From Acetivibrio saccincola (GTDB lineage Bacteria; Bacillota; Clostridia; Acetivibrionales; Acetivibrionaceae), in NCBI RefSeq assembly GCF_002844395.1, contig NZ_CP025197.1, positions 496,001-560,000 on the forward strand: 64,000 nucleotides of DNA, read 5' to 3'. The position numbers and the translations under genes were made by a program. Below, piece by piece: positions 1 to 64,000 of this stretch. The notes under the pieces were generated by a model. The model did no database searches and was not told the origin of the DNA. It saw nothing but the letters and a program-made list of their open reading frames with translations. Positions within the stretch are counted from its first letter, which is position 1, and each line of letters begins with the position of its first letter.

Positions 1-1
1 G

Positions 2-1027
2 GAAGCTTCCTACATGAAAGGCTGGAGGCTTGTAGGAGTTCCAAATGAAGAAAAAGTATATATGGCAATGAAACAGTCCAGAAATTTCATTTTGCTTCTT
101 GCATTTATAAGCATTTTTATTTCGGGCATTTTAGTATATATAATTTTAAGCTCATACAATTACAGGATAAAAAGACTTTCAAGTCACATGTCCAAATTCG
201 GAGAAGGACAGATGGACATTATATCCTTAAATGAAGGAAAGGATGAAATCGGGCAGTTAATAAACAATTTTAACAAAATGGCTAAAAGAATAAATAACCT
301 TATAAATGATGTTTACAAACTCGAAATTCAAAAAAGGGATTTGGAGCTGGAAAGGGTACAGGCTGAAATTAATTTTCTCCAAAGCCAGATGAATCCCCAC
401 TTTTTGTTTAATACTTTAAATGCAATACTGATTGTAAGTAAAAGAAATGGATATACAGAGATAATTGATGTAATAGGATATCTTTCCAAGACTCTTAGAA
501 GACTCCTTAGCTGGAAAGATGATTTGGTTACAGTGGATGAAGAAATATCATTCATAGAAATGTATCTGGAAATAGAAAAGTTCCGCTTTGTAGAGAAATT
601 CAAATATGAAATATTGGCAAATGATGATGTAAAAAATTACAAAATACCAAAAATGAGTATACAGCCTTTGGTGGAAAATGCATGTAAGCATGGTATACAG
701 CCGAAAAAAGATCATGGGAGTATTACTGTTGAAGTAAAGCTTTATAAAGGGGAAGGGGATTTTGAAAAAAAATTAAAAATATCTGTAAAAGACAGCGGAG
801 TAGGTATTCCTGAGGAAAAAATACGGGAAATATTAGAGAACTTAGAAGAAGATATATATACAATAGGAAGTATCGGCATAAAAAATGTATACAGAAGGCT
901 TAAGTTGTATTATGGTGAGGATTTTAAATTTTTCATCCAAAGCACAAAGGGAAAGGGCACGGATGTAAGCTTTATAATTCCACTTGAGAGCAAACTTCCT
1001 GATTTATCAAACGAAAAAGACATGTAA
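2..1027 (+). CDS. YesM-type sensor histidine kinase, 5' truncated by window edge
   Basis: The reading frame is open from base 2, so the real start and most of the extracellular sensor lie outside the window. What remains, counting from the Met at base 14, is the end of the extracellular domain, a transmembrane helix (about residues 24-46), a HAMP linker, a His_kinase domain with the phospho-acceptor motif NPHFLFNTLN, and an HATPase domain with an N-box (PLVENACKHG) and a GVGIP box. This is the YesM/LytS class that pairs with AraC-type regulators, and such a regulator starts 44 bp downstream. Its position before a CUT1 sugar transporter and GH67/GH3 genes suggests that it senses xylan-derived oligosaccharides; the ligand is inference. 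Confidence 0.93.
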   Translation, partial: EASYMKGWRLVGVPNEEKVYMAMKQSRNFILLLAFISIFISGILVYIILSSYNYRIKRLSSHMSKFGEGQMDIISLNEGKDEIGQLINNFNKMAKRINNLINDVYKLEIQKRDLELERVQAEINFLQSQMNPHFLFNTLNAILIVSKRNGYTEIIDVIGYLSKTLRRLLSWKDDLVTVDEEISFIEMYLEIEKFRFVEKFKYEILANDDVKNYKIPKMSIQPLVENACKHGIQPKKDHGSITVEVKLYKGEGDFEKKLKISVKDSGVGIPEEKIREILENLEEDIYTIGSIGIKNVYRRLKLYYGEDFKFFIQSTKGKGTDVSFIIPLESKLPDLSNEKDM

Positions 1028-1071
1028 AGTGCAGGATATCTGTAAAAATTTAAACGGGAGGTCACCTTAAA

Positions 1072-2667
1072 ATGTTAAAGGTTTTACTTGTAGACGATGA
1101 ACCACTGGCTATAGAAGGTATGAAGAATAATATAAAATGGGAAAAAATGGGATATAGAATTTGCGGTGAAGCTGCCGATGGGGAAGAAGCTGTATCTATA
1201 ATACAAAATGTAAAACCTGATGTGGTGGTTACAGATATCAGGATGCCTGTAATAGATGGATTAGAGCTTATATCAATTGTAAAAAAGAGAATAGACAGCA
1301 GTATAAAGTTTATAATACTAAGTGGCTACAGTGAATTTGAATATGCTAAAAAAGCAATGGAATTTGGTGTAAGGCATTATTTGTTAAAACCTGTATTTGA
1401 AGAAGAAATGCATCAGGTATTAAAGGAGCTTTATACTGAAATTAATGAAGAAAAGAAAAGCCAACTGCAAAAAACAGAAGAAGCCCATATGTCAATAAGC
1501 AGTTTAATTAAAAAACTAACTCAGAAAGACGGAAACTACCATGAGCTTATAAACATTTATAATTGTGCCTTTAATGAAAATCCTGCAAAAGTCTGGTATT
1601 ATGCCCTGCTGAGAATAATACCTGACTGTGCTGACAGGCAGTATTGTGCCAGCAGCCGTGAAAAAGAAGATTTAAATGTAGTTGCAGAATATATGAGGGA
1701 AATTGCTAATTTATCAATTGAAAAAAATAAAGAGTTATTTGTCATTAACCATAGTGCAAATACTTTTGGTCTGTTTATAGGGATTTTAGCTGAAAAGCCA
1801 AATTACAATCATGTTAAAAATATATTAATTGAGATAGCAGAACCCATAAGACAAAAATACGGTTTTGACTATCAGATTTCCGTAGGTATTCATATTAAAA
1901 GCTTAAAAGAGATAAAAAAAGCCTATAATACTTCACTTAAAGCGTTAGAACGCAGTTTTTATTCGGACTTAAACAGTGTGGTATTTTATCATGCAGTTAA
2001 AGATGTTAATTTTAACTACAATTTTTTAAACAGTGAATTTATTAATTCCGTTATCCAGGCAATAGAAGAAATTGATGAAGAAAAGGTTGAAAGAATTATA
2101 CAAAGAGAGTTTGCATTTTTTAAAAAGAAGTTATTAGACCCTGAAATAGTACAAATCTATGTTAATAATATTATTTACCGGAGCAATAAAATAATAGGAA
2201 AAACAGATGATGAGGAAAATTTTAAAATTGACATATCAGAATTGGAAAACAGGGAAAATTCAATCTCACAGTTAAAGAAGGCTGTTATTCACCACTGTAA
2301 GCACTGCTGCAGGGTATTAGGAAAGAAGAACAGAGAAAACCTTGATGAAAATACTTACAGAATAGAGGAATATATAAGGGAAAATTACAAAAGGCCTATT
2401 ACCATAAAAGAGATGTCAAAAGAACTTTATATAAATCCTGTATATCTTGGACAGTTATTTAAAAAAACATTTGGAATGAGGTTTAGTGATTATGTACATC
2501 AGATGAGGATAGATGAAGCAAAGAGACTTTTAGAAGAGACAACAATGGAGATATCGGAAATAGCAAGGGAAGTGGGATATTCCAGTTACAATACCTTTTT
2601 AAAATACTTTGAAAAAAACACCGGGACAAAGCCTGCCGATTATAAAACCAATTCTAAAAAAGTTTAA
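1072..2667 (+). CDS. YesN-type response regulator, receiver plus AraC helix-turn-helix
   Basis: A 531-residue cytoplasmic transcription factor. The N-terminal receiver (about 1-120) has the acidic pair D8/D9, phospho-acceptor D55 in VVTDIRMP and the conserved Lys in LLKPV. A long middle region (about 130-420) is typical of YesN proteins. The C-terminus (about 430-528) is an AraC/XylS DNA-binding domain ending in a GYSSYNTFLKYFEKNTG-type second helix-turn-helix. It follows the kinase gene and precedes the transporter lipoprotein gene in the same direction, so it probably activates the xylan-utilisation genes downstream. A GGGAGG-like Shine-Dalgarno supports the ATG. Confidence 0.95.
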   Translation: MLKVLLVDDEPLAIEGMKNNIKWEKMGYRICGEAADGEEAVSIIQNVKPDVVVTDIRMPVIDGLELISIVKKRIDSSIKFIILSGYSEFEYAKKAMEFGVRHYLLKPVFEEEMHQVLKELYTEINEEKKSQLQKTEEAHMSISSLIKKLTQKDGNYHELINIYNCAFNENPAKVWYYALLRIIPDCADRQYCASSREKEDLNVVAEYMREIANLSIEKNKELFVINHSANTFGLFIGILAEKPNYNHVKNILIEIAEPIRQKYGFDYQISVGIHIKSLKEIKKAYNTSLKALERSFYSDLNSVVFYHAVKDVNFNYNFLNSEFINSVIQAIEEIDEEKVERIIQREFAFFKKKLLDPEIVQIYVNNIIYRSNKIIGKTDDEENFKIDISELENRENSISQLKKAVIHHCKHCCRVLGKKNRENLDENTYRIEEYIRENYKRPITIKEMSKELYINPVYLGQLFKKTFGMRFSDYVHQMRIDEAKRLLEETTMEISEIAREVGYSSYNTFLKYFEKNTGTKPADYKTNSKKV

Positions 2668-2790
2668 TTTTTAGGGTATACATCTTTAATTTGTGAAATC
2701 AAAAAGCCGATAAATAATTGTATAATAAAATACAAGTAGTGCACGCTTTTAAAAAAGCAGTGTACAAATTATCACTAAGGGGGAAAAGCA

Positions 2791-4479
2791 ATGAAAAATA
2801 GCAAGAAATTGTTGATCATTTGTCTTTCTGTAGTACTTGCATTGTCCTTTGTACTTGCAGGTTGTAAGAAAGACGATCGCGGAGAACCATCTCCTACATC
2901 CAGCAACGATGGCGGAGGCAAAGAAAATCTTATGACAATAACTGCCTTTATCAGCCGTGCAGGAACTAATCCCACAAAAGACAACAGAATCTATCAAAAG
3001 ATTAAAGAAGCATTTAATGTAGAATTTCAATTTGAATATGTTGTGGGAGAAATAGGAGAAAGAGTTGGAACAATGACAGCAGGTGGAGAGTACCCGGATA
3101 TTATAGGTGTACAATCCAATGAAGCAAACCAGTTCATCGATGCAGGAGCATTTATTCCACTAGAGAAGTACATCAATGACAAAGAAAATTTTCCAAACCT
3201 TAACAGACACTATGGTGAATTAATCAATAGAATAAAACATGATGATGGGCACGTATACATTATGCCAAACTATGGTGTACACTACGGTGAACACCGTCAG
3301 AATGAAAACTGGGGTCCGGCATTCTGGATTCAAATTGCAGTTCTAAAAGAATTTGGTTATCCAAAAATTAAGACATTAGATGAATACTTTGATTTAATTG
3401 AAAAGTACGTAGAAAAATATCCAGAAATTGACGGTCAAAAGACAATAGGATTTATTGTATTAACAGACCGTGGAAGAGACTGGACATTGAGAAACGCTCC
3501 ATCACACCTTGCAGGAGCTCCTAATGACGGTATTGTCATAGTAGACCAGGAAACTAAAGTAGCTGAAGTATATCAGCACAAAGATATTTCAAAGAGATAC
3601 TTCAAAAAACTTAATGAAGCGTATAATAATGGCTTGGTGGATCCGGAAGGCTTCGTTATTGACTTTGACCAATATATACAAAAACTTGCAAGTGGAGCTG
3701 TTTTAGGTCTTTTCGACCAGCGCTGGAACTTTAATAAAGCAAACGAAGCTCTGCACCAGCAAGGAAAATACGATAGAATGTACATGCCGGTTCCGATTGT
3801 TTTTGATGAAAGCATAAGAGACTGGTATCTGACACGTCCGGAGCTTAACGTTAACAGTGGTTTTGCGATAACTACAAGTTGTAAGGATCCTGACAGAGTA
3901 ATGAGACTATTTGAGGCCTTGTTGGATGAAGAGTGGCAAAAGCTTCTCCAGTGGGGTGAAGAGGGTATAGATTACCTTGTTGACGAAGACGGAATGTTCT
4001 ATAGAAATGACCAAATGAGAAAAGAACAGCAAAGCCCTGACTGGAAACTTGCAAATAAAGCAGATGACTTATTTGAATTTGCACCTAAGTTAGAAGGAAC
4101 ATATTCTGACGGCAATGCAACATCACCTGGATTGCAGCCAATAGAATATTTTGAAGGATTGACAGAGCCTGAAAAAGAACTGCTTACAGCATACGGCGTT
4201 CAAACTCAGGGACAGTTGCACTCAACACCACCTGAAAACCCACTGTACTTCCCGGCTTGGTCAATCAATATACCAACCAACAGTGTACCGGCTACTGTCT
4301 CACAGCAGATGCAGGACTTAGCATTTGAGTATTTACCACAGATTATAATGGCTCCTACATCTGAATTTGAATCTTTGTGGGCAGATTTTGTTAAAAAACA
4401 TGAAGAGTTAGATATAGAAGCATTTGAAAAACATATAAATGAAGGTATACAGAGAAGAATGACAGAATGGGCTAAGTAA
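2791..4479 (+). CDS. LplA-type extracellular solute-binding lipoprotein (CUT1 ABC importer)
   Basis: A 562-residue secreted lipoprotein. The signal peptide ends in a lipobox, LAGC, with Cys25 as the lipidation site, followed by a polar Ser/Pro/Gly linker. The rest resembles family 1 sugar-binding proteins of the LplA group, long and Trp/Tyr-rich. Two permease genes follow. In Paenibacillus and related bacteria the order yesN/yesM, lplA, lplB, ytcP, aguA defines an aldouronate uptake cluster, so the likely ligand is a methylglucuronosyl xylo-oligosaccharide. That specificity is inferred from context. A strong stem-loop directly after the stop may raise this message relative to the permeases. 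Confidence 0.9.
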   Translation: MKNSKKLLIICLSVVLALSFVLAGCKKDDRGEPSPTSSNDGGGKENLMTITAFISRAGTNPTKDNRIYQKIKEAFNVEFQFEYVVGEIGERVGTMTAGGEYPDIIGVQSNEANQFIDAGAFIPLEKYINDKENFPNLNRHYGELINRIKHDDGHVYIMPNYGVHYGEHRQNENWGPAFWIQIAVLKEFGYPKIKTLDEYFDLIEKYVEKYPEIDGQKTIGFIVLTDRGRDWTLRNAPSHLAGAPNDGIVIVDQETKVAEVYQHKDISKRYFKKLNEAYNNGLVDPEGFVIDFDQYIQKLASGAVLGLFDQRWNFNKANEALHQQGKYDRMYMPVPIVFDESIRDWYLTRPELNVNSGFAITTSCKDPDRVMRLFEALLDEEWQKLLQWGEEGIDYLVDEDGMFYRNDQMRKEQQSPDWKLANKADDLFEFAPKLEGTYSDGNATSPGLQPIEYFEGLTEPEKELLTAYGVQTQGQLHSTPPENPLYFPAWSINIPTNSVPATVSQQMQDLAFEYLPQIIMAPTSEFESLWADFVKKHEELDIEAFEKHINEGIQRRMTEWAK

Positions 4480-4495
4480 ATTGACATTTGGAAAA

Positions 4496-4535
4496 ACAAA
4501 TAGAGGAAGGTATCATGATACCTTCCCCTATTTGT
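4496..4535 (+). promoter_or_regulatory. Intercistronic stem-loop between binding protein and permease genes
   Basis: The arms at 4496-4514 and 4517-4535 pair at 18 of 19 positions around a 2-nt centre (one A-C mismatch). There is no T-run afterwards, so it is not a classic intrinsic terminator. Such elements after binding-protein genes commonly stabilise the upstream mRNA or reduce read-through, giving more binding protein than permease. A separate promoter before 4612 cannot be excluded. Confidence 0.7.
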
Positions 4536-4611
4536 GAAAATATAGGAAATAAAATTTTAATATATTATTTGTTATAAGGGTAGTTTAGTTTATAATTAGG
4601 AGAGTGTTTAT

Positions 4612-5601
4612 ATGCAAGATTCCAGCTTATCTACAGGTATCAGTAATACCATGGTAGTAAAGAAAAGTGCCAGGAGAAAAAAGTGGGAAAAAATAAAAAG
4701 CCAGAGACAGCTTATGCTCATGTCTGTCCCACTCCTTATATATATTATAATATTTCACTATATACCGCTGTATGGATGGCTGATGGCATTCCAAAGATAC
4801 AGACCAAGCCCTACTGCTACCATATTTAATCAGGAATGGGTGGGCTTAGAGCAATTTAAATTCTTATTTAAAGGTGCCAACTTTGGAAGGGTTTTAAGAA
4901 ATACAGTAGCCATGAGTCTAATAAATCTGGTTCTTTCCTTCGTTACAGCTATAGCCTTGGCACTTTTATTAAACGAGATAAAGAATTTATTTGTTAAAAA
5001 AGTAGTTCAAACTATATCTTATTTACCTTATTTCTTATCATGGGTTATTGCTGCAACAATGGTGTCCCAGGCTCTTTTAAATAACGGTATAGTTAATGAA
5101 ATACTTCTTGCTCTAAGAATAATAGATCAGCCAAAGTTGTGGCTGGCGGAAGGTAAGCACTTCTGGACCATATTTGGAGTGGCCAATGTGTGGAAAAATG
5201 TAGGTTTTAATGCAATAGTTTATCTTGGTGCAATGGCAGCCATCGACCCTCATCTTTACGAGGCGGCGGAAATTGACGGAGCCGGAAGGTTCAAAAAAAT
5301 GCGCTATATAACTTTACCAGGAATCAAATCCACTTTTATGGTGCTATTGATAATGAATGTTGCACACCTTTTGAGTGCAGGGACCGGCGGAAGCGGTTTT
5401 GAGTTCCAGTTACTGCTTCAAAGACCTGGTAACATTGCATGGTCTGAAACAATTGACGTATTTGCAATAAGGTACGGTATCAGGCAGAGTAACTTCTCAT
5501 TAGCTACAGCTGCAGGTATGTTTAAGACAGTTGTAAGTATATTCCTGGTATTTAGCGTAAACGCCATAGCAAAAAAACTCGGGGAAGAAAGGCTTATATA
5601 A
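4612..5601 (+). CDS. LplB-type ABC sugar permease
   Basis: A 329-residue integral membrane protein with about six helices and the inner-membrane-component EAA motif, seen here as YEAAEIDGAGRFKKMRYITLPGI. This is the binding-protein-dependent permease family for CUT1 carbohydrate importers. The N-terminus is basic (KKSARRKKWEKIKSQRQ) before the first helix, as usual in LplB proteins. It lies 132 bp after the binding-protein gene and 12 bp before the second permease, so the two permeases are co-transcribed. No ATPase gene is nearby; a shared MsmK/UgpC-type ATPase encoded elsewhere is expected for this class. Confidence 0.93.
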   Translation: MQDSSLSTGISNTMVVKKSARRKKWEKIKSQRQLMLMSVPLLIYIIIFHYIPLYGWLMAFQRYRPSPTATIFNQEWVGLEQFKFLFKGANFGRVLRNTVAMSLINLVLSFVTAIALALLLNEIKNLFVKKVVQTISYLPYFLSWVIAATMVSQALLNNGIVNEILLALRIIDQPKLWLAEGKHFWTIFGVANVWKNVGFNAIVYLGAMAAIDPHLYEAAEIDGAGRFKKMRYITLPGIKSTFMVLLIMNVAHLLSAGTGGSGFEFQLLLQRPGNIAWSETIDVFAIRYGIRQSNFSLATAAGMFKTVVSIFLVFSVNAIAKKLGEERLI

Positions 5602-5613
5602 GGAGGTGGGAGT

Positions 5614-6528
5614 ATGTATGTTAAAATAGGAAAAAAGAGATACAGCGTAGCTGATATAGCATTTAATGTTTTTAACTTTCTTATTATGACGTTTTTGATT
5701 ATTTCTACATTATACCCTTTCTTAAATACTCTTGCCGTGTCATTTAATGATGGTATTGATGCACTAAGAGGGGGAATACGCCTTTGGCCAAGGATGTTTA
5801 CACTGCAAAACTATAAAACTGTATTTGTTGGCGGGACAATTTTTAATGCATTCCTTGTATCTGTTGCCAGGACCATTTTAGCTGCTGCTATAAACGTTTT
5901 TCTCACAGCCATGATGGGATATTGCCTGAGCAGGAAAGAATATGTGCTAAATAAATTTATCACAGTTGTGTTTGTTTTGACAATGTATTTTAACGCAGGT
6001 TTGATACCTAACTATCTTTTGATTAAAAAACTTGGACTTTTAAATAGTTTTTGGGTTTATATAATCCCAGGTATGATATCAGCATTTAATGTTATAGTTG
6101 TAAGAACTTATATAAATACCATACCGGAAAGTCTTGTAGAGTCTGCAAGAATAGATGGCGCAGGGGATTTTAAAATATTTATACGTATTATTTTCCCTCT
6201 TGCAAAACCAGCCCTTGCCGTTGTTGGTATGTTTACAATAATATATCAGTGGAACAGCTGGTTTGACACATATTTATATGCACCGTCAAAGCAGGAACTT
6301 AGTACACTGCAATATGAACTTCAAAAACTTTTGGCTTCTTCATTTAGCCAAAGTAGTGCACAGAGAGCTACCAGTGCGACAGCCGGTCAGATGGCATCCA
6401 GCTTGGTAACTCCGGTAACTCTCCAGGCTGCTATTACTATAATTGCAATGGTGCCAATACTTTGCGTATATCCACTGCTGCAAAAATACTTTATTGCAGG
6501 ATTAAATGTTGGAGGAGTAAAAGAATAA
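5614..6528 (+). CDS. YtcP/LplC-type ABC sugar permease
   Basis: A 304-residue membrane protein with about six helices and an EAA loop (VESARIDGAGDFKIFIRIIFP). It is the second half of the CUT1 permease heterodimer, ending in the GGVKE-type C-terminus common in this family. A strong AAGGAGG lies seven bases before the ATG. Its stop is 58 bp before the alpha-glucuronidase gene. With the binding protein and LplB partner it probably imports aldouronates or xylo-oligosaccharides released outside the cell by cellulosomal xylanases. Confidence 0.93.
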   Translation: MYVKIGKKRYSVADIAFNVFNFLIMTFLIISTLYPFLNTLAVSFNDGIDALRGGIRLWPRMFTLQNYKTVFVGGTIFNAFLVSVARTILAAAINVFLTAMMGYCLSRKEYVLNKFITVVFVLTMYFNAGLIPNYLLIKKLGLLNSFWVYIIPGMISAFNVIVVRTYINTIPESLVESARIDGAGDFKIFIRIIFPLAKPALAVVGMFTIIYQWNSWFDTYLYAPSKQELSTLQYELQKLLASSFSQSSAQRATSATAGQMASSLVTPVTLQAAITIIAMVPILCVYPLLQKYFIAGLNVGGVKE

Positions 6529-6586
6529 CTACCATTAATGTTTTAAACGGGGCAAAGTAAACTTATAGGGAGAGATAAAAAAAGAA

Positions 6587-8638
6587 ATGTACAGATGCTG
6601 GCTAAGGTATGACAAAATAAAAAATAAAGAACTTATGGATAGCTACATCAGACTGTGCAGCCAAATTGTTACTGATATGTATACACCAATAGTTAATTCA
6701 GCTAAAGCTGAATTAACTAACGGGTTATTTAGTATGTTAGGCACAAAACCAAATATTTCGAAAACTCCCAGGGGTTCATCATTTATTATGTTGGGTATAT
6801 TGGGTAAGAATGAATATATAGATAGAGAGATATTAGAATCTGAAAAAGAAAAGGTATGTAAAGACGGCTATATTATAAAAACAATTGATAAAGAGAAAGA
6901 AAGATTTATTATTATAGCTTCAAAAACAGAAAAAGGTATTTTATACGGAGCATTTGCATTTCTAAGGTTTATGCAAATGCAAAGAGATATTGATAACTTC
7001 TATTTAATTGATAATCCCCATAACCCTCTAAGAATTATCAATCACTGGGACAATATGGACGGCAGCATTGAAAGAGGGTATGCGGGAAAATCTATTTTTT
7101 TTGAAAAAAATAAAATTGTAAATAACATGGACAGAATAACCGACTATGCCAGGCTTTTAGCATCAGTGGGAATAAACGGGGTTGTAATTAATAATGTAAA
7201 TGTACATCAAACAGAGACCAGGCTCATTACAAAAGAATATTTAAAAGATGTGGCAGGACTTGCAGAAATATTTAGAAATTACGGCGTAACTCTTTATTTA
7301 AGTATAAATTATGCAAGCCCCATTGAACTTGGGGATTTAGATACCGCTGACCCTTTAGATGAAAGGGTAAAACAGTGGTGGAAAGACAAAGCAGAGGAAA
7401 TATATGAGTATATCCCCGATTTTGGAGGGTTTTTAGTAAAAGCAGATTCAGAGTTCAGGCCAGGTCCCTTTACATACGGGAGAAACCATGCAGATGGTGC
7501 TAATATGCTGGCGGAAGCATTAGAACCTTTTGGCGGGATTGTTATATGGAGATGTTTTGTCTATAACTGCCTACAGGACTGGAGAGATACAAAAACAGAC
7601 AGGGCAAAGGCAGCATATGACAATTTTAAGCCTTTAGACGGTTTATTCCACGACAATGTAATTTTGCAAATTAAAAACGGTCCTATGGATTTTCAGGTAA
7701 GAGAACCGGTTTCTCCTCTTATTGGCGGGCTGGAGAATACAAATCATGTAGTTGAATTTCAAATAACCCAGGAATATACAGGCCAGCAAATACACCTGTG
7801 CTACCTTGTTCCAATGTGGAAAGAGGTGCTGGATTTTGATACGAGAATAGGTGGCAAAAGTGTAACTGTTAAGGAAATATTAAGTGGTTCTTTTTACAAA
7901 AACAAATACAGTGGCATGGCGGCTGTTGCCAATATAGGAAACGATGCAAATTGGACAGGGCACCAGCTGGCACAGGCAAATTTTTACGGGTATGGGCGTC
8001 TTGCATGGAATCCGGATTTATCATCAGAGAGCATAACTGATGAGTGGGTTAGAATGACTTTTTCCAATGAAAAAGATGTAGTTGACACTATATCCCACAT
8101 GCTCCTTGTATCCTGGAGTATTTATGAGAAATACACCACACCTTTGGGTATAGGGTGGATGGTAAATCCCGGACACCACTACGGACCTAATGTAGACGGG
8201 TATGAATACGATAAATGGGGAACCTATCACAGAGCAGACATCCATGGAATTGGTGTGGATCGTACAGTAAAATCTGGGACAGGGTATACAGCCCAGTATA
8301 GCAAAGAGGTCATGGAGATTTACGAAGATATAAATACATGCCCTGAAGAACTGCTTCTTTTCTTTCACCGTGTGCCTTATAGTTATAAGTTAAAATCAGG
8401 TACAACCCTGATCCAGCACATTTATAACACTCATTTTGAGGGTGTGGAGCAAGTTGAGGAAGACCTTATTAAAAAGTGGCAGGGTTTAAAAGGAAAAATA
8501 GAAGAAGAATCTTTTAATCATGTTTTGGAAAGACTTAATATGCAGCTGGAACATTCAAAAGAATGGCGGGATGTAATAAATACTTATTTTTACAGAAAGA
8601 CGGGGATAAAAGACCAACTAAATAGAAAAATTTACTAA
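6587..8638 (+). CDS. aguA: GH67 alpha-glucuronidase, intracellular
   Basis: A 683-residue enzyme without a signal peptide. It removes 4-O-methylglucuronic acid from the non-reducing end of short aldouronic acids after uptake. The catalytic residues of characterised GH67 enzymes are visible at equivalent spacing: general acid E289 (in KADSEFRPG) and the base candidates D368 (GPMDFQ) and E396 (TQEYTGQ). All three are offset by four from the Geobacillus numbering E285/D364/E392. The length matches the family. It sits between the importer and the GH3 gene, and its TAA lies directly beside the GH3 ribosome-binding site, so the two are translationally close. Confidence 0.95.
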
Positions 8639-8648
8639 GGAGGTTTTT

Positions 8649-10820
8649 ATGGAGAATCAGGTACCTGCTTACAAGAATAAAGAACTTAGTTTTGAGGAAA
8701 GAGCTAAAGACCTGGTTTCAAGGATGACTCTTGAAGAAAAGGTAATGCAAATGCTGCACAGCGCTCCAGGAATACCGAGGCTTGGTATAAAGCCATATAA
8801 TTGGTGGAACGAAGCCCTTCATGGAGTTGCTAGGGCGGGAACTGCAACAATGTTTCCCCAGGCTATTGGTATGGCTGCAACTTTTGATGACGAACTGATA
8901 TACAAAGTTGCGGATGTTATTTCCACAGAAGGGAGAGCCAAGTTTCATGAGTCTCAGAGAAAGGAAGATTATGGAATATACAAAGGGCTGACCTTTTGGT
9001 CTCCTAATGTAAATATTTTTAGAGACCCAAGATGGGGAAGGGGACATGAAACATATGGTGAGGATCCCTATTTGACAAGCAGGTTGGGAGTTGCCTTTAT
9101 AAAAGGACTACAGGGAAATGATGAAAAATACTTAAAGGCTGCTGCTTGTGCTAAGCACTTCGCTGTACACAGCGGACCTGAGCTGGAGAGGCATGAGTTT
9201 AATGCAATTGCTTCAGAAAAAGATATGCGGGAGACATATCTTCCTGCATTTAAAGCCTGCGTAGTGGAAGGAAAAGTTGAAGCTGTTATGGGGGCATACA
9301 ACAGGACAAATGGTGAGCCCTGCTGCGGCAGCAAAACACTGCTTCAGGATATATTAAGGGATGAGTGGGGATTTACCGGCCATGTAGTTTCTGACTGCTG
9401 GGCTATAAAAGATTTCCATGAAACCCACATGGTTACTAAAACCGCTCCTGAATCAGTTGCATTAGCAGTCAATAACGGATGTGATTTAAACTGCGGCAAT
9501 ATGTACGGGAATTTATTAATAGCCCACAAAGAAGGCCTTGTGGATGAGGAAACTATAGATAAGGCGGTAATCAGATTAATGATTACAAGAATGAAGCTTG
9601 GAATGTTTGATGATGAAGAAGATGTACCTTATGCAAAGATACCGTATGAAATAAATGATTGCAAGGAACACAGGGAATTTGCCCTTGAGGTTTCAAAAAA
9701 ATCATTGGTTCTTTTGAAAAATGACAACAATTTATTGCCATTAGATAAAAACAAAATAAAATCAATTGCGGTAATCGGACCTAATGCCAACAGTAGGGAT
9801 GCATTAATAGGTAATTACTACGGAGATGCATCAAGATATGTTACTGTACTGGATGGAATCAGGGAGGTTGTTTCTGAAGATACCAGGATATACTACGCTG
9901 AAGGCTGTCACTTGTACAAGGAGAAACCTACTTTAGCTGAAAGAGGTGCAGGTTTTGCAGAAGCGGTTTCTGTTGCAGAAAGAGCCGATGTTGTAGTTAT
10001 GTGCTTAGGTCTTGACGCAACCATTGAAGGAGAACAGGGAGATGTGTCCAATGACTACGCCGGTGGTGACAAGCCTGACTTAAATCTTCCAGGGCTTCAG
10101 CAGGAACTTTTGGAAGCTGTTCACAAAGCCGGAAAGCCCATTATTTTAGTACTTTTGGCAGGCAGTGCATTGGCAGTTACATGGGCAGATGAAAATGTAC
10201 CTGCAATTATACAAGCATGGTATCCGGGAGCAGAAGGAGGAAAGGCAATTGCTTCACTGATATTTGGTGAGTACAGCCCTTCCGGAAGACTGCCGGTAAC
10301 CTTTTACAGGACAACAGAAGAACTGCCAGATTTCAGGGATTATTCAATGGAAAACCGCACATATAAATACATGAAGAATCCAGCCCTTTATCCCTTTGGC
10401 TATGGCTTAAGCTATACAAAGTTTGAGTACAGCAATCTCACCCTTTCAAAGGATAAGGTTAATGTGGGAGAGGGCATAGAATGCAGCGTAAAGGTAAAAA
10501 ATACAGGCAGTTTTAAAGCTGATGAAATTGTACAGTTGTATGTAAAAGAAGTTGACAATCCGGAAGCTCCAAGATGGCATTTGGAAGGTTTTAAGAGGAT
10601 TAATTTAGCACCTGGTGAGGAAAAGACTGTTGAATTCCAGCTAACAAAAAAGCAGTTGTCCTTTATAAATGAAGAAGGAAAGCGCATGATAAAACCAGGT
10701 ACATTTAAAATATTTGTTGGCGGAAGCCAGCCGGATGAGAGAAGCCAGGAACTTACAGGAACTAAGGTGGAAGAAGCTTCCTTTGAAGTTGTAGGGAATA
10801 TGCTTGAAATAGAATACTGA
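8649..10820 (+). CDS. GH3 glycosidase, probably beta-xylosidase
   Basis: A 723-residue cytoplasmic GH3 enzyme (no signal peptide). Domain order is a TIM-barrel-like N-domain with the KHF motif at 169-171 and nucleophile D249 in VVSDCWA, an alpha/beta sandwich domain (about 360-570), and a C-terminal fibronectin-III-like domain (about 620-700). The N-terminal stretch YNWWNEALHGVAR is characteristic of the xylosidase-like GH3 branch rather than broad beta-glucosidases. Context (GH67 upstream, xylB and xylA downstream) supports release of xylose from xylo-oligosaccharides. Beta-glucosidase or arabinosidase side activity is possible. Confidence 0.9.
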   Translation: MENQVPAYKNKELSFEERAKDLVSRMTLEEKVMQMLHSAPGIPRLGIKPYNWWNEALHGVARAGTATMFPQAIGMAATFDDELIYKVADVISTEGRAKFHESQRKEDYGIYKGLTFWSPNVNIFRDPRWGRGHETYGEDPYLTSRLGVAFIKGLQGNDEKYLKAAACAKHFAVHSGPELERHEFNAIASEKDMRETYLPAFKACVVEGKVEAVMGAYNRTNGEPCCGSKTLLQDILRDEWGFTGHVVSDCWAIKDFHETHMVTKTAPESVALAVNNGCDLNCGNMYGNLLIAHKEGLVDEETIDKAVIRLMITRMKLGMFDDEEDVPYAKIPYEINDCKEHREFALEVSKKSLVLLKNDNNLLPLDKNKIKSIAVIGPNANSRDALIGNYYGDASRYVTVLDGIREVVSEDTRIYYAEGCHLYKEKPTLAERGAGFAEAVSVAERADVVVMCLGLDATIEGEQGDVSNDYAGGDKPDLNLPGLQQELLEAVHKAGKPIILVLLAGSALAVTWADENVPAIIQAWYPGAEGGKAIASLIFGEYSPSGRLPVTFYRTTEELPDFRDYSMENRTYKYMKNPALYPFGYGLSYTKFEYSNLTLSKDKVNVGEGIECSVKVKNTGSFKADEIVQLYVKEVDNPEAPRWHLEGFKRINLAPGEEKTVEFQLTKKQLSFINEEGKRMIKPGTFKIFVGGSQPDERSQELTGTKVEEASFEVVGNMLEIEY

Positions 10821-10866
10821 TAAATCTTGAGAGGTCAAATACTAAGATTATGCAGGGGGGATAAAA

Positions 10867-12396
10867 ATGGCATATTTACTAGGAGTAGATATAGGTACAT
10901 CGGGTACAAAAACAGTACTCTTTGATGAAGCAGGAAATACAATTGCCAGTGCATTGGAAGAATATCCTTTATATCAGCCCAACGTTGGATGGGCGGAACA
11001 GGATCCTGAAGACTGGTGGAGGGCTACGTATAAGTCAATAAACCAGGTTATAGCAAAAAGCGGGATTGATGCATCTGAAATTAAAGGTGTGGGTCTTTCG
11101 GGACAAATGCATGGTGCTGTTTTGCTGGATAAGGATTCAAATGTACTAAGAAGGGCAATAATCTGGTGCGACCAGAGAAGTTATTTAGAATGTGAACAGA
11201 TTACTTCAATGATAGGAAAGGAAAGACTTATTGAGATAACAGCAAATCCTGCATTAACCGGATTTACTGCATCTAAAATACTATGGGTAAAAAATAATGA
11301 ACCGGAAATTTTTGAAAAGGTGAAAAAAATACTTCTTCCAAAGGACTATATCAGATTCCGCCTAACCGGGGAATTTGCCACTGAAGTATCCGATGCCAGC
11401 GGTATGCAGCTAATGGATATACCAAATAGAAAGTGGAGTGACGAGGTATTAGAAAAGCTTGAGATAGATAAAAGTATGCTGGGAACTTTATATGAATCCT
11501 ATGAAATAACCGGAAAAGTCCACAAAGAAGCAGCTGAGTTAACCGGACTTAAAGAAGGAACACCGGTAGTAGGTGGTGGTGGTGACCAGGCAGCAGGTGC
11601 GGTTGGAAATGGAATAGTAAGACCAGGGGTTATTTCTTCAACCATTGGTACTTCAGGAGTTGTATTTGCGTTCTCAGATAGTGTAACAATAGACCCCTTA
11701 GGAAGGGTGCATACTTTCTGCCACGCTGTACCCAACACCTGGCATGTAATGGGGGTTACCCAGGGAGCAGGCTTGTCTCTTAAATGGTTTAGGGATAATT
11801 TCTGCATAGAAGAAAAGAGAACTGCAGAGCTTATGGATACCGACCCTTATATACTAATGGATCAGGAAGCGGAAAATGTGGAGCCTGGCTGCAGTGGTCT
11901 TATTTATCTTCCATATCTCATGGGGGAGAGGACGCCCCATCTTGACCCTAGGGCAAAGGGAGTATTTTTCGGACTATCTGCAAAGCATGAAAAACCACAT
12001 TTTATAAGGTCAGTCATGGAAGGGGTTGTATACAGCCTCAGGGATTGTCTGGAAATAATTAAAGGCATGGGAATAGATGTTTCCCAGGTAAGGGCTTCCG
12101 GAGGCGGCGGAAAGAGTAAATTATGGCGCCAGATGCAGGCAGATGTATTTGGAACAGACATTGTGACAATAAGCTCAAGTGAGGGCCCCGCTCTTGGTGT
12201 TGCACTCCTTGCGGGTGTAGGAACAGGTGTTTACAGCAGTGTGCCGGAGGCTTGTGATGCTGTTATTAAAGTAAAAACAGTACAAAATGCAAATAAGGAC
12301 TTGTACGATAAATACAATAAGTATTATAATATGTACAAGAGACTTTATAATTCACTTAAAAAGGATTTTTATGATTTAGCTGATATAATTGAATAA
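10867..12396 (+). CDS. xylB: Xylulokinase
   Basis: A 509-residue FGGY carbohydrate kinase that phosphorylates D-xylulose to xylulose 5-phosphate. The N-terminus carries the phosphate-binding motif GVDIGTSGTK with D8. The xylulokinase signature GLSGQMHG follows, and the catalytic Asp is D240 in GGGGDQAAGA. The C-terminal half has the second ATP-binding region (RASGGGGKSKLWRQ). It lies 46 bp after the GH3 gene and 58 bp before xylose isomerase in the same direction. Confidence 0.97.
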   Translation: MAYLLGVDIGTSGTKTVLFDEAGNTIASALEEYPLYQPNVGWAEQDPEDWWRATYKSINQVIAKSGIDASEIKGVGLSGQMHGAVLLDKDSNVLRRAIIWCDQRSYLECEQITSMIGKERLIEITANPALTGFTASKILWVKNNEPEIFEKVKKILLPKDYIRFRLTGEFATEVSDASGMQLMDIPNRKWSDEVLEKLEIDKSMLGTLYESYEITGKVHKEAAELTGLKEGTPVVGGGGDQAAGAVGNGIVRPGVISSTIGTSGVVFAFSDSVTIDPLGRVHTFCHAVPNTWHVMGVTQGAGLSLKWFRDNFCIEEKRTAELMDTDPYILMDQEAENVEPGCSGLIYLPYLMGERTPHLDPRAKGVFFGLSAKHEKPHFIRSVMEGVVYSLRDCLEIIKGMGIDVSQVRASGGGGKSKLWRQMQADVFGTDIVTISSSEGPALGVALLAGVGTGVYSSVPEACDAVIKVKTVQNANKDLYDKYNKYYNMYKRLYNSLKKDFYDLADIIE

Positions 12397-12454
12397 TTTA
12401 GGTAATAGAAAAATGCAGTATATAAAATTTTAAAATAACCGGGAGGGAGTAAAA

Positions 12455-13774
12455 ATGGCAGAATTTTTTAAAAACATTTCAAAAATACAATATGAAGGAA
12501 AGGATTCAGATAATCCATTAGCATTTAAATACTACAATCCGGATGAAGTAATTGACGGAAAGACAATGAAAGAGCATCTAAGGTTTGCAGTTGCTTACTG
12601 GCATACTTACCAAGGCGTAGGTGTGGATCCCTTTGGAGCTGGAACAGCTATAAGACCTTGGGATGATATAACAGATCCTATGGATCTTGCTAAGGCAAAA
12701 GTAGAGGCAAATTTTGAGTTTTGTGAAAAGCTGGGTGTTCCGTATTTCTGTTTCCATGACAGGGATATAGCACCTGAGGCATCTACACTAAGAGAAACAA
12801 ACAAAAGGCTTGATGAAATAGTTGCAAAAATAAAAGAATATTTAAAAAACAGCGATGTAAAACTTTTGTGGGGTACCACAAATGCATTTGGTCACCCTAG
12901 ATTTGTACATGGGGCATCTACTTCTCCAAATGCAGATGTATTTGCATTTGCAGCAGCCCAGGTAAAAAAAGCAATGGAAATTACCCTTGAGCTTGGAGGG
13001 GAAAACTATGTATTCTGGGGCGGCAGAGAAGGTTATGAAACACTTCTCAATACCAATATGAAACTTGAGCTTGACAATATGGCAAGATTTTTACAAATGG
13101 CTGTTGATTATGCAAAAGAAATTGGATTTAAAGGCCAGCTGCTAATTGAGCCTAAGCCAAAGGAGCCTACAAAACATCAATATGACTTTGATACTGCAAC
13201 TGTATATGGCTTCTTACTAAAATATGGATTAGATAAGCATTTCAAAATGAATATAGAAGCGAATCATGCTACTTTAGCTGCTCATACTTTCCAACATGAA
13301 CTGCGTGTTGCAAGAATAAACGGAATACTTGGAAGTATAGATGCAAACCAGGGAGACCTGCTATTAGGATGGGATACCGACCAGTTCCCAACTAATATCT
13401 ACGATACTACTTTAGCAATGTATGAAGTTATAAAAGCAGGCGGGTTTACAACAGGAGGATTAAACTTTGACGCTAAGGTAAGAAGAGGTTCCTTTGAGCC
13501 TGAAGATCTTTTCTATGCTCATATCGCAGGTATGGACGCATTTGCTAAAGGATTTAAAATTGCAAATAAAATTGTTAAGGATGGTAAATTCGATAAATTT
13601 ATTGAGGAAAGATATAAGAGCTATGAAAGCGGCATAGGAAAAGACATTGTAGAAGGAAAAGTTGGATTTAAAGAGCTGGAAGAATATGCACTCAATAATG
13701 ATCAGATTAAAAATGTTTCAGGCAGACAAGAAGTTCTTGAAGCTATACTTAACCAGTACATTTTAGAAGATTAA
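12455..13774 (+). CDS. xylA: Xylose isomerase, class II
   Basis: A 439-residue TIM-barrel enzyme converting D-xylose to D-xylulose. The catalytic pair H101 and D104 is seen in FHDRDIAPE. Metal-site signatures include [13 protein letters not shown] and [12 protein letters not shown], and the family motif [10 protein letters not shown] is intact. The length and an N-terminal extension of about 45 residues place it in the class II group used by clostridia. The order xylB-xylA after GH67/GH3 completes a route from imported aldouronate to the pentose phosphate pathway. C. thermocellum lacks this pair. Confidence 0.98.
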
Positions 13775-13816
13775 CACTTAAAATCAAATTTCATATCATA
13801 CTTCCCTTGTTTAAGT

Positions 13817-13847
13817 GTAAAAGACTGCTTTTGAAGCAGTCTTTTAC
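13817..13847 (+). terminator. Hairpin between xylA and galM, possible terminator or attenuator
   Basis: A perfect 14-bp stem (13817-13830 with 13834-13847) around a 3-nt loop. The 3' arm contains CTTTT but the sequence after it is A-rich, so termination may be partial. galM starts 34 bp later with its own Shine-Dalgarno, so this could lower galM expression relative to xylA. Confidence 0.6.
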
Positions 13848-13881
13848 TAACAATAAAATAATAAAAAGTGAGGAAATACTT

Positions 13882-14931
13882 ATGGGTGTTATTAAAGAAA
13901 AATTTTCAGACGGAAAAGATTTTAATAATATAGACATATACACGCTGTCTAATGATTCCGGGATGAAGGCTAAAATAACAAATTACGGAGGTATAGTTGT
14001 ATCCCTTTTTGTTCCGGACAGTAGCGGGAAAATTGATGATGTTGTTTTAGGCTATGACAGCCTTCACAATTATTTTAAAAACAGCTGTTATTTTGGCGGG
14101 ATAATCGGAAGGCATGCCAACAGGATTGAAAATTCATCCTTTGAACTTAACGGGAAAGTATATAATCTGGTGAAAAATGAGGGAAAAAACCATATTCACG
14201 GCGGCAATATAGGTTTTGACAGTGTGGTTTGGAATGCAGAAATAATTGAAGAAGATGGTGTGGAAGCACTTAAATTAACTTATAGAAGTAAGGACGGGGA
14301 AGAAAACTATCCAGGCAATCTTGATGTAACGGTAATATACAAAGTAACAAAGGACAACGCCCTTTCTATAGAATACCAAGCGATTTCTGACAAGGACACA
14401 GTGGTAAATCTCACAAATCATTCTTATTTTAATCTTTCAGGTCACAGCTATGGGGATATATTAAATCATGAAGTTATGATTAATGCAGACAAGTTTACTC
14501 CTATAGATGAATACTCAATACCTACAGGTGAAATAAGGGACGTGGAAGGAACTCCTATGGATTTCAGGAAAATGAAACCAATAAAAGATGCAATTGAAAT
14601 GGAGGATATCCAGATTACTTACGGGAAGGGATTTGACCACAACTGGGTTTTAAATACAAAAGGTATAACGGAAAAAGCGGCAGAGGTGTTTGACCCGGTT
14701 AGTAAAAGGCGTATGGAAGTGTATACCACAAAGCCGGGAGTGCAGTTTTATACGGGGAATAATATCGTAGATTCAAAAATGGGGAAAGACGGTGTAAAAT
14801 ACAGCAAAAGAAGCGGATTTTGTCTTGAAACCCAGTATTTTCCCAACGCATTGAAGCACAAACATTTTCCCTCACCAATTCTAAAAGCAGGAGAAAAGTA
14901 TCAGCATAAAACCATATATAAATTTTTATAA
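13882..14931 (+). CDS. galM: Aldose 1-epimerase (mutarotase)
   Basis: A 349-residue galactose-mutarotase-fold enzyme that interconverts alpha and beta anomers of aldoses. Catalytic motifs are TNHSYFNLSG (His acid) and GFCLETQYFPNA (Glu base). The open frame extends upstream to a TTG inside the preceding hairpin; the ATG at 13882, preceded by GTGAGGAAA and matching the normal N-terminus of the family, is the better start. As the last gene of the pentose cluster it probably speeds supply of the anomer used by xylose isomerase, an inference from position. Confidence 0.93.
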   Translation: MGVIKEKFSDGKDFNNIDIYTLSNDSGMKAKITNYGGIVVSLFVPDSSGKIDDVVLGYDSLHNYFKNSCYFGGIIGRHANRIENSSFELNGKVYNLVKNEGKNHIHGGNIGFDSVVWNAEIIEEDGVEALKLTYRSKDGEENYPGNLDVTVIYKVTKDNALSIEYQAISDKDTVVNLTNHSYFNLSGHSYGDILNHEVMINADKFTPIDEYSIPTGEIRDVEGTPMDFRKMKPIKDAIEMEDIQITYGKGFDHNWVLNTKGITEKAAEVFDPVSKRRMEVYTTKPGVQFYTGNNIVDSKMGKDGVKYSKRSGFCLETQYFPNALKHKHFPSPILKAGEKYQHKTIYKFL

Positions 14932-14939
14932 AAAATGTA

Positions 14940-14968
14940 TTGACAAAGTATCTCCTGACATGTATTAT
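14940..14968 (+). promoter_or_regulatory. SigmaA-type promoter for metY
   Basis: A perfect TTGACA at 14940-14945 and TATTAT at 14963-14968 are separated by 17 bp. This starts just after the galM stop and predicts transcription from about 14975, immediately before a long inverted repeat. Confidence 0.85.
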
Positions 14969-14976
14969 TATATAAA

Positions 14977-15018
14977 ACATATAGGTTTAGTTGGCATTAG
15001 TCAATTAAACCTATATGT
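14977..15018 (+). promoter_or_regulatory. Inverted repeat in the metY leader (operator or 5' stem-loop)
   Basis: The arms at 14977-14989 and 15006-15018 are perfectly complementary (13 bp). Pairing extends four more positions with one G-U, leaving an 8-nt loop. It begins at or next to the predicted transcription start. It is too small for an S-box or T-box and no such core motif is visible. It could bind a repressor at the DNA level (for example a CymR/Rrf2-type cysteine regulator) or cap the RNA. Confidence 0.65.
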
Positions 15019-15042
15019 AAAAATGTTAGGAGAGTGAATAAT

Positions 15043-16332
15043 ATGAAGGATAGAAAATTTAAGTTTGACACTTTGCAGGTACATGCAGGTCAAGAACCTG
15101 ACCCTGCAACAGGCTCTAGGGCAGTTCCAATTTATCAGACTACTTCATATGTATTTAAAGATGCACAACATGCTGAGGATCTTTTTTCATTGAAAGAATC
15201 CGGCAATATATATACCAGAATAATGAATCCTACCACTGATGTTTTAGAAAAGAGAATTGCAGCCCTTGAAGGAGGGGTGGGGGCTTTGGCAGTTGCCTCA
15301 GGTTCTGCTGCCATAACTTATGCAGTAATGAATATTGCAGGAGCAGGGTATGAGATTGTATCAGCAAGCACTTTGTATGGAGGTACTTATAATTTATTTT
15401 CCGTTACATTACCTAAGTATGGCATAAATACGGTTTTTGTTGATCCGGACGATCCTGAGAATTTCAGAAAAGCAATTAATGAAAAAACAAAGGCGGTATT
15501 TATAGAATCCATAGGAAATCCAAGTTCCAATATAATTGATATTGAGGAAGTGGCAAAAATTGCCCACGAAAACGGGGTACCTTTAATTGTGGACAACACA
15601 TTTGGAACACCTTACCTGATAAGACCTTTTGAGTTTGGGGCTGATATAGTTGTACATTCAGCAACAAAATTCATTGGTGGTCATGGTACCTCAATAGGGG
15701 GACTCATTGTTGATTCAGGTAAATTTGACTGGGCAGCAAGCGGCAGGTTTCCGGAATTTACAGAGCCGGACATGAGTTATCACGGATTGAAATATTCTGA
15801 AGCCCTTGGTCCCTTAGCGTATATTACTAAAGTAAGGGTGCAGCTATTAAGGGATACCGGTGCTGCAATCAGCCCGTTTAATTCCTTTTTGCTCCTTCAA
15901 GGTCTTGAGACTTTGTCCTTAAGGGTTGAAAGGCATGTTTCCAATACTAAAAAAATCGTTGAGTTTTTAAAGAATCATCCCAATGTGGCTTGGGTTAATT
16001 ATCCGGGCAGCGAAGACAGCAAGTACTATAATCTTGCACAGAAATATTTTCCAAAGGGACCAGGCTCTATATTTACCTTTGGAATTAAGGGCGGAGTAGA
16101 GTCTGCTAAGAAGTTTATTGACAGTTTGGAAATTTTCTCCCTATTGGCAAACGTGGCAGATGCAAAATCCCTTGTAATTCACCCTGCAACTACTACTCAC
16201 GGACAGCTTTCAGAGGAGGACCAAAAGGCTGCAGGGGTTACTCCGGACCAGATAAGACTTTCCATTGGAATTGAAGATCCGGAGGATCTTATTTATGACT
16301 TGGACCAGGCACTAAAAAAAGCAGTAGAGTAG
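15043..16332 (+). CDS. metY: O-acetylhomoserine sulfhydrylase (MetY-type)
   Basis: A 429-residue PLP enzyme of the Cys/Met metabolism family. It makes homocysteine from O-acetylhomoserine and sulfide. PLP Lys209 lies in [11 protein letters not shown] and the substrate loop [13 protein letters not shown] is intact; the length fits MetY better than the shorter MetB/MetC enzymes. A GTG at 15034 is in frame but overlaps the Shine-Dalgarno (AGGAG at 15028-15032), so the ATG at 15043 is chosen. It is a single-gene unit: its own promoter lies in front and a strong terminator about 170 bp behind. Confidence 0.92.
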
Positions 16333-16503
16333 ATTATATAAGCAGGATTGCAAGAATTAATGGGCAGTACACCGGGAATGGCAAACTGGAATATATAAAC
16401 AGTTAACGGGAATATATGACCCAATAAATAATGTATGACCAGAATAAATGCAGTATAAAAGTATATAGCATATGGGAAAATAAATACCAGTATTTAGAAA
16501 CAG

Positions 16504-16543
16504 GGCTGCTGCACTGATAAACTAGTGCACAGCCTCTTTTTTT
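16504..16543 (+). terminator. Intrinsic terminator downstream of metY
   Basis: A GC-rich stem (16504-16515 with 16524-16534, one unpaired base) is followed by TCTTTTTTT. This is a textbook rho-independent terminator. Confidence 0.9.
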
Positions 16544-16546
16544 AAC

Positions 16547-16575
16547 TTGCTATATATTTAAAAAATCAGTATAAT
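16547..16575 (+). promoter_or_regulatory. SigmaA-like promoter for the AI-2E-type permease operon
   Basis: TTGCTA at 16547-16552 and TATAAT at 16570-16575 are spaced by 17 bp, immediately after the metY terminator and about 80 bp before the next start codon. Confidence 0.7.
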
Positions 16576-16657
16576 GAAATTAAATTGTATCTGATGCATA
16601 ATTAGGTCAAAGATTGAAATTATTTATCACAAAAGTCAAGGAATATGAGGAGTACAA

Positions 16658-17746
16658 ATGATTGATCTACTTAAAAGAAAGCGTTATATATTATTGGACA
16701 TTGGTTTAATTCTATGTGTATTGGTGGTTATTATAATACTTGGTCAAAGTTTCGTGAACGTGATAAGACCTTTTATTTATGCTTTGGTTCTTGCATATAT
16801 TTTAAATCCTTTGGTAAACTTTATTGAAAAGGGAAAAGTGAAAAGGGTTTTTGCAATACTGATTGTTTTTTTATCAATTTGTATTTTTGTTGTATCCATA
16901 TTTGCGATAATTATACCTAAATTTGCAAAAGATATATCTGTTTTTATCACAGAGGAAATTCCTGCAATTTTTAATTTTGTAAATAAAGCCATAGATGATT
17001 TCAAGTCGGGAAATTTGTTTAAAATACCCGAAGTGTTGTACGATTATATAAACATAGACAATGAATTAAAGAAAATTGCAAAAGTCATAAGTAATGCCTT
17101 TAGTCAACTTTCAACTATAATAGTGGAAGGTACAGGCACACTTTTAGACATAGTGCTGACGCCTATAATTGCTTTTTATTATCTTAAGGATAAAGATATA
17201 ATTATAAATACATTTATGAAACCTATAAATAACAATAAAAGGGATAAATTAAAGGTAATTGCAAAGGAAATAGATACTGTGTTAGGCGGTTTTATAAGGG
17301 GACAGCTGGTAATAGCTGTTTTTGTTGGCATACTTACAGGTGTGGGATGCAAAATATTGGGGGTTCCCCACTCCCTTACAATTGGACTGGTGGCAGGAAT
17401 TACCAATGTTATCCCTTATTTTGGACCATGGATAGGAGGAATATTGCCGGTAATCCTTGCTATTATGGATAGTCCCATAAAGGCTTTGTGGGTTGCCATA
17501 ATGATAGTTATTGTACAGCAGTTAGAATCTGCATTTATTTCTCCCCAGGTTATGTCCCGCAGTGTAGGTCTGCACCCTCTTTTAGTTATGTTTTCAGTTT
17601 TATTTTTTGGAAAAGCTTTTGGTATTATTGGTATGATAATAGGTGTGCCTTTGACGGCAACTATAATAGTAATAGTTAAACATGTTTTAGAACTAAGAAA
17701 ATCCTTTAAAGCAAAAATTCAAACAGCAAACAGAGGTATAGAATAA
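16658..17746 (+). CDS. AI-2E family (UPF0118) membrane permease
   Basis: A 362-residue membrane protein with about eight helices: paired helices at the N-terminus, a soluble middle (about 90-150), then a C-terminal membrane block with the family motifs GFIRGQLVIAVFVGILTGVG and ITNVIPYFGPWIGG. Members include the E. coli TqsA AI-2 exporter, YtvI of Bacillus and cation/proton exchangers, so the substrate cannot be named. The stop lies 32 bp before a guanylate-kinase-like gene, probably co-transcribed. Confidence 0.9.
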   Translation: MIDLLKRKRYILLDIGLILCVLVVIIILGQSFVNVIRPFIYALVLAYILNPLVNFIEKGKVKRVFAILIVFLSICIFVVSIFAIIIPKFAKDISVFITEEIPAIFNFVNKAIDDFKSGNLFKIPEVLYDYINIDNELKKIAKVISNAFSQLSTIIVEGTGTLLDIVLTPIIAFYYLKDKDIIINTFMKPINNNKRDKLKVIAKEIDTVLGGFIRGQLVIAVFVGILTGVGCKILGVPHSLTIGLVAGITNVIPYFGPWIGGILPVILAIMDSPIKALWVAIMIVIVQQLESAFISPQVMSRSVGLHPLLVMFSVLFFGKAFGIIGMIIGVPLTATIIVIVKHVLELRKSFKAKIQTANRGIE

Positions 17747-17778
17747 AATAAAGATATTATAGTAAGGATGTGTTATAA

Positions 17779-18336
17779 ATGCTTGTTATTTTATCAGGAA
17801 GTTCCGGAGTAGGTAAAAATACAGTTATTAACAAAATATCAAAAGAAAACAGCAATATTGAGCTAATGCCCACTATGACCACAAGGGAAATGAGACCTGG
17901 TGAAGAACCGGGGAAGCCCTATACATTTGTAACAAAAGAAGAGTTTGAACAGATGATAAAAAATGAGGAGCTTTTGGAGTATCAGATAGTCCATGGGTAT
18001 TATTACGGAACCCCTAAAAAAGTTGTTGAAGAAAAGCTTAAAAGCGGAAAAGTTCTCATAAAAGATATTGATGTGGACGGTACCCAGGTTTTAGTAAAAA
18101 AACTACCAAAAGTTGTTACCATATTTATAAAACCTGCTTCAAAAGAACAGCTTATTGAGAGGCTTAAGTCACGGGGGGAGACAAGAATTGAAACGAGAAT
18201 TGCCAGGTACGAATATGAAGAAGAAATGTCTAAGAACTATCAATATATTGTAATAAATGATAAACTAGAAGAAGCAGTTGCTGAAATTAAAAATATAATT
18301 GATAAAGAATATAAAAAATTAAACTCTCAAAACTAA
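17779..18336 (+). CDS. Guanylate-kinase-like P-loop protein
   Basis: A 185-residue protein close in length and layout to GMP kinase. It has a P-loop (SGSSGVGKNT, residues 6-15), the GMP-binding region TMTTREMRPGEEPGKPY with following FVTKEEFEQM, an E-Y pair (LLEY and YYYGTP) and the lid/DIDVDG region. The P-loop has Asn where GK is normally followed by Ser, Thr or Gly, and the region before the Tyr carries GEEPGKPY rather than the common GE-x-DGxDY. It may be a second GMP-kinase-family enzyme rather than the housekeeping gmk, which normally sits beside remA/rpoZ; that is inference. Confidence 0.82.
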   Translation: MLVILSGSSGVGKNTVINKISKENSNIELMPTMTTREMRPGEEPGKPYTFVTKEEFEQMIKNEELLEYQIVHGYYYGTPKKVVEEKLKSGKVLIKDIDVDGTQVLVKKLPKVVTIFIKPASKEQLIERLKSRGETRIETRIARYEYEEEMSKNYQYIVINDKLEEAVAEIKNIIDKEYKKLNSQN

Positions 18337-18436
18337 GGTTCTTTGCGTAGGTTTAGTTAATGGAAACTGGGGGACTTTACAGACAGCTTCTTAATCATTT
18401 TTTATATTTATACATTTATACAAAGGAGGGTATTTT

Positions 18437-19621
18437 ATGCCGAAGGGAAGATTTGGCATCCATGGGGGACAGTACATTCCGGAAACCCTTATGAATGCAG
18501 TTAATGAACTTGAAGAAAGCTATGAGAAATTTAAAAAAGACCAGGCTTTTCTTAAAGAGCTGGAAGATTTATTAAAAAATTATGCCGGCAGACCGTCACT
18601 TCTCTACTATGCAGAGAAAATGACTGAGGATTTAGGGGGGGCAAAAGTTTATTTAAAGAGGGAGGATCTTAACCATACAGGTTCACATAAAATAAACAAT
18701 GTATTAGGTCAGGTACTTCTTGCAAAATATATGGGGAAAACCCGTGTAATTGCAGAAACAGGGGCAGGACAGCACGGGGTGGCAACTGCAACGGCAGCGG
18801 CACTTTTAGGGCTGGAATGTGAAATTTTCATGGGTAAGGAAGATACAGAAAGACAAGCATTAAATGTTTTTAGGATGAAGCTTTTAGGGGCAAAAGTACA
18901 CACCGTTACAAGCGGGACCCAGACCCTGAAGGATGCAGTTAATGAAACAATGCGTGAGTGGGCAAGGAGAGTGGAGGACACTCATTATGTATTGGGTTCT
19001 GTAATGGGACCTCACCCTTTTCCTACAATTGTGAGGGATATGCAAAGCATTATAGGCAGGGAGGTCAGAAAACAAATTTTAGAAAAAGAAGGAAAGCTGC
19101 CGGATGTTTTAATGGCATGCATTGGAGGCGGCAGCAATGCCATAGGACTGTTTTATGATTTTATTGAAGATAAAGAAGTTAGGCTCATAGGATGTGAAGC
19201 TGCAGGGCATGGTGTGGATACAGATAAAAATGCAGCTACCATGACAGTTGGAACCCTTGGCATATTCCATGGAATGAAGTCGTATTTTTGCCAGGACGAA
19301 TACGGTCAAATTGCACCTGTTTATTCAATTTCTGCAGGGCTGGACTATCCTGGAGTGGGACCGGAACACGCAAATTTGAAAGATATGGGAAGGGCAGAAT
19401 ATGTGGCTGTTACTGATGAAGAAGCAGTAGAAGCCTTTGAATACCTTTCAAAGACAGAGGGAATTATTCCAGCAATTGAAAGCGCCCATGCAGTGGCCTA
19501 TGCAAAAAAAATTGCACCAAAAATGAAAAAAGACCAGATAATTGTAATTTCTCTTTCCGGAAGAGGGGATAAAGATGTGGCTGCAATAGCCCGTTATAGG
19601 GGGGAAGAAATATATGAGTAA
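18437..19621 (+). CDS. trpB: Tryptophan synthase beta chain
   Basis: A 394-residue PLP enzyme of the TrpB1 type that joins indole and serine. PLP Lys85 lies in HTGSHKINN, the catalytic Glu108 in ETGAGQHG, and the phosphate-binding loop GGGSNAIG is present. A strong AAAGGAGG precedes the ATG. The 3' end overlaps trpA by eight bases, indicating translational coupling. The rest of the trp pathway (trpE, G, D, C, F) is not adjacent: the gene upstream is guanylate-kinase-like and the one downstream of trpA is an envelope protein. Confidence 0.98.
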
Positions 19622-20384
19622 AATAAAGCAGGTATTTGAAAATAAAAAAGCTTTTATACCATTTATTACGGCGGGTGATCCTAACCTTAAAACTACTGAA
19701 GAACTGGTAATAAAGATGGCTGATGCAGGTGCAGATTTAATTGAACTTGGCATACCCTTTTCTGACCCGGTTGCAGAAGGACCGGTAATAGAGGCAGCCA
19801 GCTACCGTGCATTAAAGGCGGGAGCCACCACTGATAAAATTTTTGATATGGTATCAAATATTAGAAAGACATGCAGCGTTCCAATAGCTTTCATGACATA
19901 TGCCAATCCTGTATTTACCTATGGAACTGATAAGTTTATGAGAAAGTGCAAAGAAGTGGATGTGTCAGCAGTTATCATTCCTGATATCCCTTTCGAAGAA
20001 AAAGAAGAGATTCTTCCCTTTTCATCAAAATACGGGATTGACTTTATTTCCATGATTGCCCCAACTTCAAAAAACCGTATACGTGCCATTTCCCGTGAAG
20101 CACAAGGGTTTTTGTATTGTGTTTCTTCAATGGGGGTAACAGGTGTCCGTGAGGATATAGGCAGTGATGTGGAGGAAATGATTAAAATAGCCAAAGAGGA
20201 AAATGATATTCCATGTGCAGTGGGGTTTGGAATTTCCACTCCAGAGCAGGCGGCAAGATTGAGCAAAATTTCCGATGGGGTGATTGTGGGAAGTGCTATT
20301 GTAAAAATCATAGGAAAATACGGGGAAAACTGCATTCCCCATGTACTGGAATATGTGAGGGAAATAAAGAGAGCCATTAGCTAG
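19614..20384 (+). CDS. trpA: Tryptophan synthase alpha chain
   Basis: A 256-residue TIM barrel that cleaves indole-3-glycerol phosphate to indole for TrpB. E44 in [10 protein letters not shown] matches catalytic Glu49 of the Salmonella enzyme. The position of the second catalytic residue, Asp60 in Salmonella (LADGP), is occupied by Glu55 here (VAEGP). The phosphate-binding GFGIS and GSAIV segments are intact. This Asp-to-Glu form also occurs in other Firmicutes as far as I recall, so the enzyme is probably active. Confidence 0.97.
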
Positions 20385-20440
20385 TTTTATAAATTAACTC
20401 CAATGATAAAGAAACTTTACTAAATGATAAAACTTTACTG

Positions 20441-20486
20441 AATCAGGCAATAAAAACATTCTTAAAAATTTTTTTATTGCCTGATT
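20441..20486 (+). terminator. Intrinsic terminator after trpA
   Basis: A 16-bp perfect stem (20441-20456 with 20471-20486) around a 14-nt loop; the 3' arm begins with a T-run. It sits 57 bp after the trpA stop. Confidence 0.75.
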
Positions 20487-20527
20487 TAAATATGCGGTAT
20501 TTTATTATTAAATTGATTTTAAGAATC

Positions 20528-20556
20528 TTTACATTAAGCTTATAAAGCACTATAAT
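20528..20556 (+). promoter_or_regulatory. SigmaA-type promoter for the SLH-M15 gene
   Basis: TTTACA at 20528-20533 and TATAAT at 20551-20556 have 17-bp spacing, about 130 bp before the start codon. Confidence 0.75.
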
Positions 20557-20684
20557 AAAGAGTATGTGATAAAGTATATTAATTGTTATTACATGATATT
20601 TTTAAGATTAATGTAATACCCTGTGTATTATCATTTTAGGTAAAATAATATTACTAACAAAAGATGAATATAGGTGGTATTTTT

Positions 20685-22661
20685 ATGAAAAGAAAAGTAT
20701 TGGCTATTTTTTTTGTTTTTGTTTTTATTATGACCAGTGTAAAAGTTTCAGGTATAAGTAAACCGGAGGAGGAAAACTTAGAGATAATTACACCGGTTGC
20801 CATTATGGAGAGGGAGCCCTATTATGAGAATCAAAAGATAACAGTTGTATTTTCCATAAAAAACAAAGGCAAAAATCCAATTTACATAGATTCTATAACA
20901 GCGGCAGCAGTCAATGAAGAGGATCAGTATTCAAATTCCCAATGGTTCAGGTCTGTTGTAATTGAGCCTGGCAAGTCATATCATTTTAAAGGGGATATTG
21001 CCTTTGAAAAAGCAGGAAAATATAGTGTTTTCATTTGTTATAAAAAGCAAAACGGCGGATGGGTTAAATTTGATGACCCTTCTTTAGCTTTAGAAATAGA
21101 AATAAATAAAAAAGATAATGGTTTTGAGGAAGTTAAATTTTTGCCAAATGCCTATAAAGGTCACCAATATGGACCTGTAGAAGTATTTATAAATGATGAT
21201 TATAAAAATGTCAATTTTAGTGACATAGACTTACCGGAAGGCTTAAAAATTACAAAAGATGGATGCATTACAGGGATTCCGGCTAATTCAGGGGAATTTA
21301 CATTTGAAATACATTTTAAAAATGGTATGAAAGAAGTGTATAAGCTTACTGTAGAAGAAGATACCGGTTCACTATTTAATAGGACAGCCATAAAAAAAGA
21401 CAATTTTGTTTTTCCGGGTACAAAGTCAAATACATTTTCAGATATACAAAATCACTGGGCTAAAGACACAATTATGCGCATGTATTCATTGGGCATTATA
21501 AAAGGTTTTCCTGACGGGACCTTCTGTCCTGACAGTCCTGTAACCAGGGCGGAGCTTTCAGCAATTGTCTTCAATGCTTTTAATTTTTCATCAGGTGAAG
21601 AAAGTGAAAGTGATGATGAAAAGAAGTTTACTGATATAGAAAAGCATTGGGCGCAAAAATTTATAGCAGAGGTATCTAATCATTTTATATTTATAGAGGA
21701 TGATATTTTTAGTCCGGACACACCTGCCAACAGGCAAGAGACAACTGCTGTTATTGCAAGTGCAGCAGGACTTAATAATTCATATACCAACCCTTCAGTT
21801 GTAGACTGCGTTTTTAAAGATTCACAATCAATTTCTGAGCCTTTAAAAGAATTAATAGCCCAGTGCTACTTAAAAGGCATTATCAGGGGCTATGAAGACG
21901 GTACGTTCGGTCCGGATTCAAATGTAACCAGGGCTGAAGTTTGCACCATTATTGAAAATGTCCTTATAAGCGGTGTTACAACAGATATTCTTTCATCCAG
22001 ACCTTTTTATAACCAGGAGCATTTAGAAGATGAAGGGAATTCATTTCAAGAGTTTTTAGCTGAGAACTATGCTGATGAAGGTTATTTAATTCCTGCCACC
22101 AGAGGTGGCTCTTCCGGAATTGACAAAAGAAAACTCAGAGAATTGAGACTTGAATATATTTTTGGCAAAAACAGCGATGGTACATATAAGTTTTATAAAA
22201 CCAAAGAAGAAGCAGATGCCAATATGGTGGATATTGATATTAAAGTTTGGGATTTTGACCCTAATACAGGGGAGAAAATTACAAAAACACTAAAGTTGAC
22301 GGTTAACAAGAAAATTGCAGATGAGACTTTGGAGATATTTGATTTAATATACCGGCACGAAGAAAAGTTCCCCATTAAATCGGTGGTGGGATATACCTGG
22401 AGACCACCGTACGGCTCCAACAACAGAATTTCAGAACACAATTACGGGACTGCCATAGATATAAACTGGGCGGAAAACCCCCAGGTAATAAACGGGGTGG
22501 CAGTTACCCAGGGACATTGGCAGCCGGGGGTAAATCCATACTCCATACCGGCAGACGGCTCAGTGGTTAGAATATTTAAGTCTTACCAATGGGCATGGGG
22601 CGGCGATGCCTGGGGAAGCCACAACAGGGACTATATGCACTTTAGTTTTTTGGGAAATTAA
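20685..22661 (+). CDS. S-layer-anchored M15 (VanY-like) peptidase with three SLH repeats
   Basis: A 658-residue secreted envelope protein. In order: signal peptide (1-25), an Ig-like domain (about 35-135), a putative-Ig segment with LPEGLKITKDGCITGIP, three SLH repeats (about 245-290, 310-355, 375-425; the first and third carry the GFPDGTF/GYEDGTF and TRAE motifs), and a C-terminal D-Ala-D-Ala carboxypeptidase-type domain with SEHNYGTAIDINW and DYMHFSF zinc/active-site motifs. The SLH repeats would bind pyruvylated cell-wall polymer. An in-frame ATG at 20664 lies upstream, but AGGTGG at 20672-20677 serves the ATG at 20685. Role: cross-link trimming of peptidoglycan at the surface. Confidence 0.88.
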   Translation: MKRKVLAIFFVFVFIMTSVKVSGISKPEEENLEIITPVAIMEREPYYENQKITVVFSIKNKGKNPIYIDSITAAAVNEEDQYSNSQWFRSVVIEPGKSYHFKGDIAFEKAGKYSVFICYKKQNGGWVKFDDPSLALEIEINKKDNGFEEVKFLPNAYKGHQYGPVEVFINDDYKNVNFSDIDLPEGLKITKDGCITGIPANSGEFTFEIHFKNGMKEVYKLTVEEDTGSLFNRTAIKKDNFVFPGTKSNTFSDIQNHWAKDTIMRMYSLGIIKGFPDGTFCPDSPVTRAELSAIVFNAFNFSSGEESESDDEKKFTDIEKHWAQKFIAEVSNHFIFIEDDIFSPDTPANRQETTAVIASAAGLNNSYTNPSVVDCVFKDSQSISEPLKELIAQCYLKGIIRGYEDGTFGPDSNVTRAEVCTIIENVLISGVTTDILSSRPFYNQEHLEDEGNSFQEFLAENYADEGYLIPATRGGSSGIDKRKLRELRLEYIFGKNSDGTYKFYKTKEEADANMVDIDIKVWDFDPNTGEKITKTLKLTVNKKIADETLEIFDLIYRHEEKFPIKSVVGYTWRPPYGSNNRISEHNYGTAIDINWAENPQVINGVAVTQGHWQPGVNPYSIPADGSVVRIFKSYQWAWGGDAWGSHNRDYMHFSFLGN

Positions 22662-22697
22662 TAATTTTTTATGGTGAATACTTTGGGAAATAAAAAT

Positions 22698-22728
22698 AAG
22701 GGGGATCTTGATATTTTAAGACCCCCTT
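22698..22728. terminator. Bidirectional terminator between SLH-M15 and SleB genes
   Basis: A C/G-rich stem (22698-22709 with 22718-22728, one bulged base) lies between two convergent genes. The minus-strand side runs into a T-rich tail, so it best serves the SleB gene, but it can also stop the plus-strand transcript. Confidence 0.8.
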
Positions 22729-22739
22729 AAAAATTTGCA

Positions 22740-23399
22740 CTACCTATAAAAAACATGGTTGCCAATTCTCTTATAATACTGTCTGTTTTTCACTATCCAT
22801 GTTCCTGCTGATTTAGAGGGATTAAAAAAATACAATGAATCCCCAACAGGTCTTGCCCCGTTTAATGAATCTTTAGCAGCTTGCATGCTGGATTTGGAAG
22901 GTGTATTGTAAATTGTGCCGTTGGCAACAGGAGTGAACTGGGGTATGCCTTTGTAATATTCAAAAATTACCCCGTATATTGTATTTGGAAACCCAGGGGA
23001 TTTTACTCTGTTTAACACAACATTTCCCACGGCTACTTTTCCTTCATAAGGTTCACTTTGGGCTTCTGCATGTATAATCCTTGAAAGCCAGTACACGGCG
23101 TCTGAGTAAGCAGAGGAGTATAACAAGGACTTTGTCTGTTTTCCGGCAATGCCGTCTATCCTGATTTTATTATCCAATTGAAAATTAATTACCGCTCTTT
23201 CGGTTATTTTTCCATATATACCGTCTACAGAGCTTTTGTAATAACCTTTGTTTTGCAAGGCTTGTTGAAGCCGTACAACTTTTGTCCCCCTGCTTCCAAA
23301 TTTAAGGTTTGTATACGATGAACTCCCGTGTGCTGCTATAGTTTGCATTAAGCATAGAACTATAATTATCAGCAACAAAAATACTCTTTTAACATTCAT
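22740..23399 (-). CDS. SleB-type spore cortex-lytic hydrolase with peptidoglycan-binding domain
   Basis: A 219-residue secreted protein. Signal peptide (about 1-27), one PG_binding_1 domain (about 33-90; RGTKVVRLQQALQNKGYY and VDGIYGKITERAV), then a Hydrolase_2/SleB catalytic domain (about 100-219) with LSRIIHAEAQSEPYEGKVAVGNV, whose Glu is the expected catalytic residue. SleB is a lytic transglycosylase acting on muramic-delta-lactam cortex during germination. The frame extends 13 codons upstream, but AAGGAGG lies just before the ATG chosen. A second SleB-domain gene is transcribed in the opposite direction beyond the shared upstream region. Confidence 0.9.
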   Translation of the reverse strand: MNVKRVFLLLIIIVLCLMQTIAAHGSSSYTNLKFGSRGTKVVRLQQALQNKGYYKSSVDGIYGKITERAVINFQLDNKIRIDGIAGKQTKSLLYSSAYSDAVYWLSRIIHAEAQSEPYEGKVAVGNVVLNRVKSPGFPNTIYGVIFEYYKGIPQFTPVANGTIYNTPSKSSMQAAKDSLNGARPVGDSLYFFNPSKSAGTWIVKNRQYYKRIGNHVFYR

Positions 23400-23567
23400 C
23401 TGTATCCTCCTTTCTAGGATTGGCATTTTTAGGGGCATCCAGCATTACAATACTGGTATTATACATAAGTAAACTCATTATGTAAACCTATATTTTTAAT
23501 ATACCATAAGTTACAAAAAACAATCTCAGGAAATACCGTTTATGAGGAGCCTTGTTTGGAAGTTTTA

Positions 23568-23596
23568 TTGACATAGTCTTAAGGTTATTATAAAAT
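23568..23596 (+). promoter_or_regulatory. SigmaA-type promoter for the stalk-SleB gene
   Basis: TTGACA at 23568-23573 and TAAAAT at 23591-23596 are separated by 17 bp, 55 bp before the start codon. A vegetative-type promoter is notable for a gene with a germination-type domain. Confidence 0.75.
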
Positions 23597-23650
23597 CGAT
23601 AATATAATAATTTTAATGTAATAAAAAAATAGTAAAGGTGGTATTTTAAC

Positions 23651-24490
23651 ATGAGGTGGGGAAGACTGGCCATAGTGTTGCTATTATTTTTTTGTGTATT
23701 TGCTATGGCGCAGGGGAAAAAAGTTTATGCAGCAGTTTCAAAGCAGATATTTATCACTGTAGAGATAAACGGCAATTACATCAAGATGGATGTGCAACCA
23801 TACATAGCTAATGGAAGGACTTATGTACCGCTGCGTTTTGTAGCAGAAGCATTAGGAGCAGATGTACAATGGAACCAGGAAGAGAAAAAGGCAAGTGTAT
23901 CTTGTGATGATAATAATATAGAAATGTTTGCAGGTAGCAATGTAATTTTAGTAAATGGTGAAGAACAGCATATAGACACAAATATTGAGATTGTGGACGG
24001 GCGCATAATGATTCCTATAAGGTTTATTGCAGAAAACTTAGGTTGTTCTGTGGAGTGGGATGATTTGGTGTTTTCTGTAATAATTGAAAAGGAAGGCATT
24101 GAAGTACCACAGGAATATATTTACGAAAGGGAATACACAGATGAAGATTTAATATGGCTTGCTAGAATAGTAAATGTTGAAGGCGGCGGGCTGTCATTAG
24201 ATGTAAGACTTGCAATAGCAAATGTGGTGTTAAACAGAAAAGAAAGCCCACGTTTTCCAAACAGCATCTACGATGTCATTTTTGATACAAATTATAGTGT
24301 CCAGTTTCCACCTGCACACAGGCCAGGTTTTAAAGAAATGGTACCATCAAAGGAATGCATTACAAGTGCCAAAATGGCATTAGAGGGAATTAACAATATA
24401 GGTAATGCCTTGTTTTTTAATAACGTACCTTTTAAAAGCAGAAGCGTTACCCTTCACAAGATTATAGACGGTATGTATTTTTATTATTAA
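23651..24490 (+). CDS. Stalk-domain protein with SleB-type cell-wall hydrolase domain
   Basis: A 279-residue secreted protein. After a signal peptide (1-28) come two halves of a copper-amine-oxidase-N-like stalk domain (NGRTYVPLRFVAEALGADVQW and DGRIMIPIRFIAENLGCSVEW, about 45-145), then a SleB/Hydrolase_2 domain (about 160-279) with LARIVNVEGGGLSLDVRLAIANVVLN. The stalk domain replaces the peptidoglycan-binding domain of its divergent neighbour, giving different anchoring to the same catalytic fold. The catalytic Glu is kept (NVEG). The promoter type suggests vegetative use, so a general wall-turnover role is as likely as germination. Confidence 0.87.
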   Translation: MRWGRLAIVLLLFFCVFAMAQGKKVYAAVSKQIFITVEINGNYIKMDVQPYIANGRTYVPLRFVAEALGADVQWNQEEKKASVSCDDNNIEMFAGSNVILVNGEEQHIDTNIEIVDGRIMIPIRFIAENLGCSVEWDDLVFSVIIEKEGIEVPQEYIYEREYTDEDLIWLARIVNVEGGGLSLDVRLAIANVVLNRKESPRFPNSIYDVIFDTNYSVQFPPAHRPGFKEMVPSKECITSAKMALEGINNIGNALFFNNVPFKSRSVTLHKIIDGMYFYY

Positions 24491-24612
24491 ATGTTAAAAA
24501 AAATTTATTTCAAATTAGCTTTAAATTGCTTATAATAAATTTATTAAGTTGTTGTTAAAAAAGAAAGAAATTTATGCAAGAAAGAAAATTAATAAATATT
24601 GCGGGGGTTATT

Positions 24613-25668
24613 ATGAAGTATAGTAAATTTATAAGTTTTATTTTATTAACTGTTATTACTTTTTCTCTGGTTTCATGTTCAAATAAAAAGACTGATGGGG
24701 ACGAGAATAAAAAAGTGGATGAAAACAACATTATAGCAGAAGTTGCAGGTGAAAAAATAACAGTACCGGAGTTAAGATTTGTTTTTAATCATATAAGAAA
24801 TGTGTGGGAAGAAGATGCCAATGTAGACAGGACAGATAAAAAGCAGGTAAAAGAGTTTTGGGAAACAGAGTTTGAAGGTAAAAAAAGGGAAGACGTAATA
24901 AAGAAGGAGTCTTTAGAGGACTTAATAGAAATGAAGATATTAATCAGTAAAGCAAAAGAAGAAAATATCCAGCTAGATGAGGAAGATAATGAGGAAATAG
25001 ATGAACTTTTAAGACAATATATTGAAACAAACGGAGGGGAGCACCTTGCCGAAATTACACTTAATACAAATTTTGGCATGAGTTTAGAAGACTATAGAAA
25101 GATAAATGAAGAACTTGTGCTTTCAGCAAAATATAAAAAAGAAGCTGTTAAAAACATTGAAATTCCTTTAGAGGACATAGAAAAATACTATAACGAAAAT
25201 ATTGATGAAGTTGAAATGGTGACTATAAAGTATATTTTAATTCTCACAGAAACGTACCCTGATGAAGATCCTCTTACGGAAGAAGAAATAGAAGAAAAGA
25301 GAAAGTTGGCTGAAAATGTTTTAAATATGGCTCAAAATGGTGAAGATTTTGATGCTTTGTCTCAGGAATATAATGAGGACCCGGAAGTAAAGCTATATGG
25401 CAATAAGCTTACTTTTTCCAGAAAGAATGCCAGGGAGGACTTAAAAGAGTGGGCTTTTAGTGCAAGTGTAGGTGAACTTACCATGTTGGAAGTACCTGCA
25501 GGTTTTATGATACTTAAGCTTAGTGAAAAACATGGTTTTGATTTTGCTTCAGAGGGAATTAAGTATGTTTTGCAGCAGGAAGAGTTTGAAAAAAGATTAA
25601 AACAGTGGAAAGAAGAAGACTTTACAATTAATCAGGAACTAATAGACTCCCTTAATATGATAGAATAA
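24613..25668 (+). CDS. PpiC/PrsA-like peptidyl-prolyl isomerase lipoprotein
   Basis: A 351-residue extracytoplasmic foldase-like lipoprotein. The signal peptide ends in LVSC with Cys22 as the lipid site. A SurA-N-type helical region (about 35-175) is followed by a PpiC-like rotamase segment (about 190-300; VTIKYILILTE to LEVPAGFMILKLSE) and a short helical tail. The domain is very acidic. An upstream in-frame ATG at 24574 has no Shine-Dalgarno, while GCGGGGG precedes the ATG used. It probably assists folding of exported enzymes such as cellulosomal proteins; clients are inference. Confidence 0.85.
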   Translation: MKYSKFISFILLTVITFSLVSCSNKKTDGDENKKVDENNIIAEVAGEKITVPELRFVFNHIRNVWEEDANVDRTDKKQVKEFWETEFEGKKREDVIKKESLEDLIEMKILISKAKEENIQLDEEDNEEIDELLRQYIETNGGEHLAEITLNTNFGMSLEDYRKINEELVLSAKYKKEAVKNIEIPLEDIEKYYNENIDEVEMVTIKYILILTETYPDEDPLTEEEIEEKRKLAENVLNMAQNGEDFDALSQEYNEDPEVKLYGNKLTFSRKNAREDLKEWAFSASVGELTMLEVPAGFMILKLSEKHGFDFASEGIKYVLQQEEFEKRLKQWKEEDFTINQELIDSLNMIE

Positions 25669-25701
25669 TATTCTTTAAAAGATAATTAGGAGGTACAATT
25701 T

Positions 25702-27069
25702 ATGACGATACCTGTAAAAGACTTTTATGATAATGAGATGTTAAATGAGTTGTCGGAATTAGCTGAGGTAAGCTACGCTATTGACCCTGAATTATATGGC
25801 AAATTTGATGTAAAACGGGGATTGAGAGATATCAATGGTAGAGGTGTGCTTGCAGGACTCACCAAAATAGGTGAAGTACATTCATATATTATTGATGAAA
25901 ATGAAATGGTACCGGTTCCAGGCAGACTGCTTTACAGAGGGATAGATATTGCAGATTTGGTAGAGGGTTTTACCAGTGAAGGGCGTTTTGGTTTTGAAGA
26001 AACCTGCTACCTGTTATTATTTGGTGAGTTGCCTGACAGAAGGCAGCTGGCATCTTTTGAGGAGTTTCTAGCAAGTTATAGAAAACTTCCCAGAAGTTTT
26101 GTACGCGACATGATAATGAAAGCACCTAGTAAGGATATAATGAATGTCCTTTCAAGAAGTGTGCTGGCATTATATAGTTACGATGATATGCCAGATGATA
26201 CCTCTATTAAAAATGTACTAAGGCAGTGCATCCAGATGATTGCACGTTTTCCTTTGCTGGCTGTATATGGGTATCAGGCTTATTCTCACTATCATGGTGA
26301 CAAAAGTCTTTTTATTCACAGCCCCAGAGAAGACCTTAGCACTGCAGAAAACATTTTACATATGCTGCGACCGGACAGTAAATTTACAAAGCTAGAGGCG
26401 TCGGTTTTAGACCTTGCCCTTGTACTTCATGCTGAACATGGAGGGGGAAATAACTCTACTTTTGTAACTCACGTGGTAACTTCAACGGGAACAGATACCT
26501 ATTCTGCTATGGCAGCTTCATTAGGTTCACTTAAAGGTCCAAAACATGGCGGGGCTAATATAAAAGTTGTTCAGATGTTTGAAGATATTAAAGAAAATAT
26601 TAAAGACTGGAATGATGATGAAGAAATTGCAAACTACCTTGATAAAATTTTAAAGAGGGAAGCCTTTGACAAATCGGGTTTGATTTATGGAATGGGACAC
26701 GCTGTTTATTCTGTATCGGACCCCAGGGCAGTGATACTTAAAGAATATGCTTCTAAGCTTGCAGTAAGCAAGGGATGTGAAGATGAATTTAATTTGTTTT
26801 CAAAAGTGGAAAAGATAGCTCCTGAAGTGATAGGAAAGATAAGAAGAATATATAAGGGAGTAAGTGCAAATATAGATTTTTACTCCGGATTTGTATATAA
26901 AATGTTAGGTATTCCTCCTGAACTATACACACCTATATTTGCTATTTCCAGGGTGGTTGGATGGAGTGCTCATAGAATCGAAGAATTGTCAAACAAAGGG
27001 AAAATAATCAGACCTGCATACAAAAGTGTTGCTAAAAGAAGGGATTATGTAAAAATAGACAAAAGGTAA
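25702..27069 (+). CDS. gltA: Citrate synthase
   Basis: A 455-residue enzyme condensing oxaloacetate and acetyl-CoA. The conserved entry motif LLYRGIDIADLVEG is present, as are the active-site His regions AEHGGGNNSTF (with GPKHGGAN after it) and GMGHAVYSVSDPR, and the C-terminal catalytic Asp region ANIDFYSGFVY. An N-terminal extension of about 55 residues is seen in clostridial members. AGGAGG precedes the ATG. It would supply 2-oxoglutarate through a partial TCA branch. It stands alone here, without aconitase or isocitrate dehydrogenase. A 2-methylcitrate side activity cannot be excluded. Confidence 0.93.
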   Translation: MTIPVKDFYDNEMLNELSELAEVSYAIDPELYGKFDVKRGLRDINGRGVLAGLTKIGEVHSYIIDENEMVPVPGRLLYRGIDIADLVEGFTSEGRFGFEETCYLLLFGELPDRRQLASFEEFLASYRKLPRSFVRDMIMKAPSKDIMNVLSRSVLALYSYDDMPDDTSIKNVLRQCIQMIARFPLLAVYGYQAYSHYHGDKSLFIHSPREDLSTAENILHMLRPDSKFTKLEASVLDLALVLHAEHGGGNNSTFVTHVVTSTGTDTYSAMAASLGSLKGPKHGGANIKVVQMFEDIKENIKDWNDDEEIANYLDKILKREAFDKSGLIYGMGHAVYSVSDPRAVILKEYASKLAVSKGCEDEFNLFSKVEKIAPEVIGKIRRIYKGVSANIDFYSGFVYKMLGIPPELYTPIFAISRVVGWSAHRIEELSNKGKIIRPAYKSVAKRRDYVKIDKR

Positions 27070-27159
27070 ATTCAGCCTAAATCAAATATACTGCAAAAAT
27101 AATTCCATTGAGGACGGATTTTGTACATTTCAAGCACATTTAAGTACAGGAAAAAATAA

Positions 27160-27180
27160 ATATAATATAATATAATATAA
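27160..27180. repeat. Short ATAAT-type microsatellite
   Basis: About four copies of a 5-bp TAATA/ATAAT unit in the spacer after citrate synthase. It is low-complexity AT sequence with no evident function. Confidence 0.6.
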
Positions 27181-27223
27181 GTACGGCGATATAAATTAAA
27201 CAAAAACAATTCCAGTAGATTTG

Positions 27224-27257
27224 TCAAAGATGTGAAATGAATGTTTCACATCTTTGA
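27224..27257. terminator. Bidirectional hairpin between citrate synthase and the LytTR regulator
   Basis: A perfect 14-bp stem (27224-27237 with 27244-27257) with a 6-nt loop, followed on the plus strand by TTTTG. It lies between convergent genes. A further 12-bp inverted repeat (27266-27277 with 27300-27311) overlaps the 3' end of the minus-strand regulator gene. Confidence 0.75.
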
Positions 27258-27276
27258 TTTTGAGGAACTAAAAGAA

Positions 27277-28389
27277 TCACTTTGATTCTAATCCAAGTAA
27301 TTCTTTTAGTTTTCTAAATTTAGCTTTACTTACCGGGATATCGCCTTCTAAGCCCTTTAGTTTAGCAACATAACTGGTAGAGCCAAACCAAGGGGTCAGC
27401 TTTATTATGTGATTTATATTGACAATATAGCATCTGTGGCATCTGAAAAAGTTAGAGTCTTTTAATTGGTCTTCTAAAAAGTCCAAAGTCTCTTTTACGG
27501 TGTATTGGTCATTGTTTGTTACTGCAACAGCGCATCTCTTTCCAGATGTAAAATAGACAATATCATGTATATTAAGGATAAACATTTCTTCATTTTTCCA
27601 TGCAATAATTTTTTCATTGCACAAAGAGAGCTTTTTTTCTATATTACTTACTCTTTCCATCAGATTTGAAATACAATCATAAATAAGTTCCATGTCGTCG
27701 TTATCAGTATCCGAACCGGAACCCCTTTCAGGAAACACTTTATGATTTTTTTGAATTAATAAAAATTCTGATAAAATATTATCAAGAACTTTAGAAGTTT
27801 TAGAATAAAAATCATTAACTGTTGTAGAGGTATTTAAATCATCTACAGGCAATTCTTTGCTTACTTTTTTAATGGCTTCAATATTTTGCTGTATAGTCAT
27901 AAGTGCAGAGTTAATTTTTTCACAAGCATTTTTTATATAGGATTTAATGGAGGATATTTCAGAGTTATTACAACTTTCATTATTAGTATCAGATGCATTT
28001 TTATGAAAAATATCTTCAATTAGAGAAGATAATAAATCTATATCCCAGGGTTTTTGTATAAATTTGTTTATTACTCCGCTGTTAACCATGTCTTTTACTG
28101 CATCAAGGGTTGCCTGACCTGTAAGCAATATACAGGAAGTAGAAGGAGAAATTTCCTTTATCTTTTTAAACAATACATTACCTTTCATATGTGGCATGAG
28201 ATAATCACATATTACTACAGGAATTTCCTTGCCTTCAGACATCAGCTCTTCTATGAGTTCTAATGCTTCTTCACCACTTTCGGCAGTTTCAACTTGAAAA
28301 GCGTAGTTGAATTTAACTTCAAGTTGTTTTTTAAGACTGTCAAGAACTATTTTTTCATCATCCACGCACAAAACAACCGGAATTCCCAT
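27277..28389 (-). CDS. Response regulator with C-terminal LytTR DNA-binding domain
   Basis: A 370-residue regulator. The receiver (about 1-125) has D10/D11 and phospho-acceptor D62 in VVICDYLMPHMKG, with the KPWD motif at the active-site Lys. A long helical linker (about 135-255) leads to a LytTR domain (about 265-365; NIHDIVYFTSGKRCAVAV and NFFRCHRCYIVNINHI), the output used by AgrA-like peptide quorum-sensing regulators. The in-frame ATG six codons upstream lacks a Shine-Dalgarno; GGATGGAG lies ahead of the chosen ATG. It sits in tandem with a second regulator and near a kinase and a putative peptide gene, so it may control that locus. Confidence 0.9.
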   Translation of the reverse strand: MGIPVVLCVDDEKIVLDSLKKQLEVKFNYAFQVETAESGEEALELIEELMSEGKEIPVVICDYLMPHMKGNVLFKKIKEISPSTSCILLTGQATLDAVKDMVNSGVINKFIQKPWDIDLLSSLIEDIFHKNASDTNNESCNNSEISSIKSYIKNACEKINSALMTIQQNIEAIKKVSKELPVDDLNTSTTVNDFYSKTSKVLDNILSEFLLIQKNHKVFPERGSGSDTDNDDMELIYDCISNLMERVSNIEKKLSLCNEKIIAWKNEEMFILNIHDIVYFTSGKRCAVAVTNNDQYTVKETLDFLEDQLKDSNFFRCHRCYIVNINHIIKLTPWFGSTSYVAKLKGLEGDIPVSKAKFRKLKELLGLESK

Positions 28390-28526
28390 AATGCTATCTC
28401 CATCCAATAAATATTATTTACTTTGGAAAAATATAATCAAATTTTCCCAATCTTTTCATACAAGTTTCAAATAATATATTATAGCTTAAACAGAGGCTAA
28501 TATAAAGACAAACTAATATTTTTGAA

Positions 28527-29216
28527 TTATTGTTCCACCAATTTTAACATATCTTTAAGCTTGTTTACTTCTGATTCAATACCGGATATTTTTTCAGCAT
28601 CGCACAAATTAATCATATTTTTTAGTTTTAACACTGTTGTATACATTTCTTTTAATGTGTTTAAATCCGCTATAATTTTATTTGCTTCCTCAGGATTCAG
28701 GCATTGCTTCTCTATAAGAGAGTTTTTTGTTTTTTGTATTTTCTCTTTTATTTGCGTTTCCTTGCCGGAAAGAAATTGTAAGTTTTTATGCTGCTTCTTT
28801 TTTATATGATACAACTCTAAAGAATCAATTACAGCTTTTTTTAGTTCTTCTTTGTCCCAAGGCTTGTCAAAATATTTGTAAAGATTTGCATTATTTATTG
28901 CATTTGCTACTCCTTCAAGAACAGCCTGTCCGGTGAGCAATATTTTAAATGTATCCGGAGATTTTTGGTGAACTTTGCTGAGTAAGACATCGCCTTTCAT
29001 TCCTGGCATTATATAGTCGCAAATAATAACAGGGATATCATAACCCTCATTTAGGAGCTCATCTACCAATTCAAGAGCCTCTGAACCGCTTTCTGAAATT
29101 TCAATAGTATATTTATCATCAATATACGTTGCTAATTCTGATTTTAAGCTGTCTAAAACAATTTTTTCATCATCTACTAAAATAATTGCAGAATTGTTGG
29201 AGAATTCACAATTCAC
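28527..29216 (-). CDS. Response regulator receiver with coiled-coil tail, no DNA-binding domain
   Basis: A 229-residue protein. The receiver (about 8-130) has D15/D16, phospho-acceptor D67 in VIICDYIMPGMKG and a KPWD motif, and is clearly related to the receiver of the next gene (shared VDDEKIVLDSLK, LLTGQA and KPW signatures). Residues 130-229 are charged helices, likely a coiled coil, with no recognised output domain. It may be a phosphate sink, an adaptor for the neighbouring kinase, or a protein-protein output. It diverges from the isoprenoid-synthase-like gene. Confidence 0.88.
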   Translation of the reverse strand: MNCEFSNNSAIILVDDEKIVLDSLKSELATYIDDKYTIEISESGSEALELVDELLNEGYDIPVIICDYIMPGMKGDVLLSKVHQKSPDTFKILLTGQAVLEGVANAINNANLYKYFDKPWDKEELKKAVIDSLELYHIKKKQHKNLQFLSGKETQIKEKIQKTKNSLIEKQCLNPEEANKIIADLNTLKEMYTTVLKLKNMINLCDAEKISGIESEVNKLKDMLKLVEQ

Positions 29217-29346
29217 TAAATCCCTCCAAAAATATTAATTATAAATAATAACTACCGATATAATTATATAATATTTTTGCAAATATTTAAATAGAAATGA
29301 CCAAAATGGGTGTAAAAACGTAGAAAAATGAAAGGATATCGATAAT

Positions 29347-30321
29347 ATGAGGTTTTTTTATGATTTTTATAATGATTTAAAAGAAGTATTTAAAATATGC
29401 CGTGAAATTATATCAAAATATCCTGAAGGGTTAAATGATGCAGGACTAAAAAACCTTAAAAGATATAATGTATTTGAAGAAAATGCTTCAAAAAATTATA
29501 TATGCTATTTACTTTCCTTTTGGATAAATGACAAATGCCATCTTAAAAAAGAAATATGTATAAAAATAACCGTTGCAAACATATTTATGATGTTATTTGC
29601 ATTTATACAAGATGACATAATTGACAGGGAAATAGAGGATGAGGATATTCCTATAATGATAATACTTGGAAATTTATACTTTTCAGAATTTATGTCCATT
29701 TACAGGGAAGTTTTTAAGGGGTATGAAAAGATATGGGATTATTATAATTTTTATATGAAAAAGTGGAGCAAATTTATTTTAGATGAAAAAATAAATATAA
29801 ACAATAGTATGCCACTGGATAGTGATAAAATGGTGTCTTTAATTTCAGGTAAAGCAGAGCTTATCAAAATTGCTGTGGCGGCAATTTGTATTTTAGCTAA
29901 AAAGGAAGAATTACTGGATATGTATTTTAAGGCGGTTGACAGGGTTTTATTTTCACTTCAGGTGGCAGATGACTACATAGATTGGAAAAAAGACCTTAAA
30001 AGAGGTAATGGTAATATTTTACTCAAGGAATTTACAAAAAAGAGGAAGTTAAAGTGTTATAAGGATATAAGGGAATTTGATGTAAAAGAAGAGATGATTT
30101 TTGGAAGCCTGTTAAATGATTTATATATGCTCTTAGTTAAAAATTCCCACAAATTAGACTTAATAATAGGGGATAAAAACATGTATATAAAAGAATTTAA
30201 TGACAGTATATTGAAGTTTATGAAGTCTCAAATGGAAATTTATTTAGAAAGAAGGAAGGAAGTAAAATTAGGCGGTTTTTTTAACTGGGTTGATAAAAAC
30301 ATTTTCAATAAAAGCAATTGA
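29347..30321 (+). CDS. Class I isoprenoid-synthase-fold protein, ComQ-like candidate
   Basis: A 324-residue, mostly helical cytoplasmic protein. It has a first aspartate-rich motif at 89-93 (QDDIIDREIEDED) and a second at 208-216 (LQVADDYIDWKKD), the two metal-binding motifs of trans-prenyltransferases and terpene synthases. The tail is very basic and aromatic. The length and the first motif resemble ComQ, the enzyme that prenylates the ComX pheromone on Trp. An 80-bp gap separates it from a 73-residue precursor-like gene with a C-terminal Trp. A free terpene or diphosphate synthase is the main alternative. The family call rests on motifs only. Confidence 0.7.
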   Translation: MRFFYDFYNDLKEVFKICREIISKYPEGLNDAGLKNLKRYNVFEENASKNYICYLLSFWINDKCHLKKEICIKITVANIFMMLFAFIQDDIIDREIEDEDIPIMIILGNLYFSEFMSIYREVFKGYEKIWDYYNFYMKKWSKFILDEKININNSMPLDSDKMVSLISGKAELIKIAVAAICILAKKEELLDMYFKAVDRVLFSLQVADDYIDWKKDLKRGNGNILLKEFTKKRKLKCYKDIREFDVKEEMIFGSLLNDLYMLLVKNSHKLDLIIGDKNMYIKEFNDSILKFMKSQMEIYLERRKEVKLGGFFNWVDKNIFNKSN

Positions 30322-30401
30322 AGTGAGGGCTGCTTGGCATTTTACCCGTCATTAAAAAACATAACAGTATATAGTAATCAATAAGAAAAGGAGGCAGTAA
30401 A

Positions 30402-30623
30402 ATGAAAGCAGAAGAGCTTAGGGATAAGATAATAAAAAGGGCTGTTTCTGATGAAGAGTTTAAGCGAAACTTATTAAAAGAACCTAACAAAACCATTGAA
30501 AGGGAATTTGGCATATCTACAGGGAATAACGAAATAATAGTTCTTGAAGAAAAACCAAACCTATTCTATATTGTAATACCGTATTCAGGCAATACACCTG
30601 CCGGAGGGGACTACAACTGGTAA
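30402..30623 (+). CDS. NHLP-leader-like precursor peptide ending in Trp (putative RiPP or pheromone)
   Basis: A 73-residue protein with a perfect AAGGAGG seven bases before the ATG. Residues 1-60 match the nitrile-hydratase-alpha-like leader (NHLP) pattern: helical start, DEEFKRNLLKEPNKTIEREFGI, then a strand ending in PNLFYIVIP. The remaining YSGNTPAGGDYNW is short, Gly-rich and ends in Trp73. A Gly-Gly at 68-69 could be a cleavage point, leaving a four-residue tail. Followed within 36 bp by a hairpin. Together with the ComQ-like gene and nearby two-component genes it suggests a prenylated signalling peptide. No product is known. Confidence 0.72.
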   Translation: MKAEELRDKIIKRAVSDEEFKRNLLKEPNKTIEREFGISTGNNEIIVLEEKPNLFYIVIPYSGNTPAGGDYNW

Positions 30624-30628
30624 ATAAC

Positions 30629-30658
30629 AAAAGCATTTAAATCTTAACCAGTGCTTTT
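30629..30658. terminator. Hairpin after the precursor-peptide gene
   Basis: AAAAGCA (30629-30635) pairs with TGCTTTT (30652-30658), the latter giving a short T-run for plus-strand transcripts. It overlaps the last codons of the convergent histidine kinase gene. Confidence 0.55.
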
Positions 30659-33082
30659 ATCATCAAGTGTTTTATTTATTGGAATATAAACAGAAAAGGT
30701 TGTCTTGCCAGGTTCAGTGCTCACTTCAATTTTTCCATTATGATTATTGATGATTCTGGCTACAATATCGAGACCTAGTCCGGTTCCTTCACCTAAAGGT
30801 TTGGTTGTAAAAAAAGGCTGGAAAATTTTATCCTTTATGCCGTCAGGAATTCCGGGACCTGAATCGGTAATTGACACAACTATACAGTTGTCTTTTACAG
30901 TTGTATCTATTGTAAGTACTCCTTTATATTCCATTGCCTGAAGGGCGTTATGAATTATATTTGTCCACACTTGTGTAAGTTCATCGGCATTGGATTTAAT
31001 TTTAGGGATATCAGAATAATTTTTTACAACTTCCACTTCTGGCTTGATTTTATTATTATATATTGTAAGTACAGTTTCGATGGTTTGAATTACATCTGTA
31101 TCTTCTTTGTCAGTTGAATTGCTTTGGTGGGAATAAGATTTTAGTGCAAATACAACTTTAGAGGTTTTATCTGCGGCTAATGATATAGTGTGTGAACTAT
31201 TTTTAAGGTTTGTCACTAAATAGGCTACTTCCACTATTACGTGCAATTCAGGGTTTTCTAAAATTTTAATGTATGGTTTATAATCTGATATACCTAAAGA
31301 CGTAAGCTGTTCTGCTAATTTGTGTGCATTTTTTATTCCCAGCTGGTTTAGTTCTTTTAAAATAGCCCTTTTGTGCTTCCGTTCATCTTTTGTGGAAATA
31401 TAAATATTATTGTTTTTTGAATTTTTAATAAGGAATAAAAGCATTTGAATTTTTTCAGGTGTAGCAACCGTTAAAAAGCCGGACAGGGAGTTGATGATAT
31501 TTTCAATATATCCTTCCATATTATTAATGGATGCCTGTATAGCCCCTAAAGGAGTATTTAATTCATGTGCAATTCCGGAAACAAGCTGACCTAACGCCGC
31601 CATTTTTTCTGATTTTATCAGTTGTTCCTGGGTACTTTTCAGCTTTTCTAAAGTTTCAATAAGTTCTATATTTGAGGCATGTAATTCTTCATTAAGTAAG
31701 GTAAGTTCAGTATTTGCCTCTTTAAGCTGGCGGGTCCTTTCAAGAACTTTATCTTCTAAAGTTTTATTCAATTCAGCAAGCCTGTCCCTGGATTTTTTAA
31801 CTTCATTCCACATTAAATCCAATTGGGCATTCTTTTTTTCAAGCCGCTTTGAATAAAGAATAGTTTTATTGTGAAGAGAAGTGATTTTTCTTGCTAAAAT
31901 AATTATTTGTGAAAATATAAAAATAAGAATACCCCACTGAAAAAGTGAAAACCTATAATTATTGGAATAAAATAAAAATACGAACATTTCAGCGATGAGA
32001 ATACCTGCAAATCCAAAAAGACCGGCCATAAATATTTTGGCATCGGTGTTTCCTTTGTAAGAATTATATATAGCGGTTGCTACAAGTATTATCATGCTGA
32101 TTAATGACCATCCTCCAAGCAGATAAACATAAGGGTGGTAACCTAGTATAATGACATCTATTTTATGCAAAAACATTATAAAGAGTACAATTATATTTAT
32201 TTTCAGAGATATATTGATTATTTTTTTGTATCCTTCCCCAAATATTTGCTTGTAAAAATAAGTTATTGAAAATAAGGAGCCCAATACCAGAATACTAAAA
32301 TATCCATCATACACCCAATCAAATTCAGGGAATTTTTCTATAAAATTAGAAAATTGTACAATATACACAAGCCCCATACATATTAATACAGGGCACAGGG
32401 AGATAACTATTTTTTTACTGAGACCTACAATAAGAAATGCAGCTATAAGCAAAACTATACCCAAAAAAATCAATGAAAACCCAATTACTTCACTGACATA
32501 TCCCTTTTTTGAAAACAAGGAAGATATTTTTTTATAATCCCCAAAATATACATTTTTGACAGGTCCAAATCTGTGATATAAATCCAAAGATATCCGTATA
32601 TATAAATAGTGTCCGTAGTCGTCAGGAATAAGGGGGACAATGAAAGAATTTTTGTCAGTGTTTGAATGCAAGTTCCTGTTGTCAAAAATAAACCTTCCGT
32701 TTATGTATACTGAAATGGACTCACCATAAATTTCCTCAAAATAAATTGCCGGAGACAGCCAGCCGGCTTCGGGTATTTTTATTCTGAGCCAGACAGTATT
32801 GCAATTTTTAGGTCTTTGTATATAGCTTGATATATTTTCAATATTATTCCACTTCAGATTATATTCCGGGGACTCAGGGGAAAGACTGAGGCTTTCTGCT
32901 AATAAATCGCCTATATGATACTGCCAGTTTTCATTCAAAGTAGTGTAAGCATTGTAATCAGTAATGTGTGTATTTTGGCCGTTAGCATTATTATCAGAGG
33001 AAGTGGAATAAACAGGTATAAAGGCAAAAAGAATAAAAAATAAAAGCAATGAGGTTAAAATATTTTTAAAGCTGCACTTCAT
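30644..33082 (-). CDS. 7TMR-DISM sensor histidine kinase
   Basis: An 812-residue membrane kinase. Signal peptide (1-26), an extracellular jelly-roll domain (about 45-185; WLRIKIPEAGW and IYGESISVYINGRFIFDN) of the 7TMR-DISM type, seven helices (about 195-400), a coiled coil (about 410-490) and a kinase core with phospho-acceptor H506 in SGIAHELNTPLGA. About 150 residues separate the H-box from the N-box (WTNIIHNALQAM), longer than usual, then GPGIP and GTGLGL boxes. No receiver is fused. It converges on the precursor-peptide gene with 20 bp between stops. The two response regulators nearby lack any other local kinase, so it is their likely partner. Confidence 0.9.
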   Translation of the reverse strand: MKCSFKNILTSLLLFFILFAFIPVYSTSSDNNANGQNTHITDYNAYTTLNENWQYHIGDLLAESLSLSPESPEYNLKWNNIENISSYIQRPKNCNTVWLRIKIPEAGWLSPAIYFEEIYGESISVYINGRFIFDNRNLHSNTDKNSFIVPLIPDDYGHYLYIRISLDLYHRFGPVKNVYFGDYKKISSLFSKKGYVSEVIGFSLIFLGIVLLIAAFLIVGLSKKIVISLCPVLICMGLVYIVQFSNFIEKFPEFDWVYDGYFSILVLGSLFSITYFYKQIFGEGYKKIINISLKINIIVLFIMFLHKIDVIILGYHPYVYLLGGWSLISMIILVATAIYNSYKGNTDAKIFMAGLFGFAGILIAEMFVFLFYSNNYRFSLFQWGILIFIFSQIIILARKITSLHNKTILYSKRLEKKNAQLDLMWNEVKKSRDRLAELNKTLEDKVLERTRQLKEANTELTLLNEELHASNIELIETLEKLKSTQEQLIKSEKMAALGQLVSGIAHELNTPLGAIQASINNMEGYIENIINSLSGFLTVATPEKIQMLLFLIKNSKNNNIYISTKDERKHKRAILKELNQLGIKNAHKLAEQLTSLGISDYKPYIKILENPELHVIVEVAYLVTNLKNSSHTISLAADKTSKVVFALKSYSHQSNSTDKEDTDVIQTIETVLTIYNNKIKPEVEVVKNYSDIPKIKSNADELTQVWTNIIHNALQAMEYKGVLTIDTTVKDNCIVVSITDSGPGIPDGIKDKIFQPFFTTKPLGEGTGLGLDIVARIINNHNGKIEVSTEPGKTTFSVYIPINKTLDDKSTG

Positions 33083-33448
33083 TATTTATCTCTCCTGTTT
33101 AGTACGCTTATTTATAGGCATATTATATTTAGGGCAGTTATAAATATTGATTAATAATTAAATTATATATACATAAAGACTGTGTGTCAAAATATTTTTC
33201 TACAGAATAAATTGGATTATTGCATTTTTCTTTTTTATTTGATAAAGTTTAAATGTAAATTGTTCTTTTGTAAATTTTATTTTATAGATTCTTAGTACTT
33301 TTCGTAGATTTATGTTATTTTTTGCAGTTTATAATAGTTTTTAAAATATTTACACTGGTAGTTTATACAGCAATCTTTATATTTATCTCCGTATTTATTT
33401 TTTTAGGGCATTTTTTAATATCTAATAATCAACAGGAGGTCGTTTTTT
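33083..33448 (+). other. 366-bp AT-rich divergent intergenic region
   Basis: Separates the divergent histidine kinase and DUF4015 genes. It must hold both promoters, but I see no clear -35/-10 pair, hairpin or small ORF apart from the Shine-Dalgarno CAGGAGGT near 33434. Confidence 0.5.
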
Positions 33449-34687
33449 ATGAAAAAAACTATTGCAAAAAGAATTTGGCTATTGGTTATAGTTAGTGTTC
33501 TAGTTATGGTGTTTGTCGGATGTAATTCAGATACCGGTACAGAAGACCCGGATATCCGGACTGAAGAAACCCAGACGCCGGGAACTCAAGGTGATGAAGA
33601 GGAAAATACAGATGATTTTGAAGAAATTGAGGAAGAGGAAGAAGTGGCAGAAGAGGAAGGAGACGGTACCCCATTTAATAACGGGCACAAAAAAAGAGTT
33701 AAAGCCAGAGGGCTATATTTAACTGCATCTACAGCCGGGGCAAGGTTAGACCATTATATTGAACTTGCAAAAACCACTGAAATAAATGCTTATGTTATAG
33801 ATTTAAAAAATGACTACGGTACAGTAGGGTACAATTCAAATGTCTCATTGGCACATGAAATAGGAGCAGTTGAAGTTAGGTTTGATATTGATAAAGTTAC
33901 ACAAAAATTAAAAGAAAATGATATATATGCTATTGGGAGAATAGTGGTTTTTAAAGATCCCATTCTTGCAGAAAAAAAACCTGAGTATGCTATAAAAAAT
34001 AAAGACGGGGGATTGTATGTATTTAATGGAACAAACTGGATTGATCCTTATAATGAAGAGTGCTGGAAGTATGCAATAGATATTGCAAGGGAGGCATTGG
34101 ACAGGGGATTTGATGAAATACAATTTGACTATATAAGATTTCCGGATGGAAGAAGAAGTGAAATGGTATTTGAAAGTAAAGATGACAGGGAAGCACCTGA
34201 AGTTATAAATGATTTTTTAGCATATGCAAGGCAGGAGCTGAAAGGTGAAATACTATCCGGTGATATATTTGCAATTGTTTGTGAGACTACCGGGGATACA
34301 GAAGGTATAGGACAGGTTTTTGAGCTTATTGGGGAGAACCTGGATTATATATCTCCCATGATATATCCTTCTCACTATGCTCTGGGGCAATCTATTAATG
34401 GAGTAGTATTTCCAAAGCCGGATTTAGATCCATACGGAGTGGTTTTAAATACCCTTCTAAAGGCAAAATCCAGGTATGAAAAGGTGGAAGGACACACACC
34501 TATTATAAGGCCGTTTTTACAGGATTTTACCGCTTCCTGGATAGAACAGGGAAATTACCAGAAGTACGGTACAGAGCAGGCAAAACAGCAAATACAAGCT
34601 GTTTATGATGCAGGGTTTGAAGAATGGTTTTTCTGGGATCCATTTAACAATTACAGTGAAGATGCTTATGAAAAAATTGATAATTAA
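33449..34687 (+). CDS. DUF4015 putative glycoside hydrolase lipoprotein
   Basis: A 412-residue secreted lipoprotein: lipobox FVGC with Cys25, an acidic Glu-rich linker (about 30-75), then a TIM-barrel-like DUF4015 domain (about 85-410) starting at VKARGLYLTASTAG and including INAYVIDLKNDYG and EIQFDYIRFPDGRR, both typical of this family. It is classed as a putative glycosyl hydrolase, but activity is not established for most members. A CAGGAGGT Shine-Dalgarno is present. It stands alone between convergent and divergent neighbours, so function cannot be inferred from context. Confidence 0.85.
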   Translation: MKKTIAKRIWLLVIVSVLVMVFVGCNSDTGTEDPDIRTEETQTPGTQGDEEENTDDFEEIEEEEEVAEEEGDGTPFNNGHKKRVKARGLYLTASTAGARLDHYIELAKTTEINAYVIDLKNDYGTVGYNSNVSLAHEIGAVEVRFDIDKVTQKLKENDIYAIGRIVVFKDPILAEKKPEYAIKNKDGGLYVFNGTNWIDPYNEECWKYAIDIAREALDRGFDEIQFDYIRFPDGRRSEMVFESKDDREAPEVINDFLAYARQELKGEILSGDIFAIVCETTGDTEGIGQVFELIGENLDYISPMIYPSHYALGQSINGVVFPKPDLDPYGVVLNTLLKAKSRYEKVEGHTPIIRPFLQDFTASWIEQGNYQKYGTEQAKQQIQAVYDAGFEEWFFWDPFNNYSEDAYEKIDN

Positions 34688-34762
34688 AAATTACAATTAA
34701 AATTAATAATTAAAAATTGATAATTACAAGCGTTAAATCCGGGTATTAAAAGATGAAATATT

Positions 34763-34800
34763 AAAAACCGTCCAATTGCTTTATACATTGGACGGTTTTT
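34763..34800. terminator. Bidirectional terminator between DUF4015 and serA
   Basis: A perfect 14-bp stem (34763-34776 with 34787-34800), GC-rich in the centre, flanked by A- and T-runs on both strands between convergent genes. Confidence 0.9.
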
Positions 34801-34840
34801 TATCTACGGTCAGAGAGATATTTATTAATTTAACATAATT

Positions 34841-36031
34841 TTAATCTGAATTTTTGCCATTTGATATATCTATAACGTTTACCATGTTTATTCCTGAAAC
34901 AGCTTTAATTTTTTCAATTATATCCGGTGAAACTTTTCCATTAACGTCTACTATTGTGTAGCCGGTTTTATCTTTGTTTTTGCTAATCATATCTGCAATA
35001 TTATAATTGTTTTGTGCCAGTATTGTAGTAATTTGACCTAACATATTAGGAATATTATCATGAGCACTTATTATTCTAGTGTCACCGGAGAAAGGAAGCT
35101 CACAATTAGCATAGTTAACAGAATTCCGTACATTTCCTTTTTCCAAAAACTCCCTGAGTTGACTTGCAGCCATAAGGGCACAGTTTTCTTCAGACTCGGG
35201 AGTAGAAGCTCCTAAGTGGGGAATAGCTATTATACGTTCATTTCCCAACAACTCTTCTTCCGGGAAATCTGTCACATAGCATGCTACTTTGCCGTTTTCA
35301 ATAGCTTCTAAAATATCTTTGTTGTCAACTAATCCGCCTCTTGCAAAGTTTAATATTCTTACGCCTTTTTTCATGATTTTTAGAGTGTTTTTATTTATCA
35401 TACCGTTTGTGTTTTCATTAAAAGGCACATGGATTGTAATGTAATCTGAAACGGAAAGCAAGTGGTCAAGGCTTGAAGCCTTTGCAACATTACTTGAAAG
35501 TTCCCACGCAGAATTTATTGAGATGAAAGGGTCATAGCCTATTACATTCATCCCAAGTGCTAAAGCGTCATTAGCAACCATTACACCTATAGCGCCAAGT
35601 CCTATTACCCCAAGTGTTTTTCCTTTAATTTCAGGACCTTTAAACTGGGATTTTCCTTTTTCAACAAGTGCCGGTACCTGATCCCCGTTTCCTTTAAGGG
35701 ACTGAGCCCATGATATTCCATCATGGATTTTTCTTGAAGCTAAAAGTAAAGCTGCAAGGACAAGTTCTTTAACTGCATTTGCATTAGCTCCCGGAGTATT
35801 AAATACAACAATTCCCTTTTTTGTGCATTTGTCTATAGGAATGTTGTTAACACCGGCACCAGCCCTGGCTATTGCTTTTAACTTAGGTGGCAGCTCCATA
35901 TCGTGTATTTTAGTACTTCTTAAAATTATTGCATCAGGATTTGAAATTTCAGTTGCTATTTCATATTGATCCCTTGGAAAAAGCTCCAAACCCTTTGCTG
36001 AAATCTTGTCTAGAGTTTGAATAGTAAACAT
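34841..36031 (-). CDS. serA: D-3-phosphoglycerate dehydrogenase with ACT domain
   Basis: A 396-residue enzyme catalysing the first step of serine synthesis. The catalytic domain has the Rossmann motif GLGAIG, the catalytic Arg region NFARGG, and the His of PHLGASTPESEENC; the C-terminal ACT domain (about 320-390) would bind serine as feedback inhibitor. A GTG three codons upstream is in frame, but TAGGTG overlaps it and serves the ATG chosen here. It is not linked to serC or serB. Confidence 0.93.
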   Translation of the reverse strand: MFTIQTLDKISAKGLELFPRDQYEIATEISNPDAIILRSTKIHDMELPPKLKAIARAGAGVNNIPIDKCTKKGIVVFNTPGANANAVKELVLAALLLASRKIHDGISWAQSLKGNGDQVPALVEKGKSQFKGPEIKGKTLGVIGLGAIGVMVANDALALGMNVIGYDPFISINSAWELSSNVAKASSLDHLLSVSDYITIHVPFNENTNGMINKNTLKIMKKGVRILNFARGGLVDNKDILEAIENGKVACYVTDFPEEELLGNERIIAIPHLGASTPESEENCALMAASQLREFLEKGNVRNSVNYANCELPFSGDTRIISAHDNIPNMLGQITTILAQNNYNIADMISKNKDKTGYTIVDVNGKVSPDIIEKIKAVSGINMVNVIDISNGKNSD

Positions 36032-36040
36032 TTTTTTCAC

Positions 36041-36414
36041 CTACCCATAAAATTTTATTTTATAGCTGTTAAATTAAAATTGCAGCCTCTCACATACTAT
36101 TCTTCTTAAATATAAATTTATGTTATAATATAAACATACGAATATTTAAGTATATATTTGAAATTTACAACAAATTAATGAGATTGTCAATAGTTTAACG
36201 AACTTTTTATTATTAAAATATTATTAAAAATGATAAATATACCTAATTGAATATACAAGTCCATGAATATGTATTATAATAGTTATATTGTAATAAGCTT
36301 TTTGTTTGTAATTTGTTTTTTAATAATTACAAAGAACTTGTATGAAAGTCATAAAAATCTTGAGACACAAGATTTTACCTAAAATGACGTATAAAATTAA
36401 AGAGGAGGGTTATT
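36041..36414 (+). other. 374-bp divergent intergenic region upstream of the DUF896 gene
   Basis: A weak promoter candidate (TATACA at 36252-36257, 17 bp, TATAAT at 36275-36280) precedes a 9-bp hairpin (36354-36362 with 36368-36376) in the predicted leader. No LexA-type GAAC-N4-GTTC box and no small ORF were found. Confidence 0.45.
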
Positions 36415-36624
36415 TTGGATAAGGATTTAATAGAGAGGATAAATCAACTTGCAAGAAAGTCAAAAACTGCGGAGGGATTGACAGACAAAGAAAAAGAAGA
36501 ACAAAAACTTTTGAGGCAGAAATATTTACAAAATTTCAGGGTAAATTTTAAAAACACTCTAAGCTCTGTAGTTATTGTAGACAAGGATGGAAATAGGAAG
36601 CCTCTTAAGCCTAAAGGTATTTGA
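36415..36624 (+). CDS. DUF896 (YnzC family) small cytoplasmic protein
   Basis: A 69-residue protein with the DUF896 pattern: IERINQLARKSKTAEGLTDKE, EEQKLLRQKYL, then FRVNFKNTL and a Lys-rich end. Related Bacillus proteins are encoded next to lexA/yneA and are uncharacterised, some with a helical-hairpin structure. The start is TTG, supported by AGAGGAGGG seven bases upstream and by alignment with the usual family N-terminus. No lexA is nearby. Confidence 0.9.
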   Translation: MDKDLIERINQLARKSKTAEGLTDKEKEEQKLLRQKYLQNFRVNFKNTLSSVVIVDKDGNRKPLKPKGI

Positions 36625-36775
36625 TTTTACATTAAAAAAGTGATACAATTTGCTATGTTAGACATTAATGTACAGTGTGTTATTTTACTTAAAGCTAAAT
36701 CCGACAGTTTTGTATAAAATGTATTAATTTTAAAATATTTTCAAATGAAAATGTGCATAAAAAAGGGGGATTAAA

Positions 36776-38140
36776 ATGAATGCTGGCAGTTTTTTTGCAG
36801 ATATATATATATATACAATTACAATATCTTTAGTTCTTATAGGTGTTTTTGTAGTTATAAAGATTCTTAAAGAGGCAGGACTTATTAATTTAAACGCCCT
36901 GACAGAGGTTAATAAAAAGTTTTTATCTAATATATCTTCTTTCGGTGAAAAATTTAACTTTTTAAAGAAAATTCCCACTAATAAATTAGAAAAAAAAAAT
37001 ATAAAGCTGTTTTTTTCTATTGCTGCCATAACGCTATTTTCAAGGTTAATTATTTTTATGTTTGCTTTTCTTTGGAATTATTTTAATGAAGGAGATATGC
37101 AAGGTTTTTTTAAAAGCTTTGAAAAGTTATGGGTAAGGTGGGATTCGCCCCATTATATATATTTAGCTGAAAACTGGTATGTTAATGAAGGAACGGCTAA
37201 GATTTTTATTGCTTTTTATCCCCTGTATCCTTTTCTAATGAAGATTCTTAACTTTTTTACCCAAAATTCTATATTATCAGGGATAATTATATCCAATGTA
37301 TGTAATTGTTTTGCTTCATATTACTTGTATAAATTAGTGAGTATAGATTTTGATGACAAAACGGCTTTTGCAGCAGTGAAATATATGCTAATCTTTCCTT
37401 TTTCCTTTTTCTTTGGAATAGTATATACCGAGAGTCTTTTTATGATGCTTTCAATTATGTGCTTTTATTACTTAAGAAAAAACAATTGGCTTCTGGCAGG
37501 TTTTTTTGGTTTTTTATCAGCCGTTACAAAAAACCAGGGAATTATTCTTTTTGCACCGGCTGTTGTTGAAGTCCTTATGTCTTTAAAAATCCAAAATATA
37601 CGCTATGCTTTAGAAAACAAAAAAAGACTCTTTATTGAATTTTTGAAAAAATTTACATACATTATTCCCATACCTTTAGGTTTTGGTGCATATCTTACTT
37701 TGAATAAACTTGTAACAGGTAGTTGGTTTAAGTTTCTTGAACACCAGTCTTCATACTGGCATCATAATTTTAATTTAATACATGATACATTAAAATATCA
37801 TTTTGATTATATGACAAGGGAGTCTTATTCCGGTCTTACTAAAGTTTCCATATGGCTTCCCCAGCTGGCTTTAATTTTTATAGTGGTGCTTTTAATGATA
37901 TATGCATTTAGAAAAGTACGGGGGTCATATATTTTGTATATGTTGTTATATACCGTTATGATATATTCCACCACTTGGCTGATAAGCGGGGGAAGGTACC
38001 TCCTTTGTCTGTTTCCTGTACACATATTAATTGCTATTATGTCACGGAAAAGCAAATATATGGATTTTGCACTTACATTTACATCCCTTGTTTTTTTAGG
38101 TTATTACACTATATCTTTTCTTCAAGGCGGGGTTTATTAA
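36776..38140 (+). CDS. PIG-V-like mannosyltransferase family membrane protein
   Basis: A 454-residue polytopic protein with about ten to twelve helices. The motif RWDSPHYIYLAENWY, followed by FYPLYPFLMK, is the signature of the bacterial PIG-V/Mannosyl_trans2 group, GT-C enzymes using a polyprenol-phosphate sugar on the outer face of the membrane. YTESLFMMLSIMCFYYLRKNNW is the conserved second block. Substrate and acceptor are unknown; protein or polymer mannosylation is the usual guess. It lies 39 bp before the MoxR gene and may share a transcript. Confidence 0.82.
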   Translation: MNAGSFFADIYIYTITISLVLIGVFVVIKILKEAGLINLNALTEVNKKFLSNISSFGEKFNFLKKIPTNKLEKKNIKLFFSIAAITLFSRLIIFMFAFLWNYFNEGDMQGFFKSFEKLWVRWDSPHYIYLAENWYVNEGTAKIFIAFYPLYPFLMKILNFFTQNSILSGIIISNVCNCFASYYLYKLVSIDFDDKTAFAAVKYMLIFPFSFFFGIVYTESLFMMLSIMCFYYLRKNNWLLAGFFGFLSAVTKNQGIILFAPAVVEVLMSLKIQNIRYALENKKRLFIEFLKKFTYIIPIPLGFGAYLTLNKLVTGSWFKFLEHQSSYWHHNFNLIHDTLKYHFDYMTRESYSGLTKVSIWLPQLALIFIVVLLMIYAFRKVRGSYILYMLLYTVMIYSTTWLISGGRYLLCLFPVHILIAIMSRKSKYMDFALTFTSLVFLGYYTISFLQGGVY

Positions 38141-38179
38141 AATTGCTTTTAAAAATAAAGAGAATCAGGAGTGTTGGCA

Positions 38180-39121
38180 GTGAATAAAAGAGTGAAAGAA
38201 CTGCTGGATAATATGGAAAAAGTCATAGTAGGCAAGAGATTTGTACTAAAACACTTTCTTGTGGCACTATTAAACAACGGTCATGTATTAATAGAAGATG
38301 TTCCTGGAGTTGGGAAAACCCAGATTGTAGCATGTCTTGCCCGTTCTGTAAACGGTGTTTTTAACAGAATCCAGTTTACTCCCGATGTAATGCCTTCGGA
38401 CATAATGGGTTTCTCAATGTTCAATCCTTCCACAAGGGAATTTGAATATAGGGAAGGTGCAGCTATGTGTAATTTTTTGTTGGCAGATGAGATAAACCGG
38501 GCTTCACCTAAAACCCAATCCAGTTTATTAGAAATAATGGAAGAGTATCAAGTAACGGTGGATGGAAAAACTTACCCGCTGCCTAAACCTTTTATGGTGC
38601 TGGCAACTCAAAACCCCATTGAAAGTTTTGGAACATACCCATTGCCGGAAGCACAAATGGACAGGTTTTTTATAAAATTGTCCATAGGCTATCCTGAAAA
38701 AGATGAAGAAAAACTTATAATTGACAGATTTGGGGCAGAAAATCCCCTGGATGAATTACAACCTGTTTGCAGTATTTCTGATATACTTAAATTACAAGAA
38801 GAAGTAAAAAGAGTTAAAGTAGAAGATTCTTTAAAATCATATATCATTGATATTGTAAATGAAACAAGAAAAAACCAATACGCTGTTGTAGGGGGAAGTC
38901 CAAGGGGAAGTCTTAGTCTGTACAGGGCTTCAAAGGCTTGGGCATATATTAACGGAAGGGATTATATTTTGCCTGATGATATACAGCAAATGGCTATACC
39001 TGTTTTGTCCCACAGGATAATTATAAATCAGGAAGCAAAGATGAATAATATAACTTCTGATGATGTTGTAAAAGAAGCGCTTTTAAATGTAGAAGTTCCT
39101 GTTTTAGAGCTGGCACAATAA
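38180..39121 (+). CDS. MoxR-type AAA+ ATPase
   Basis: A 313-residue cytoplasmic AAA+ protein with Walker A (DVPGVGKTQ), Walker B (LLADEINRASPK), sensor 1 (ATQNPIE) and a C-terminal lid. GTG and TTG codons at 38171 and 38174 are in frame but overlap the AGGAG; the GTG at 38180, eight bases after it, is the best start. MoxR proteins are usually encoded with DUF58 and transglutaminase genes, as here, and are thought to be chaperones for metal insertion or membrane-complex assembly. Confidence 0.93.
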   Translation: MNKRVKELLDNMEKVIVGKRFVLKHFLVALLNNGHVLIEDVPGVGKTQIVACLARSVNGVFNRIQFTPDVMPSDIMGFSMFNPSTREFEYREGAAMCNFLLADEINRASPKTQSSLLEIMEEYQVTVDGKTYPLPKPFMVLATQNPIESFGTYPLPEAQMDRFFIKLSIGYPEKDEEKLIIDRFGAENPLDELQPVCSISDILKLQEEVKRVKVEDSLKSYIIDIVNETRKNQYAVVGGSPRGSLSLYRASKAWAYINGRDYILPDDIQQMAIPVLSHRIIINQEAKMNNITSDDVVKEALLNVEVPVLELAQ

Positions 39122-39140
39122 TGCATTAAGGGATGTTGCT

Positions 39141-40418
39141 ATGGTTAAGTTTTTTGTGTATTTTTTAATAATAGTACTTGTATTTTTATATAATTATATA
39201 CTTGCCGGGGAATCCAGCATATTGATGTTATATGCCCTTATATTCGTGCCTGTGTTTTCTGCAATCTTTACATACCCTGTAAAGTCTAAAATTGAGATTT
39301 TATTTCAAATACCAAGTGGGGAACTTGAAAGAGATGCTATAGCGGATGTTAACCTGACTATAAAAAATAAATCTGTTTTTCCTGTCCCATTTTTAATTAT
39401 TTCCTTTGTTGAGCCGGTAAATCTTAATATTTCTCATCCTGGTAATATATGCATTTTTTTAAGACCTATGCAATCAAAAACTATAACGGTTAAATATAAG
39501 GCAAAATACAGAGGTGTAGCCAAGATAGGTGTAGAAAACGTTGTATTAAAAGATTATATGGGTTTTTTTAAAATCCCTCTTTTAAAAGAAGACAGGAAAA
39601 AGCAAAGTACCGGGGAGATAGTGGTAACCCCTAAGCTTATTAATATTAAACCCAGCAGTAAAATACTTAGGAATTCAAATAATGTAAAAGAAGATACGGA
39701 AAACCCGTCTGAAAGCCTTTTAGTATGGAGCGGCGAGCCAGGGTATGAATTTAGGGAATATGTACCTGGGGATCCTTTGCAGAAAATACATTGGAAGCTT
39801 TCTGCCAAGTATGAAACTTTAATGGTTAGAAAAAATGAAGGAAGCAGTACCGGCAAAAAACTTCTTATTATAGATCCATATATAAATGCAGCAGAAATAG
39901 AGAGAGATTCACTAAAAGATGAAAAAAAACAAAATACAGAAAAAATTTTAATGATTGAAGAAAAAATACTTGAAGGGGTAATTGCAATAGCAAATATCAA
40001 TGCTGCATTTGGAAAAGAAGTTGACATATGTCTCCTTGAAGGAGATAAATGGAATAAATACTCTCTCAAAGATGAAAAAAGCATTTCGTGGCTTAAGCAC
40101 AAACTTGCACATTTTGAGTTCAGGAAGTCTTCAGATCCTGAATTAAGCAGAATCCCATCTATAGATATTTTGACCCGGGATGGGGATAAACGCCACTCTC
40201 AAATTGGCGACACCGTTATTTTTACAGGAACGGAAGATGATATTTTGGCAAATGAAATTAGTAAACTTCTAAGTTCCGGAGCTGCTGTAAATTTAGTGAT
40301 GGTAGAGGGCTTTAATGACAATAAAAGCGAGAAAAGAGATGTTTTGTATTCAAAAATGATGCTGGATAATCTTTGGGTGATAGATGTTAGAGAGGACCTT
40401 AATAAAGCTTTTTTATAA
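39141..40418 (+). CDS. DUF58 domain membrane protein
   Basis: A 425-residue protein with two N-terminal helices (about 1-45), an extracytoplasmic beta-type region, and the DUF58 signature EFREYVPGDPLQKIHWK (about 200-225) followed by a von Willebrand-like fold. It is the middle gene of the MoxR-DUF58-transglutaminase set and is probably the membrane partner of both. Start ATG is 19 bp after the MoxR stop. The function of the set is unknown. Confidence 0.9.
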   Translation: MVKFFVYFLIIVLVFLYNYILAGESSILMLYALIFVPVFSAIFTYPVKSKIEILFQIPSGELERDAIADVNLTIKNKSVFPVPFLIISFVEPVNLNISHPGNICIFLRPMQSKTITVKYKAKYRGVAKIGVENVVLKDYMGFFKIPLLKEDRKKQSTGEIVVTPKLINIKPSSKILRNSNNVKEDTENPSESLLVWSGEPGYEFREYVPGDPLQKIHWKLSAKYETLMVRKNEGSSTGKKLLIIDPYINAAEIERDSLKDEKKQNTEKILMIEEKILEGVIAIANINAAFGKEVDICLLEGDKWNKYSLKDEKSISWLKHKLAHFEFRKSSDPELSRIPSIDILTRDGDKRHSQIGDTVIFTGTEDDILANEISKLLSSGAAVNLVMVEGFNDNKSEKRDVLYSKMMLDNLWVIDVREDLNKAFL

Positions 40419-40449
40419 TTTTTACTACTTTGTGTAAGGTGATTATGCC

Positions 40450-42828
40450 ATGAAGGACAAATTAAAAGATTATAAAAATTATATACTGCCTTTTTTGTTT
40501 TCAGTTACAGCCGCTTACTGGTCAATGAATTCTTTGTTTGGCGTATTTATGATAGAAATTTTTGTAATTATACTACTGACAAATGTTTTTTTATTTACTG
40601 TATGCATATATTTAAAAGGCAAAGGTATAAAAGGTGGAGTGCTTTTTATCCTGGTAAGCTTTATTTATGCAGGTGTTAGCTTTGCCATTATAGGGGAAGT
40701 CCAGGCTGCATACCGGTCAGACTTTATTATATGGTTTATAAAGGTTACTTCCGGAGAGATCATACCTGATATTGCAGGATTTTGTTATGGGACCACACTC
40801 TTGGCAACGTATTTTTTTGCATGCACTGTTTTTTATTTTACATGTATACGGTTTAGAATATTTTCCATTTTTTTAATCAGTATTGTTTCTTTTCTGTTTC
40901 AGTCTACAAATGTAGATAACAGTGTTGGAATTGTTTTTGTAATTTTTCTTGTTTTATTTTTTATGCTGTATATAGACAAAACCAGAAGGGATAGTACTTT
41001 TAGTCACAATGAAGGTTTATTTCAAATTAATAAATGGTATTTTAGTTCAATTACCTTTTTCGTTTTAATTCCTGTATTTTTTTCCATACTACTTCCAAAA
41101 CCCAATACAAAGCCTAAACTTGCAGAGTTAGACAGGGTAATAAGCCAGGCTATACAGACAGGAAGTTTTGCAATTCAAAATATAATACAAAACGAAGAAC
41201 TTTTAGGATTGTTTAATCCTATGGATTATGGCGGAAACAGGTATATTGGTGCACTTACTGCCCCCTTAACGGAAAATGTATTGTTTGAAGTTGAAGCACA
41301 GGAACCCCTTTATTTAAAAAACGGAAGCTGGGATAAATATGAGAAAAACCGGTGGATATTAGAAAACAAATCTTTAACAGAAGGACATCAATTAGATAAA
41401 AATATTACAAGGCTTATGAAAATAGATGCCATTGTAAGGTTTTTTGAAAGGTTAGAACATGTAGAAGGGGTGGACGGGAGACTTGATAAATTAATTGATA
41501 TTGCTGCCGGCAAAAGGTATACCTTAATTTCAAACAAAGAACGGGAAGCAGTCATTGAGTCAAACTATCCTATAGAATGGATTTTTGTGACTACTGACGG
41601 AGTGACAGATGTAAAACTTATTGGAGGCAAAAAAGTATATAAAAATGAACTTGGTTTTTGTTTTTTAGATAAAAAAGAAAGCTCTTACACATATGACAGG
41701 TATAGCTTCAATTATGTCTCTAAAGACTTACCTTATTCATCAAAACAGTTTCAAATTATGAGATTACTAAATAAAGAAATGGTGAATTTGTTATTAGAGT
41801 ACAAAGATTATATTTTAGAAGAAAATGAGAGTGTTGAAATTTTAAGATACCGGGAAGGAAACCCCAATTTTACTGCCAAAGAGAAAATGATACTGGATGA
41901 AATTATAGAAGAGATGAATATTGCATATGATAATTTTACCAGTCTTCCAGAGAAATTGCCAAAACGCATATACACATTGGCAGAAAAAATTGTTGCAGGA
42001 AAAACCAGTGATTATGAAAAAGCCTTGGCAATAGAACAGTTTTTTCATAATTCAGGATATGTATATGATTTAGCTCCTCCCAAAAATCCCAATACAAGGG
42101 ATTATGTTGATTTCTTTATTTTTGAAAGCAAAAGAGGGATATGTGTTCATTATGCAACTGCAATGGTTATTTTAGCAAGGGCTGCAGGTCTTCCTGCAAG
42201 GTATGTGGAAGGATATGTTGCAAAGGAACTGGATAAAGAAACAGGGAAATATGTTGTAAAGGAAAAACACGGTCATGCATTTCCGGAAGTATATATAGCG
42301 GGTTATGGGTGGATGATATTTGAACCCACTGTTTCAGATGAAAGCGATAGTGAATTTATATTGTTTCTGTCAAATATGGCAGAAAAGATAAAGGCTATGG
42401 TTTCTTATATTTGGACTGTCTTTTTAGATGCACCTTTGTGGATAAAACTTTTGCTGGTACCATATTTGATTATTGTTTTTTGGATATTTGTAAGATTATT
42501 TATTTATGTTAAATATAGGATATGGGAAAAGAGAGTTTATAAGTACGATGGGAAAAAAGCCCTTGAAAGTATTTTTAAAAAAATAAACTTTGTTTTAAAA
42601 AAGACCGGCTCAGGTATAAAAAAACACGAAACCCCTTTGAGCTATGCAGCCAGGGTTTTAAAGGAGCAAAACATAGACATATATAGTTTTGTACATAGTT
42701 TTAATAAATGTAAATATGGAGGAATAGAACCTGCCAGGGAGGATATAAAAAGAGGGGTGGATACCTTTAAAGAAATTAAAAAGCATGTAAAAAGGAATAG
42801 TGGGAAATTAAAATCAATGTTTATTTAA
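40450..42828 (+). CDS. Transglutaminase-like membrane protein (TgpA/DUF3488 type)
   Basis: A 792-residue protein. N-terminal membrane block of about six to seven helices (1-215), an extracellular region with the transglutaminase core (about 500-640), one further helix (about 672-692) and a cytoplasmic tail (about 695-792). Catalytic Cys565 (GICVHYATAM) and His609 (GHAFPEVY) are intact; the third residue is Glu625 in FEPT instead of Asp, a variation common in bacterial members. Probably an extracellular protease or cross-linker. It follows DUF58 by 31 bp. Confidence 0.9.
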   Translation: MKDKLKDYKNYILPFLFSVTAAYWSMNSLFGVFMIEIFVIILLTNVFLFTVCIYLKGKGIKGGVLFILVSFIYAGVSFAIIGEVQAAYRSDFIIWFIKVTSGEIIPDIAGFCYGTTLLATYFFACTVFYFTCIRFRIFSIFLISIVSFLFQSTNVDNSVGIVFVIFLVLFFMLYIDKTRRDSTFSHNEGLFQINKWYFSSITFFVLIPVFFSILLPKPNTKPKLAELDRVISQAIQTGSFAIQNIIQNEELLGLFNPMDYGGNRYIGALTAPLTENVLFEVEAQEPLYLKNGSWDKYEKNRWILENKSLTEGHQLDKNITRLMKIDAIVRFFERLEHVEGVDGRLDKLIDIAAGKRYTLISNKEREAVIESNYPIEWIFVTTDGVTDVKLIGGKKVYKNELGFCFLDKKESSYTYDRYSFNYVSKDLPYSSKQFQIMRLLNKEMVNLLLEYKDYILEENESVEILRYREGNPNFTAKEKMILDEIIEEMNIAYDNFTSLPEKLPKRIYTLAEKIVAGKTSDYEKALAIEQFFHNSGYVYDLAPPKNPNTRDYVDFFIFESKRGICVHYATAMVILARAAGLPARYVEGYVAKELDKETGKYVVKEKHGHAFPEVYIAGYGWMIFEPTVSDESDSEFILFLSNMAEKIKAMVSYIWTVFLDAPLWIKLLLVPYLIIVFWIFVRLFIYVKYRIWEKRVYKYDGKKALESIFKKINFVLKKTGSGIKKHETPLSYAARVLKEQNIDIYSFVHSFNKCKYGGIEPAREDIKRGVDTFKEIKKHVKRNSGKLKSMFI

Positions 42829-42833
42829 AAATT

Positions 42834-43436
42834 TTATTTCAATTCATCAAGGGAGAGATAAAACCCCGGTACAAATTTTTCCATAAAAAAGTCAACTTCT
42901 GAAAGTCCTAGTTTTGATATGTGTGAATATAATGATTTTTTTGCTTCTTTAAATTCGTTGTTGCCTGATTTTTCCTCTTCAATGCATTTTATATATGCAG
43001 AAATTTTGTCAGCTGCTTTTACCAAAATCCACTCTTCCCCGTCATTTTGAGTAAAAATATCCCTGTATACATCTTGCAAGTCTTCAGGGAGCATAGAAAT
43101 AATTTTTTCATTTGCCTTATTTTCTATATTTTTAAAAACTTCTCTCATTTCATGATTAAAATATTTAATGGGGGTGGGAAGGTCTCCGGTTATTGTTTCA
43201 CTTGCATCGTGATATAGAGCCAAAAGTGCACATCTTTCAGCATTTACATTTCCATTAAAATATTTATTTTTAATTACAGCCAGGATATGGGCAATCATTG
43301 CAACTTGCAGACTGTGTTCGGCAATATTTTCTGTACAGGTATTTTTCATAAGGCTCCAGCGGTTTATATATTTGAGCCTTGATAAAAAAGCCATGAAGTT
43401 ATAAGAATTTGTTTTTTTGCTTTGTTTTTCTTTCAT
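42834..43436 (-). CDS. YfbR-like HD-domain phosphohydrolase (5'-deoxynucleotidase type)
   Basis: A 200-residue cytoplasmic HD-domain protein. The metal-binding His pair lies in ENIAEHSLQVAMIAH and LYHDASETITGDLPTP, the latter the YfbR hallmark. A Lys/Asp pair appears later in LVKAADKISAYI. E. coli YfbR removes phosphate from deoxynucleoside 5'-monophosphates. It converges on the transglutaminase gene with only five bases between stops. The Shine-Dalgarno is rather distant (about 11 bases), so an internal start at residue 15 is possible. Confidence 0.85.
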   Translation of the reverse strand: MKEKQSKKTNSYNFMAFLSRLKYINRWSLMKNTCTENIAEHSLQVAMIAHILAVIKNKYFNGNVNAERCALLALYHDASETITGDLPTPIKYFNHEMREVFKNIENKANEKIISMLPEDLQDVYRDIFTQNDGEEWILVKAADKISAYIKCIEEEKSGNNEFKEAKKSLYSHISKLGLSEVDFFMEKFVPGFYLSLDELK

Positions 43437-43746
43437 ATTAAAATCAGTCCTTCCCTTATAATGATAAGTTTAAAAAAGCGTTGATAAAATTAATGCAAAC
43501 AAAATTAAAAATATAATTACTAATTAGAATTTACATAGATTATTATAGCATGTAATTTTTAAATATGCTTTTTATTTTATCTGCTAAAAAAAGGTATTTA
43601 TCAGTAATTGAGGATGATGAAATTTTGTGGTATAGTTATACTAGGGTTTATGTATTTTTTTGTAGAAAATAAATACAGCACTTATAGTGTCTTTTAACTA
43701 CATTCCCCAAATTGCCTATGATAGAGTAAAGGTGGTAGCTGGTCTT

Positions 43747-46053
43747 ATGGCATCTGAGAAAAAAACAATGTACAAAAGAAAAAACAATAAAACAAAAAAA
43801 AGGCGTGTTTTTATTATTTTAATTGAACTTTTGTTAATGGGAGCAGTTTTTATATTTAAAAGTACTGTTTTACGAATTCTGCTTTTAGCTATTATTGTGT
43901 TATTGCCGGTTTATTTAAATATGCAAAGAAAGGCTGTTAAAAAAACTGCTAAAAGCAAACTTGAAAATACTGAATATAAGAATCTAAAACCCAATTACAG
44001 TGACCTAAGAGTAAATTACAATGAAAATAATGATATTTTTAATGAAGAAAGAAATTACAGGTTAAAAAGGTATGATGACAAAAACATAAATTTTATTATA
44101 GAGAGGGATGAGGAAGAGCTTTCTTCAGGGAATAAAAAACCGTTTTTAAAAGATGAAGATGAGGAGCTTAGGGAAAAAGTGCATAATTGGATTGAAGCAC
44201 TTGATTATTCGGCTTCTGTTTTCAGGAGAATTATTGATAATACAAAAGCAGAAATAAAAAAGGAAGAAATTGAAAACAGCATAAAAGAAGGGGAAGAAGA
44301 TGATAGGCTAGGTGATGTAGAAGAAGTTTATGCAGAAGACAGCATACTAGATGTTATGAAAGAAGTATATGAAAAAGATGCTGTACCGGATGTTATGGAA
44401 GAGGCAAACGAAAAAGATGATGCATCAGATGTTATGGAAAAAGCAAATGAGAAAGATGATGCATCAGATGTCATGGAAGAGGCAAATGAAAAAGGTGACG
44501 CATCAGATGTTATAGAAAAAGTCTATAGAAAAGATTACATATCAGACGTTATGAAAGAGGCAAATGAAAAAGGTGATGTGTCAGTTGATATAGAAAAAGC
44601 TAATGCAGAAAGGTATATGCCGGATGATATACAGTATCCCCCAATAGACTTATTAGAAAAACCTGATTATGGAAAAAATTATGCATTAGCAAAATTTAAT
44701 GCCAGGAAAAATGCTGAAAAACTCATTAATACTCTAAATAGCTTTGGGGTTAAAGCCAGAATTATAAATATAAGTAAAGGGCCGTCAGTAACAAGGTATG
44801 AACTTCAGCCTGATTATGGGGTTAAAGTCAGTAAAATTGTAAATCTTACAGATGATATTGCTTTAAATCTTGCTGCACCTAGTGTGAGAATAGAGGCGCC
44901 CATACCAGGGAAATCGGCTATTGGTATTGAAGTCCCGAATAAAAAGGTTATGCCGGTATTGCTAAGGGAAGTGATTGAAAGCCATAAATTTTTAAATTAT
45001 CCTTCAAAACTTGCTTTTGCAGTGGGAAAAGATATTGCCGGTACATCAGTTATAGCAGATATTGCCTCAATGCCTCATTTACTCATTGCAGGTGCTACCG
45101 GGTCGGGTAAAAGTGTTTGCATAAATGCATTGATAATCAGTTTGCTATACAGGGCTACTCCGGAGGAAGTGAAATTTTTAATGATAGACCCTAAGATGGT
45201 AGAATTAGGAATATATAATGGGATACCACATCTTTTAATCCCGGTGGTAACTGATCCTAAGAAGGCAGCGGGGGCATTAAATTGGGCAGTACAGGAGATG
45301 ACAAACAGGTACAAGCTTTTTGCAGAAAACAGTGTAAGGGATTTAAAAGGCTATAACGACATAATGACAAAAAAAGGAGAAGAGCCCCTTCCACAAATAG
45401 TAATAATTATAGATGAGCTTTCTGACCTTATGATGGTGGCTCCTAATGATGTTGAAGATTGTATATGCAGATTAGCCCAGATGGCAAGGGCTGCGGGAAT
45501 GCACCTGGTAATTGCAACCCAAAGACCTTCTGTAAATGTAATAACAGGTGTTATAAAAGCCAATATTCCTTCAAGGATATCATTTGCAGTTTCCTCCCAG
45601 GTTGATTCCCGAACGATATTAGATATGGCAGGGGCAGAAAAGCTTTTAGGAAAAGGGGATATGTTATTTAGTCCTTTGGGAATGTCAAAGCCTGTAAGAG
45701 TTCAAGGGGCTTTGATAACTGACAAAGAGGTGGAATCAGTAGTTTCATTTATTAAACAAAGAGCAATTGCCCGGTATGATGAAAATATTTTAAAAGAAAT
45801 AGAAAGTAAGGCAGAACCGGTAAGGCAGGGGGATGGCTTTGATGATGAGATATTGCCCCAGGTAATAGATATGGTTATTGAGCAGGGACAGGCATCTACT
45901 TCACTGATACAAAGAAAGTTTAAATTAGGATATTCAAGGGCATCAAGAATATTGGACATAATGGAAGAACAGGGGATTGTAGGGCCTTTTGAAGGAAGTA
46001 AGCCCAGGAAGGTGTTAATTACCAAAAATCAGTGGGAGGAAAGGAAATTATAA
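43747..46053 (+). CDS. FtsK/SpoIIIE-type DNA translocase with acidic tandem-repeat linker
   Basis: About 768 residues. Only two close membrane segments (about 20-55) are present, fewer than the four of typical SpoIIIE. A linker with about eight 13-residue repeats (about 190-292) follows, then the alpha/beta motor domain with Walker [10 protein letters not shown] (about 449) and Walker [11 protein letters not shown], then the C-terminal gamma winged helix ([23 protein letters not shown]) that reads orienting sequences. The frame extends back to a GTG at 43687. The ATG at 43747 follows AAAGGTGG at 11 bases, so an in-frame GTG slightly upstream remains possible. Role: chromosome movement at division or into the forespore. 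Confidence 0.9.
44314..44622 (+). repeat. Tandem 39-bp coding repeats in the FtsK/SpoIIIE linker
   Basis: About eight diverged copies of a 39-bp unit encode a 13-residue motif of the form [13 protein letters not shown]. The central three copies are nearly identical; outer copies have drifted and the first is one codon short. The peptide is acidic and predicted helical or disordered. Copy number may vary between strains. Confidence 0.9.
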
Positions 46054-46074
46054 AATTTGCAGATAAAATTAAAT

Positions 46075-46104
46075 AAAAAAATGAGCCTTAAGGCTCATTT
46101 TTTT
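46075..46104. terminator. Bidirectional terminator between the translocase and carB
   Basis: A perfect 30-nt palindrome (15-bp arms) with a GAGCC core flanked by A7 and T7, which works on both strands between convergent genes. Confidence 0.9.
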
Positions 46105-46121
46105 ATTTAATTTTATTAATT

Positions 46122-49100
46122 TTATTTAATATCTAAATGATAACTTTGGAGGGATTTTACCCCGCCGCCTTTTCCGTGATTTTCTTTATAGGCAGCTATT
46201 CCCTTGGCGCTGGCCAAAGCTGCAGTAATGGTGGTAATATAAGGCGTATGATATTTTATTGCTGCTTTACGTATATAGGAGTCATCGTATTTACTTAGTT
46301 TGCCGGAGGGGGTGTTTATAACTAAATTTATTTCTTTGTTCATAATTCCGTCTACAATGTTAGGTCGTCCTTCATTAAGTTTTTTTATCACTTCTGAATC
46401 TATACCGTTTTCTTTAAGGAAAAGATGGGTTCCTTTAGTAGCTTTAATATTAAACCCAAGTTTTGAGAATTTTCTTGCAACTTCCAGTACAGCATCCTTA
46501 TCCCGGTCTGCTACACTTATCAGCACTGTTCCCGATGTAGGAAGGGGAACTTGTGTGGCTTCCTGTGATTTAAAGAATGCAAGACCAAAAGAGTCAGCTA
46601 TTCCCAATACCTCCCCTGTAGAGCGCATTTCAGGACCTAAAAGGGGATCCACTTCAGGGAACATATTAAATGGGAACACGGCTTCTTTAACTCCGAAATG
46701 AGGTATTTCTTTGCGAGTAAAAGTACTAATGTTTGATTTTTCACCTGTTTCATTTAACATCATTATTTTAGTGGCAATACTTGCCATGGAAACATTACAT
46801 ACTTTTGATACAAGGGGTACTGTTCTTGAAGCACGGGGGTTTGCTTCTAAAATATATACCTTGTCATCAGAAATGGCGTATTGTATATTCATAAGCCCAA
46901 CCACTTTAAGTTCTTTAGCTATTTTGCTTGTATATTCATAAATGGTTTCACGGTGTTTTTCGGGAATGCTTATTGTAGGAATAACGCAGGCAGAATCTCC
47001 TGAGTGAATTCCGGCCAGCTCAATATGCTCCATTATTGCAGGAACAAAGGCATCTACCCCGTCGGCTATAGCATCAGCCTCAGCTTCAATGGCATTGCTT
47101 AAAAACCTGTCTATCAAAATAGGTCTTTCAGGAGTAACACCAACTGCAGATGATACATATGTCTTTAACATTTCCTCGTCATAGACAATTTCCATTCCAC
47201 GTCCCCCAAGTACATATGACGGACGTACCATCAGAGGATAACCGATGCGGTTTGCCACAGCAAGGGCTTCATCCAAATTGCTTGCCATACCGGATTCAGG
47301 CATTGGTATCCCCAGTTTATCCATCATTTGGCGGAATCTGTCCCTGTCTTCTGCAAGATCAATGACTTCAGGGGGGGTACCTAAAATTTTGGCTCCTGCC
47401 TTTTCTAATTCCTCAGCAATATTTAAAGGGGTTTGTCCACCAAACTGAACAATAATTCCTAAAGGTTTTTCTTTTTCATAAATACTGAGGACATCTTCAA
47501 CTGTAAGAGGTTCAAAGTATAATTTGTCGGAAGTGTCATAGTCTGTAGATACCGTTTCAGGGTTGCAATTTACAATAATTGTTTCATAACCCATATCACG
47601 GAGGGCAAAAGCTGCATGTACACAGCAGTAATCAAATTCTATTCCCTGTCCTATCCTGTTAGGACCGCCTCCTAATACCATTACTTTTTTGCGGCTTGAG
47701 GAAGGAACTTTGTCCGGTGCATTGTATGATGAATAATAATAAGCAGCATTCTCAACCCCGCTTACAGGAATAGCCTCCCAACCGGCAACTACACCTAAGG
47801 ATACACGGCGCTGTCGAATTTCCTTTTCAGGTACATCCAAAAGCATTGCAAGGTAGCGGTCGGAAAAACCGTCCTTTTTAGCTTGGATTAGTAAATCATC
47901 AGGCAGAGTATCGCCTTTATATTTTAAAATTTCTTCCTCTAATAAAACCATTTCTTTCATTTGTTCAATAAACCAGTGTTTAATGCCGGTTACTTTGTGA
48001 AGCTTATCCACTGTAGCACCTTTTCTCAAAGCTTCATACATAATAAACTGGCGTTCACTGGTAGGTTCTACTAACATTTGCATAAGTTCTTCTAAAGAAC
48101 GCTTATTAAAATCTTTGGCAAAACCTAATCCATAACGGCCAATTTCCAGGGAACGTACAGCTTTTTGAAAAGCTTCCTTATAATTTTTACCAATACTCAT
48201 AACTTCTCCCACTGCTTTCATTTGGGTACCAAGTTTATCTTCTGCGTCTTTAAATTTTTCAAAATTCCAGCGAGGAAGCTTAATAACCACATAATCTTCA
48301 GAAGGGGTGTATTTATCCAGTGTACCGTCCCGCCAATAGGGAATCTCATCTAAAGTTAACCCGGCAGCCAACATAGCAGATACAAAAGCAATGGGAAATC
48401 CAGTAGCTTTAGACGCCAGTGCAGAGGAGCGGGAAGTTCTTGGATTAATTTCAATAACCACTATCCGGTCTGTCTCAGGGTTATAGGCAAACTGGACATT
48501 GGTACCTCCAATTACCTGCATGTGTTCCACAATATCATATGCATATTTTTGAAGTCTTTTTTGAACATCCTTGCTTATCGTAAGCATAGGTGCACAACAA
48601 AATGAATCCCCGGTGTGAACCCCTACCGGGTCGATATTTTCAATGAAGCATGCTGTTATCATTTGGTTTTTAGAATCACGGACAATTTCCAACTCCAGTT
48701 CTATCCATCCTAATATAGACTCCTCCACCAATACCTGTCCAATCATGCTGGATGCAATACCACGTCCGGCTACAACCCTCAGCTCTTCCAAATTATATAC
48801 CAGACCGCCTCCCGTTCCGCCCATGGTGTATGCAGGACGGATTACAACCGGAAAGCCTAGCTCCATAGCAATTTTTTCTGCTTCTTCAACACTATATGCC
48901 GGTTTACTTCTGGGTATTTCAATTCCCAGCTTGTTCATAGCTTCTTTAAAGGCTATACGGTCTTCTCCCCGCTCTATGGAGTCCACCTGAACACCAATTA
49001 CCTTAACGCCGTATTTTTCTAAAACCCCTGCTTTGGAAAGTTCTAAACACAAGTTTAAAGCTGATTGTCCCCCTAAGTTGGGAAGCAGGGCATCAGGACG

Positions 49101-49343
49101 TTCTTTTTCAATTATTTCCGTTGCTCTTTTTAAATTTAACGGTTCCACATAGGTGGCATCTGCAATGCCAGGGTCCGTCATAATTGTTGCAGGATTTGAA
49201 TTTACCAGTACAATTTTATACCCCAGGTTTCTGAGGGCTTTACATGCTTGGGTTCCAGAATAGTCAAATTCACAGGCCTGGCCTATAATAATAGGACCGG
49301 AACCAATAATCATTATTTTGTTAATGTCACTAAGTTTTGGCAT
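46122..49343 (-). CDS. carB: Carbamoyl-phosphate synthase large chain
   Basis: A 1073-residue enzyme making carbamoyl phosphate for arginine and pyrimidine synthesis. It begins with IMIIGSGPIIIGQACEFDYSG. Two ATP-grasp halves are present (PAYTMGGTGGG and PSYVLGGRGME motifs), then the oligomerisation region and the C-terminal MGS-like allosteric domain (about 935-1073). The length is normal. The glutaminase subunit gene carA is not adjacent on either side, which is unusual because carAB are often paired; it must lie elsewhere. Confidence 0.98.
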   Translation of the reverse strand: MPKLSDINKIMIIGSGPIIIGQACEFDYSGTQACKALRNLGYKIVLVNSNPATIMTDPGIADATYVEPLNLKRATEIIEKERPDALLPNLGGQSALNLCLELSKAGVLEKYGVKVIGVQVDSIERGEDRIAFKEAMNKLGIEIPRSKPAYSVEEAEKIAMELGFPVVIRPAYTMGGTGGGLVYNLEELRVVAGRGIASSMIGQVLVEESILGWIELELEIVRDSKNQMITACFIENIDPVGVHTGDSFCCAPMLTISKDVQKRLQKYAYDIVEHMQVIGGTNVQFAYNPETDRIVVIEINPRTSRSSALASKATGFPIAFVSAMLAAGLTLDEIPYWRDGTLDKYTPSEDYVVIKLPRWNFEKFKDAEDKLGTQMKAVGEVMSIGKNYKEAFQKAVRSLEIGRYGLGFAKDFNKRSLEELMQMLVEPTSERQFIMYEALRKGATVDKLHKVTGIKHWFIEQMKEMVLLEEEILKYKGDTLPDDLLIQAKKDGFSDRYLAMLLDVPEKEIRQRRVSLGVVAGWEAIPVSGVENAAYYYSSYNAPDKVPSSSRKKVMVLGGGPNRIGQGIEFDYCCVHAAFALRDMGYETIIVNCNPETVSTDYDTSDKLYFEPLTVEDVLSIYEKEKPLGIIVQFGGQTPLNIAEELEKAGAKILGTPPEVIDLAEDRDRFRQMMDKLGIPMPESGMASNLDEALAVANRIGYPLMVRPSYVLGGRGMEIVYDEEMLKTYVSSAVGVTPERPILIDRFLSNAIEAEADAIADGVDAFVPAIMEHIELAGIHSGDSACVIPTISIPEKHRETIYEYTSKIAKELKVVGLMNIQYAISDDKVYILEANPRASRTVPLVSKVCNVSMASIATKIMMLNETGEKSNISTFTRKEIPHFGVKEAVFPFNMFPEVDPLLGPEMRSTGEVLGIADSFGLAFFKSQEATQVPLPTSGTVLISVADRDKDAVLEVARKFSKLGFNIKATKGTHLFLKENGIDSEVIKKLNEGRPNIVDGIMNKEINLVINTPSGKLSKYDDSYIRKAAIKYHTPYITTITAALASAKGIAAYKENHGKGGGVKSLQSYHLDIK

Positions 49344-49546
49344 ACTATTGACTCCTTACTTATATATAATTTAAAATAAATTATTTTCTTAACCATTATA
49401 CACTAAGTTACATAAAGAAACAGTATTTTTTTTAGAAATTTTAATTTATTTTAAAGAGTCTAAATTCCAACTTATTATAAAAGGGAATTTAAAAAATATG
49501 TAGAATAAAAAGTAGTATTAACTTAATTTGAAAGGATTGTTTAACT

Positions 49547-50368
49547 TTGAATTGGATTTACAGGCTTGAACAAAAATACAGCCGGTTTGCAATAAGAGGG
49601 CTTATAAAGTATATTGTTATTGCAGCGGCATTTATATTTGTAGTGGTAAATTTAAGCTTGAAGTTAGCTCTTATTGTTTATGATATGCTGACCCTTAACC
49701 GTGACATGATTTTGCAGGGGCAGGTGTGGAGGCTTATAACCTTTATTTTTATACCTCCGGGCAGCAGCATATTTGTAATATTTGCACTATACATATTGTA
49801 TATATTTGGAAGCTCGCTGGAAAATATATGGGGAAGTTTCAGATTTAATTTATATTATTTTATAGGCGTATTGTCTGCAATTATATCAGCTTTTATTGCA
49901 GGTTCCGCTTCCAATGTATATTTAAATTTATCTATATTCCTTGCATTTGCATATTTATATCCTGATTTCAAACTGCTTTTATTTTTTATTATACCTGTGA
50001 AGGTAAAATATTTAGCCTGGTTTAATGTATTTTTTGTAGTACTTACTGTGATTTTTGACAGTATAGAAAATAAGATAGCAGCGGTACTTTCTCTTTCAAA
50101 CTTTATTATATTTTTTGGAGGGGATCTTTGGAAAAAACAGATTTATCCTAAAGCATCCGGTTTTATATCTGTTTATTCAAAAAAACGTAAACGTAGAAAA
50201 TTTAAAGTTATAACACCTCCAAAAAAAATTGAATTTGTTCATAAGTGCCGGGAATGTGGAAAAACATCCAGGGAATTTCCAAATATGTTTTTTGGATATT
50301 GCAAAATATGCGGTAGTGATTATGAGTATTGCCAAGAACATATAAATAATCATAAACATACCACTTAA
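49547..50368 (+). CDS. Rhomboid-like pseudoprotease with C-terminal zinc ribbon
   Basis: A 273-residue protein with about six helices. The rhomboid-family pattern is visible (GQVWRLITFIFIPPG, LYIFGSSLENIWGSFRFNLYYFIGVLSA, FLAFAYLYPDFKLLLFFIIPVKVKYLAWF). The catalytic GxSG motif is absent: the expected position reads SASNVYLNLS. Residues about 230-268 form a zinc-ribbon candidate with CREC, CKIC and extra Cys/His. The start is TTG with AAGGA ten bases upstream; there is no ATG until residue 48, inside the membrane block. It precedes an FHA/SEDS/PBP set, suggesting a role in envelope assembly, which is inference. Confidence 0.78.
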   Translation: MNWIYRLEQKYSRFAIRGLIKYIVIAAAFIFVVVNLSLKLALIVYDMLTLNRDMILQGQVWRLITFIFIPPGSSIFVIFALYILYIFGSSLENIWGSFRFNLYYFIGVLSAIISAFIAGSASNVYLNLSIFLAFAYLYPDFKLLLFFIIPVKVKYLAWFNVFFVVLTVIFDSIENKIAAVLSLSNFIIFFGGDLWKKQIYPKASGFISVYSKKRKRRKFKVITPPKKIEFVHKCRECGKTSREFPNMFFGYCKICGSDYEYCQEHINNHKHTT

Positions 50369-50400
50369 AATTAATTGGTTTTTATAAAGGGGTGGGGGAA

Positions 50401-50844
50401 ATGGTTGAGGTGGTATTGCTAATTGCAAAAGTAGTTTTTGCATCTGTTATATACTTGTTTATTTTTAGCATTATACGCCTTATATATCTTGATATAAAGT
50501 CTATGAATGTCAGTAAAGTTAATCTGGACAAAGGATTTCCAACTTTAAGGCTAAAAACCAGAAGGGAACTTCTTCCTTTTAAAGTTGAAGATATTTATGT
50601 ACTGTCTAAAAGTATGACAATCGGGCGCCAGGATAAAAATGACATTGTTATAAAGGATTCTTTTATATCAGGTATTCATGCCCAGTTTATCTTAGAAAGG
50701 GGAGAGGTTTATATAAGGGATTTAGACAGCAAAAACGGAGTATTTATTAATGAGAAAAGGGTTGAAAATAATAGCAAGAATTTGTTAAAGGATAACGATA
50801 TAATAAAAATAGGACAAATTGAATTTATTTTTGTCAAGGGGTAG
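50401..50844 (+). CDS. Membrane-anchored FHA-domain protein
   Basis: A 147-residue protein: one N-terminal helix (about 5-28), a short linker, then a forkhead-associated domain (about 65-147) with MTIGRQDKNDIVIKD, SGIHAQF and DSKNGVFINEKRV, the complete phospho-Thr-binding set. A GTG at 50392 lies within the AAAGGGGTGGGGG Shine-Dalgarno, so the ATG at 50401 is the start. FHA-SEDS-PBP clusters occur in actinobacteria with Ser/Thr kinases (fhaB-rodA-pbpA-pknA/B). No kinase gene is adjacent here. Confidence 0.9.
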   Translation: MVEVVLLIAKVVFASVIYLFIFSIIRLIYLDIKSMNVSKVNLDKGFPTLRLKTRRELLPFKVEDIYVLSKSMTIGRQDKNDIVIKDSFISGIHAQFILERGEVYIRDLDSKNGVFINEKRVENNSKNLLKDNDIIKIGQIEFIFVKG

Positions 50845-50860
50845 CAGATGAGGTGTTTTT

Positions 50861-52126
50861 ATGTTTAGAAAAATAGCCGGCTATGTGCCTTTAAGTATGA
50901 TTATTTTTGCCAATATTATAGGTTATACTTTTTTGGCATTCAGGGAAGAGCCATATAATTCCCATGCCTTTTTAATGTGTTTTATTGTGTTGGCAATGAT
51001 TTGTATATCCTATACCGTCATTATAAAAAAGAGATTTGGGGAAAGTTATCTTTTTCTAATTGTATCAATGCTTTTAAGTATTGGCATTATGATGATATAC
51101 AGGCTGGATTCAGGATTGGCGGTTAAACAGGTTATTTGGATGCTTACAGGTATTATTGCATTTTTTACATGTTATTATTTATATCTGAAGATAGATAAAT
51201 GGCATAAATATTATTACCTCTATATAGTTGCACCTATTCTCTTGTATATTTTGACTCTTGTTTTTGGTACCACAATTAACGGGGCTAAAAACTGGATTAT
51301 AATAGCGGGATTTAGTTTTCAGCCTTCAGAACTTAATAAAATATTATATGTTTTCTTCTTGGGAAGTTATTTTAAAAGTCGGGACAAATTATTTTTTCAG
51401 AAATCTAATATTGGTGAAAAAAATAAAATTTTCATGAACAGGGTATTATTAATGTTTATTACTTACTTAAATGTAGGATTTTTAGCTTTGCAAAGGGACT
51501 GGGGAACTATAGCGATATTATTGCTGGTATACCTTTTTGTTCTCTATATTTTTAGTGAAGGCTACAAGTTTTTGATTTTAAACTGTGGTTTGCTTCTGCC
51601 AACTGCTCTGATAGCATATAAGTTTTTTTATCATGTAAGGGTGAGGGTTGAAATCTGGATTAATCCATGGGAGGATATTTTAGGGAAGGGTTATCAGATA
51701 GCTCAGTCGCTGTTTGGAATAGGCTCCGGGGGTTTTTTTGGGACAGGATTGAGAATGGGAAAACCATATATGATTCCATTTGCCAGTACAGATTTTATAT
51801 TTTCTGCAATATGTGAAGAAATGGGAACTTTAACTGGAGTGGCAGTGGTTTTGCTATACATGCTTTTGTGCTACAGAGCTTTTAAAATTGCTTTAAACAT
51901 AAAGAGAAGATTTGAGAAGATAGTGGTACTAGGACTTATTCTTCTAATTGGAATGCAAACCTTTATAATTATTGGAGGGGTAATAAAGCTTATTCCTTTG
52001 ACGGGTACAACTCTGCCATATGTAAGTTATGGGGGAAGTTCTTTAGTTACAAGTTTTATTATTTTAGGTATTTTACAGGCAATATCAAGAGGGGACTTTA
52101 GCAGTGAGGGTGAAAACTATGGATGA
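50861..52126 (+). CDS. FtsW/RodA/SpoVE family peptidoglycan polymerase (SEDS)
   Basis: A 421-residue membrane protein with about ten helices. SEDS signatures are present: GAKNWIIIAGFSFQPSELNKI, QRDWGTIAILLLVYL, and the C-terminal LIPLTGTTLPYVSYGGSSL. SEDS proteins polymerise glycan strands with a cognate class B PBP, which is encoded next and overlaps this gene by eight bases. The family does not tell whether it serves elongation, division or sporulation. The FHA gene ends 16 bp upstream, so all three are one operon. Confidence 0.94.
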   Translation: MFRKIAGYVPLSMIIFANIIGYTFLAFREEPYNSHAFLMCFIVLAMICISYTVIIKKRFGESYLFLIVSMLLSIGIMMIYRLDSGLAVKQVIWMLTGIIAFFTCYYLYLKIDKWHKYYYLYIVAPILLYILTLVFGTTINGAKNWIIIAGFSFQPSELNKILYVFFLGSYFKSRDKLFFQKSNIGEKNKIFMNRVLLMFITYLNVGFLALQRDWGTIAILLLVYLFVLYIFSEGYKFLILNCGLLLPTALIAYKFFYHVRVRVEIWINPWEDILGKGYQIAQSLFGIGSGGFFGTGLRMGKPYMIPFASTDFIFSAICEEMGTLTGVAVVLLYMLLCYRAFKIALNIKRRFEKIVVLGLILLIGMQTFIIIGGVIKLIPLTGTTLPYVSYGGSSLVTSFIILGILQAISRGDFSSEGENYG

Positions 52127-53531
52127 AAACAAAAAAATCATTAGGGTGCTGGTGGCAATGTGTTCAATATTTTTTGCCATAACAGCATATTTAACTTATT
52201 TACAAATTTTTCAAGGCAAAAAACTTATGCAAAATGTTTATAACAGGAGAAACAGTGAAATAGAAGAAAACACCTTAAGGGGCAGCATATTTGATAGAAA
52301 CGGGGTTGTATTGGCATATAGTGAAAAGAGTGGCGAGTCATATGAGCGTATATATCCATATGAGGCTTTGTACAGCCATGTTATAGGCTATAATTCTAAG
52401 ATTTATGGAAAATCACTTATAGAAGCAGCTTATAATGGTTATTTATTAGGTCTTGATAATTACAGCCAGGTGTTTGGGATGGTTGACAGGGAAAGCAGAG
52501 GGAATGACATTTATCTTACATTAGACCATAAGCTTCAGGAATTAGGCGGTAATCTTTTAAAAGATAAAAAGGGAGCCATTGTGGCTATTGATCCTAAAAC
52601 AGGGGAAGTACTTGCCCTTGTAAGTAAGCCGGATTTTAATGCCAATAGTAAGTGGCTTGAAGAAAACTGGGTAAGTATTGCAGAATCAGAAGAGGCTCTT
52701 CTTCTGCCACGGGCAACCCAAGGTCTTTATCCTCCAGGCTCGGTTTATAAAGTTATTATATCTGCCGGGGCAATTGAAAAGGGATTGGATAAAAAGACAT
52801 ATGAAGATAAGGGAAAAGTGGTTATTGACGGGTATGAAATAAAAAATGCCGGGGAAAAAGCTCTTGGGAATATAGGCATAAAAGAAGCCCTTGCCGCTTC
52901 AAGTAATGTTGTCTATTCACAAATAGGGGTTGAGCTTGGAAGTAACCAGCTAAAAAGATTAGCTGACAGAATAGGCATGAACAGGGATATAGAATTTGAC
53001 ATTCCTGTGAATAAAAGCATTTTCCCTTACGATACCATGGGGAAGAACGATATGGCAGCGGTGGCTATTGGGCAGGGGGAAATGCTTTTTACCCCCTTTC
53101 ACATGGCTATGCTTACAGCAGGTATTGCTAATGGCGGCGATGTAATGAAACCTGTACTGGTAAAATCAGTTATGTCACCGGAGGAGAAAAAGATAAAAGA
53201 TTTTAAGTCTAATGTAATGTATAAAATTATGGAGGCAAAAACTGCGGATATTATTAAAGATATGATGTATGAAGCTGTAGAAAATGGTACAGGTGCAAAT
53301 GCCAAAATAGAAGGCATCAGTGTTGCCGGAAAAACAGGTACGGCAGAAAACCATTTATCAGAAAAAAACAAAGGTGGGGAACATGCCTGGTTTATCGGAT
53401 TTGCACCGGTTGAAGATCCTAAGATAGCAGTGGCGGTTATTGTTGAACATGGAGGTTCCGGCGGGGGTGTTTCTGCACCCATTGCAAAAAGAATTATAAG
53501 TGAGTATTTACAAAGCATAGAAAAACATTAA
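52119..53531 (+). CDS. Penicillin-binding transpeptidase (class B, PbpA-like)
   Basis: A 470-residue protein with one N-terminal helix (about 9-28), a short pedestal domain and a transpeptidase domain. Active-site motifs are S208-x-x-K211 (PPGSVYK), SSN in AASSNVVYS, and K405-T-G (AGKTGTAEN). It is short for a class B PBP, like mycobacterial PbpA, which also follows rodA. A GTG at 52104 is in frame, but GAGGGTGA serves the ATG at 52119, which overlaps the SEDS stop. It cross-links the strands made by its SEDS partner. Confidence 0.93.
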   Translation: MDENKKIIRVLVAMCSIFFAITAYLTYLQIFQGKKLMQNVYNRRNSEIEENTLRGSIFDRNGVVLAYSEKSGESYERIYPYEALYSHVIGYNSKIYGKSLIEAAYNGYLLGLDNYSQVFGMVDRESRGNDIYLTLDHKLQELGGNLLKDKKGAIVAIDPKTGEVLALVSKPDFNANSKWLEENWVSIAESEEALLLPRATQGLYPPGSVYKVIISAGAIEKGLDKKTYEDKGKVVIDGYEIKNAGEKALGNIGIKEALAASSNVVYSQIGVELGSNQLKRLADRIGMNRDIEFDIPVNKSIFPYDTMGKNDMAAVAIGQGEMLFTPFHMAMLTAGIANGGDVMKPVLVKSVMSPEEKKIKDFKSNVMYKIMEAKTADIIKDMMYEAVENGTGANAKIEGISVAGKTGTAENHLSEKNKGGEHAWFIGFAPVEDPKIAVAVIVEHGGSGGGVSAPIAKRIISEYLQSIEKH

Positions 53532-53563
53532 AACACCAGGACAAATAAATACCCTGGTGTTTT
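53530..53563 (+). terminator. Terminator after the FHA-SEDS-PBP operon
   Basis: An 11-bp stem (53530-53540 with 53553-53563) with ACACCAGG core and a T-ended 3' arm, beginning within the PBP stop codon. Confidence 0.8.
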
Positions 53564-53774
53564 ATAAGGGTTCTCCGGTGTGTGCTACGAAGAACATGTC
53601 TATATTATATGTTTTATGTTTTTATTTATACACTCCTTACACTCCTTCTTATTAATTTGCCATGTTTTTAGAAGTTGTCTTTTTTACAATTATTTATTAA
53701 TATATTGAAGAAGAATGATTTTTGAAACGTAATATTTTTAAAAATATAGATCGTAGGATCAGGGTGCTTTAAAA

Positions 53775-54668
53775 ATGATTAAAGTATACAACAGACAAAC
53801 TAAAGAATACGATATAGAAAAAATAGCAGGGGGAAAAATTATAGAAGTTCTATATACCACAAGCTATGGCAGAATAGGATTGGAGTTGGTATTAAAAAGA
53901 AAAATATATTCTGTACTGGCCGGAATACTATGTGATAGCAGAATTAGTGCTGCAAAAATAAAAAAGTTTATAGAAAAGTATGATATTGACATGTCAGAAT
54001 TTTGTGGTGAACTAAAGGATTTTAAATCATTTAATGATTTTTTTACCAGAAAAATAAAGCCTTGTGCAAGACCTTTCCCAAAAGAGCCGGAATTGTTTTT
54101 GTCGCCGGGGGATGGAAGGGTCCAGGGATGGATGAATGTAGATATAAACAAAAATATCGGGATAAAAGGGATTAGTTATACATTAAAAGACTTAATACCT
54201 GAAAACAAAATTATAGAAAAGTATGATGGGGGAACTGTTATAGTATTAAGGCTAAATCCTACGGATTATCATAGATTTCATTTCATTGATGATGGTGTAT
54301 GCAGTGAAAGTAAAAGGATAAAGGGACATTATTATTCAGTTAATCCTATGGCTTTGTCCTTTTATCCAAAGGTGTTCTGCCAAAATGTACGGGAATACAG
54401 CATTTTAGATTCTAAAAATTATGGGGAGTTAATATATGTTGAAGTTGGAGCTGCTTGTGTCGGCTCAATTGTTCAGACATACAAACCAGGAGAATTTATT
54501 AAAAGGGGCAGTGAAAAAGGGTTTTTTAAATTTGGAGGTTCAACCATAATAATTTTAATTAAAAAAGACCGTGTTAAACTTGATGAAGACATATTATATC
54601 AAACAAAATTAGGATATGAGTCTAAAATAAAGGCAGGGGAAGTGATAGGGAGGAGTGTAAAAATATAA
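53775..54668 (+). CDS. psd: Phosphatidylserine decarboxylase
   Basis: A 297-residue pyruvoyl-dependent enzyme making phosphatidylethanolamine. The self-cleavage site reads GGST, with Ser256 the expected pyruvoyl precursor; many family members have LGST here. The catalytic His region is LNPTDYHRFHF, and the phosphate-binding VGAACVGSI block is present. N-terminal residues match clostridial Psd proteins that start with a basic KVYNRQT-type segment. It is not linked to pssA, unlike many clostridia. Confidence 0.94.
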   Translation: MIKVYNRQTKEYDIEKIAGGKIIEVLYTTSYGRIGLELVLKRKIYSVLAGILCDSRISAAKIKKFIEKYDIDMSEFCGELKDFKSFNDFFTRKIKPCARPFPKEPELFLSPGDGRVQGWMNVDINKNIGIKGISYTLKDLIPENKIIEKYDGGTVIVLRLNPTDYHRFHFIDDGVCSESKRIKGHYYSVNPMALSFYPKVFCQNVREYSILDSKNYGELIYVEVGAACVGSIVQTYKPGEFIKRGSEKGFFKFGGSTIIILIKKDRVKLDEDILYQTKLGYESKIKAGEVIGRSVKI

Positions 54669-54728
54669 TTTAGAAATTAAATTTAAAAGAATTAAAAAAT
54701 AAAATAAAAAAGAGGATGATAAAGAAAG

Positions 54729-55379
54729 ATGAAAGCAATTATATTTGATATGGATGGTTTGATGGTTGATACAGAGGGATTGTATTTTGATACAGAAAGA
54801 ATTATAGCTAAAAAATTTAACAAAGAGGTAGAAGATGAAACGCTATGGAAAATGATGGGGAGAAAGCCTATAGAGGCGATGGAAATATTTGCAGAAGATT
54901 TAAATATTGATATTCCTCCAAAAGAGCTTTTGAAAATGAGGGATGAACTGTTTGTTGAAAAGCTAAAAAAAGAGCTTGTTCCTATGCCAGGGCTTTTTGA
55001 TATTTTAGAGGAGTTTAAAGATAAAATGAAACTTGCAATAGCAACAGGTTCTCCCCATAAGTTTTTGCAAATAGTATTAGACAGGCTGGATATAAAAAAC
55101 AATTTTGAAATTTTACAGCCTTCAGATGAAATAATAAACGGGAAGCCAAATCCTGAAATATACTTAAAAACAATGGAAAAACTCCAGGCATTGCCATCAG
55201 AGACGGTTGTTCTTGAAGATTCGAGCAATGGTGCGCTGGCAGGAGTTAGAGCAGGTTGTTATACCATTGCAATTCCAAATCAATATACGTACAAACAGGA
55301 CTTTAGTTTTGTAAACTATGTGGCAGAAAGTCTTTTTGATGCAAAAGAGCATATTAAAAAATTAATAAACAACAAATAA
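54729..55379 (+). CDS. HAD-superfamily hydrolase, beta-phosphoglucomutase-like subfamily
   Basis: A 216-residue cytoplasmic enzyme. Motif I FDMDGLMVDTE gives nucleophile D7 and acid D9. A helical cap follows (about 15-80), then motif II (ATGS), Lys (GKPNPEIY) and motif IV (VLEDSSNGALAG). Members are sugar-phosphate phosphatases or mutases; the substrate cannot be read from sequence. It starts 60 bp after psd in the same direction. Confidence 0.9.
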   Translation: MKAIIFDMDGLMVDTEGLYFDTERIIAKKFNKEVEDETLWKMMGRKPIEAMEIFAEDLNIDIPPKELLKMRDELFVEKLKKELVPMPGLFDILEEFKDKMKLAIATGSPHKFLQIVLDRLDIKNNFEILQPSDEIINGKPNPEIYLKTMEKLQALPSETVVLEDSSNGALAGVRAGCYTIAIPNQYTYKQDFSFVNYVAESLFDAKEHIKKLINNK

Positions 55380-55440
55380 CAATTAATAGAATTTAAATTT
55401 TTATATTTTTTAAAGTAAGTAATGGGAAGGGAATATAGAA

Positions 55441-55466
55441 AAGGGGTCATTTAGAAATGACCCCTT
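55441..55466. terminator. Bidirectional terminator between HAD and GH9 genes
   Basis: A perfect 12-bp stem (55441-55452 with 55455-55466) with a GGGG core sits between two convergent genes. Flanking A/T runs are short. Confidence 0.75.
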
Positions 55467-55482
55467 AAAATTCATACTCGGT

Positions 55483-57579
55483 TCAAAATTTATCTATTAT
55501 TTCTAATATATACCTTTGCATTAAAGTACAGTCAAGGGAATCAATTATTCCGTCGCTGTTAAGGTCTGCAGCTGATGTTCCTTTAGGTGTCGGAAACTCA
55601 GATATTATTTCCAATACATATCTTGTCAGTAGAGAGTAATCGGAAGTATTGATAATACCATCGTCATTAAGATCCCCTAGTAAGAGAGGCTCTTCTGATG
55701 ACTCAGGTTCTAAACCAAATATTTTTGTTGCACCATCGTACACAGGCATATATTCAGTTTTTGTTACTACATGGTCACGTACAAGCCCATTGTATGAAAA
55801 ATCATTGTCCGGATTCCAAAAGTCAGTCCCCTGAGGTCCTGAGATGCGGAACTGTACTTCACGCCTGAATTCAGATTGCCCTCCGGGGAAAATATCTGTA
55901 CCGTCTTTAAAAGATATTTTCACATAATATATATTTTCTGAATAGTGTTGCAATTGGGTAATGGTTGCAGGTATTTCTGCCATACGCAGCTCAACTTTTA
56001 TATCCTCAACACCATAACCCGCTTCAAAAACTTCTGTTAGGTCAACATAGTAATTAAATGATAAATCTTTAATTACTCTTGCAGGCCATGCAGATCTATT
56101 ATTTAATTCTGCTTTGATTTCAGTATAATTTGGTCCCATTGAGTTTATGCTGGCTTCTACAAAGAATTCATCTTCAGGTTCTTCTAATGGCGGGAAGTTT
56201 TCATCAGGAGTTCCGCCGTAAAGGGAAACCATTTTTGCAAGAATACCTACAAAACCTGCATTGTAGTCACAAGCCACTTCATTGCATACAAAATCATCAA
56301 TTTTGTCAGTATACTGGTCATTTTGATTAGGTCCTCCCACTAATGCGCCGTAGAGTACATGTCTGTGATAAGGAGGCTCTTTATCAGTGTCGGCCCAGGC
56401 ACCGTGGGCAGTACGGTGATGCGGTCTTTGAGGAGGGTTTTCTCCAAAGCCTACAACAAAGCTTCTTCCTGTACTTCCCAAAGCATAATCTATTTGGGTT
56501 TTAGCAAAATTTTCATAAATTGCTTTTTTATCAGGTGAACAACCTTCCCAATCTGCATAAACACTTGCTATAAATGCAGTGGTTGTTGCATATCTCAGTG
56601 CTCCCCATTGATCAAGCCAGGCCAGACCCTTAGGAGTATACCTTATCCTGTTGCCGTCATATCCGGTTGTCCAGTAATCCAGATGTCTTTCACAGGCTTT
56701 TTTATATTCATCTTTATTAGTTATCCTTGCAAGGAGGATCTGGGTTCCGTATAATACATCATCCCAGCAATGTCCCCATTTATATGCCCAAATATCAGTT
56801 TGTTGCTCGGTATTCCAAAATTCTGTGTAAGATTCTGCCTTTTCAAGATAAGAAATATCATCAGTTGCAAGATATAACCATGTTGCAGCCCAGGTAAGTT
56901 CATCCCAGAATCCGCTCCAGGAATCGTAAAATCCGGCTGCAGCAGTATATGTAGCATCACTTCTTTCAGTATCTGCAAGTTTGAATAAACTTTTTGCATT
57001 ATCAAGATAAACGTCATCATCAAAAATTATTGAACCTATAGCCAGGGCTGCTGCCATTTGCGCTGTTACAGCAGAGCCTCTGCCGGTAAAATAAGGACGT
57101 TCCATTTCCTTTTCGATAACTTCAACAGGTCCCCACCACTTGTGGTCTGCAGCGCCATCCCCTATTTGATATACTACACTTGAACCTTTGTTACAATTAA
57201 CTAAATAATCCAAGACAAATCTTAAATTATTTTCCATATGAATTCTTTGTCCTGACTTGTCAAAACCTTCAGGGTATTCATATAAGGCCCATCCAAGCAT
57301 TGCAGCTGAGTATGCCATAGGCAGGTTAAACTTTACGTGGTCTCCGGCATCATACCAGCCGCCGGTTACATAGTCATTAAGAGTAGAATCCCCACGCCAC
57401 TGGACACGGTTCCAGGAAGGAAGTGGACCGGCCTGCTGGCATTCATAGAAGTAGATGGCCTTTTGAAGTGCTTCAGCGTAGTTGAAAGACTCTTTAGCTG
57501 ATGTTACAGAAATGTTTAGAGGGATTAAAAATACCATTAGCATAGCTAAAGACAAAAAAACACTGGCAACTTTTCTCAT
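55483..57579 (-). CDS. GH9 cellulase with CBM3c and type I dockerin
   Basis: A 698-residue secreted cellulosomal enzyme. Signal peptide (1-28); GH9 catalytic domain (about 30-455) with D77 and D80 in [11 protein letters not shown] and general acid E434 in [11 protein letters not shown]; a CBM3c-like module (about 468-615) that normally helps processive endo-action; and a dockerin (about 633-698) with two calcium-loop repeats ([12 protein letters not shown] and [12 protein letters not shown]). Recognition positions read Thr-Ser and Ser-Leu, close to the C. thermocellum Ser/Thr pattern, consistent with binding the adjacent scaffoldin's cohesins. AAAGGAGGA precedes the ATG. Confidence 0.95.
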
Positions 57580-57953
57580 TTAAATATCCTCCTTTATTAA
57601 AAAATATATAATTTAAATAAAAATTTTATTCTGTTAGCCTATAATTAAATTATATACTATTTGCATTGTCACATCTAGCAAAAAACAAAAAAACAATGTT
57701 TTTTCAAAGGAAAATATTTCAGGTATAATGTCAGGTGGAATACCCATTAAATACTTTATAATTGTCTATACTATTTATCACTTTTTCTAACAAAATTTAC
57801 TTACAAAAATAAAAGTACGTACATGTACACAAAAAAAATATTATTAACGAAAGATATGTAAGGAGGACACAGGATTAAAAAAATTTTTTTCCAAATATTA
57901 ATTTAAGAATCTAATTATAAAATAAAAACAAACGCTTTAATTTTGAAAAAATG

Positions 57954-57982
57954 TTGAAACAAAATCAAATTTAATATATAAT
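57954..57982 (+). promoter_or_regulatory. SigmaA-type promoter upstream of cipA
   Basis: TTGAAA at 57954-57959 and TATAAT at 57977-57982 with 17-bp spacing, the best match in the region. SigI-type promoters control cellulosome genes in C. thermocellum; a second promoter of that type may exist but I cannot identify it with confidence. Confidence 0.7.
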
Positions 57983-58310
57983 GAAATTAAAAATAGAGTA
58001 TTTTGATAACAACTATGTATTAAGGGGAAAAAGGGGATTAGTTTTATTTGTATGTCTTATATGTTGGTTTTTACATTTTAATTATGTTATAAGCCTTTTG
58101 TTCCCGTTAATACTAAGTTAATATATAAATAAAATTTTTGATTAGGGAGGAATCTGGGGGAAAAATCAAATCTATACTACAATTAAATCCTTATAGAGAT
58201 ATATACTAGAGGAGTACTTTTGTTTAAAAACATAGTCTGATTACAATACAGAATTCAAAACAGTTGCAGGATTGATTGTTCTAAAGAACCAGCATCTACA
58301 TAACAACCAT

Positions 58311-58326
58311 AATAACAATTGTTATT
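58311..58326. promoter_or_regulatory. Perfect 16-bp palindrome in the cipA leader
   Basis: AATAACAATTGTTATT is fully self-complementary. It lies about 330 bp after the predicted promoter and 226 bp before the cipA start. It may be a protein-binding site or simply AT-rich chance. Confidence 0.45.
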
Positions 58327-58386
58327 ACATTCAATTCAATCTCTAGTCTTGTTACAAACTCTCTGGTATTAAAAAAATAAAAACTC

Positions 58387-58422
58387 ACATGTGGCAAGTG
58401 ACATACATGTGGCAAGTGACAT
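58387..58422. repeat. Tandem 18-bp direct repeat upstream of cipA
   Basis: Two perfect head-to-tail copies of ACATGTGGCAAGTGACAT (58387-58404 and 58405-58422). Each unit has ATGT/ACAT ends and is GC-richer than its surroundings, as expected for an operator array. It lies 130 bp before the cipA start, inside the predicted leader. Confidence 0.8.
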
Positions 58423-58474
58423 TATGCATGTTATTAACATTGCTTTATTTTGATTTGCTTTAAATTAAGTATAT

Positions 58475-58498
58475 AAGGTATTTACTTATAAATACCTT
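58475..58498 (+). promoter_or_regulatory. Stem-loop in the cipA leader
   Basis: A perfect 10-bp stem (58475-58484 with 58489-58498) and 4-nt loop, about 40 nt before the Shine-Dalgarno GGGAGG (58539-58544). There is no adjacent T-run of terminator type. It may stabilise the message. Confidence 0.55.
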
Positions 58499-58551
58499 TA
58501 AAGGTCTTTTTATTAAGATCATACATCATTAATTTTATGGGAGGAATGGTA

Positions 58552-61500
58552 ATGAAAAAAGTCATCAGTATGCTTGTAGTTGTTGCGATGCTAACCGCTA
58601 TATTTGCAGCAGGGGTTATACCAAATTCATTGGTTTTGGCATCTCAAGAACTAACAGTAAAAGTTGGAAGTGTCCAGGGTAGTGCTGGAACAACAGTAAA
58701 AATACCAGTGGAACTTTCAGGGGTGCCAGCAAAGGGGATAAACAATAGTGACTTTGTACTTACATATGATCCTAGTGTGCTGGAGGTAGTGGAAGTAGAA
58801 CCAGGAGACATAATTAAAGGTGGTTCACTGGATTTTAAATCATACGTAAATGCTTCTGCAGGCAGAATATCAACAATGTTTGTAGACGAAACAGGCGTCG
58901 GCAACCGTATGATTGACAGAGACGGGGTATATCTAACAATAACAGCAAAGGTTTTAAAGGAGCAGCCAGCTGTTATATCTTTAGCTACCGACAAAAGAGG
59001 AATATTTGCAGATTACGATTTAAATCTAATACAATTTAAGTTTGAAGAAGGTGGGGTTAATTTAAGTTCATCACAGCCAACATCATCACCAAAGCCAACA
59101 CCGTCAACACCACCAGCAGGTGACGGAACAACATTGACAGTGGCAAGTGTAGATGCGAGCGTAGGTGAAACAGTTGAAATACCTCTATATTTGACAGGGG
59201 TACCATCAAGCGGAATAAACAACTGTGACTTCATACTATGGTACGAGCCAAGTGTAATTGAAGTTACTAACATTAGTGCAGGCTCAATAATAGTAAATGG
59301 TGCACAAGACTTTAAGTCATATATAAACAAAGACAACGGCAGATTGTCCTTCATGTTTGTAGACGAGACAGGTTTAGGTAACCGCATGATTAAGTCAGAC
59401 GGTGTATTTGCAGTAATAACAGCAAAGGTATTGACTAATGCGGCTGCACCAATAACAGTTGCAAAAGAAGGTGTATTTGCAGATTATGATTTAAATAAAA
59501 TAGCAGTTAAATTTGTAGAAGGTGGGGTTAACTTAGGTTCTTCAACACAGCCAACATCATCACCAAAACCAACTACATCACCAACAACATCACCAAAGCC
59601 AACACCGTCAACACCACCAGCAGGTGACGGAACAACATTGACAGTGGCAAGTGTAGATGCGAGCGTAGGTGAAACAGTTGAGATACCTCTATATTTGACG
59701 GGGGTACCATCAAGCGGAATAAACAACTGTGACTTCATACTATGGTACGAGCCAAGTGTGATTGAAGTTACTAACATTAGTGCAGGCTCAATAATAGTAA
59801 ATGGTGCACAAGACTTTAAGTCATATATAAACAAAGACAACGGCAGATTGTCCTTCATGTTTGTAGACGAGACAGGTTTAGGTAACCGCATGATTAAGTC
59901 AGACGGTGTATTTGCAGTAATAACAGCAAAAGTATTGACTAATGCAGCTGCACCAATAACAGTTGCAAAAGAAGGTGTATTTGCAGATTATGATTTAAAT
60001 AAAATAGCAGTTAAATTTGTAGAAGGTGGAGTTAACTTAGGTTCTTCAACACAGCCAACATCATCACCAAAACCAACTGCATCACCATCACCAAGGCCAA
60101 CGACATCACCATCACCACAACAACCATCAGGAAATCTAAAAGTTGAGTTCTATAACTCAAACAGAGCTTCCAGCAGTAGTTCTATACATCCACAATTTAG
60201 ATTGACTAATACTGGAAGCACACCGATTAATTTAGCTGATGTTACATTAAGGTATTACTTCACAATTGATGGAAATCAGTCACAGACTTTCTGGTGTGAC
60301 CATGCAGCTAAAACAGGTAATCAATATGAGGCAATAACTTCAGCTGTAACTGGTAAGTTTTCATCAATAAGCAGTGGTGCAAGCAATGCAGACCATTATC
60401 TAGAAATTAGTTTTTCAAGTTCAGCAGGAACCTTAGAAGCAAACAGACCTGTTGAAATACAAGGAAGATTTGCTAAGAATGATTGGTCAAATTATAACCA
60501 GTCAAATGACTATTCATTTAATGCAAATGCATCCGGTTATACTGAGTGGGATAAGGTAACAGCTTACATAAACGGTCAATTAGTATGGGGTGTAGAACCA
60601 GGTGGCTCACAACAACCATCACCAAAACCAACAACATCACCAAAACCAACAACATCACCAAAACCAACAACATCACCAAAACCAACTACGTCACCAAGCC
60701 CAACAGTACCACCAGGAGCATTGGTTATAGATATAGCTACAGTAGCTGCAAATCCTGGAGATAAAGTAGAAATACCAATACGCTTCAATAATGTACCATC
60801 AAGCGGAATAAACAACTGTGACTTCATACTATGGTATGATCCAGACGTAGTAGATGTAACAGAAATAGTACCTGGATCAATAATAATAAACGGTGCACAA
60901 GACTTTAAGTCATATATAAATAAAGACAACGGCAGATTGTCCTTTATGTTCGTGGACGAGACAGGATTAGGTAACCGAATGATTAAATCAGACGGAGTAT
61001 TTGCAGTACTTAAAGCAACAATCAAATCAACAGCACCAAATGGACTAAGTGAAATAACAGTAGCAAAAGAAGGAGTATTTGCAGACTATGACCTGAATAA
61101 AATACCAGCAAGATATAATGAAGGTGGAGTAGATGTTGGAGGTTCAGTACAACCTACATCATCACCAATGCCAGATGGATTTACAGTAGTAATTGATACA
61201 GTTGTAGCAAAAGCCGGAGATAAAGTAGAAATACCAATACGCTTCAATAATGTACCATCAAGCGGAATAAACAACTGTGACTTCATACTATGGTATGATC
61301 CAGACGTAGTAGATGTAACAGAAATAGTACCTGGATCAATAATAATAAACGGTGCACAAGACTTTAAGTCATATATAAATAAAGACAACGGCAGATTGTC
61401 CTTTATGTTCGTGGACGAGACAGGATTAGGTAACCGAATGATTAAATCAGACGGAGTATTTGCAGTACTTAAAGCAACAATCAAATCAACAGCACCAAAT

Positions 61501-64000
61501 GGACTAAGTGAAATAACAGTAGCAAAAGAAGGAGTATATGCAGACTATGATCTAAACAAAATACCGGTAACATATATAACCGGAGGAGTAGATGTTGGAG
61601 GTACACCACAACCAACGACATCACCAAAGCCAACAACATCACCGAAACCAACACAGCTTCCAGACGGATTTGGAGTAATAATAGATACAGTAGCAGCGAA
61701 AGCAGGCGACACAATAGAAATACCAATAAGCTTTAACAATGTACCATCAAGTGGAATAAACAACTGTGACTTCATACTATGGTATGATCCAGATGTAGTA
61801 GATGTAACAGAAATAGTACCTGGACCGATAATAATAAACGGTGCACAAGACTTTAAGTCATATATAAATAAAGACAATGGCAGATTGTCCTTCATGTTCG
61901 TGGACGAGACAGGATTAGGTAACCGCATGATTAAGACAGATGGAGTATTTGCAGTATTGAAGGCAAAAGTAAGCTCAACAGCACCAAACGGACTAAGTGA
62001 AATAACAGTAGCAAAAGAAGGAGTATATGCAGACTATGATCTAAACAAAATACCAGTAACATATGTAACTGGAGGAGTAGATGTTGGAGCAGAACCACAA
62101 CCAACGACATCACCAAAGCCAACAACATCACCGAAACCAACACAGCTTCCAGACGGATTTGGAGTAATAATAGATACAGTAGCAGCGAAAGCAGGCGACA
62201 CAATAGAAATACCAATACGCTTCAATAATGTACCATCAAGTGGAATAAACAACTGTGACTTCATACTATGGTATGATCCAGATGTAGTAGATGTAACAGA
62301 AATAGTGCCTGGACCGATAATAATAAACGGTGCACAAGACTTTAAGTCATATATAAATAAAGACAATGGCAGATTGTCCTTCATGTTCGTGGACGAGACA
62401 GGATTAGGTAACCGCATGATTAAGACAGATGGAGTATTTGCAGTATTGAAGGCAAAAGTAAGCTCAACAGCACCAAACGGACTAAGTGAAATAACAGTAG
62501 CAAAAGAAGGAGTATATGCAGACTATGATCTAAACAAAATACCAGTAACATATGTAACTGGAGGAGATGTTGGAGCAGAACCACAACCAACGACATCACC
62601 AAAGCCAACAACATCACCGAAACCAACACAGCTTCCAGACGGATTTGGAGTAATAATAGATACAGTAGCAGCGAAAGCAGGCGACACAATAGAAATACCA
62701 ATACGCTTCAATAATGTACCATCAAGTGGAATAAACAACTGTGACTTCATACTATGGTATGATCCAGATGTAGTAGATGTAACAGAAATAGTGCCTGGAC
62801 CGATAATAATAAACGGTGCACAAGACTTTAAGTCATATATAAATAAAGACAATGGCAGATTGTCCTTCATGTTCGTGGACGAGACAGGATTAGGTAACCG
62901 CATGATTAAGACAGATGGAGTATTTGCAGTATTGAAGGCAAAAGTAAGCTCAACAGCACCAAACGGACTAAGTGAAATAACAGTAGCAAAAGAAGGAGTA
63001 TATGCAGACTATGATCTAAACAAAATACCAGTAACATATGTAACCGGAGGAGTAAATGTAGGAGAAGAACCAGAGCCAACAACATCACCAGAACCTACAA
63101 CTTCACCGGAACCAACAACATCACCAGAACCAACACAGCTACCAGACGGATTTGGAGTAATAATAGGTACAGTAGCAGCGAAAGCAGGTGACACAATAGA
63201 AATACCAATAAGCTTTAACAATGTACCATCAAGTGGAATAAACAACTGTGACTTCATACTATGGTATGATCCAGATGTAGTAGATGTAACAGAAATAGTA
63301 CCTGGACCGATAATAATAAACGGTGCACAAGACTTTAAGTCATATATAAATAAAGACAATGGCAGATTGTCCTTCATGTTCGTGGACGAGACAGGATTAG
63401 GTAACCGCATGATTAAGACAGACGGAGTATTTGCAGTATTGAAGGCAAAAGTAAGCTCAACAGCACCAAACGGACTAAGTGAAATAACAGTAGCAAAAGA
63501 AGGAGTATATGCAGACTATGATCTAAACAAAATACCAGTAACATATGTAACCGGAGGAGTAAATGTAGGAGAAGAACCAGAGCCAACAACATCACCAGAA
63601 CCTACAACTTCACCGGAACCAACAACATCACCAGAACCAACACAGCTACCAGACGGATTTGGAGTAATAATAGGTACAGTAGCAGCGAAAGCAGGCGACA
63701 CAATAGAAATACCAATAAGCTTTAACAATGTACCATCAAGTGGAATAAACAACTGTGACTTCATACTATGGTATGATCCAGATGTAGTAGATGTAACAGA
63801 AATAGTACCTGGACCGATAATAATAAACGGTGCACAAGACTTTAAGTCATATATAAATAAAGACAATGGCAGATTGTCCTTCATGTTCGTGGACGAGACA
63901 GGATTAGGTAACCGCATGATTAAGACAGACGGAGTATTTGCAGTATTGAAGGCAAAAGTAAGCTCAACAGCACCAAACGGACTAAGTGAAATAACAGTAG
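58552..64000 (+). CDS. cipA: CipA-like cellulosome scaffoldin, 3' end beyond window
   Basis: Open without a stop to the window edge: more than 1,816 residues. Signal peptide (1-31), then type I cohesins at 58651-59061, 59134-59535 and 59638-60039; a CBM3a-type module at 60130-60603 with intact aromatic cellulose-binding motifs (TFWCDHAA, QGRFAKNDWSNY); then cohesins at 60721-61137, 61180-61596, 61669-62085, 62158-62571, 62644-63060, 63151-63567 and a partial one from 63658. Linkers are Pro/Thr/Ser-rich. It organises dockerin enzymes on cellulose. C. thermocellum CipA has two cohesins before its CBM; here there are three. An X-module and type II dockerin should follow off-window. Confidence 0.96.
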   Translation, partial: MKKVISMLVVVAMLTAIFAAGVIPNSLVLASQELTVKVGSVQGSAGTTVKIPVELSGVPAKGINNSDFVLTYDPSVLEVVEVEPGDIIKGGSLDFKSYVNASAGRISTMFVDETGVGNRMIDRDGVYLTITAKVLKEQPAVISLATDKRGIFADYDLNLIQFKFEEGGVNLSSSQPTSSPKPTPSTPPAGDGTTLTVASVDASVGETVEIPLYLTGVPSSGINNCDFILWYEPSVIEVTNISAGSIIVNGAQDFKSYINKDNGRLSFMFVDETGLGNRMIKSDGVFAVITAKVLTNAAAPITVAKEGVFADYDLNKIAVKFVEGGVNLGSSTQPTSSPKPTTSPTTSPKPTPSTPPAGDGTTLTVASVDASVGETVEIPLYLTGVPSSGINNCDFILWYEPSVIEVTNISAGSIIVNGAQDFKSYINKDNGRLSFMFVDETGLGNRMIKSDGVFAVITAKVLTNAAAPITVAKEGVFADYDLNKIAVKFVEGGVNLGSSTQPTSSPKPTASPSPRPTTSPSPQQPSGNLKVEFYNSNRASSSSSIHPQFRLTNTGSTPINLADVTLRYYFTIDGNQSQTFWCDHAAKTGNQYEAITSAVTGKFSSISSGASNADHYLEISFSSSAGTLEANRPVEIQGRFAKNDWSNYNQSNDYSFNANASGYTEWDKVTAYINGQLVWGVEPGGSQQPSPKPTTSPKPTTSPKPTTSPKPTTSPSPTVPPGALVIDIATVAANPGDKVEIPIRFNNVPSSGINNCDFILWYDPDVVDVTEIVPGSIIINGAQDFKSYINKDNGRLSFMFVDETGLGNRMIKSDGVFAVLKATIKSTAPNGLSEITVAKEGVFADYDLNKIPARYNEGGVDVGGSVQPTSSPMPDGFTVVIDTVVAKAGDKVEIPIRFNNVPSSGINNCDFILWYDPDVVDVTEIVPGSIIINGAQDFKSYINKDNGRLSFMFVDETGLGNRMIKSDGVFAVLKATIKSTAPNGLSEITVAKEGVYADYDLNKIPVTYITGGVDVGGTPQPTTSPKPTTSPKPTQLPDGFGVIIDTVAAKAGDTIEIPISFNNVPSSGINNCDFILWYDPDVVDVTEIVPGPIIINGAQDFKSYINKDNGRLSFMFVDETGLGNRMIKTDGVFAVLKAKVSSTAPNGLSEITVAKEGVYADYDLNKIPVTYVTGGVDVGAEPQPTTSPKPTTSPKPTQLPDGFGVIIDTVAAKAGDTIEIPIRFNNVPSSGINNCDFILWYDPDVVDVTEIVPGPIIINGAQDFKSYINKDNGRLSFMFVDETGLGNRMIKTDGVFAVLKAKVSSTAPNGLSEITVAKEGVYADYDLNKIPVTYVTGGDVGAEPQPTTSPKPTTSPKPTQLPDGFGVIIDTVAAKAGDTIEIPIRFNNVPSSGINNCDFILWYDPDVVDVTEIVPGPIIINGAQDFKSYINKDNGRLSFMFVDETGLGNRMIKTDGVFAVLKAKVSSTAPNGLSEITVAKEGVYADYDLNKIPVTYVTGGVNVGEEPEPTTSPEPTTSPEPTTSPEPTQLPDGFGVIIGTVAAKAGDTIEIPISFNNVPSSGINNCDFILWYDPDVVDVTEIVPGPIIINGAQDFKSYINKDNGRLSFMFVDETGLGNRMIKTDGVFAVLKAKVSSTAPNGLSEITVAKEGVYADYDLNKIPVTYVTGGVNVGEEPEPTTSPEPTTSPEPTTSPEPTQLPDGFGVIIGTVAAKAGDTIEIPISFNNVPSSGINNCDFILWYDPDVVDVTEIVPGPIIINGAQDFKSYINKDNGRLSFMFVDETGLGNRMIKTDGVFAVLKAKVSSTAPNGLSEITV
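60757..64000 (+). repeat. Near-identical DNA repeats encoding cohesins 4-10
   Basis: Long exact repeats lie within cipA. 60757-61078 equals 61216-61537 (322 bp). 62079-62558 equals 62565-63044 (480 bp, covering linker plus cohesin 7/8). 63190-63493 equals 63697-64000 (304 bp, cut by the window). Unit lengths are 459, 489, 486, 507 and 507 bp. Cohesin 7 ends one Val codon short. Synonymous sites are also identical, which points to recent duplication or gene conversion. Copy number in any short-read assembly should be treated with caution. Confidence 0.93.

Follow-up and report, generated by a model that had tools for sequence, protein, structure and literature searches.

A clostridial relative of PalQ-PalX-PalP with two divergent response-regulator genes in Acetivibrio saccincola

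Results

Organization of the locus

The window analysed here is a 64,000-nucleotide stretch of the Acetivibrio saccincola genome, in which ORF calls placed five neighbouring genes, two on the minus strand for response regulators, a palQ-like and a palX-like gene on the plus strand and a palP-like gene on the minus strand. The palQ-like gene (29347..30321, plus strand) encodes a 324-residue predicted tryptophan prenyltransferase with a trans-isoprenyl-synthase fold. The palX-like ORF (30402..30623, plus strand) starts 80 bp past the palQ stop codon, with AAAAGGAGG standing just before it, and encodes a 73-residue NHLP-leader precursor with a terminal Trp. The palP-like sensor kinase gene (30644..33082, minus strand, 812 residues) converges on palX, leaving a gap of 20 bp (30624..30643) between the two stop codons. 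A terminator in this gap was not supported, as the overlapping hairpin is no better than those of shuffled sequences (z = -0.86).

Both response-regulator genes lie upstream of palQ and are divergent from it. Response regulator 1 (28527..29216, minus strand, 229 residues from a GTG start) is composed of a receiver domain and a C-terminal tail, and response regulator 2 (27277..28407, minus strand, 376 residues from a TTG start) of a receiver domain, a linker and a LytTR DNA-binding domain. Response regulator 1 and palQ are separated by an intergenic region (29217..29346) from which they diverge, and on its regulator side this region has a conserved AT-rich block that resembles a promoter. A scaffoldin-like gene near the locus suggests life on plant fibre.

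The genes, motifs and spacings in the ORF calls and translations are all as the original prediction had described them. All five genes are found together again in the four relatives with enough upstream sequence (L012, L014, L015 and L042). Because the five genes recur in four relatives and the 73-residue ORF evolves as a protein, the locus represents more than a chance arrangement. The prenyl-synthase-fold enzyme, the Trp-ending NHLP peptide, the 7TMR-DISM-like kinase and the LytTR regulator, which had been proposed to work together, thus form one conserved unit.

The PalQ-like enzyme

The PalQ-like protein carries DDIID at residues 89-93 and an intact second Asp motif, DDYID, at residues 208-212. 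In an alignment of the window enzyme with 28 homologues, for which 30 loci were fetched, D89, D93, Q205, D208, D209 and D212 are invariant in all 29 sequences. The window enzyme therefore has the PalQ residues D89, D93, Q205, D208 and D212, as judged from other Paenibacillus homologues and from the residue numbers in PMC10853753 rather than from the P. alvei PalQ sequence. D89, D93, Q197, D200 and D204 stand at exactly the published PalQ numbers in 13 of 24 Paenibacillus homologues. The D200A/D204A mutant of P. alvei PalQ is reported to have kept its activity (PMC10853753), and the SARM is accordingly a sign of kinship, not of function. Beyond the clostridial homologues, the nearest kin of the window enzyme are the Paenibacillus PalQ homologues, with 25-31% identity. 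The published P. alvei core peptide occurs in none of the 394 genomes searched.

Structure prediction, proposed earlier as a check, gave an AlphaFold model (pLDDT 90.7) with a predicted trans-prenyl-synthase fold. All 50 matches listed in a fold search against the PDB are prenyl-synthase entries by title, with a best TM of 0.70 among the top-ranked matches and identities of 10-16% among the 50 listed. At the sequence level, PF00348 scored below its cut-off against the window enzyme (E=0.23; 11.1 bits, cut-off 27), and a PDB sequence search returned 0 matches. A profile of the 29 PalQ sequences found nothing significant among PDB sequences (best E=0.14, a polyprenyl synthase), and NCBIfam gave no meaningful family for them. 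PF00348 reached E<=0.1 in 4 of the 29 aligned sequences, at best 4.5e-4. The genome holds a separate PF00348 enzyme.

The PalX-like precursor

The last codon of the 73-residue ORF encodes Trp, and the core ends in DYNW. The leader_NHLP model TIGR03793 matched the ORF at E=1e-13 with 50.9 bits, exactly its curated cut-off of 50.9, whereas in the genome-wide search the score fell just short of it, at 49.5 bits; the genome yielded no other NHLP match. By our own placement of the boundary, a conserved leader spans about residues 1-60 and a variable core about residues 61-73. In four comparisons, the leader shows pN of 0.05-0.14 against pS of 0.34-0.63; pN in the core is 0.18-0.48.

A survey of homologous neighbourhoods, redundant loci counted, found that palQ is followed by an NHLP peptide in 77 of 79 loci, and both misses come from one genome. 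Since the closest kin found are PalQ homologues with the peptide gene kept beside them, the case envisaged in the original prediction as refuting it, an ordinary prenyl synthase lacking a peptide neighbour, did not arise, and neither did its other case, a 73-residue ORF that is not conserved. Trp lies within the final three residues of all 58 distinct peptides; it is terminal in 47, and one or two residues follow it in the other 11. Residues added after Trp in this way are reported to have abolished the activity of P. alvei PalQ (PMC10853753). In genome G319, a palQ homologue is accompanied by NHLP peptides without a C-terminal Trp, so a Trp at the C-terminus is not a strict feature of the family. 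The locus has no recognisable exporter or leader protease, and a single C39 peptidase is encoded elsewhere in the genome.

The PalP-like kinase and the response regulators

The window kinase matched HATPase_c with 84.5 bits, while 7TMR-DISM_7TM (24.5 bits, cut-off 29) and HisKA (24.0 bits, cut-off 26.9) remained below their cut-offs. Its domain order, which is partly modelled, runs from a jelly roll (about residues 46-182) through a 7TM-like helical part (183-399) and a coil to HisKA, with His506, and HATPase. The best matches of the jelly roll are those of GH2 glycosidases. In fold, the sensor may weakly resemble human WLS at the domain level; human WLS carries lipidated Wnt.

The sensor half is homologous to the kinases in all 26 Paenibacillus loci, and a sensor homologue is present in all 31 flanked loci, the homology being drawn from other Paenibacillus kinases rather than from P. 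alvei PalP. At 812 residues, the window kinase is longer than the Paenibacillus kinases, which mostly have 625-665, and it has a longer HisKA-HATPase stretch. With respect to a swap of the kinase core, no close paralogue of the transmitter was found in the genome, where the best other match has 36% identity over 155 of 333 residues; this speaks neither for nor against such a swap.

Response regulator 2 matched Response_reg (2.2e-19) and LytTR (3.4e-24), the latter being the sole LytTR match detected in the genome. Response regulator 1 matched Response_reg (1e-15), and no DNA-binding domain was recognised in its C-terminal tail. Both regulators are found in the window and in all four clostridial loci with enough upstream sequence, as against none of the 26 flanked Paenibacillus loci. 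The AT-rich block aligned in the window, L012, L014 and L015, and is absent from the stretch given for L013. Footprinting by eye over five stretches revealed only promoter-like conserved blocks and no convincing LytTR-type direct repeat, and no LytTR regulon was found.

Distribution and co-occurrence

PalQ was detected in 291 of 344 Paenibacillaceae-type genomes sampled, as compared to 4 of 391 sampled genomes of the window's class. In the window's family, the sensor and palQ are present in the same 6 of 14 genomes, and the four palQ genomes of the class sample are also its four strongest sensor matches; these counts are drawn from related genomes. Weaker sensor matches occur in 7 of 387 class genomes without palQ. 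In G319, the best sensor matches lie on a different contig from palQ, and the palQ contig terminates in a kinase fragment with 32% identity to the window kinase. Among 102 families of ORFs of at least 110 residues, a size above that of palX, only palQ and palP occur in all 31 flanked loci, and the next family occurs in 7, none of them clostridial.

In the PalQ tree, from which 12 of the 79 palQ loci were dropped (duplicates and L041), a supported split (98/96) separates the clostridial from the Paenibacillaceae sequences. The program warns of long branches, however, and the tree has no outgroup, so it sets no direction, and a transfer out of any one lineage of Paenibacillus was not supported. 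The survey suggests that the enzyme, the peptide and the sensor are one inherited unit, shared by most Paenibacillaceae-type genomes sampled and the window's genus.

Discussion

Relation to known systems

The locus had been labelled ComQXPA-like, and it does resemble ComQXPA in outline, with a Trp-prenylating enzyme of the same superfamily, a short peptide, a membrane kinase and a response regulator. The ComA-side regulator of ComQXPA is of the NarL type. However, the ComX family PF05952 was not among the Pfam matches up to E=1 (speed filters on), and HisKA_3 and NarL-type domains are likewise absent from the Pfam matches of the locus, which has a sub-cut-off HisKA and LytTR instead. As described in PMC5331326 and PMC4008528, ComQ has a pseudo-SARM and usually targets a Trp third or fourth from the end, and ComQXPA has no NHLP leader, a PF07730 kinase and four genes on one strand. 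In the window, DDYID is intact and Trp is C-terminal rather than internal. ComQXPA membership was rejected on these three features, the peptide, the second motif and the kinase with its regulator, and the label does not hold.

The original prediction was aware of no precedent for this combination, but PalQ, PalX and PalP of Paenibacillus alvei already pair a prenyltransferase, an NHLP precursor and a kinase: in vitro, PalQ attaches a prenyl group to the C-terminal Trp of a peptide with an NHLP leader, and a histidine kinase is adjacent (PMC10853753, Miyata, Ito and Fujinami 2023). The locus shares with PalQXP a trans-IDS-like prenyltransferase with FARM D89/D93, SARM DxxxD and a Gln three residues before the SARM, an NHLP precursor with C-terminal Trp beside the enzyme, and the adjacent histidine kinase. 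The order palQ, palX and convergent kinase is also the usual one in other Paenibacillus. On the other hand, the locus differs in its two extra response regulators, one with LytTR, its longer kinase and its core ending in DYNW. The locus is therefore a relative of PalQ-PalX-PalP, PalQXP-like rather than ComQXPA-like. The response-regulator pair, LytTR included, had no description in the literature searched, and the clostridial variant with two divergent regulators seems to be what is new. A LytTR regulator also serves as the output of a peptide-sensing kinase in Agr-type two-component systems, which differ from the locus in their kinase, enzyme and peptide families.

Proposed function and alternatives

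We consider it fairly likely that the locus is a cassette for prenyl-peptide signalling of the PalQXP type, in a clostridial form that has two regulators as its own output, and the function originally guessed is probably right. The PalQ-like enzyme would bind the 73-residue precursor by its NHLP leader and, with a C10 or C15 prenyl diphosphate as donor, prenylate the C-terminal Trp73 at indole C3. The leader would then be removed, and the short lipidated peptide would leave the cell by a route encoded outside the locus. At the membrane, the 7TMR-DISM-like kinase may sense the peptide and, via His506, pass the signal to either or both of the response regulators, of which the LytTR regulator would alter the transcription of its targets. 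Quorum sensing, with the role for cell density that it would entail, is a reasonable inference from the genome.

An ordinary terpene or prenyl-diphosphate synthase lying by chance beside unrelated genes would explain the predicted fold and both DDxxD motifs, which are those of trans-isoprenyl diphosphate synthases (e.g. PDB 4jyx), as well as the few homologues that PF00348 picks up. This reading is extremely improbable and was rejected because of the gene linkage, the context of the motifs and the score against PF00348: palQ, palX and palP are linked in both Paenibacillus and Acetivibrio, a PalQ-like Gln stands three residues before the second motif, identity to the listed synthases is low, and the genome has its recognisable PF00348 enzyme elsewhere.

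It is rather unlikely that the product is a prenylated antimicrobial or surface-active RiPP which the kinase and regulators sense only in order to control how much of it is made, in the manner of lantibiotics that induce themselves. An NHLP leader is a typical mark of a RiPP natural product, and antimicrobial peptides prenylated by PalQ are reported to have gained activity (PMC13290415); however, no gene of at least 110 residues besides palQ and palP recurs across the flanked loci, and therefore no common immunity or export gene of such size, and the presence of palQ in most Paenibacillaceae-type genomes is in our view unusual for an accessory antimicrobial. The peptide might instead be prenylated but kept in or on the cell, with the kinase sensing another cue, such as a sugar bound by the jelly roll, and controlling palQX. 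The GH2-like jelly roll, the lack of a recognised exporter at the locus and the plant-fibre life suggested by the scaffoldin-like neighbour all favour this reading, which we nevertheless regard as unlikely, given that the sensor is linked to palX in Paenibacillus too and tracks the presence and absence of palQ across the family.

Beyond the signalling cassette itself, we tentatively suggest, with somewhat less than even confidence, that PalQXP is a second prenylated-tryptophan pheromone family separate from ComQXPA. It would be a near-core trait of the Paenibacillaceae, found also in Acetivibrio with a dedicated pair of receiver-only and LytTR regulators, and its receptor for the lipidated peptide would join a jelly roll to a 7TM part, the two domains having a weak resemblance in fold to those of WLS.

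In the papers surveyed, PalQ is discussed above all for its enzymology and its use as a tool. The clostridial variant may supply the downstream half that has been missing, in the shape of two regulators, one of which has the sole LytTR domain detected in the genome, in the setting of a cellulose-degrading group of industrial interest. With this two-regulator variant, whether PalX is a pheromone becomes directly testable with few parts.

Organization of the locus

All of the sequence features named in the original prediction, which read the locus as a prenylated-peptide signalling unit, were recovered at their positions by an ORF and motif check: the palQ-like (29347-30321, + strand) and palX-like (30402-30623, + strand) genes and the palP-like kinase gene (30644-33082, - strand). 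The unit is larger than that description, as it also includes two response-regulator genes, divergent from and upstream of palQ. In a Pfam search, only a REC domain was recognised in the nearer one (28527-29216, - strand), 130 bp from palQ, while the second (27277-28407, - strand) is a REC-LytTR protein. The LytTR domain is the sole one found in the genome, and this regulator is therefore the natural candidate for the output of the locus.

A homologue search detected both regulators in the window and in the clostridial loci L012, L014, L015 and L042, a count that omits L013, whose contig is too short upstream. The pair was found in none of the 26 Paenibacillus loci searched, within about 5-6 kb (the short loci L045-L080 were left out), and L018 bears one regulator, unrelated to the window pair (E=5e-5). 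The L042 LytTR regulator is shortened at the DNA-binding end (E=4.6e-5 in the homologue search), and this copy may be dead. By eye, this shortened gene of a second genus overlaps the end of a transposase-like ORF (L042 1-1714).

Elsewhere in the window, an AraC-type two-component pair is followed by consecutive sugar ABC transporter, glycosidase, xylulokinase, xylose isomerase and epimerase-like genes (2791-14931, by eye). A large scaffoldin-like gene with repeated cohesin-type modules (by eye) and Pro/Thr/Ser linkers occupies 58537-63999 and extends past the window. Repetitive ORFs on the - strand of this stretch are antisense to that gene.

The PalQ-like enzyme has a predicted prenyl synthase fold

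The 324-residue protein matched the Pfam prenyl-synthase model (PF00348) below recognition (E=0.23), and a single-sequence search of the PDB returned no matches. An isoprenyl-diphosphate-synthase fold is predicted by its AlphaFold model (pLDDT 90.7, from a 29-row alignment), for which all 50 PDB matches listed are prenyl synthases by title, 10 of them with E<=0.001, including 4jyx (TM 0.70, E=2e-4, prob 1.00). Among the 29 aligned PalQ homologues, PF00348 was matched at E<=0.1 by four (best 4.5e-4) and DUF5685, of unknown function, by 15 (alignment A9; best E=3.7e-6), the window protein being in neither group. DUF5685 may be a distant relative.

PMC10853753 describes Paenibacillus alvei PalQ, PalX and PalP as a prenyltransferase, an NHLP precursor with a C-terminal Trp and a histidine kinase, and names the PalQ residues D89/D93, Q197 and D200/D204. 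There, PalQ transferred C5, C10 and C15, and not C20, onto the C-terminal Trp in vitro, with NMR placing the C5 group on indole C3. In our alignment against the published numbers, Q205/D208/D212 of the window protein correspond to Q197/D200/D204. The published numbers are exact in 13 of the 24 aligned Paenibacillus homologues and shifted in the remainder, owing, we think, to start choice or indels. Since the D200A/D204A mutant is still active (PMC10853753), the second Asp-rich motif (SARM) is a mark of kinship, not functional proof. A 2026 review groups PalQ with trans-IDS-like enzymes having Gln directly ahead of the SARM (PMC13290415). The string 'Clostridi' is absent from both papers, and no report of a clostridial variant was found among the open-licence papers searched.

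The PalX-like peptide and its tryptophan

The 73-residue protein is a probable NHLP-leader precursor, scoring at the curated cut-off in one search and just below it in the genome search. Its sole Trp is the C-terminal residue; many Paenibacillus homologues have a second Trp within the leader. The predicted pairing of enzyme and peptide was upheld by a neighbourhood survey, with an NHLP peptide gene downstream of palQ in 77 of 79 loci, a total that retains redundant loci and counts the one in the window. Both remaining loci belong to one class genome, G319. Among 58 distinct peptides, chosen by leader motif independently of Trp, the Trp is terminal in 47 and one or two residues from the end in 11. 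One or two residues follow it in L037, L038, L047, L048, L051, L056, L057, L061, L063, L065-L068 and L070, the hosts being Paenibacillaceae-type genomes. These peptides are natural exceptions to the strict C-terminal Trp rule reported for P. alvei PalQ; because alanines appended after the Trp abolished its activity (PMC10853753), the enzymes paired with them probably differ from it.

L042 also encodes a second NHLP-like ORF (6552-6881, 109 residues) without a C-terminal Trp, upstream of the palP-like gene (NHase_alpha 25.1 bits, under cut-off). In G319 (L043 9840-16385), the PalQ homologue adjoins a 632-residue protein whose sole Pfam match is DUF4135, the LanM dehydratase part. Next to them are subtilase genes, one of them tested and another recognised by eye, and three NHLP-like peptides, two of them tested, that lack a C-terminal Trp. 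On another contig, a squalene-hopene-cyclase-like gene adjoins two PalP-like sensors (L102 1961-5870). The G319 loci may represent a prenyl-RiPP pathway of a different kind.

The sensor kinase is linked to PalQ

Pfam identifies the 812-residue protein as a sensor kinase, and its first 400 residues were modelled as a jelly roll and a helical membrane part (pLDDT 79). Kinases matching these residues occur in all 26 Paenibacillus loci, and a sensor homologue in all 31 flanked loci (L012-L042): convergent directly downstream of palX in 28, solely upstream of palQ in L031, L033 and L035, and in two copies in six. Among 102 families of ORFs of at least 110 residues, only palQ and palP occur in 31/31; the next commonest reaches 7/31, none clostridial. 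The PalP-like kinase half is also convergent downstream in 34 of 35 short loci, a mainly score-ranked set overlapping the flanked one; none was found in L049.

In the GTDB family, the sensor profile and palQ coincide in the same 6 of 14 genomes, an overlap with a chance of 1 in 3003 under independence of the genomes, an assumption that does not hold here. The strongest sensor matches of the class sample are in the four palQ genomes (E 3e-125 to 4e-47), on a different contig from palQ in G319; weaker ones occur in 7 of the other 387 (E 6.6e-33 to 7.5e-6).

In a structure search with the modelled jelly-roll and 7TM sensor, human WLS (8tzs), which carries lipidated Wnt, ranked seventh (E=3e-5, TM 0.31, rmsd 14.9), a weak, domain-level resemblance; the remaining matches listed are GH2-kind glycosidases by title. 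No paper with both 7TMR-DISM and Wntless was found among the open-licence papers searched.

Distribution and divergence

The genome-collection scan yielded 30 palQ loci, four Acetivibrio-type and 26 Paenibacillus. With queries that differ between samples, PalQ was detected in 6/14 family genomes and 5/5 of the window's genus (one sequence), 4/391 class-sample genomes (alignment A1), and 6/398 phylum-sample genomes, five of them in family f108, and 291/344 f108 genomes (both A3). We infer that f108 is Paenibacillaceae, because PalQ of its genome G955 is identical in sequence to that of P. glucanolyticus.

Compared with four relatives, the PalX leader shows pN of 0.05-0.14 and pS of 0.34-0.63, and the core, of only 13 codons, pN of 0.18-0.48 and pS of 0.50-0.94. 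Across the four relatives, the most variable long part of the kinase is the extracellular domain (identity 0.79, 0.71, 0.60 and 0.44) and the least variable is the coil. A variable core together with a variable extracellular domain would fit a peptide-receptor pair, although a core of 13 codons is too short for proof.
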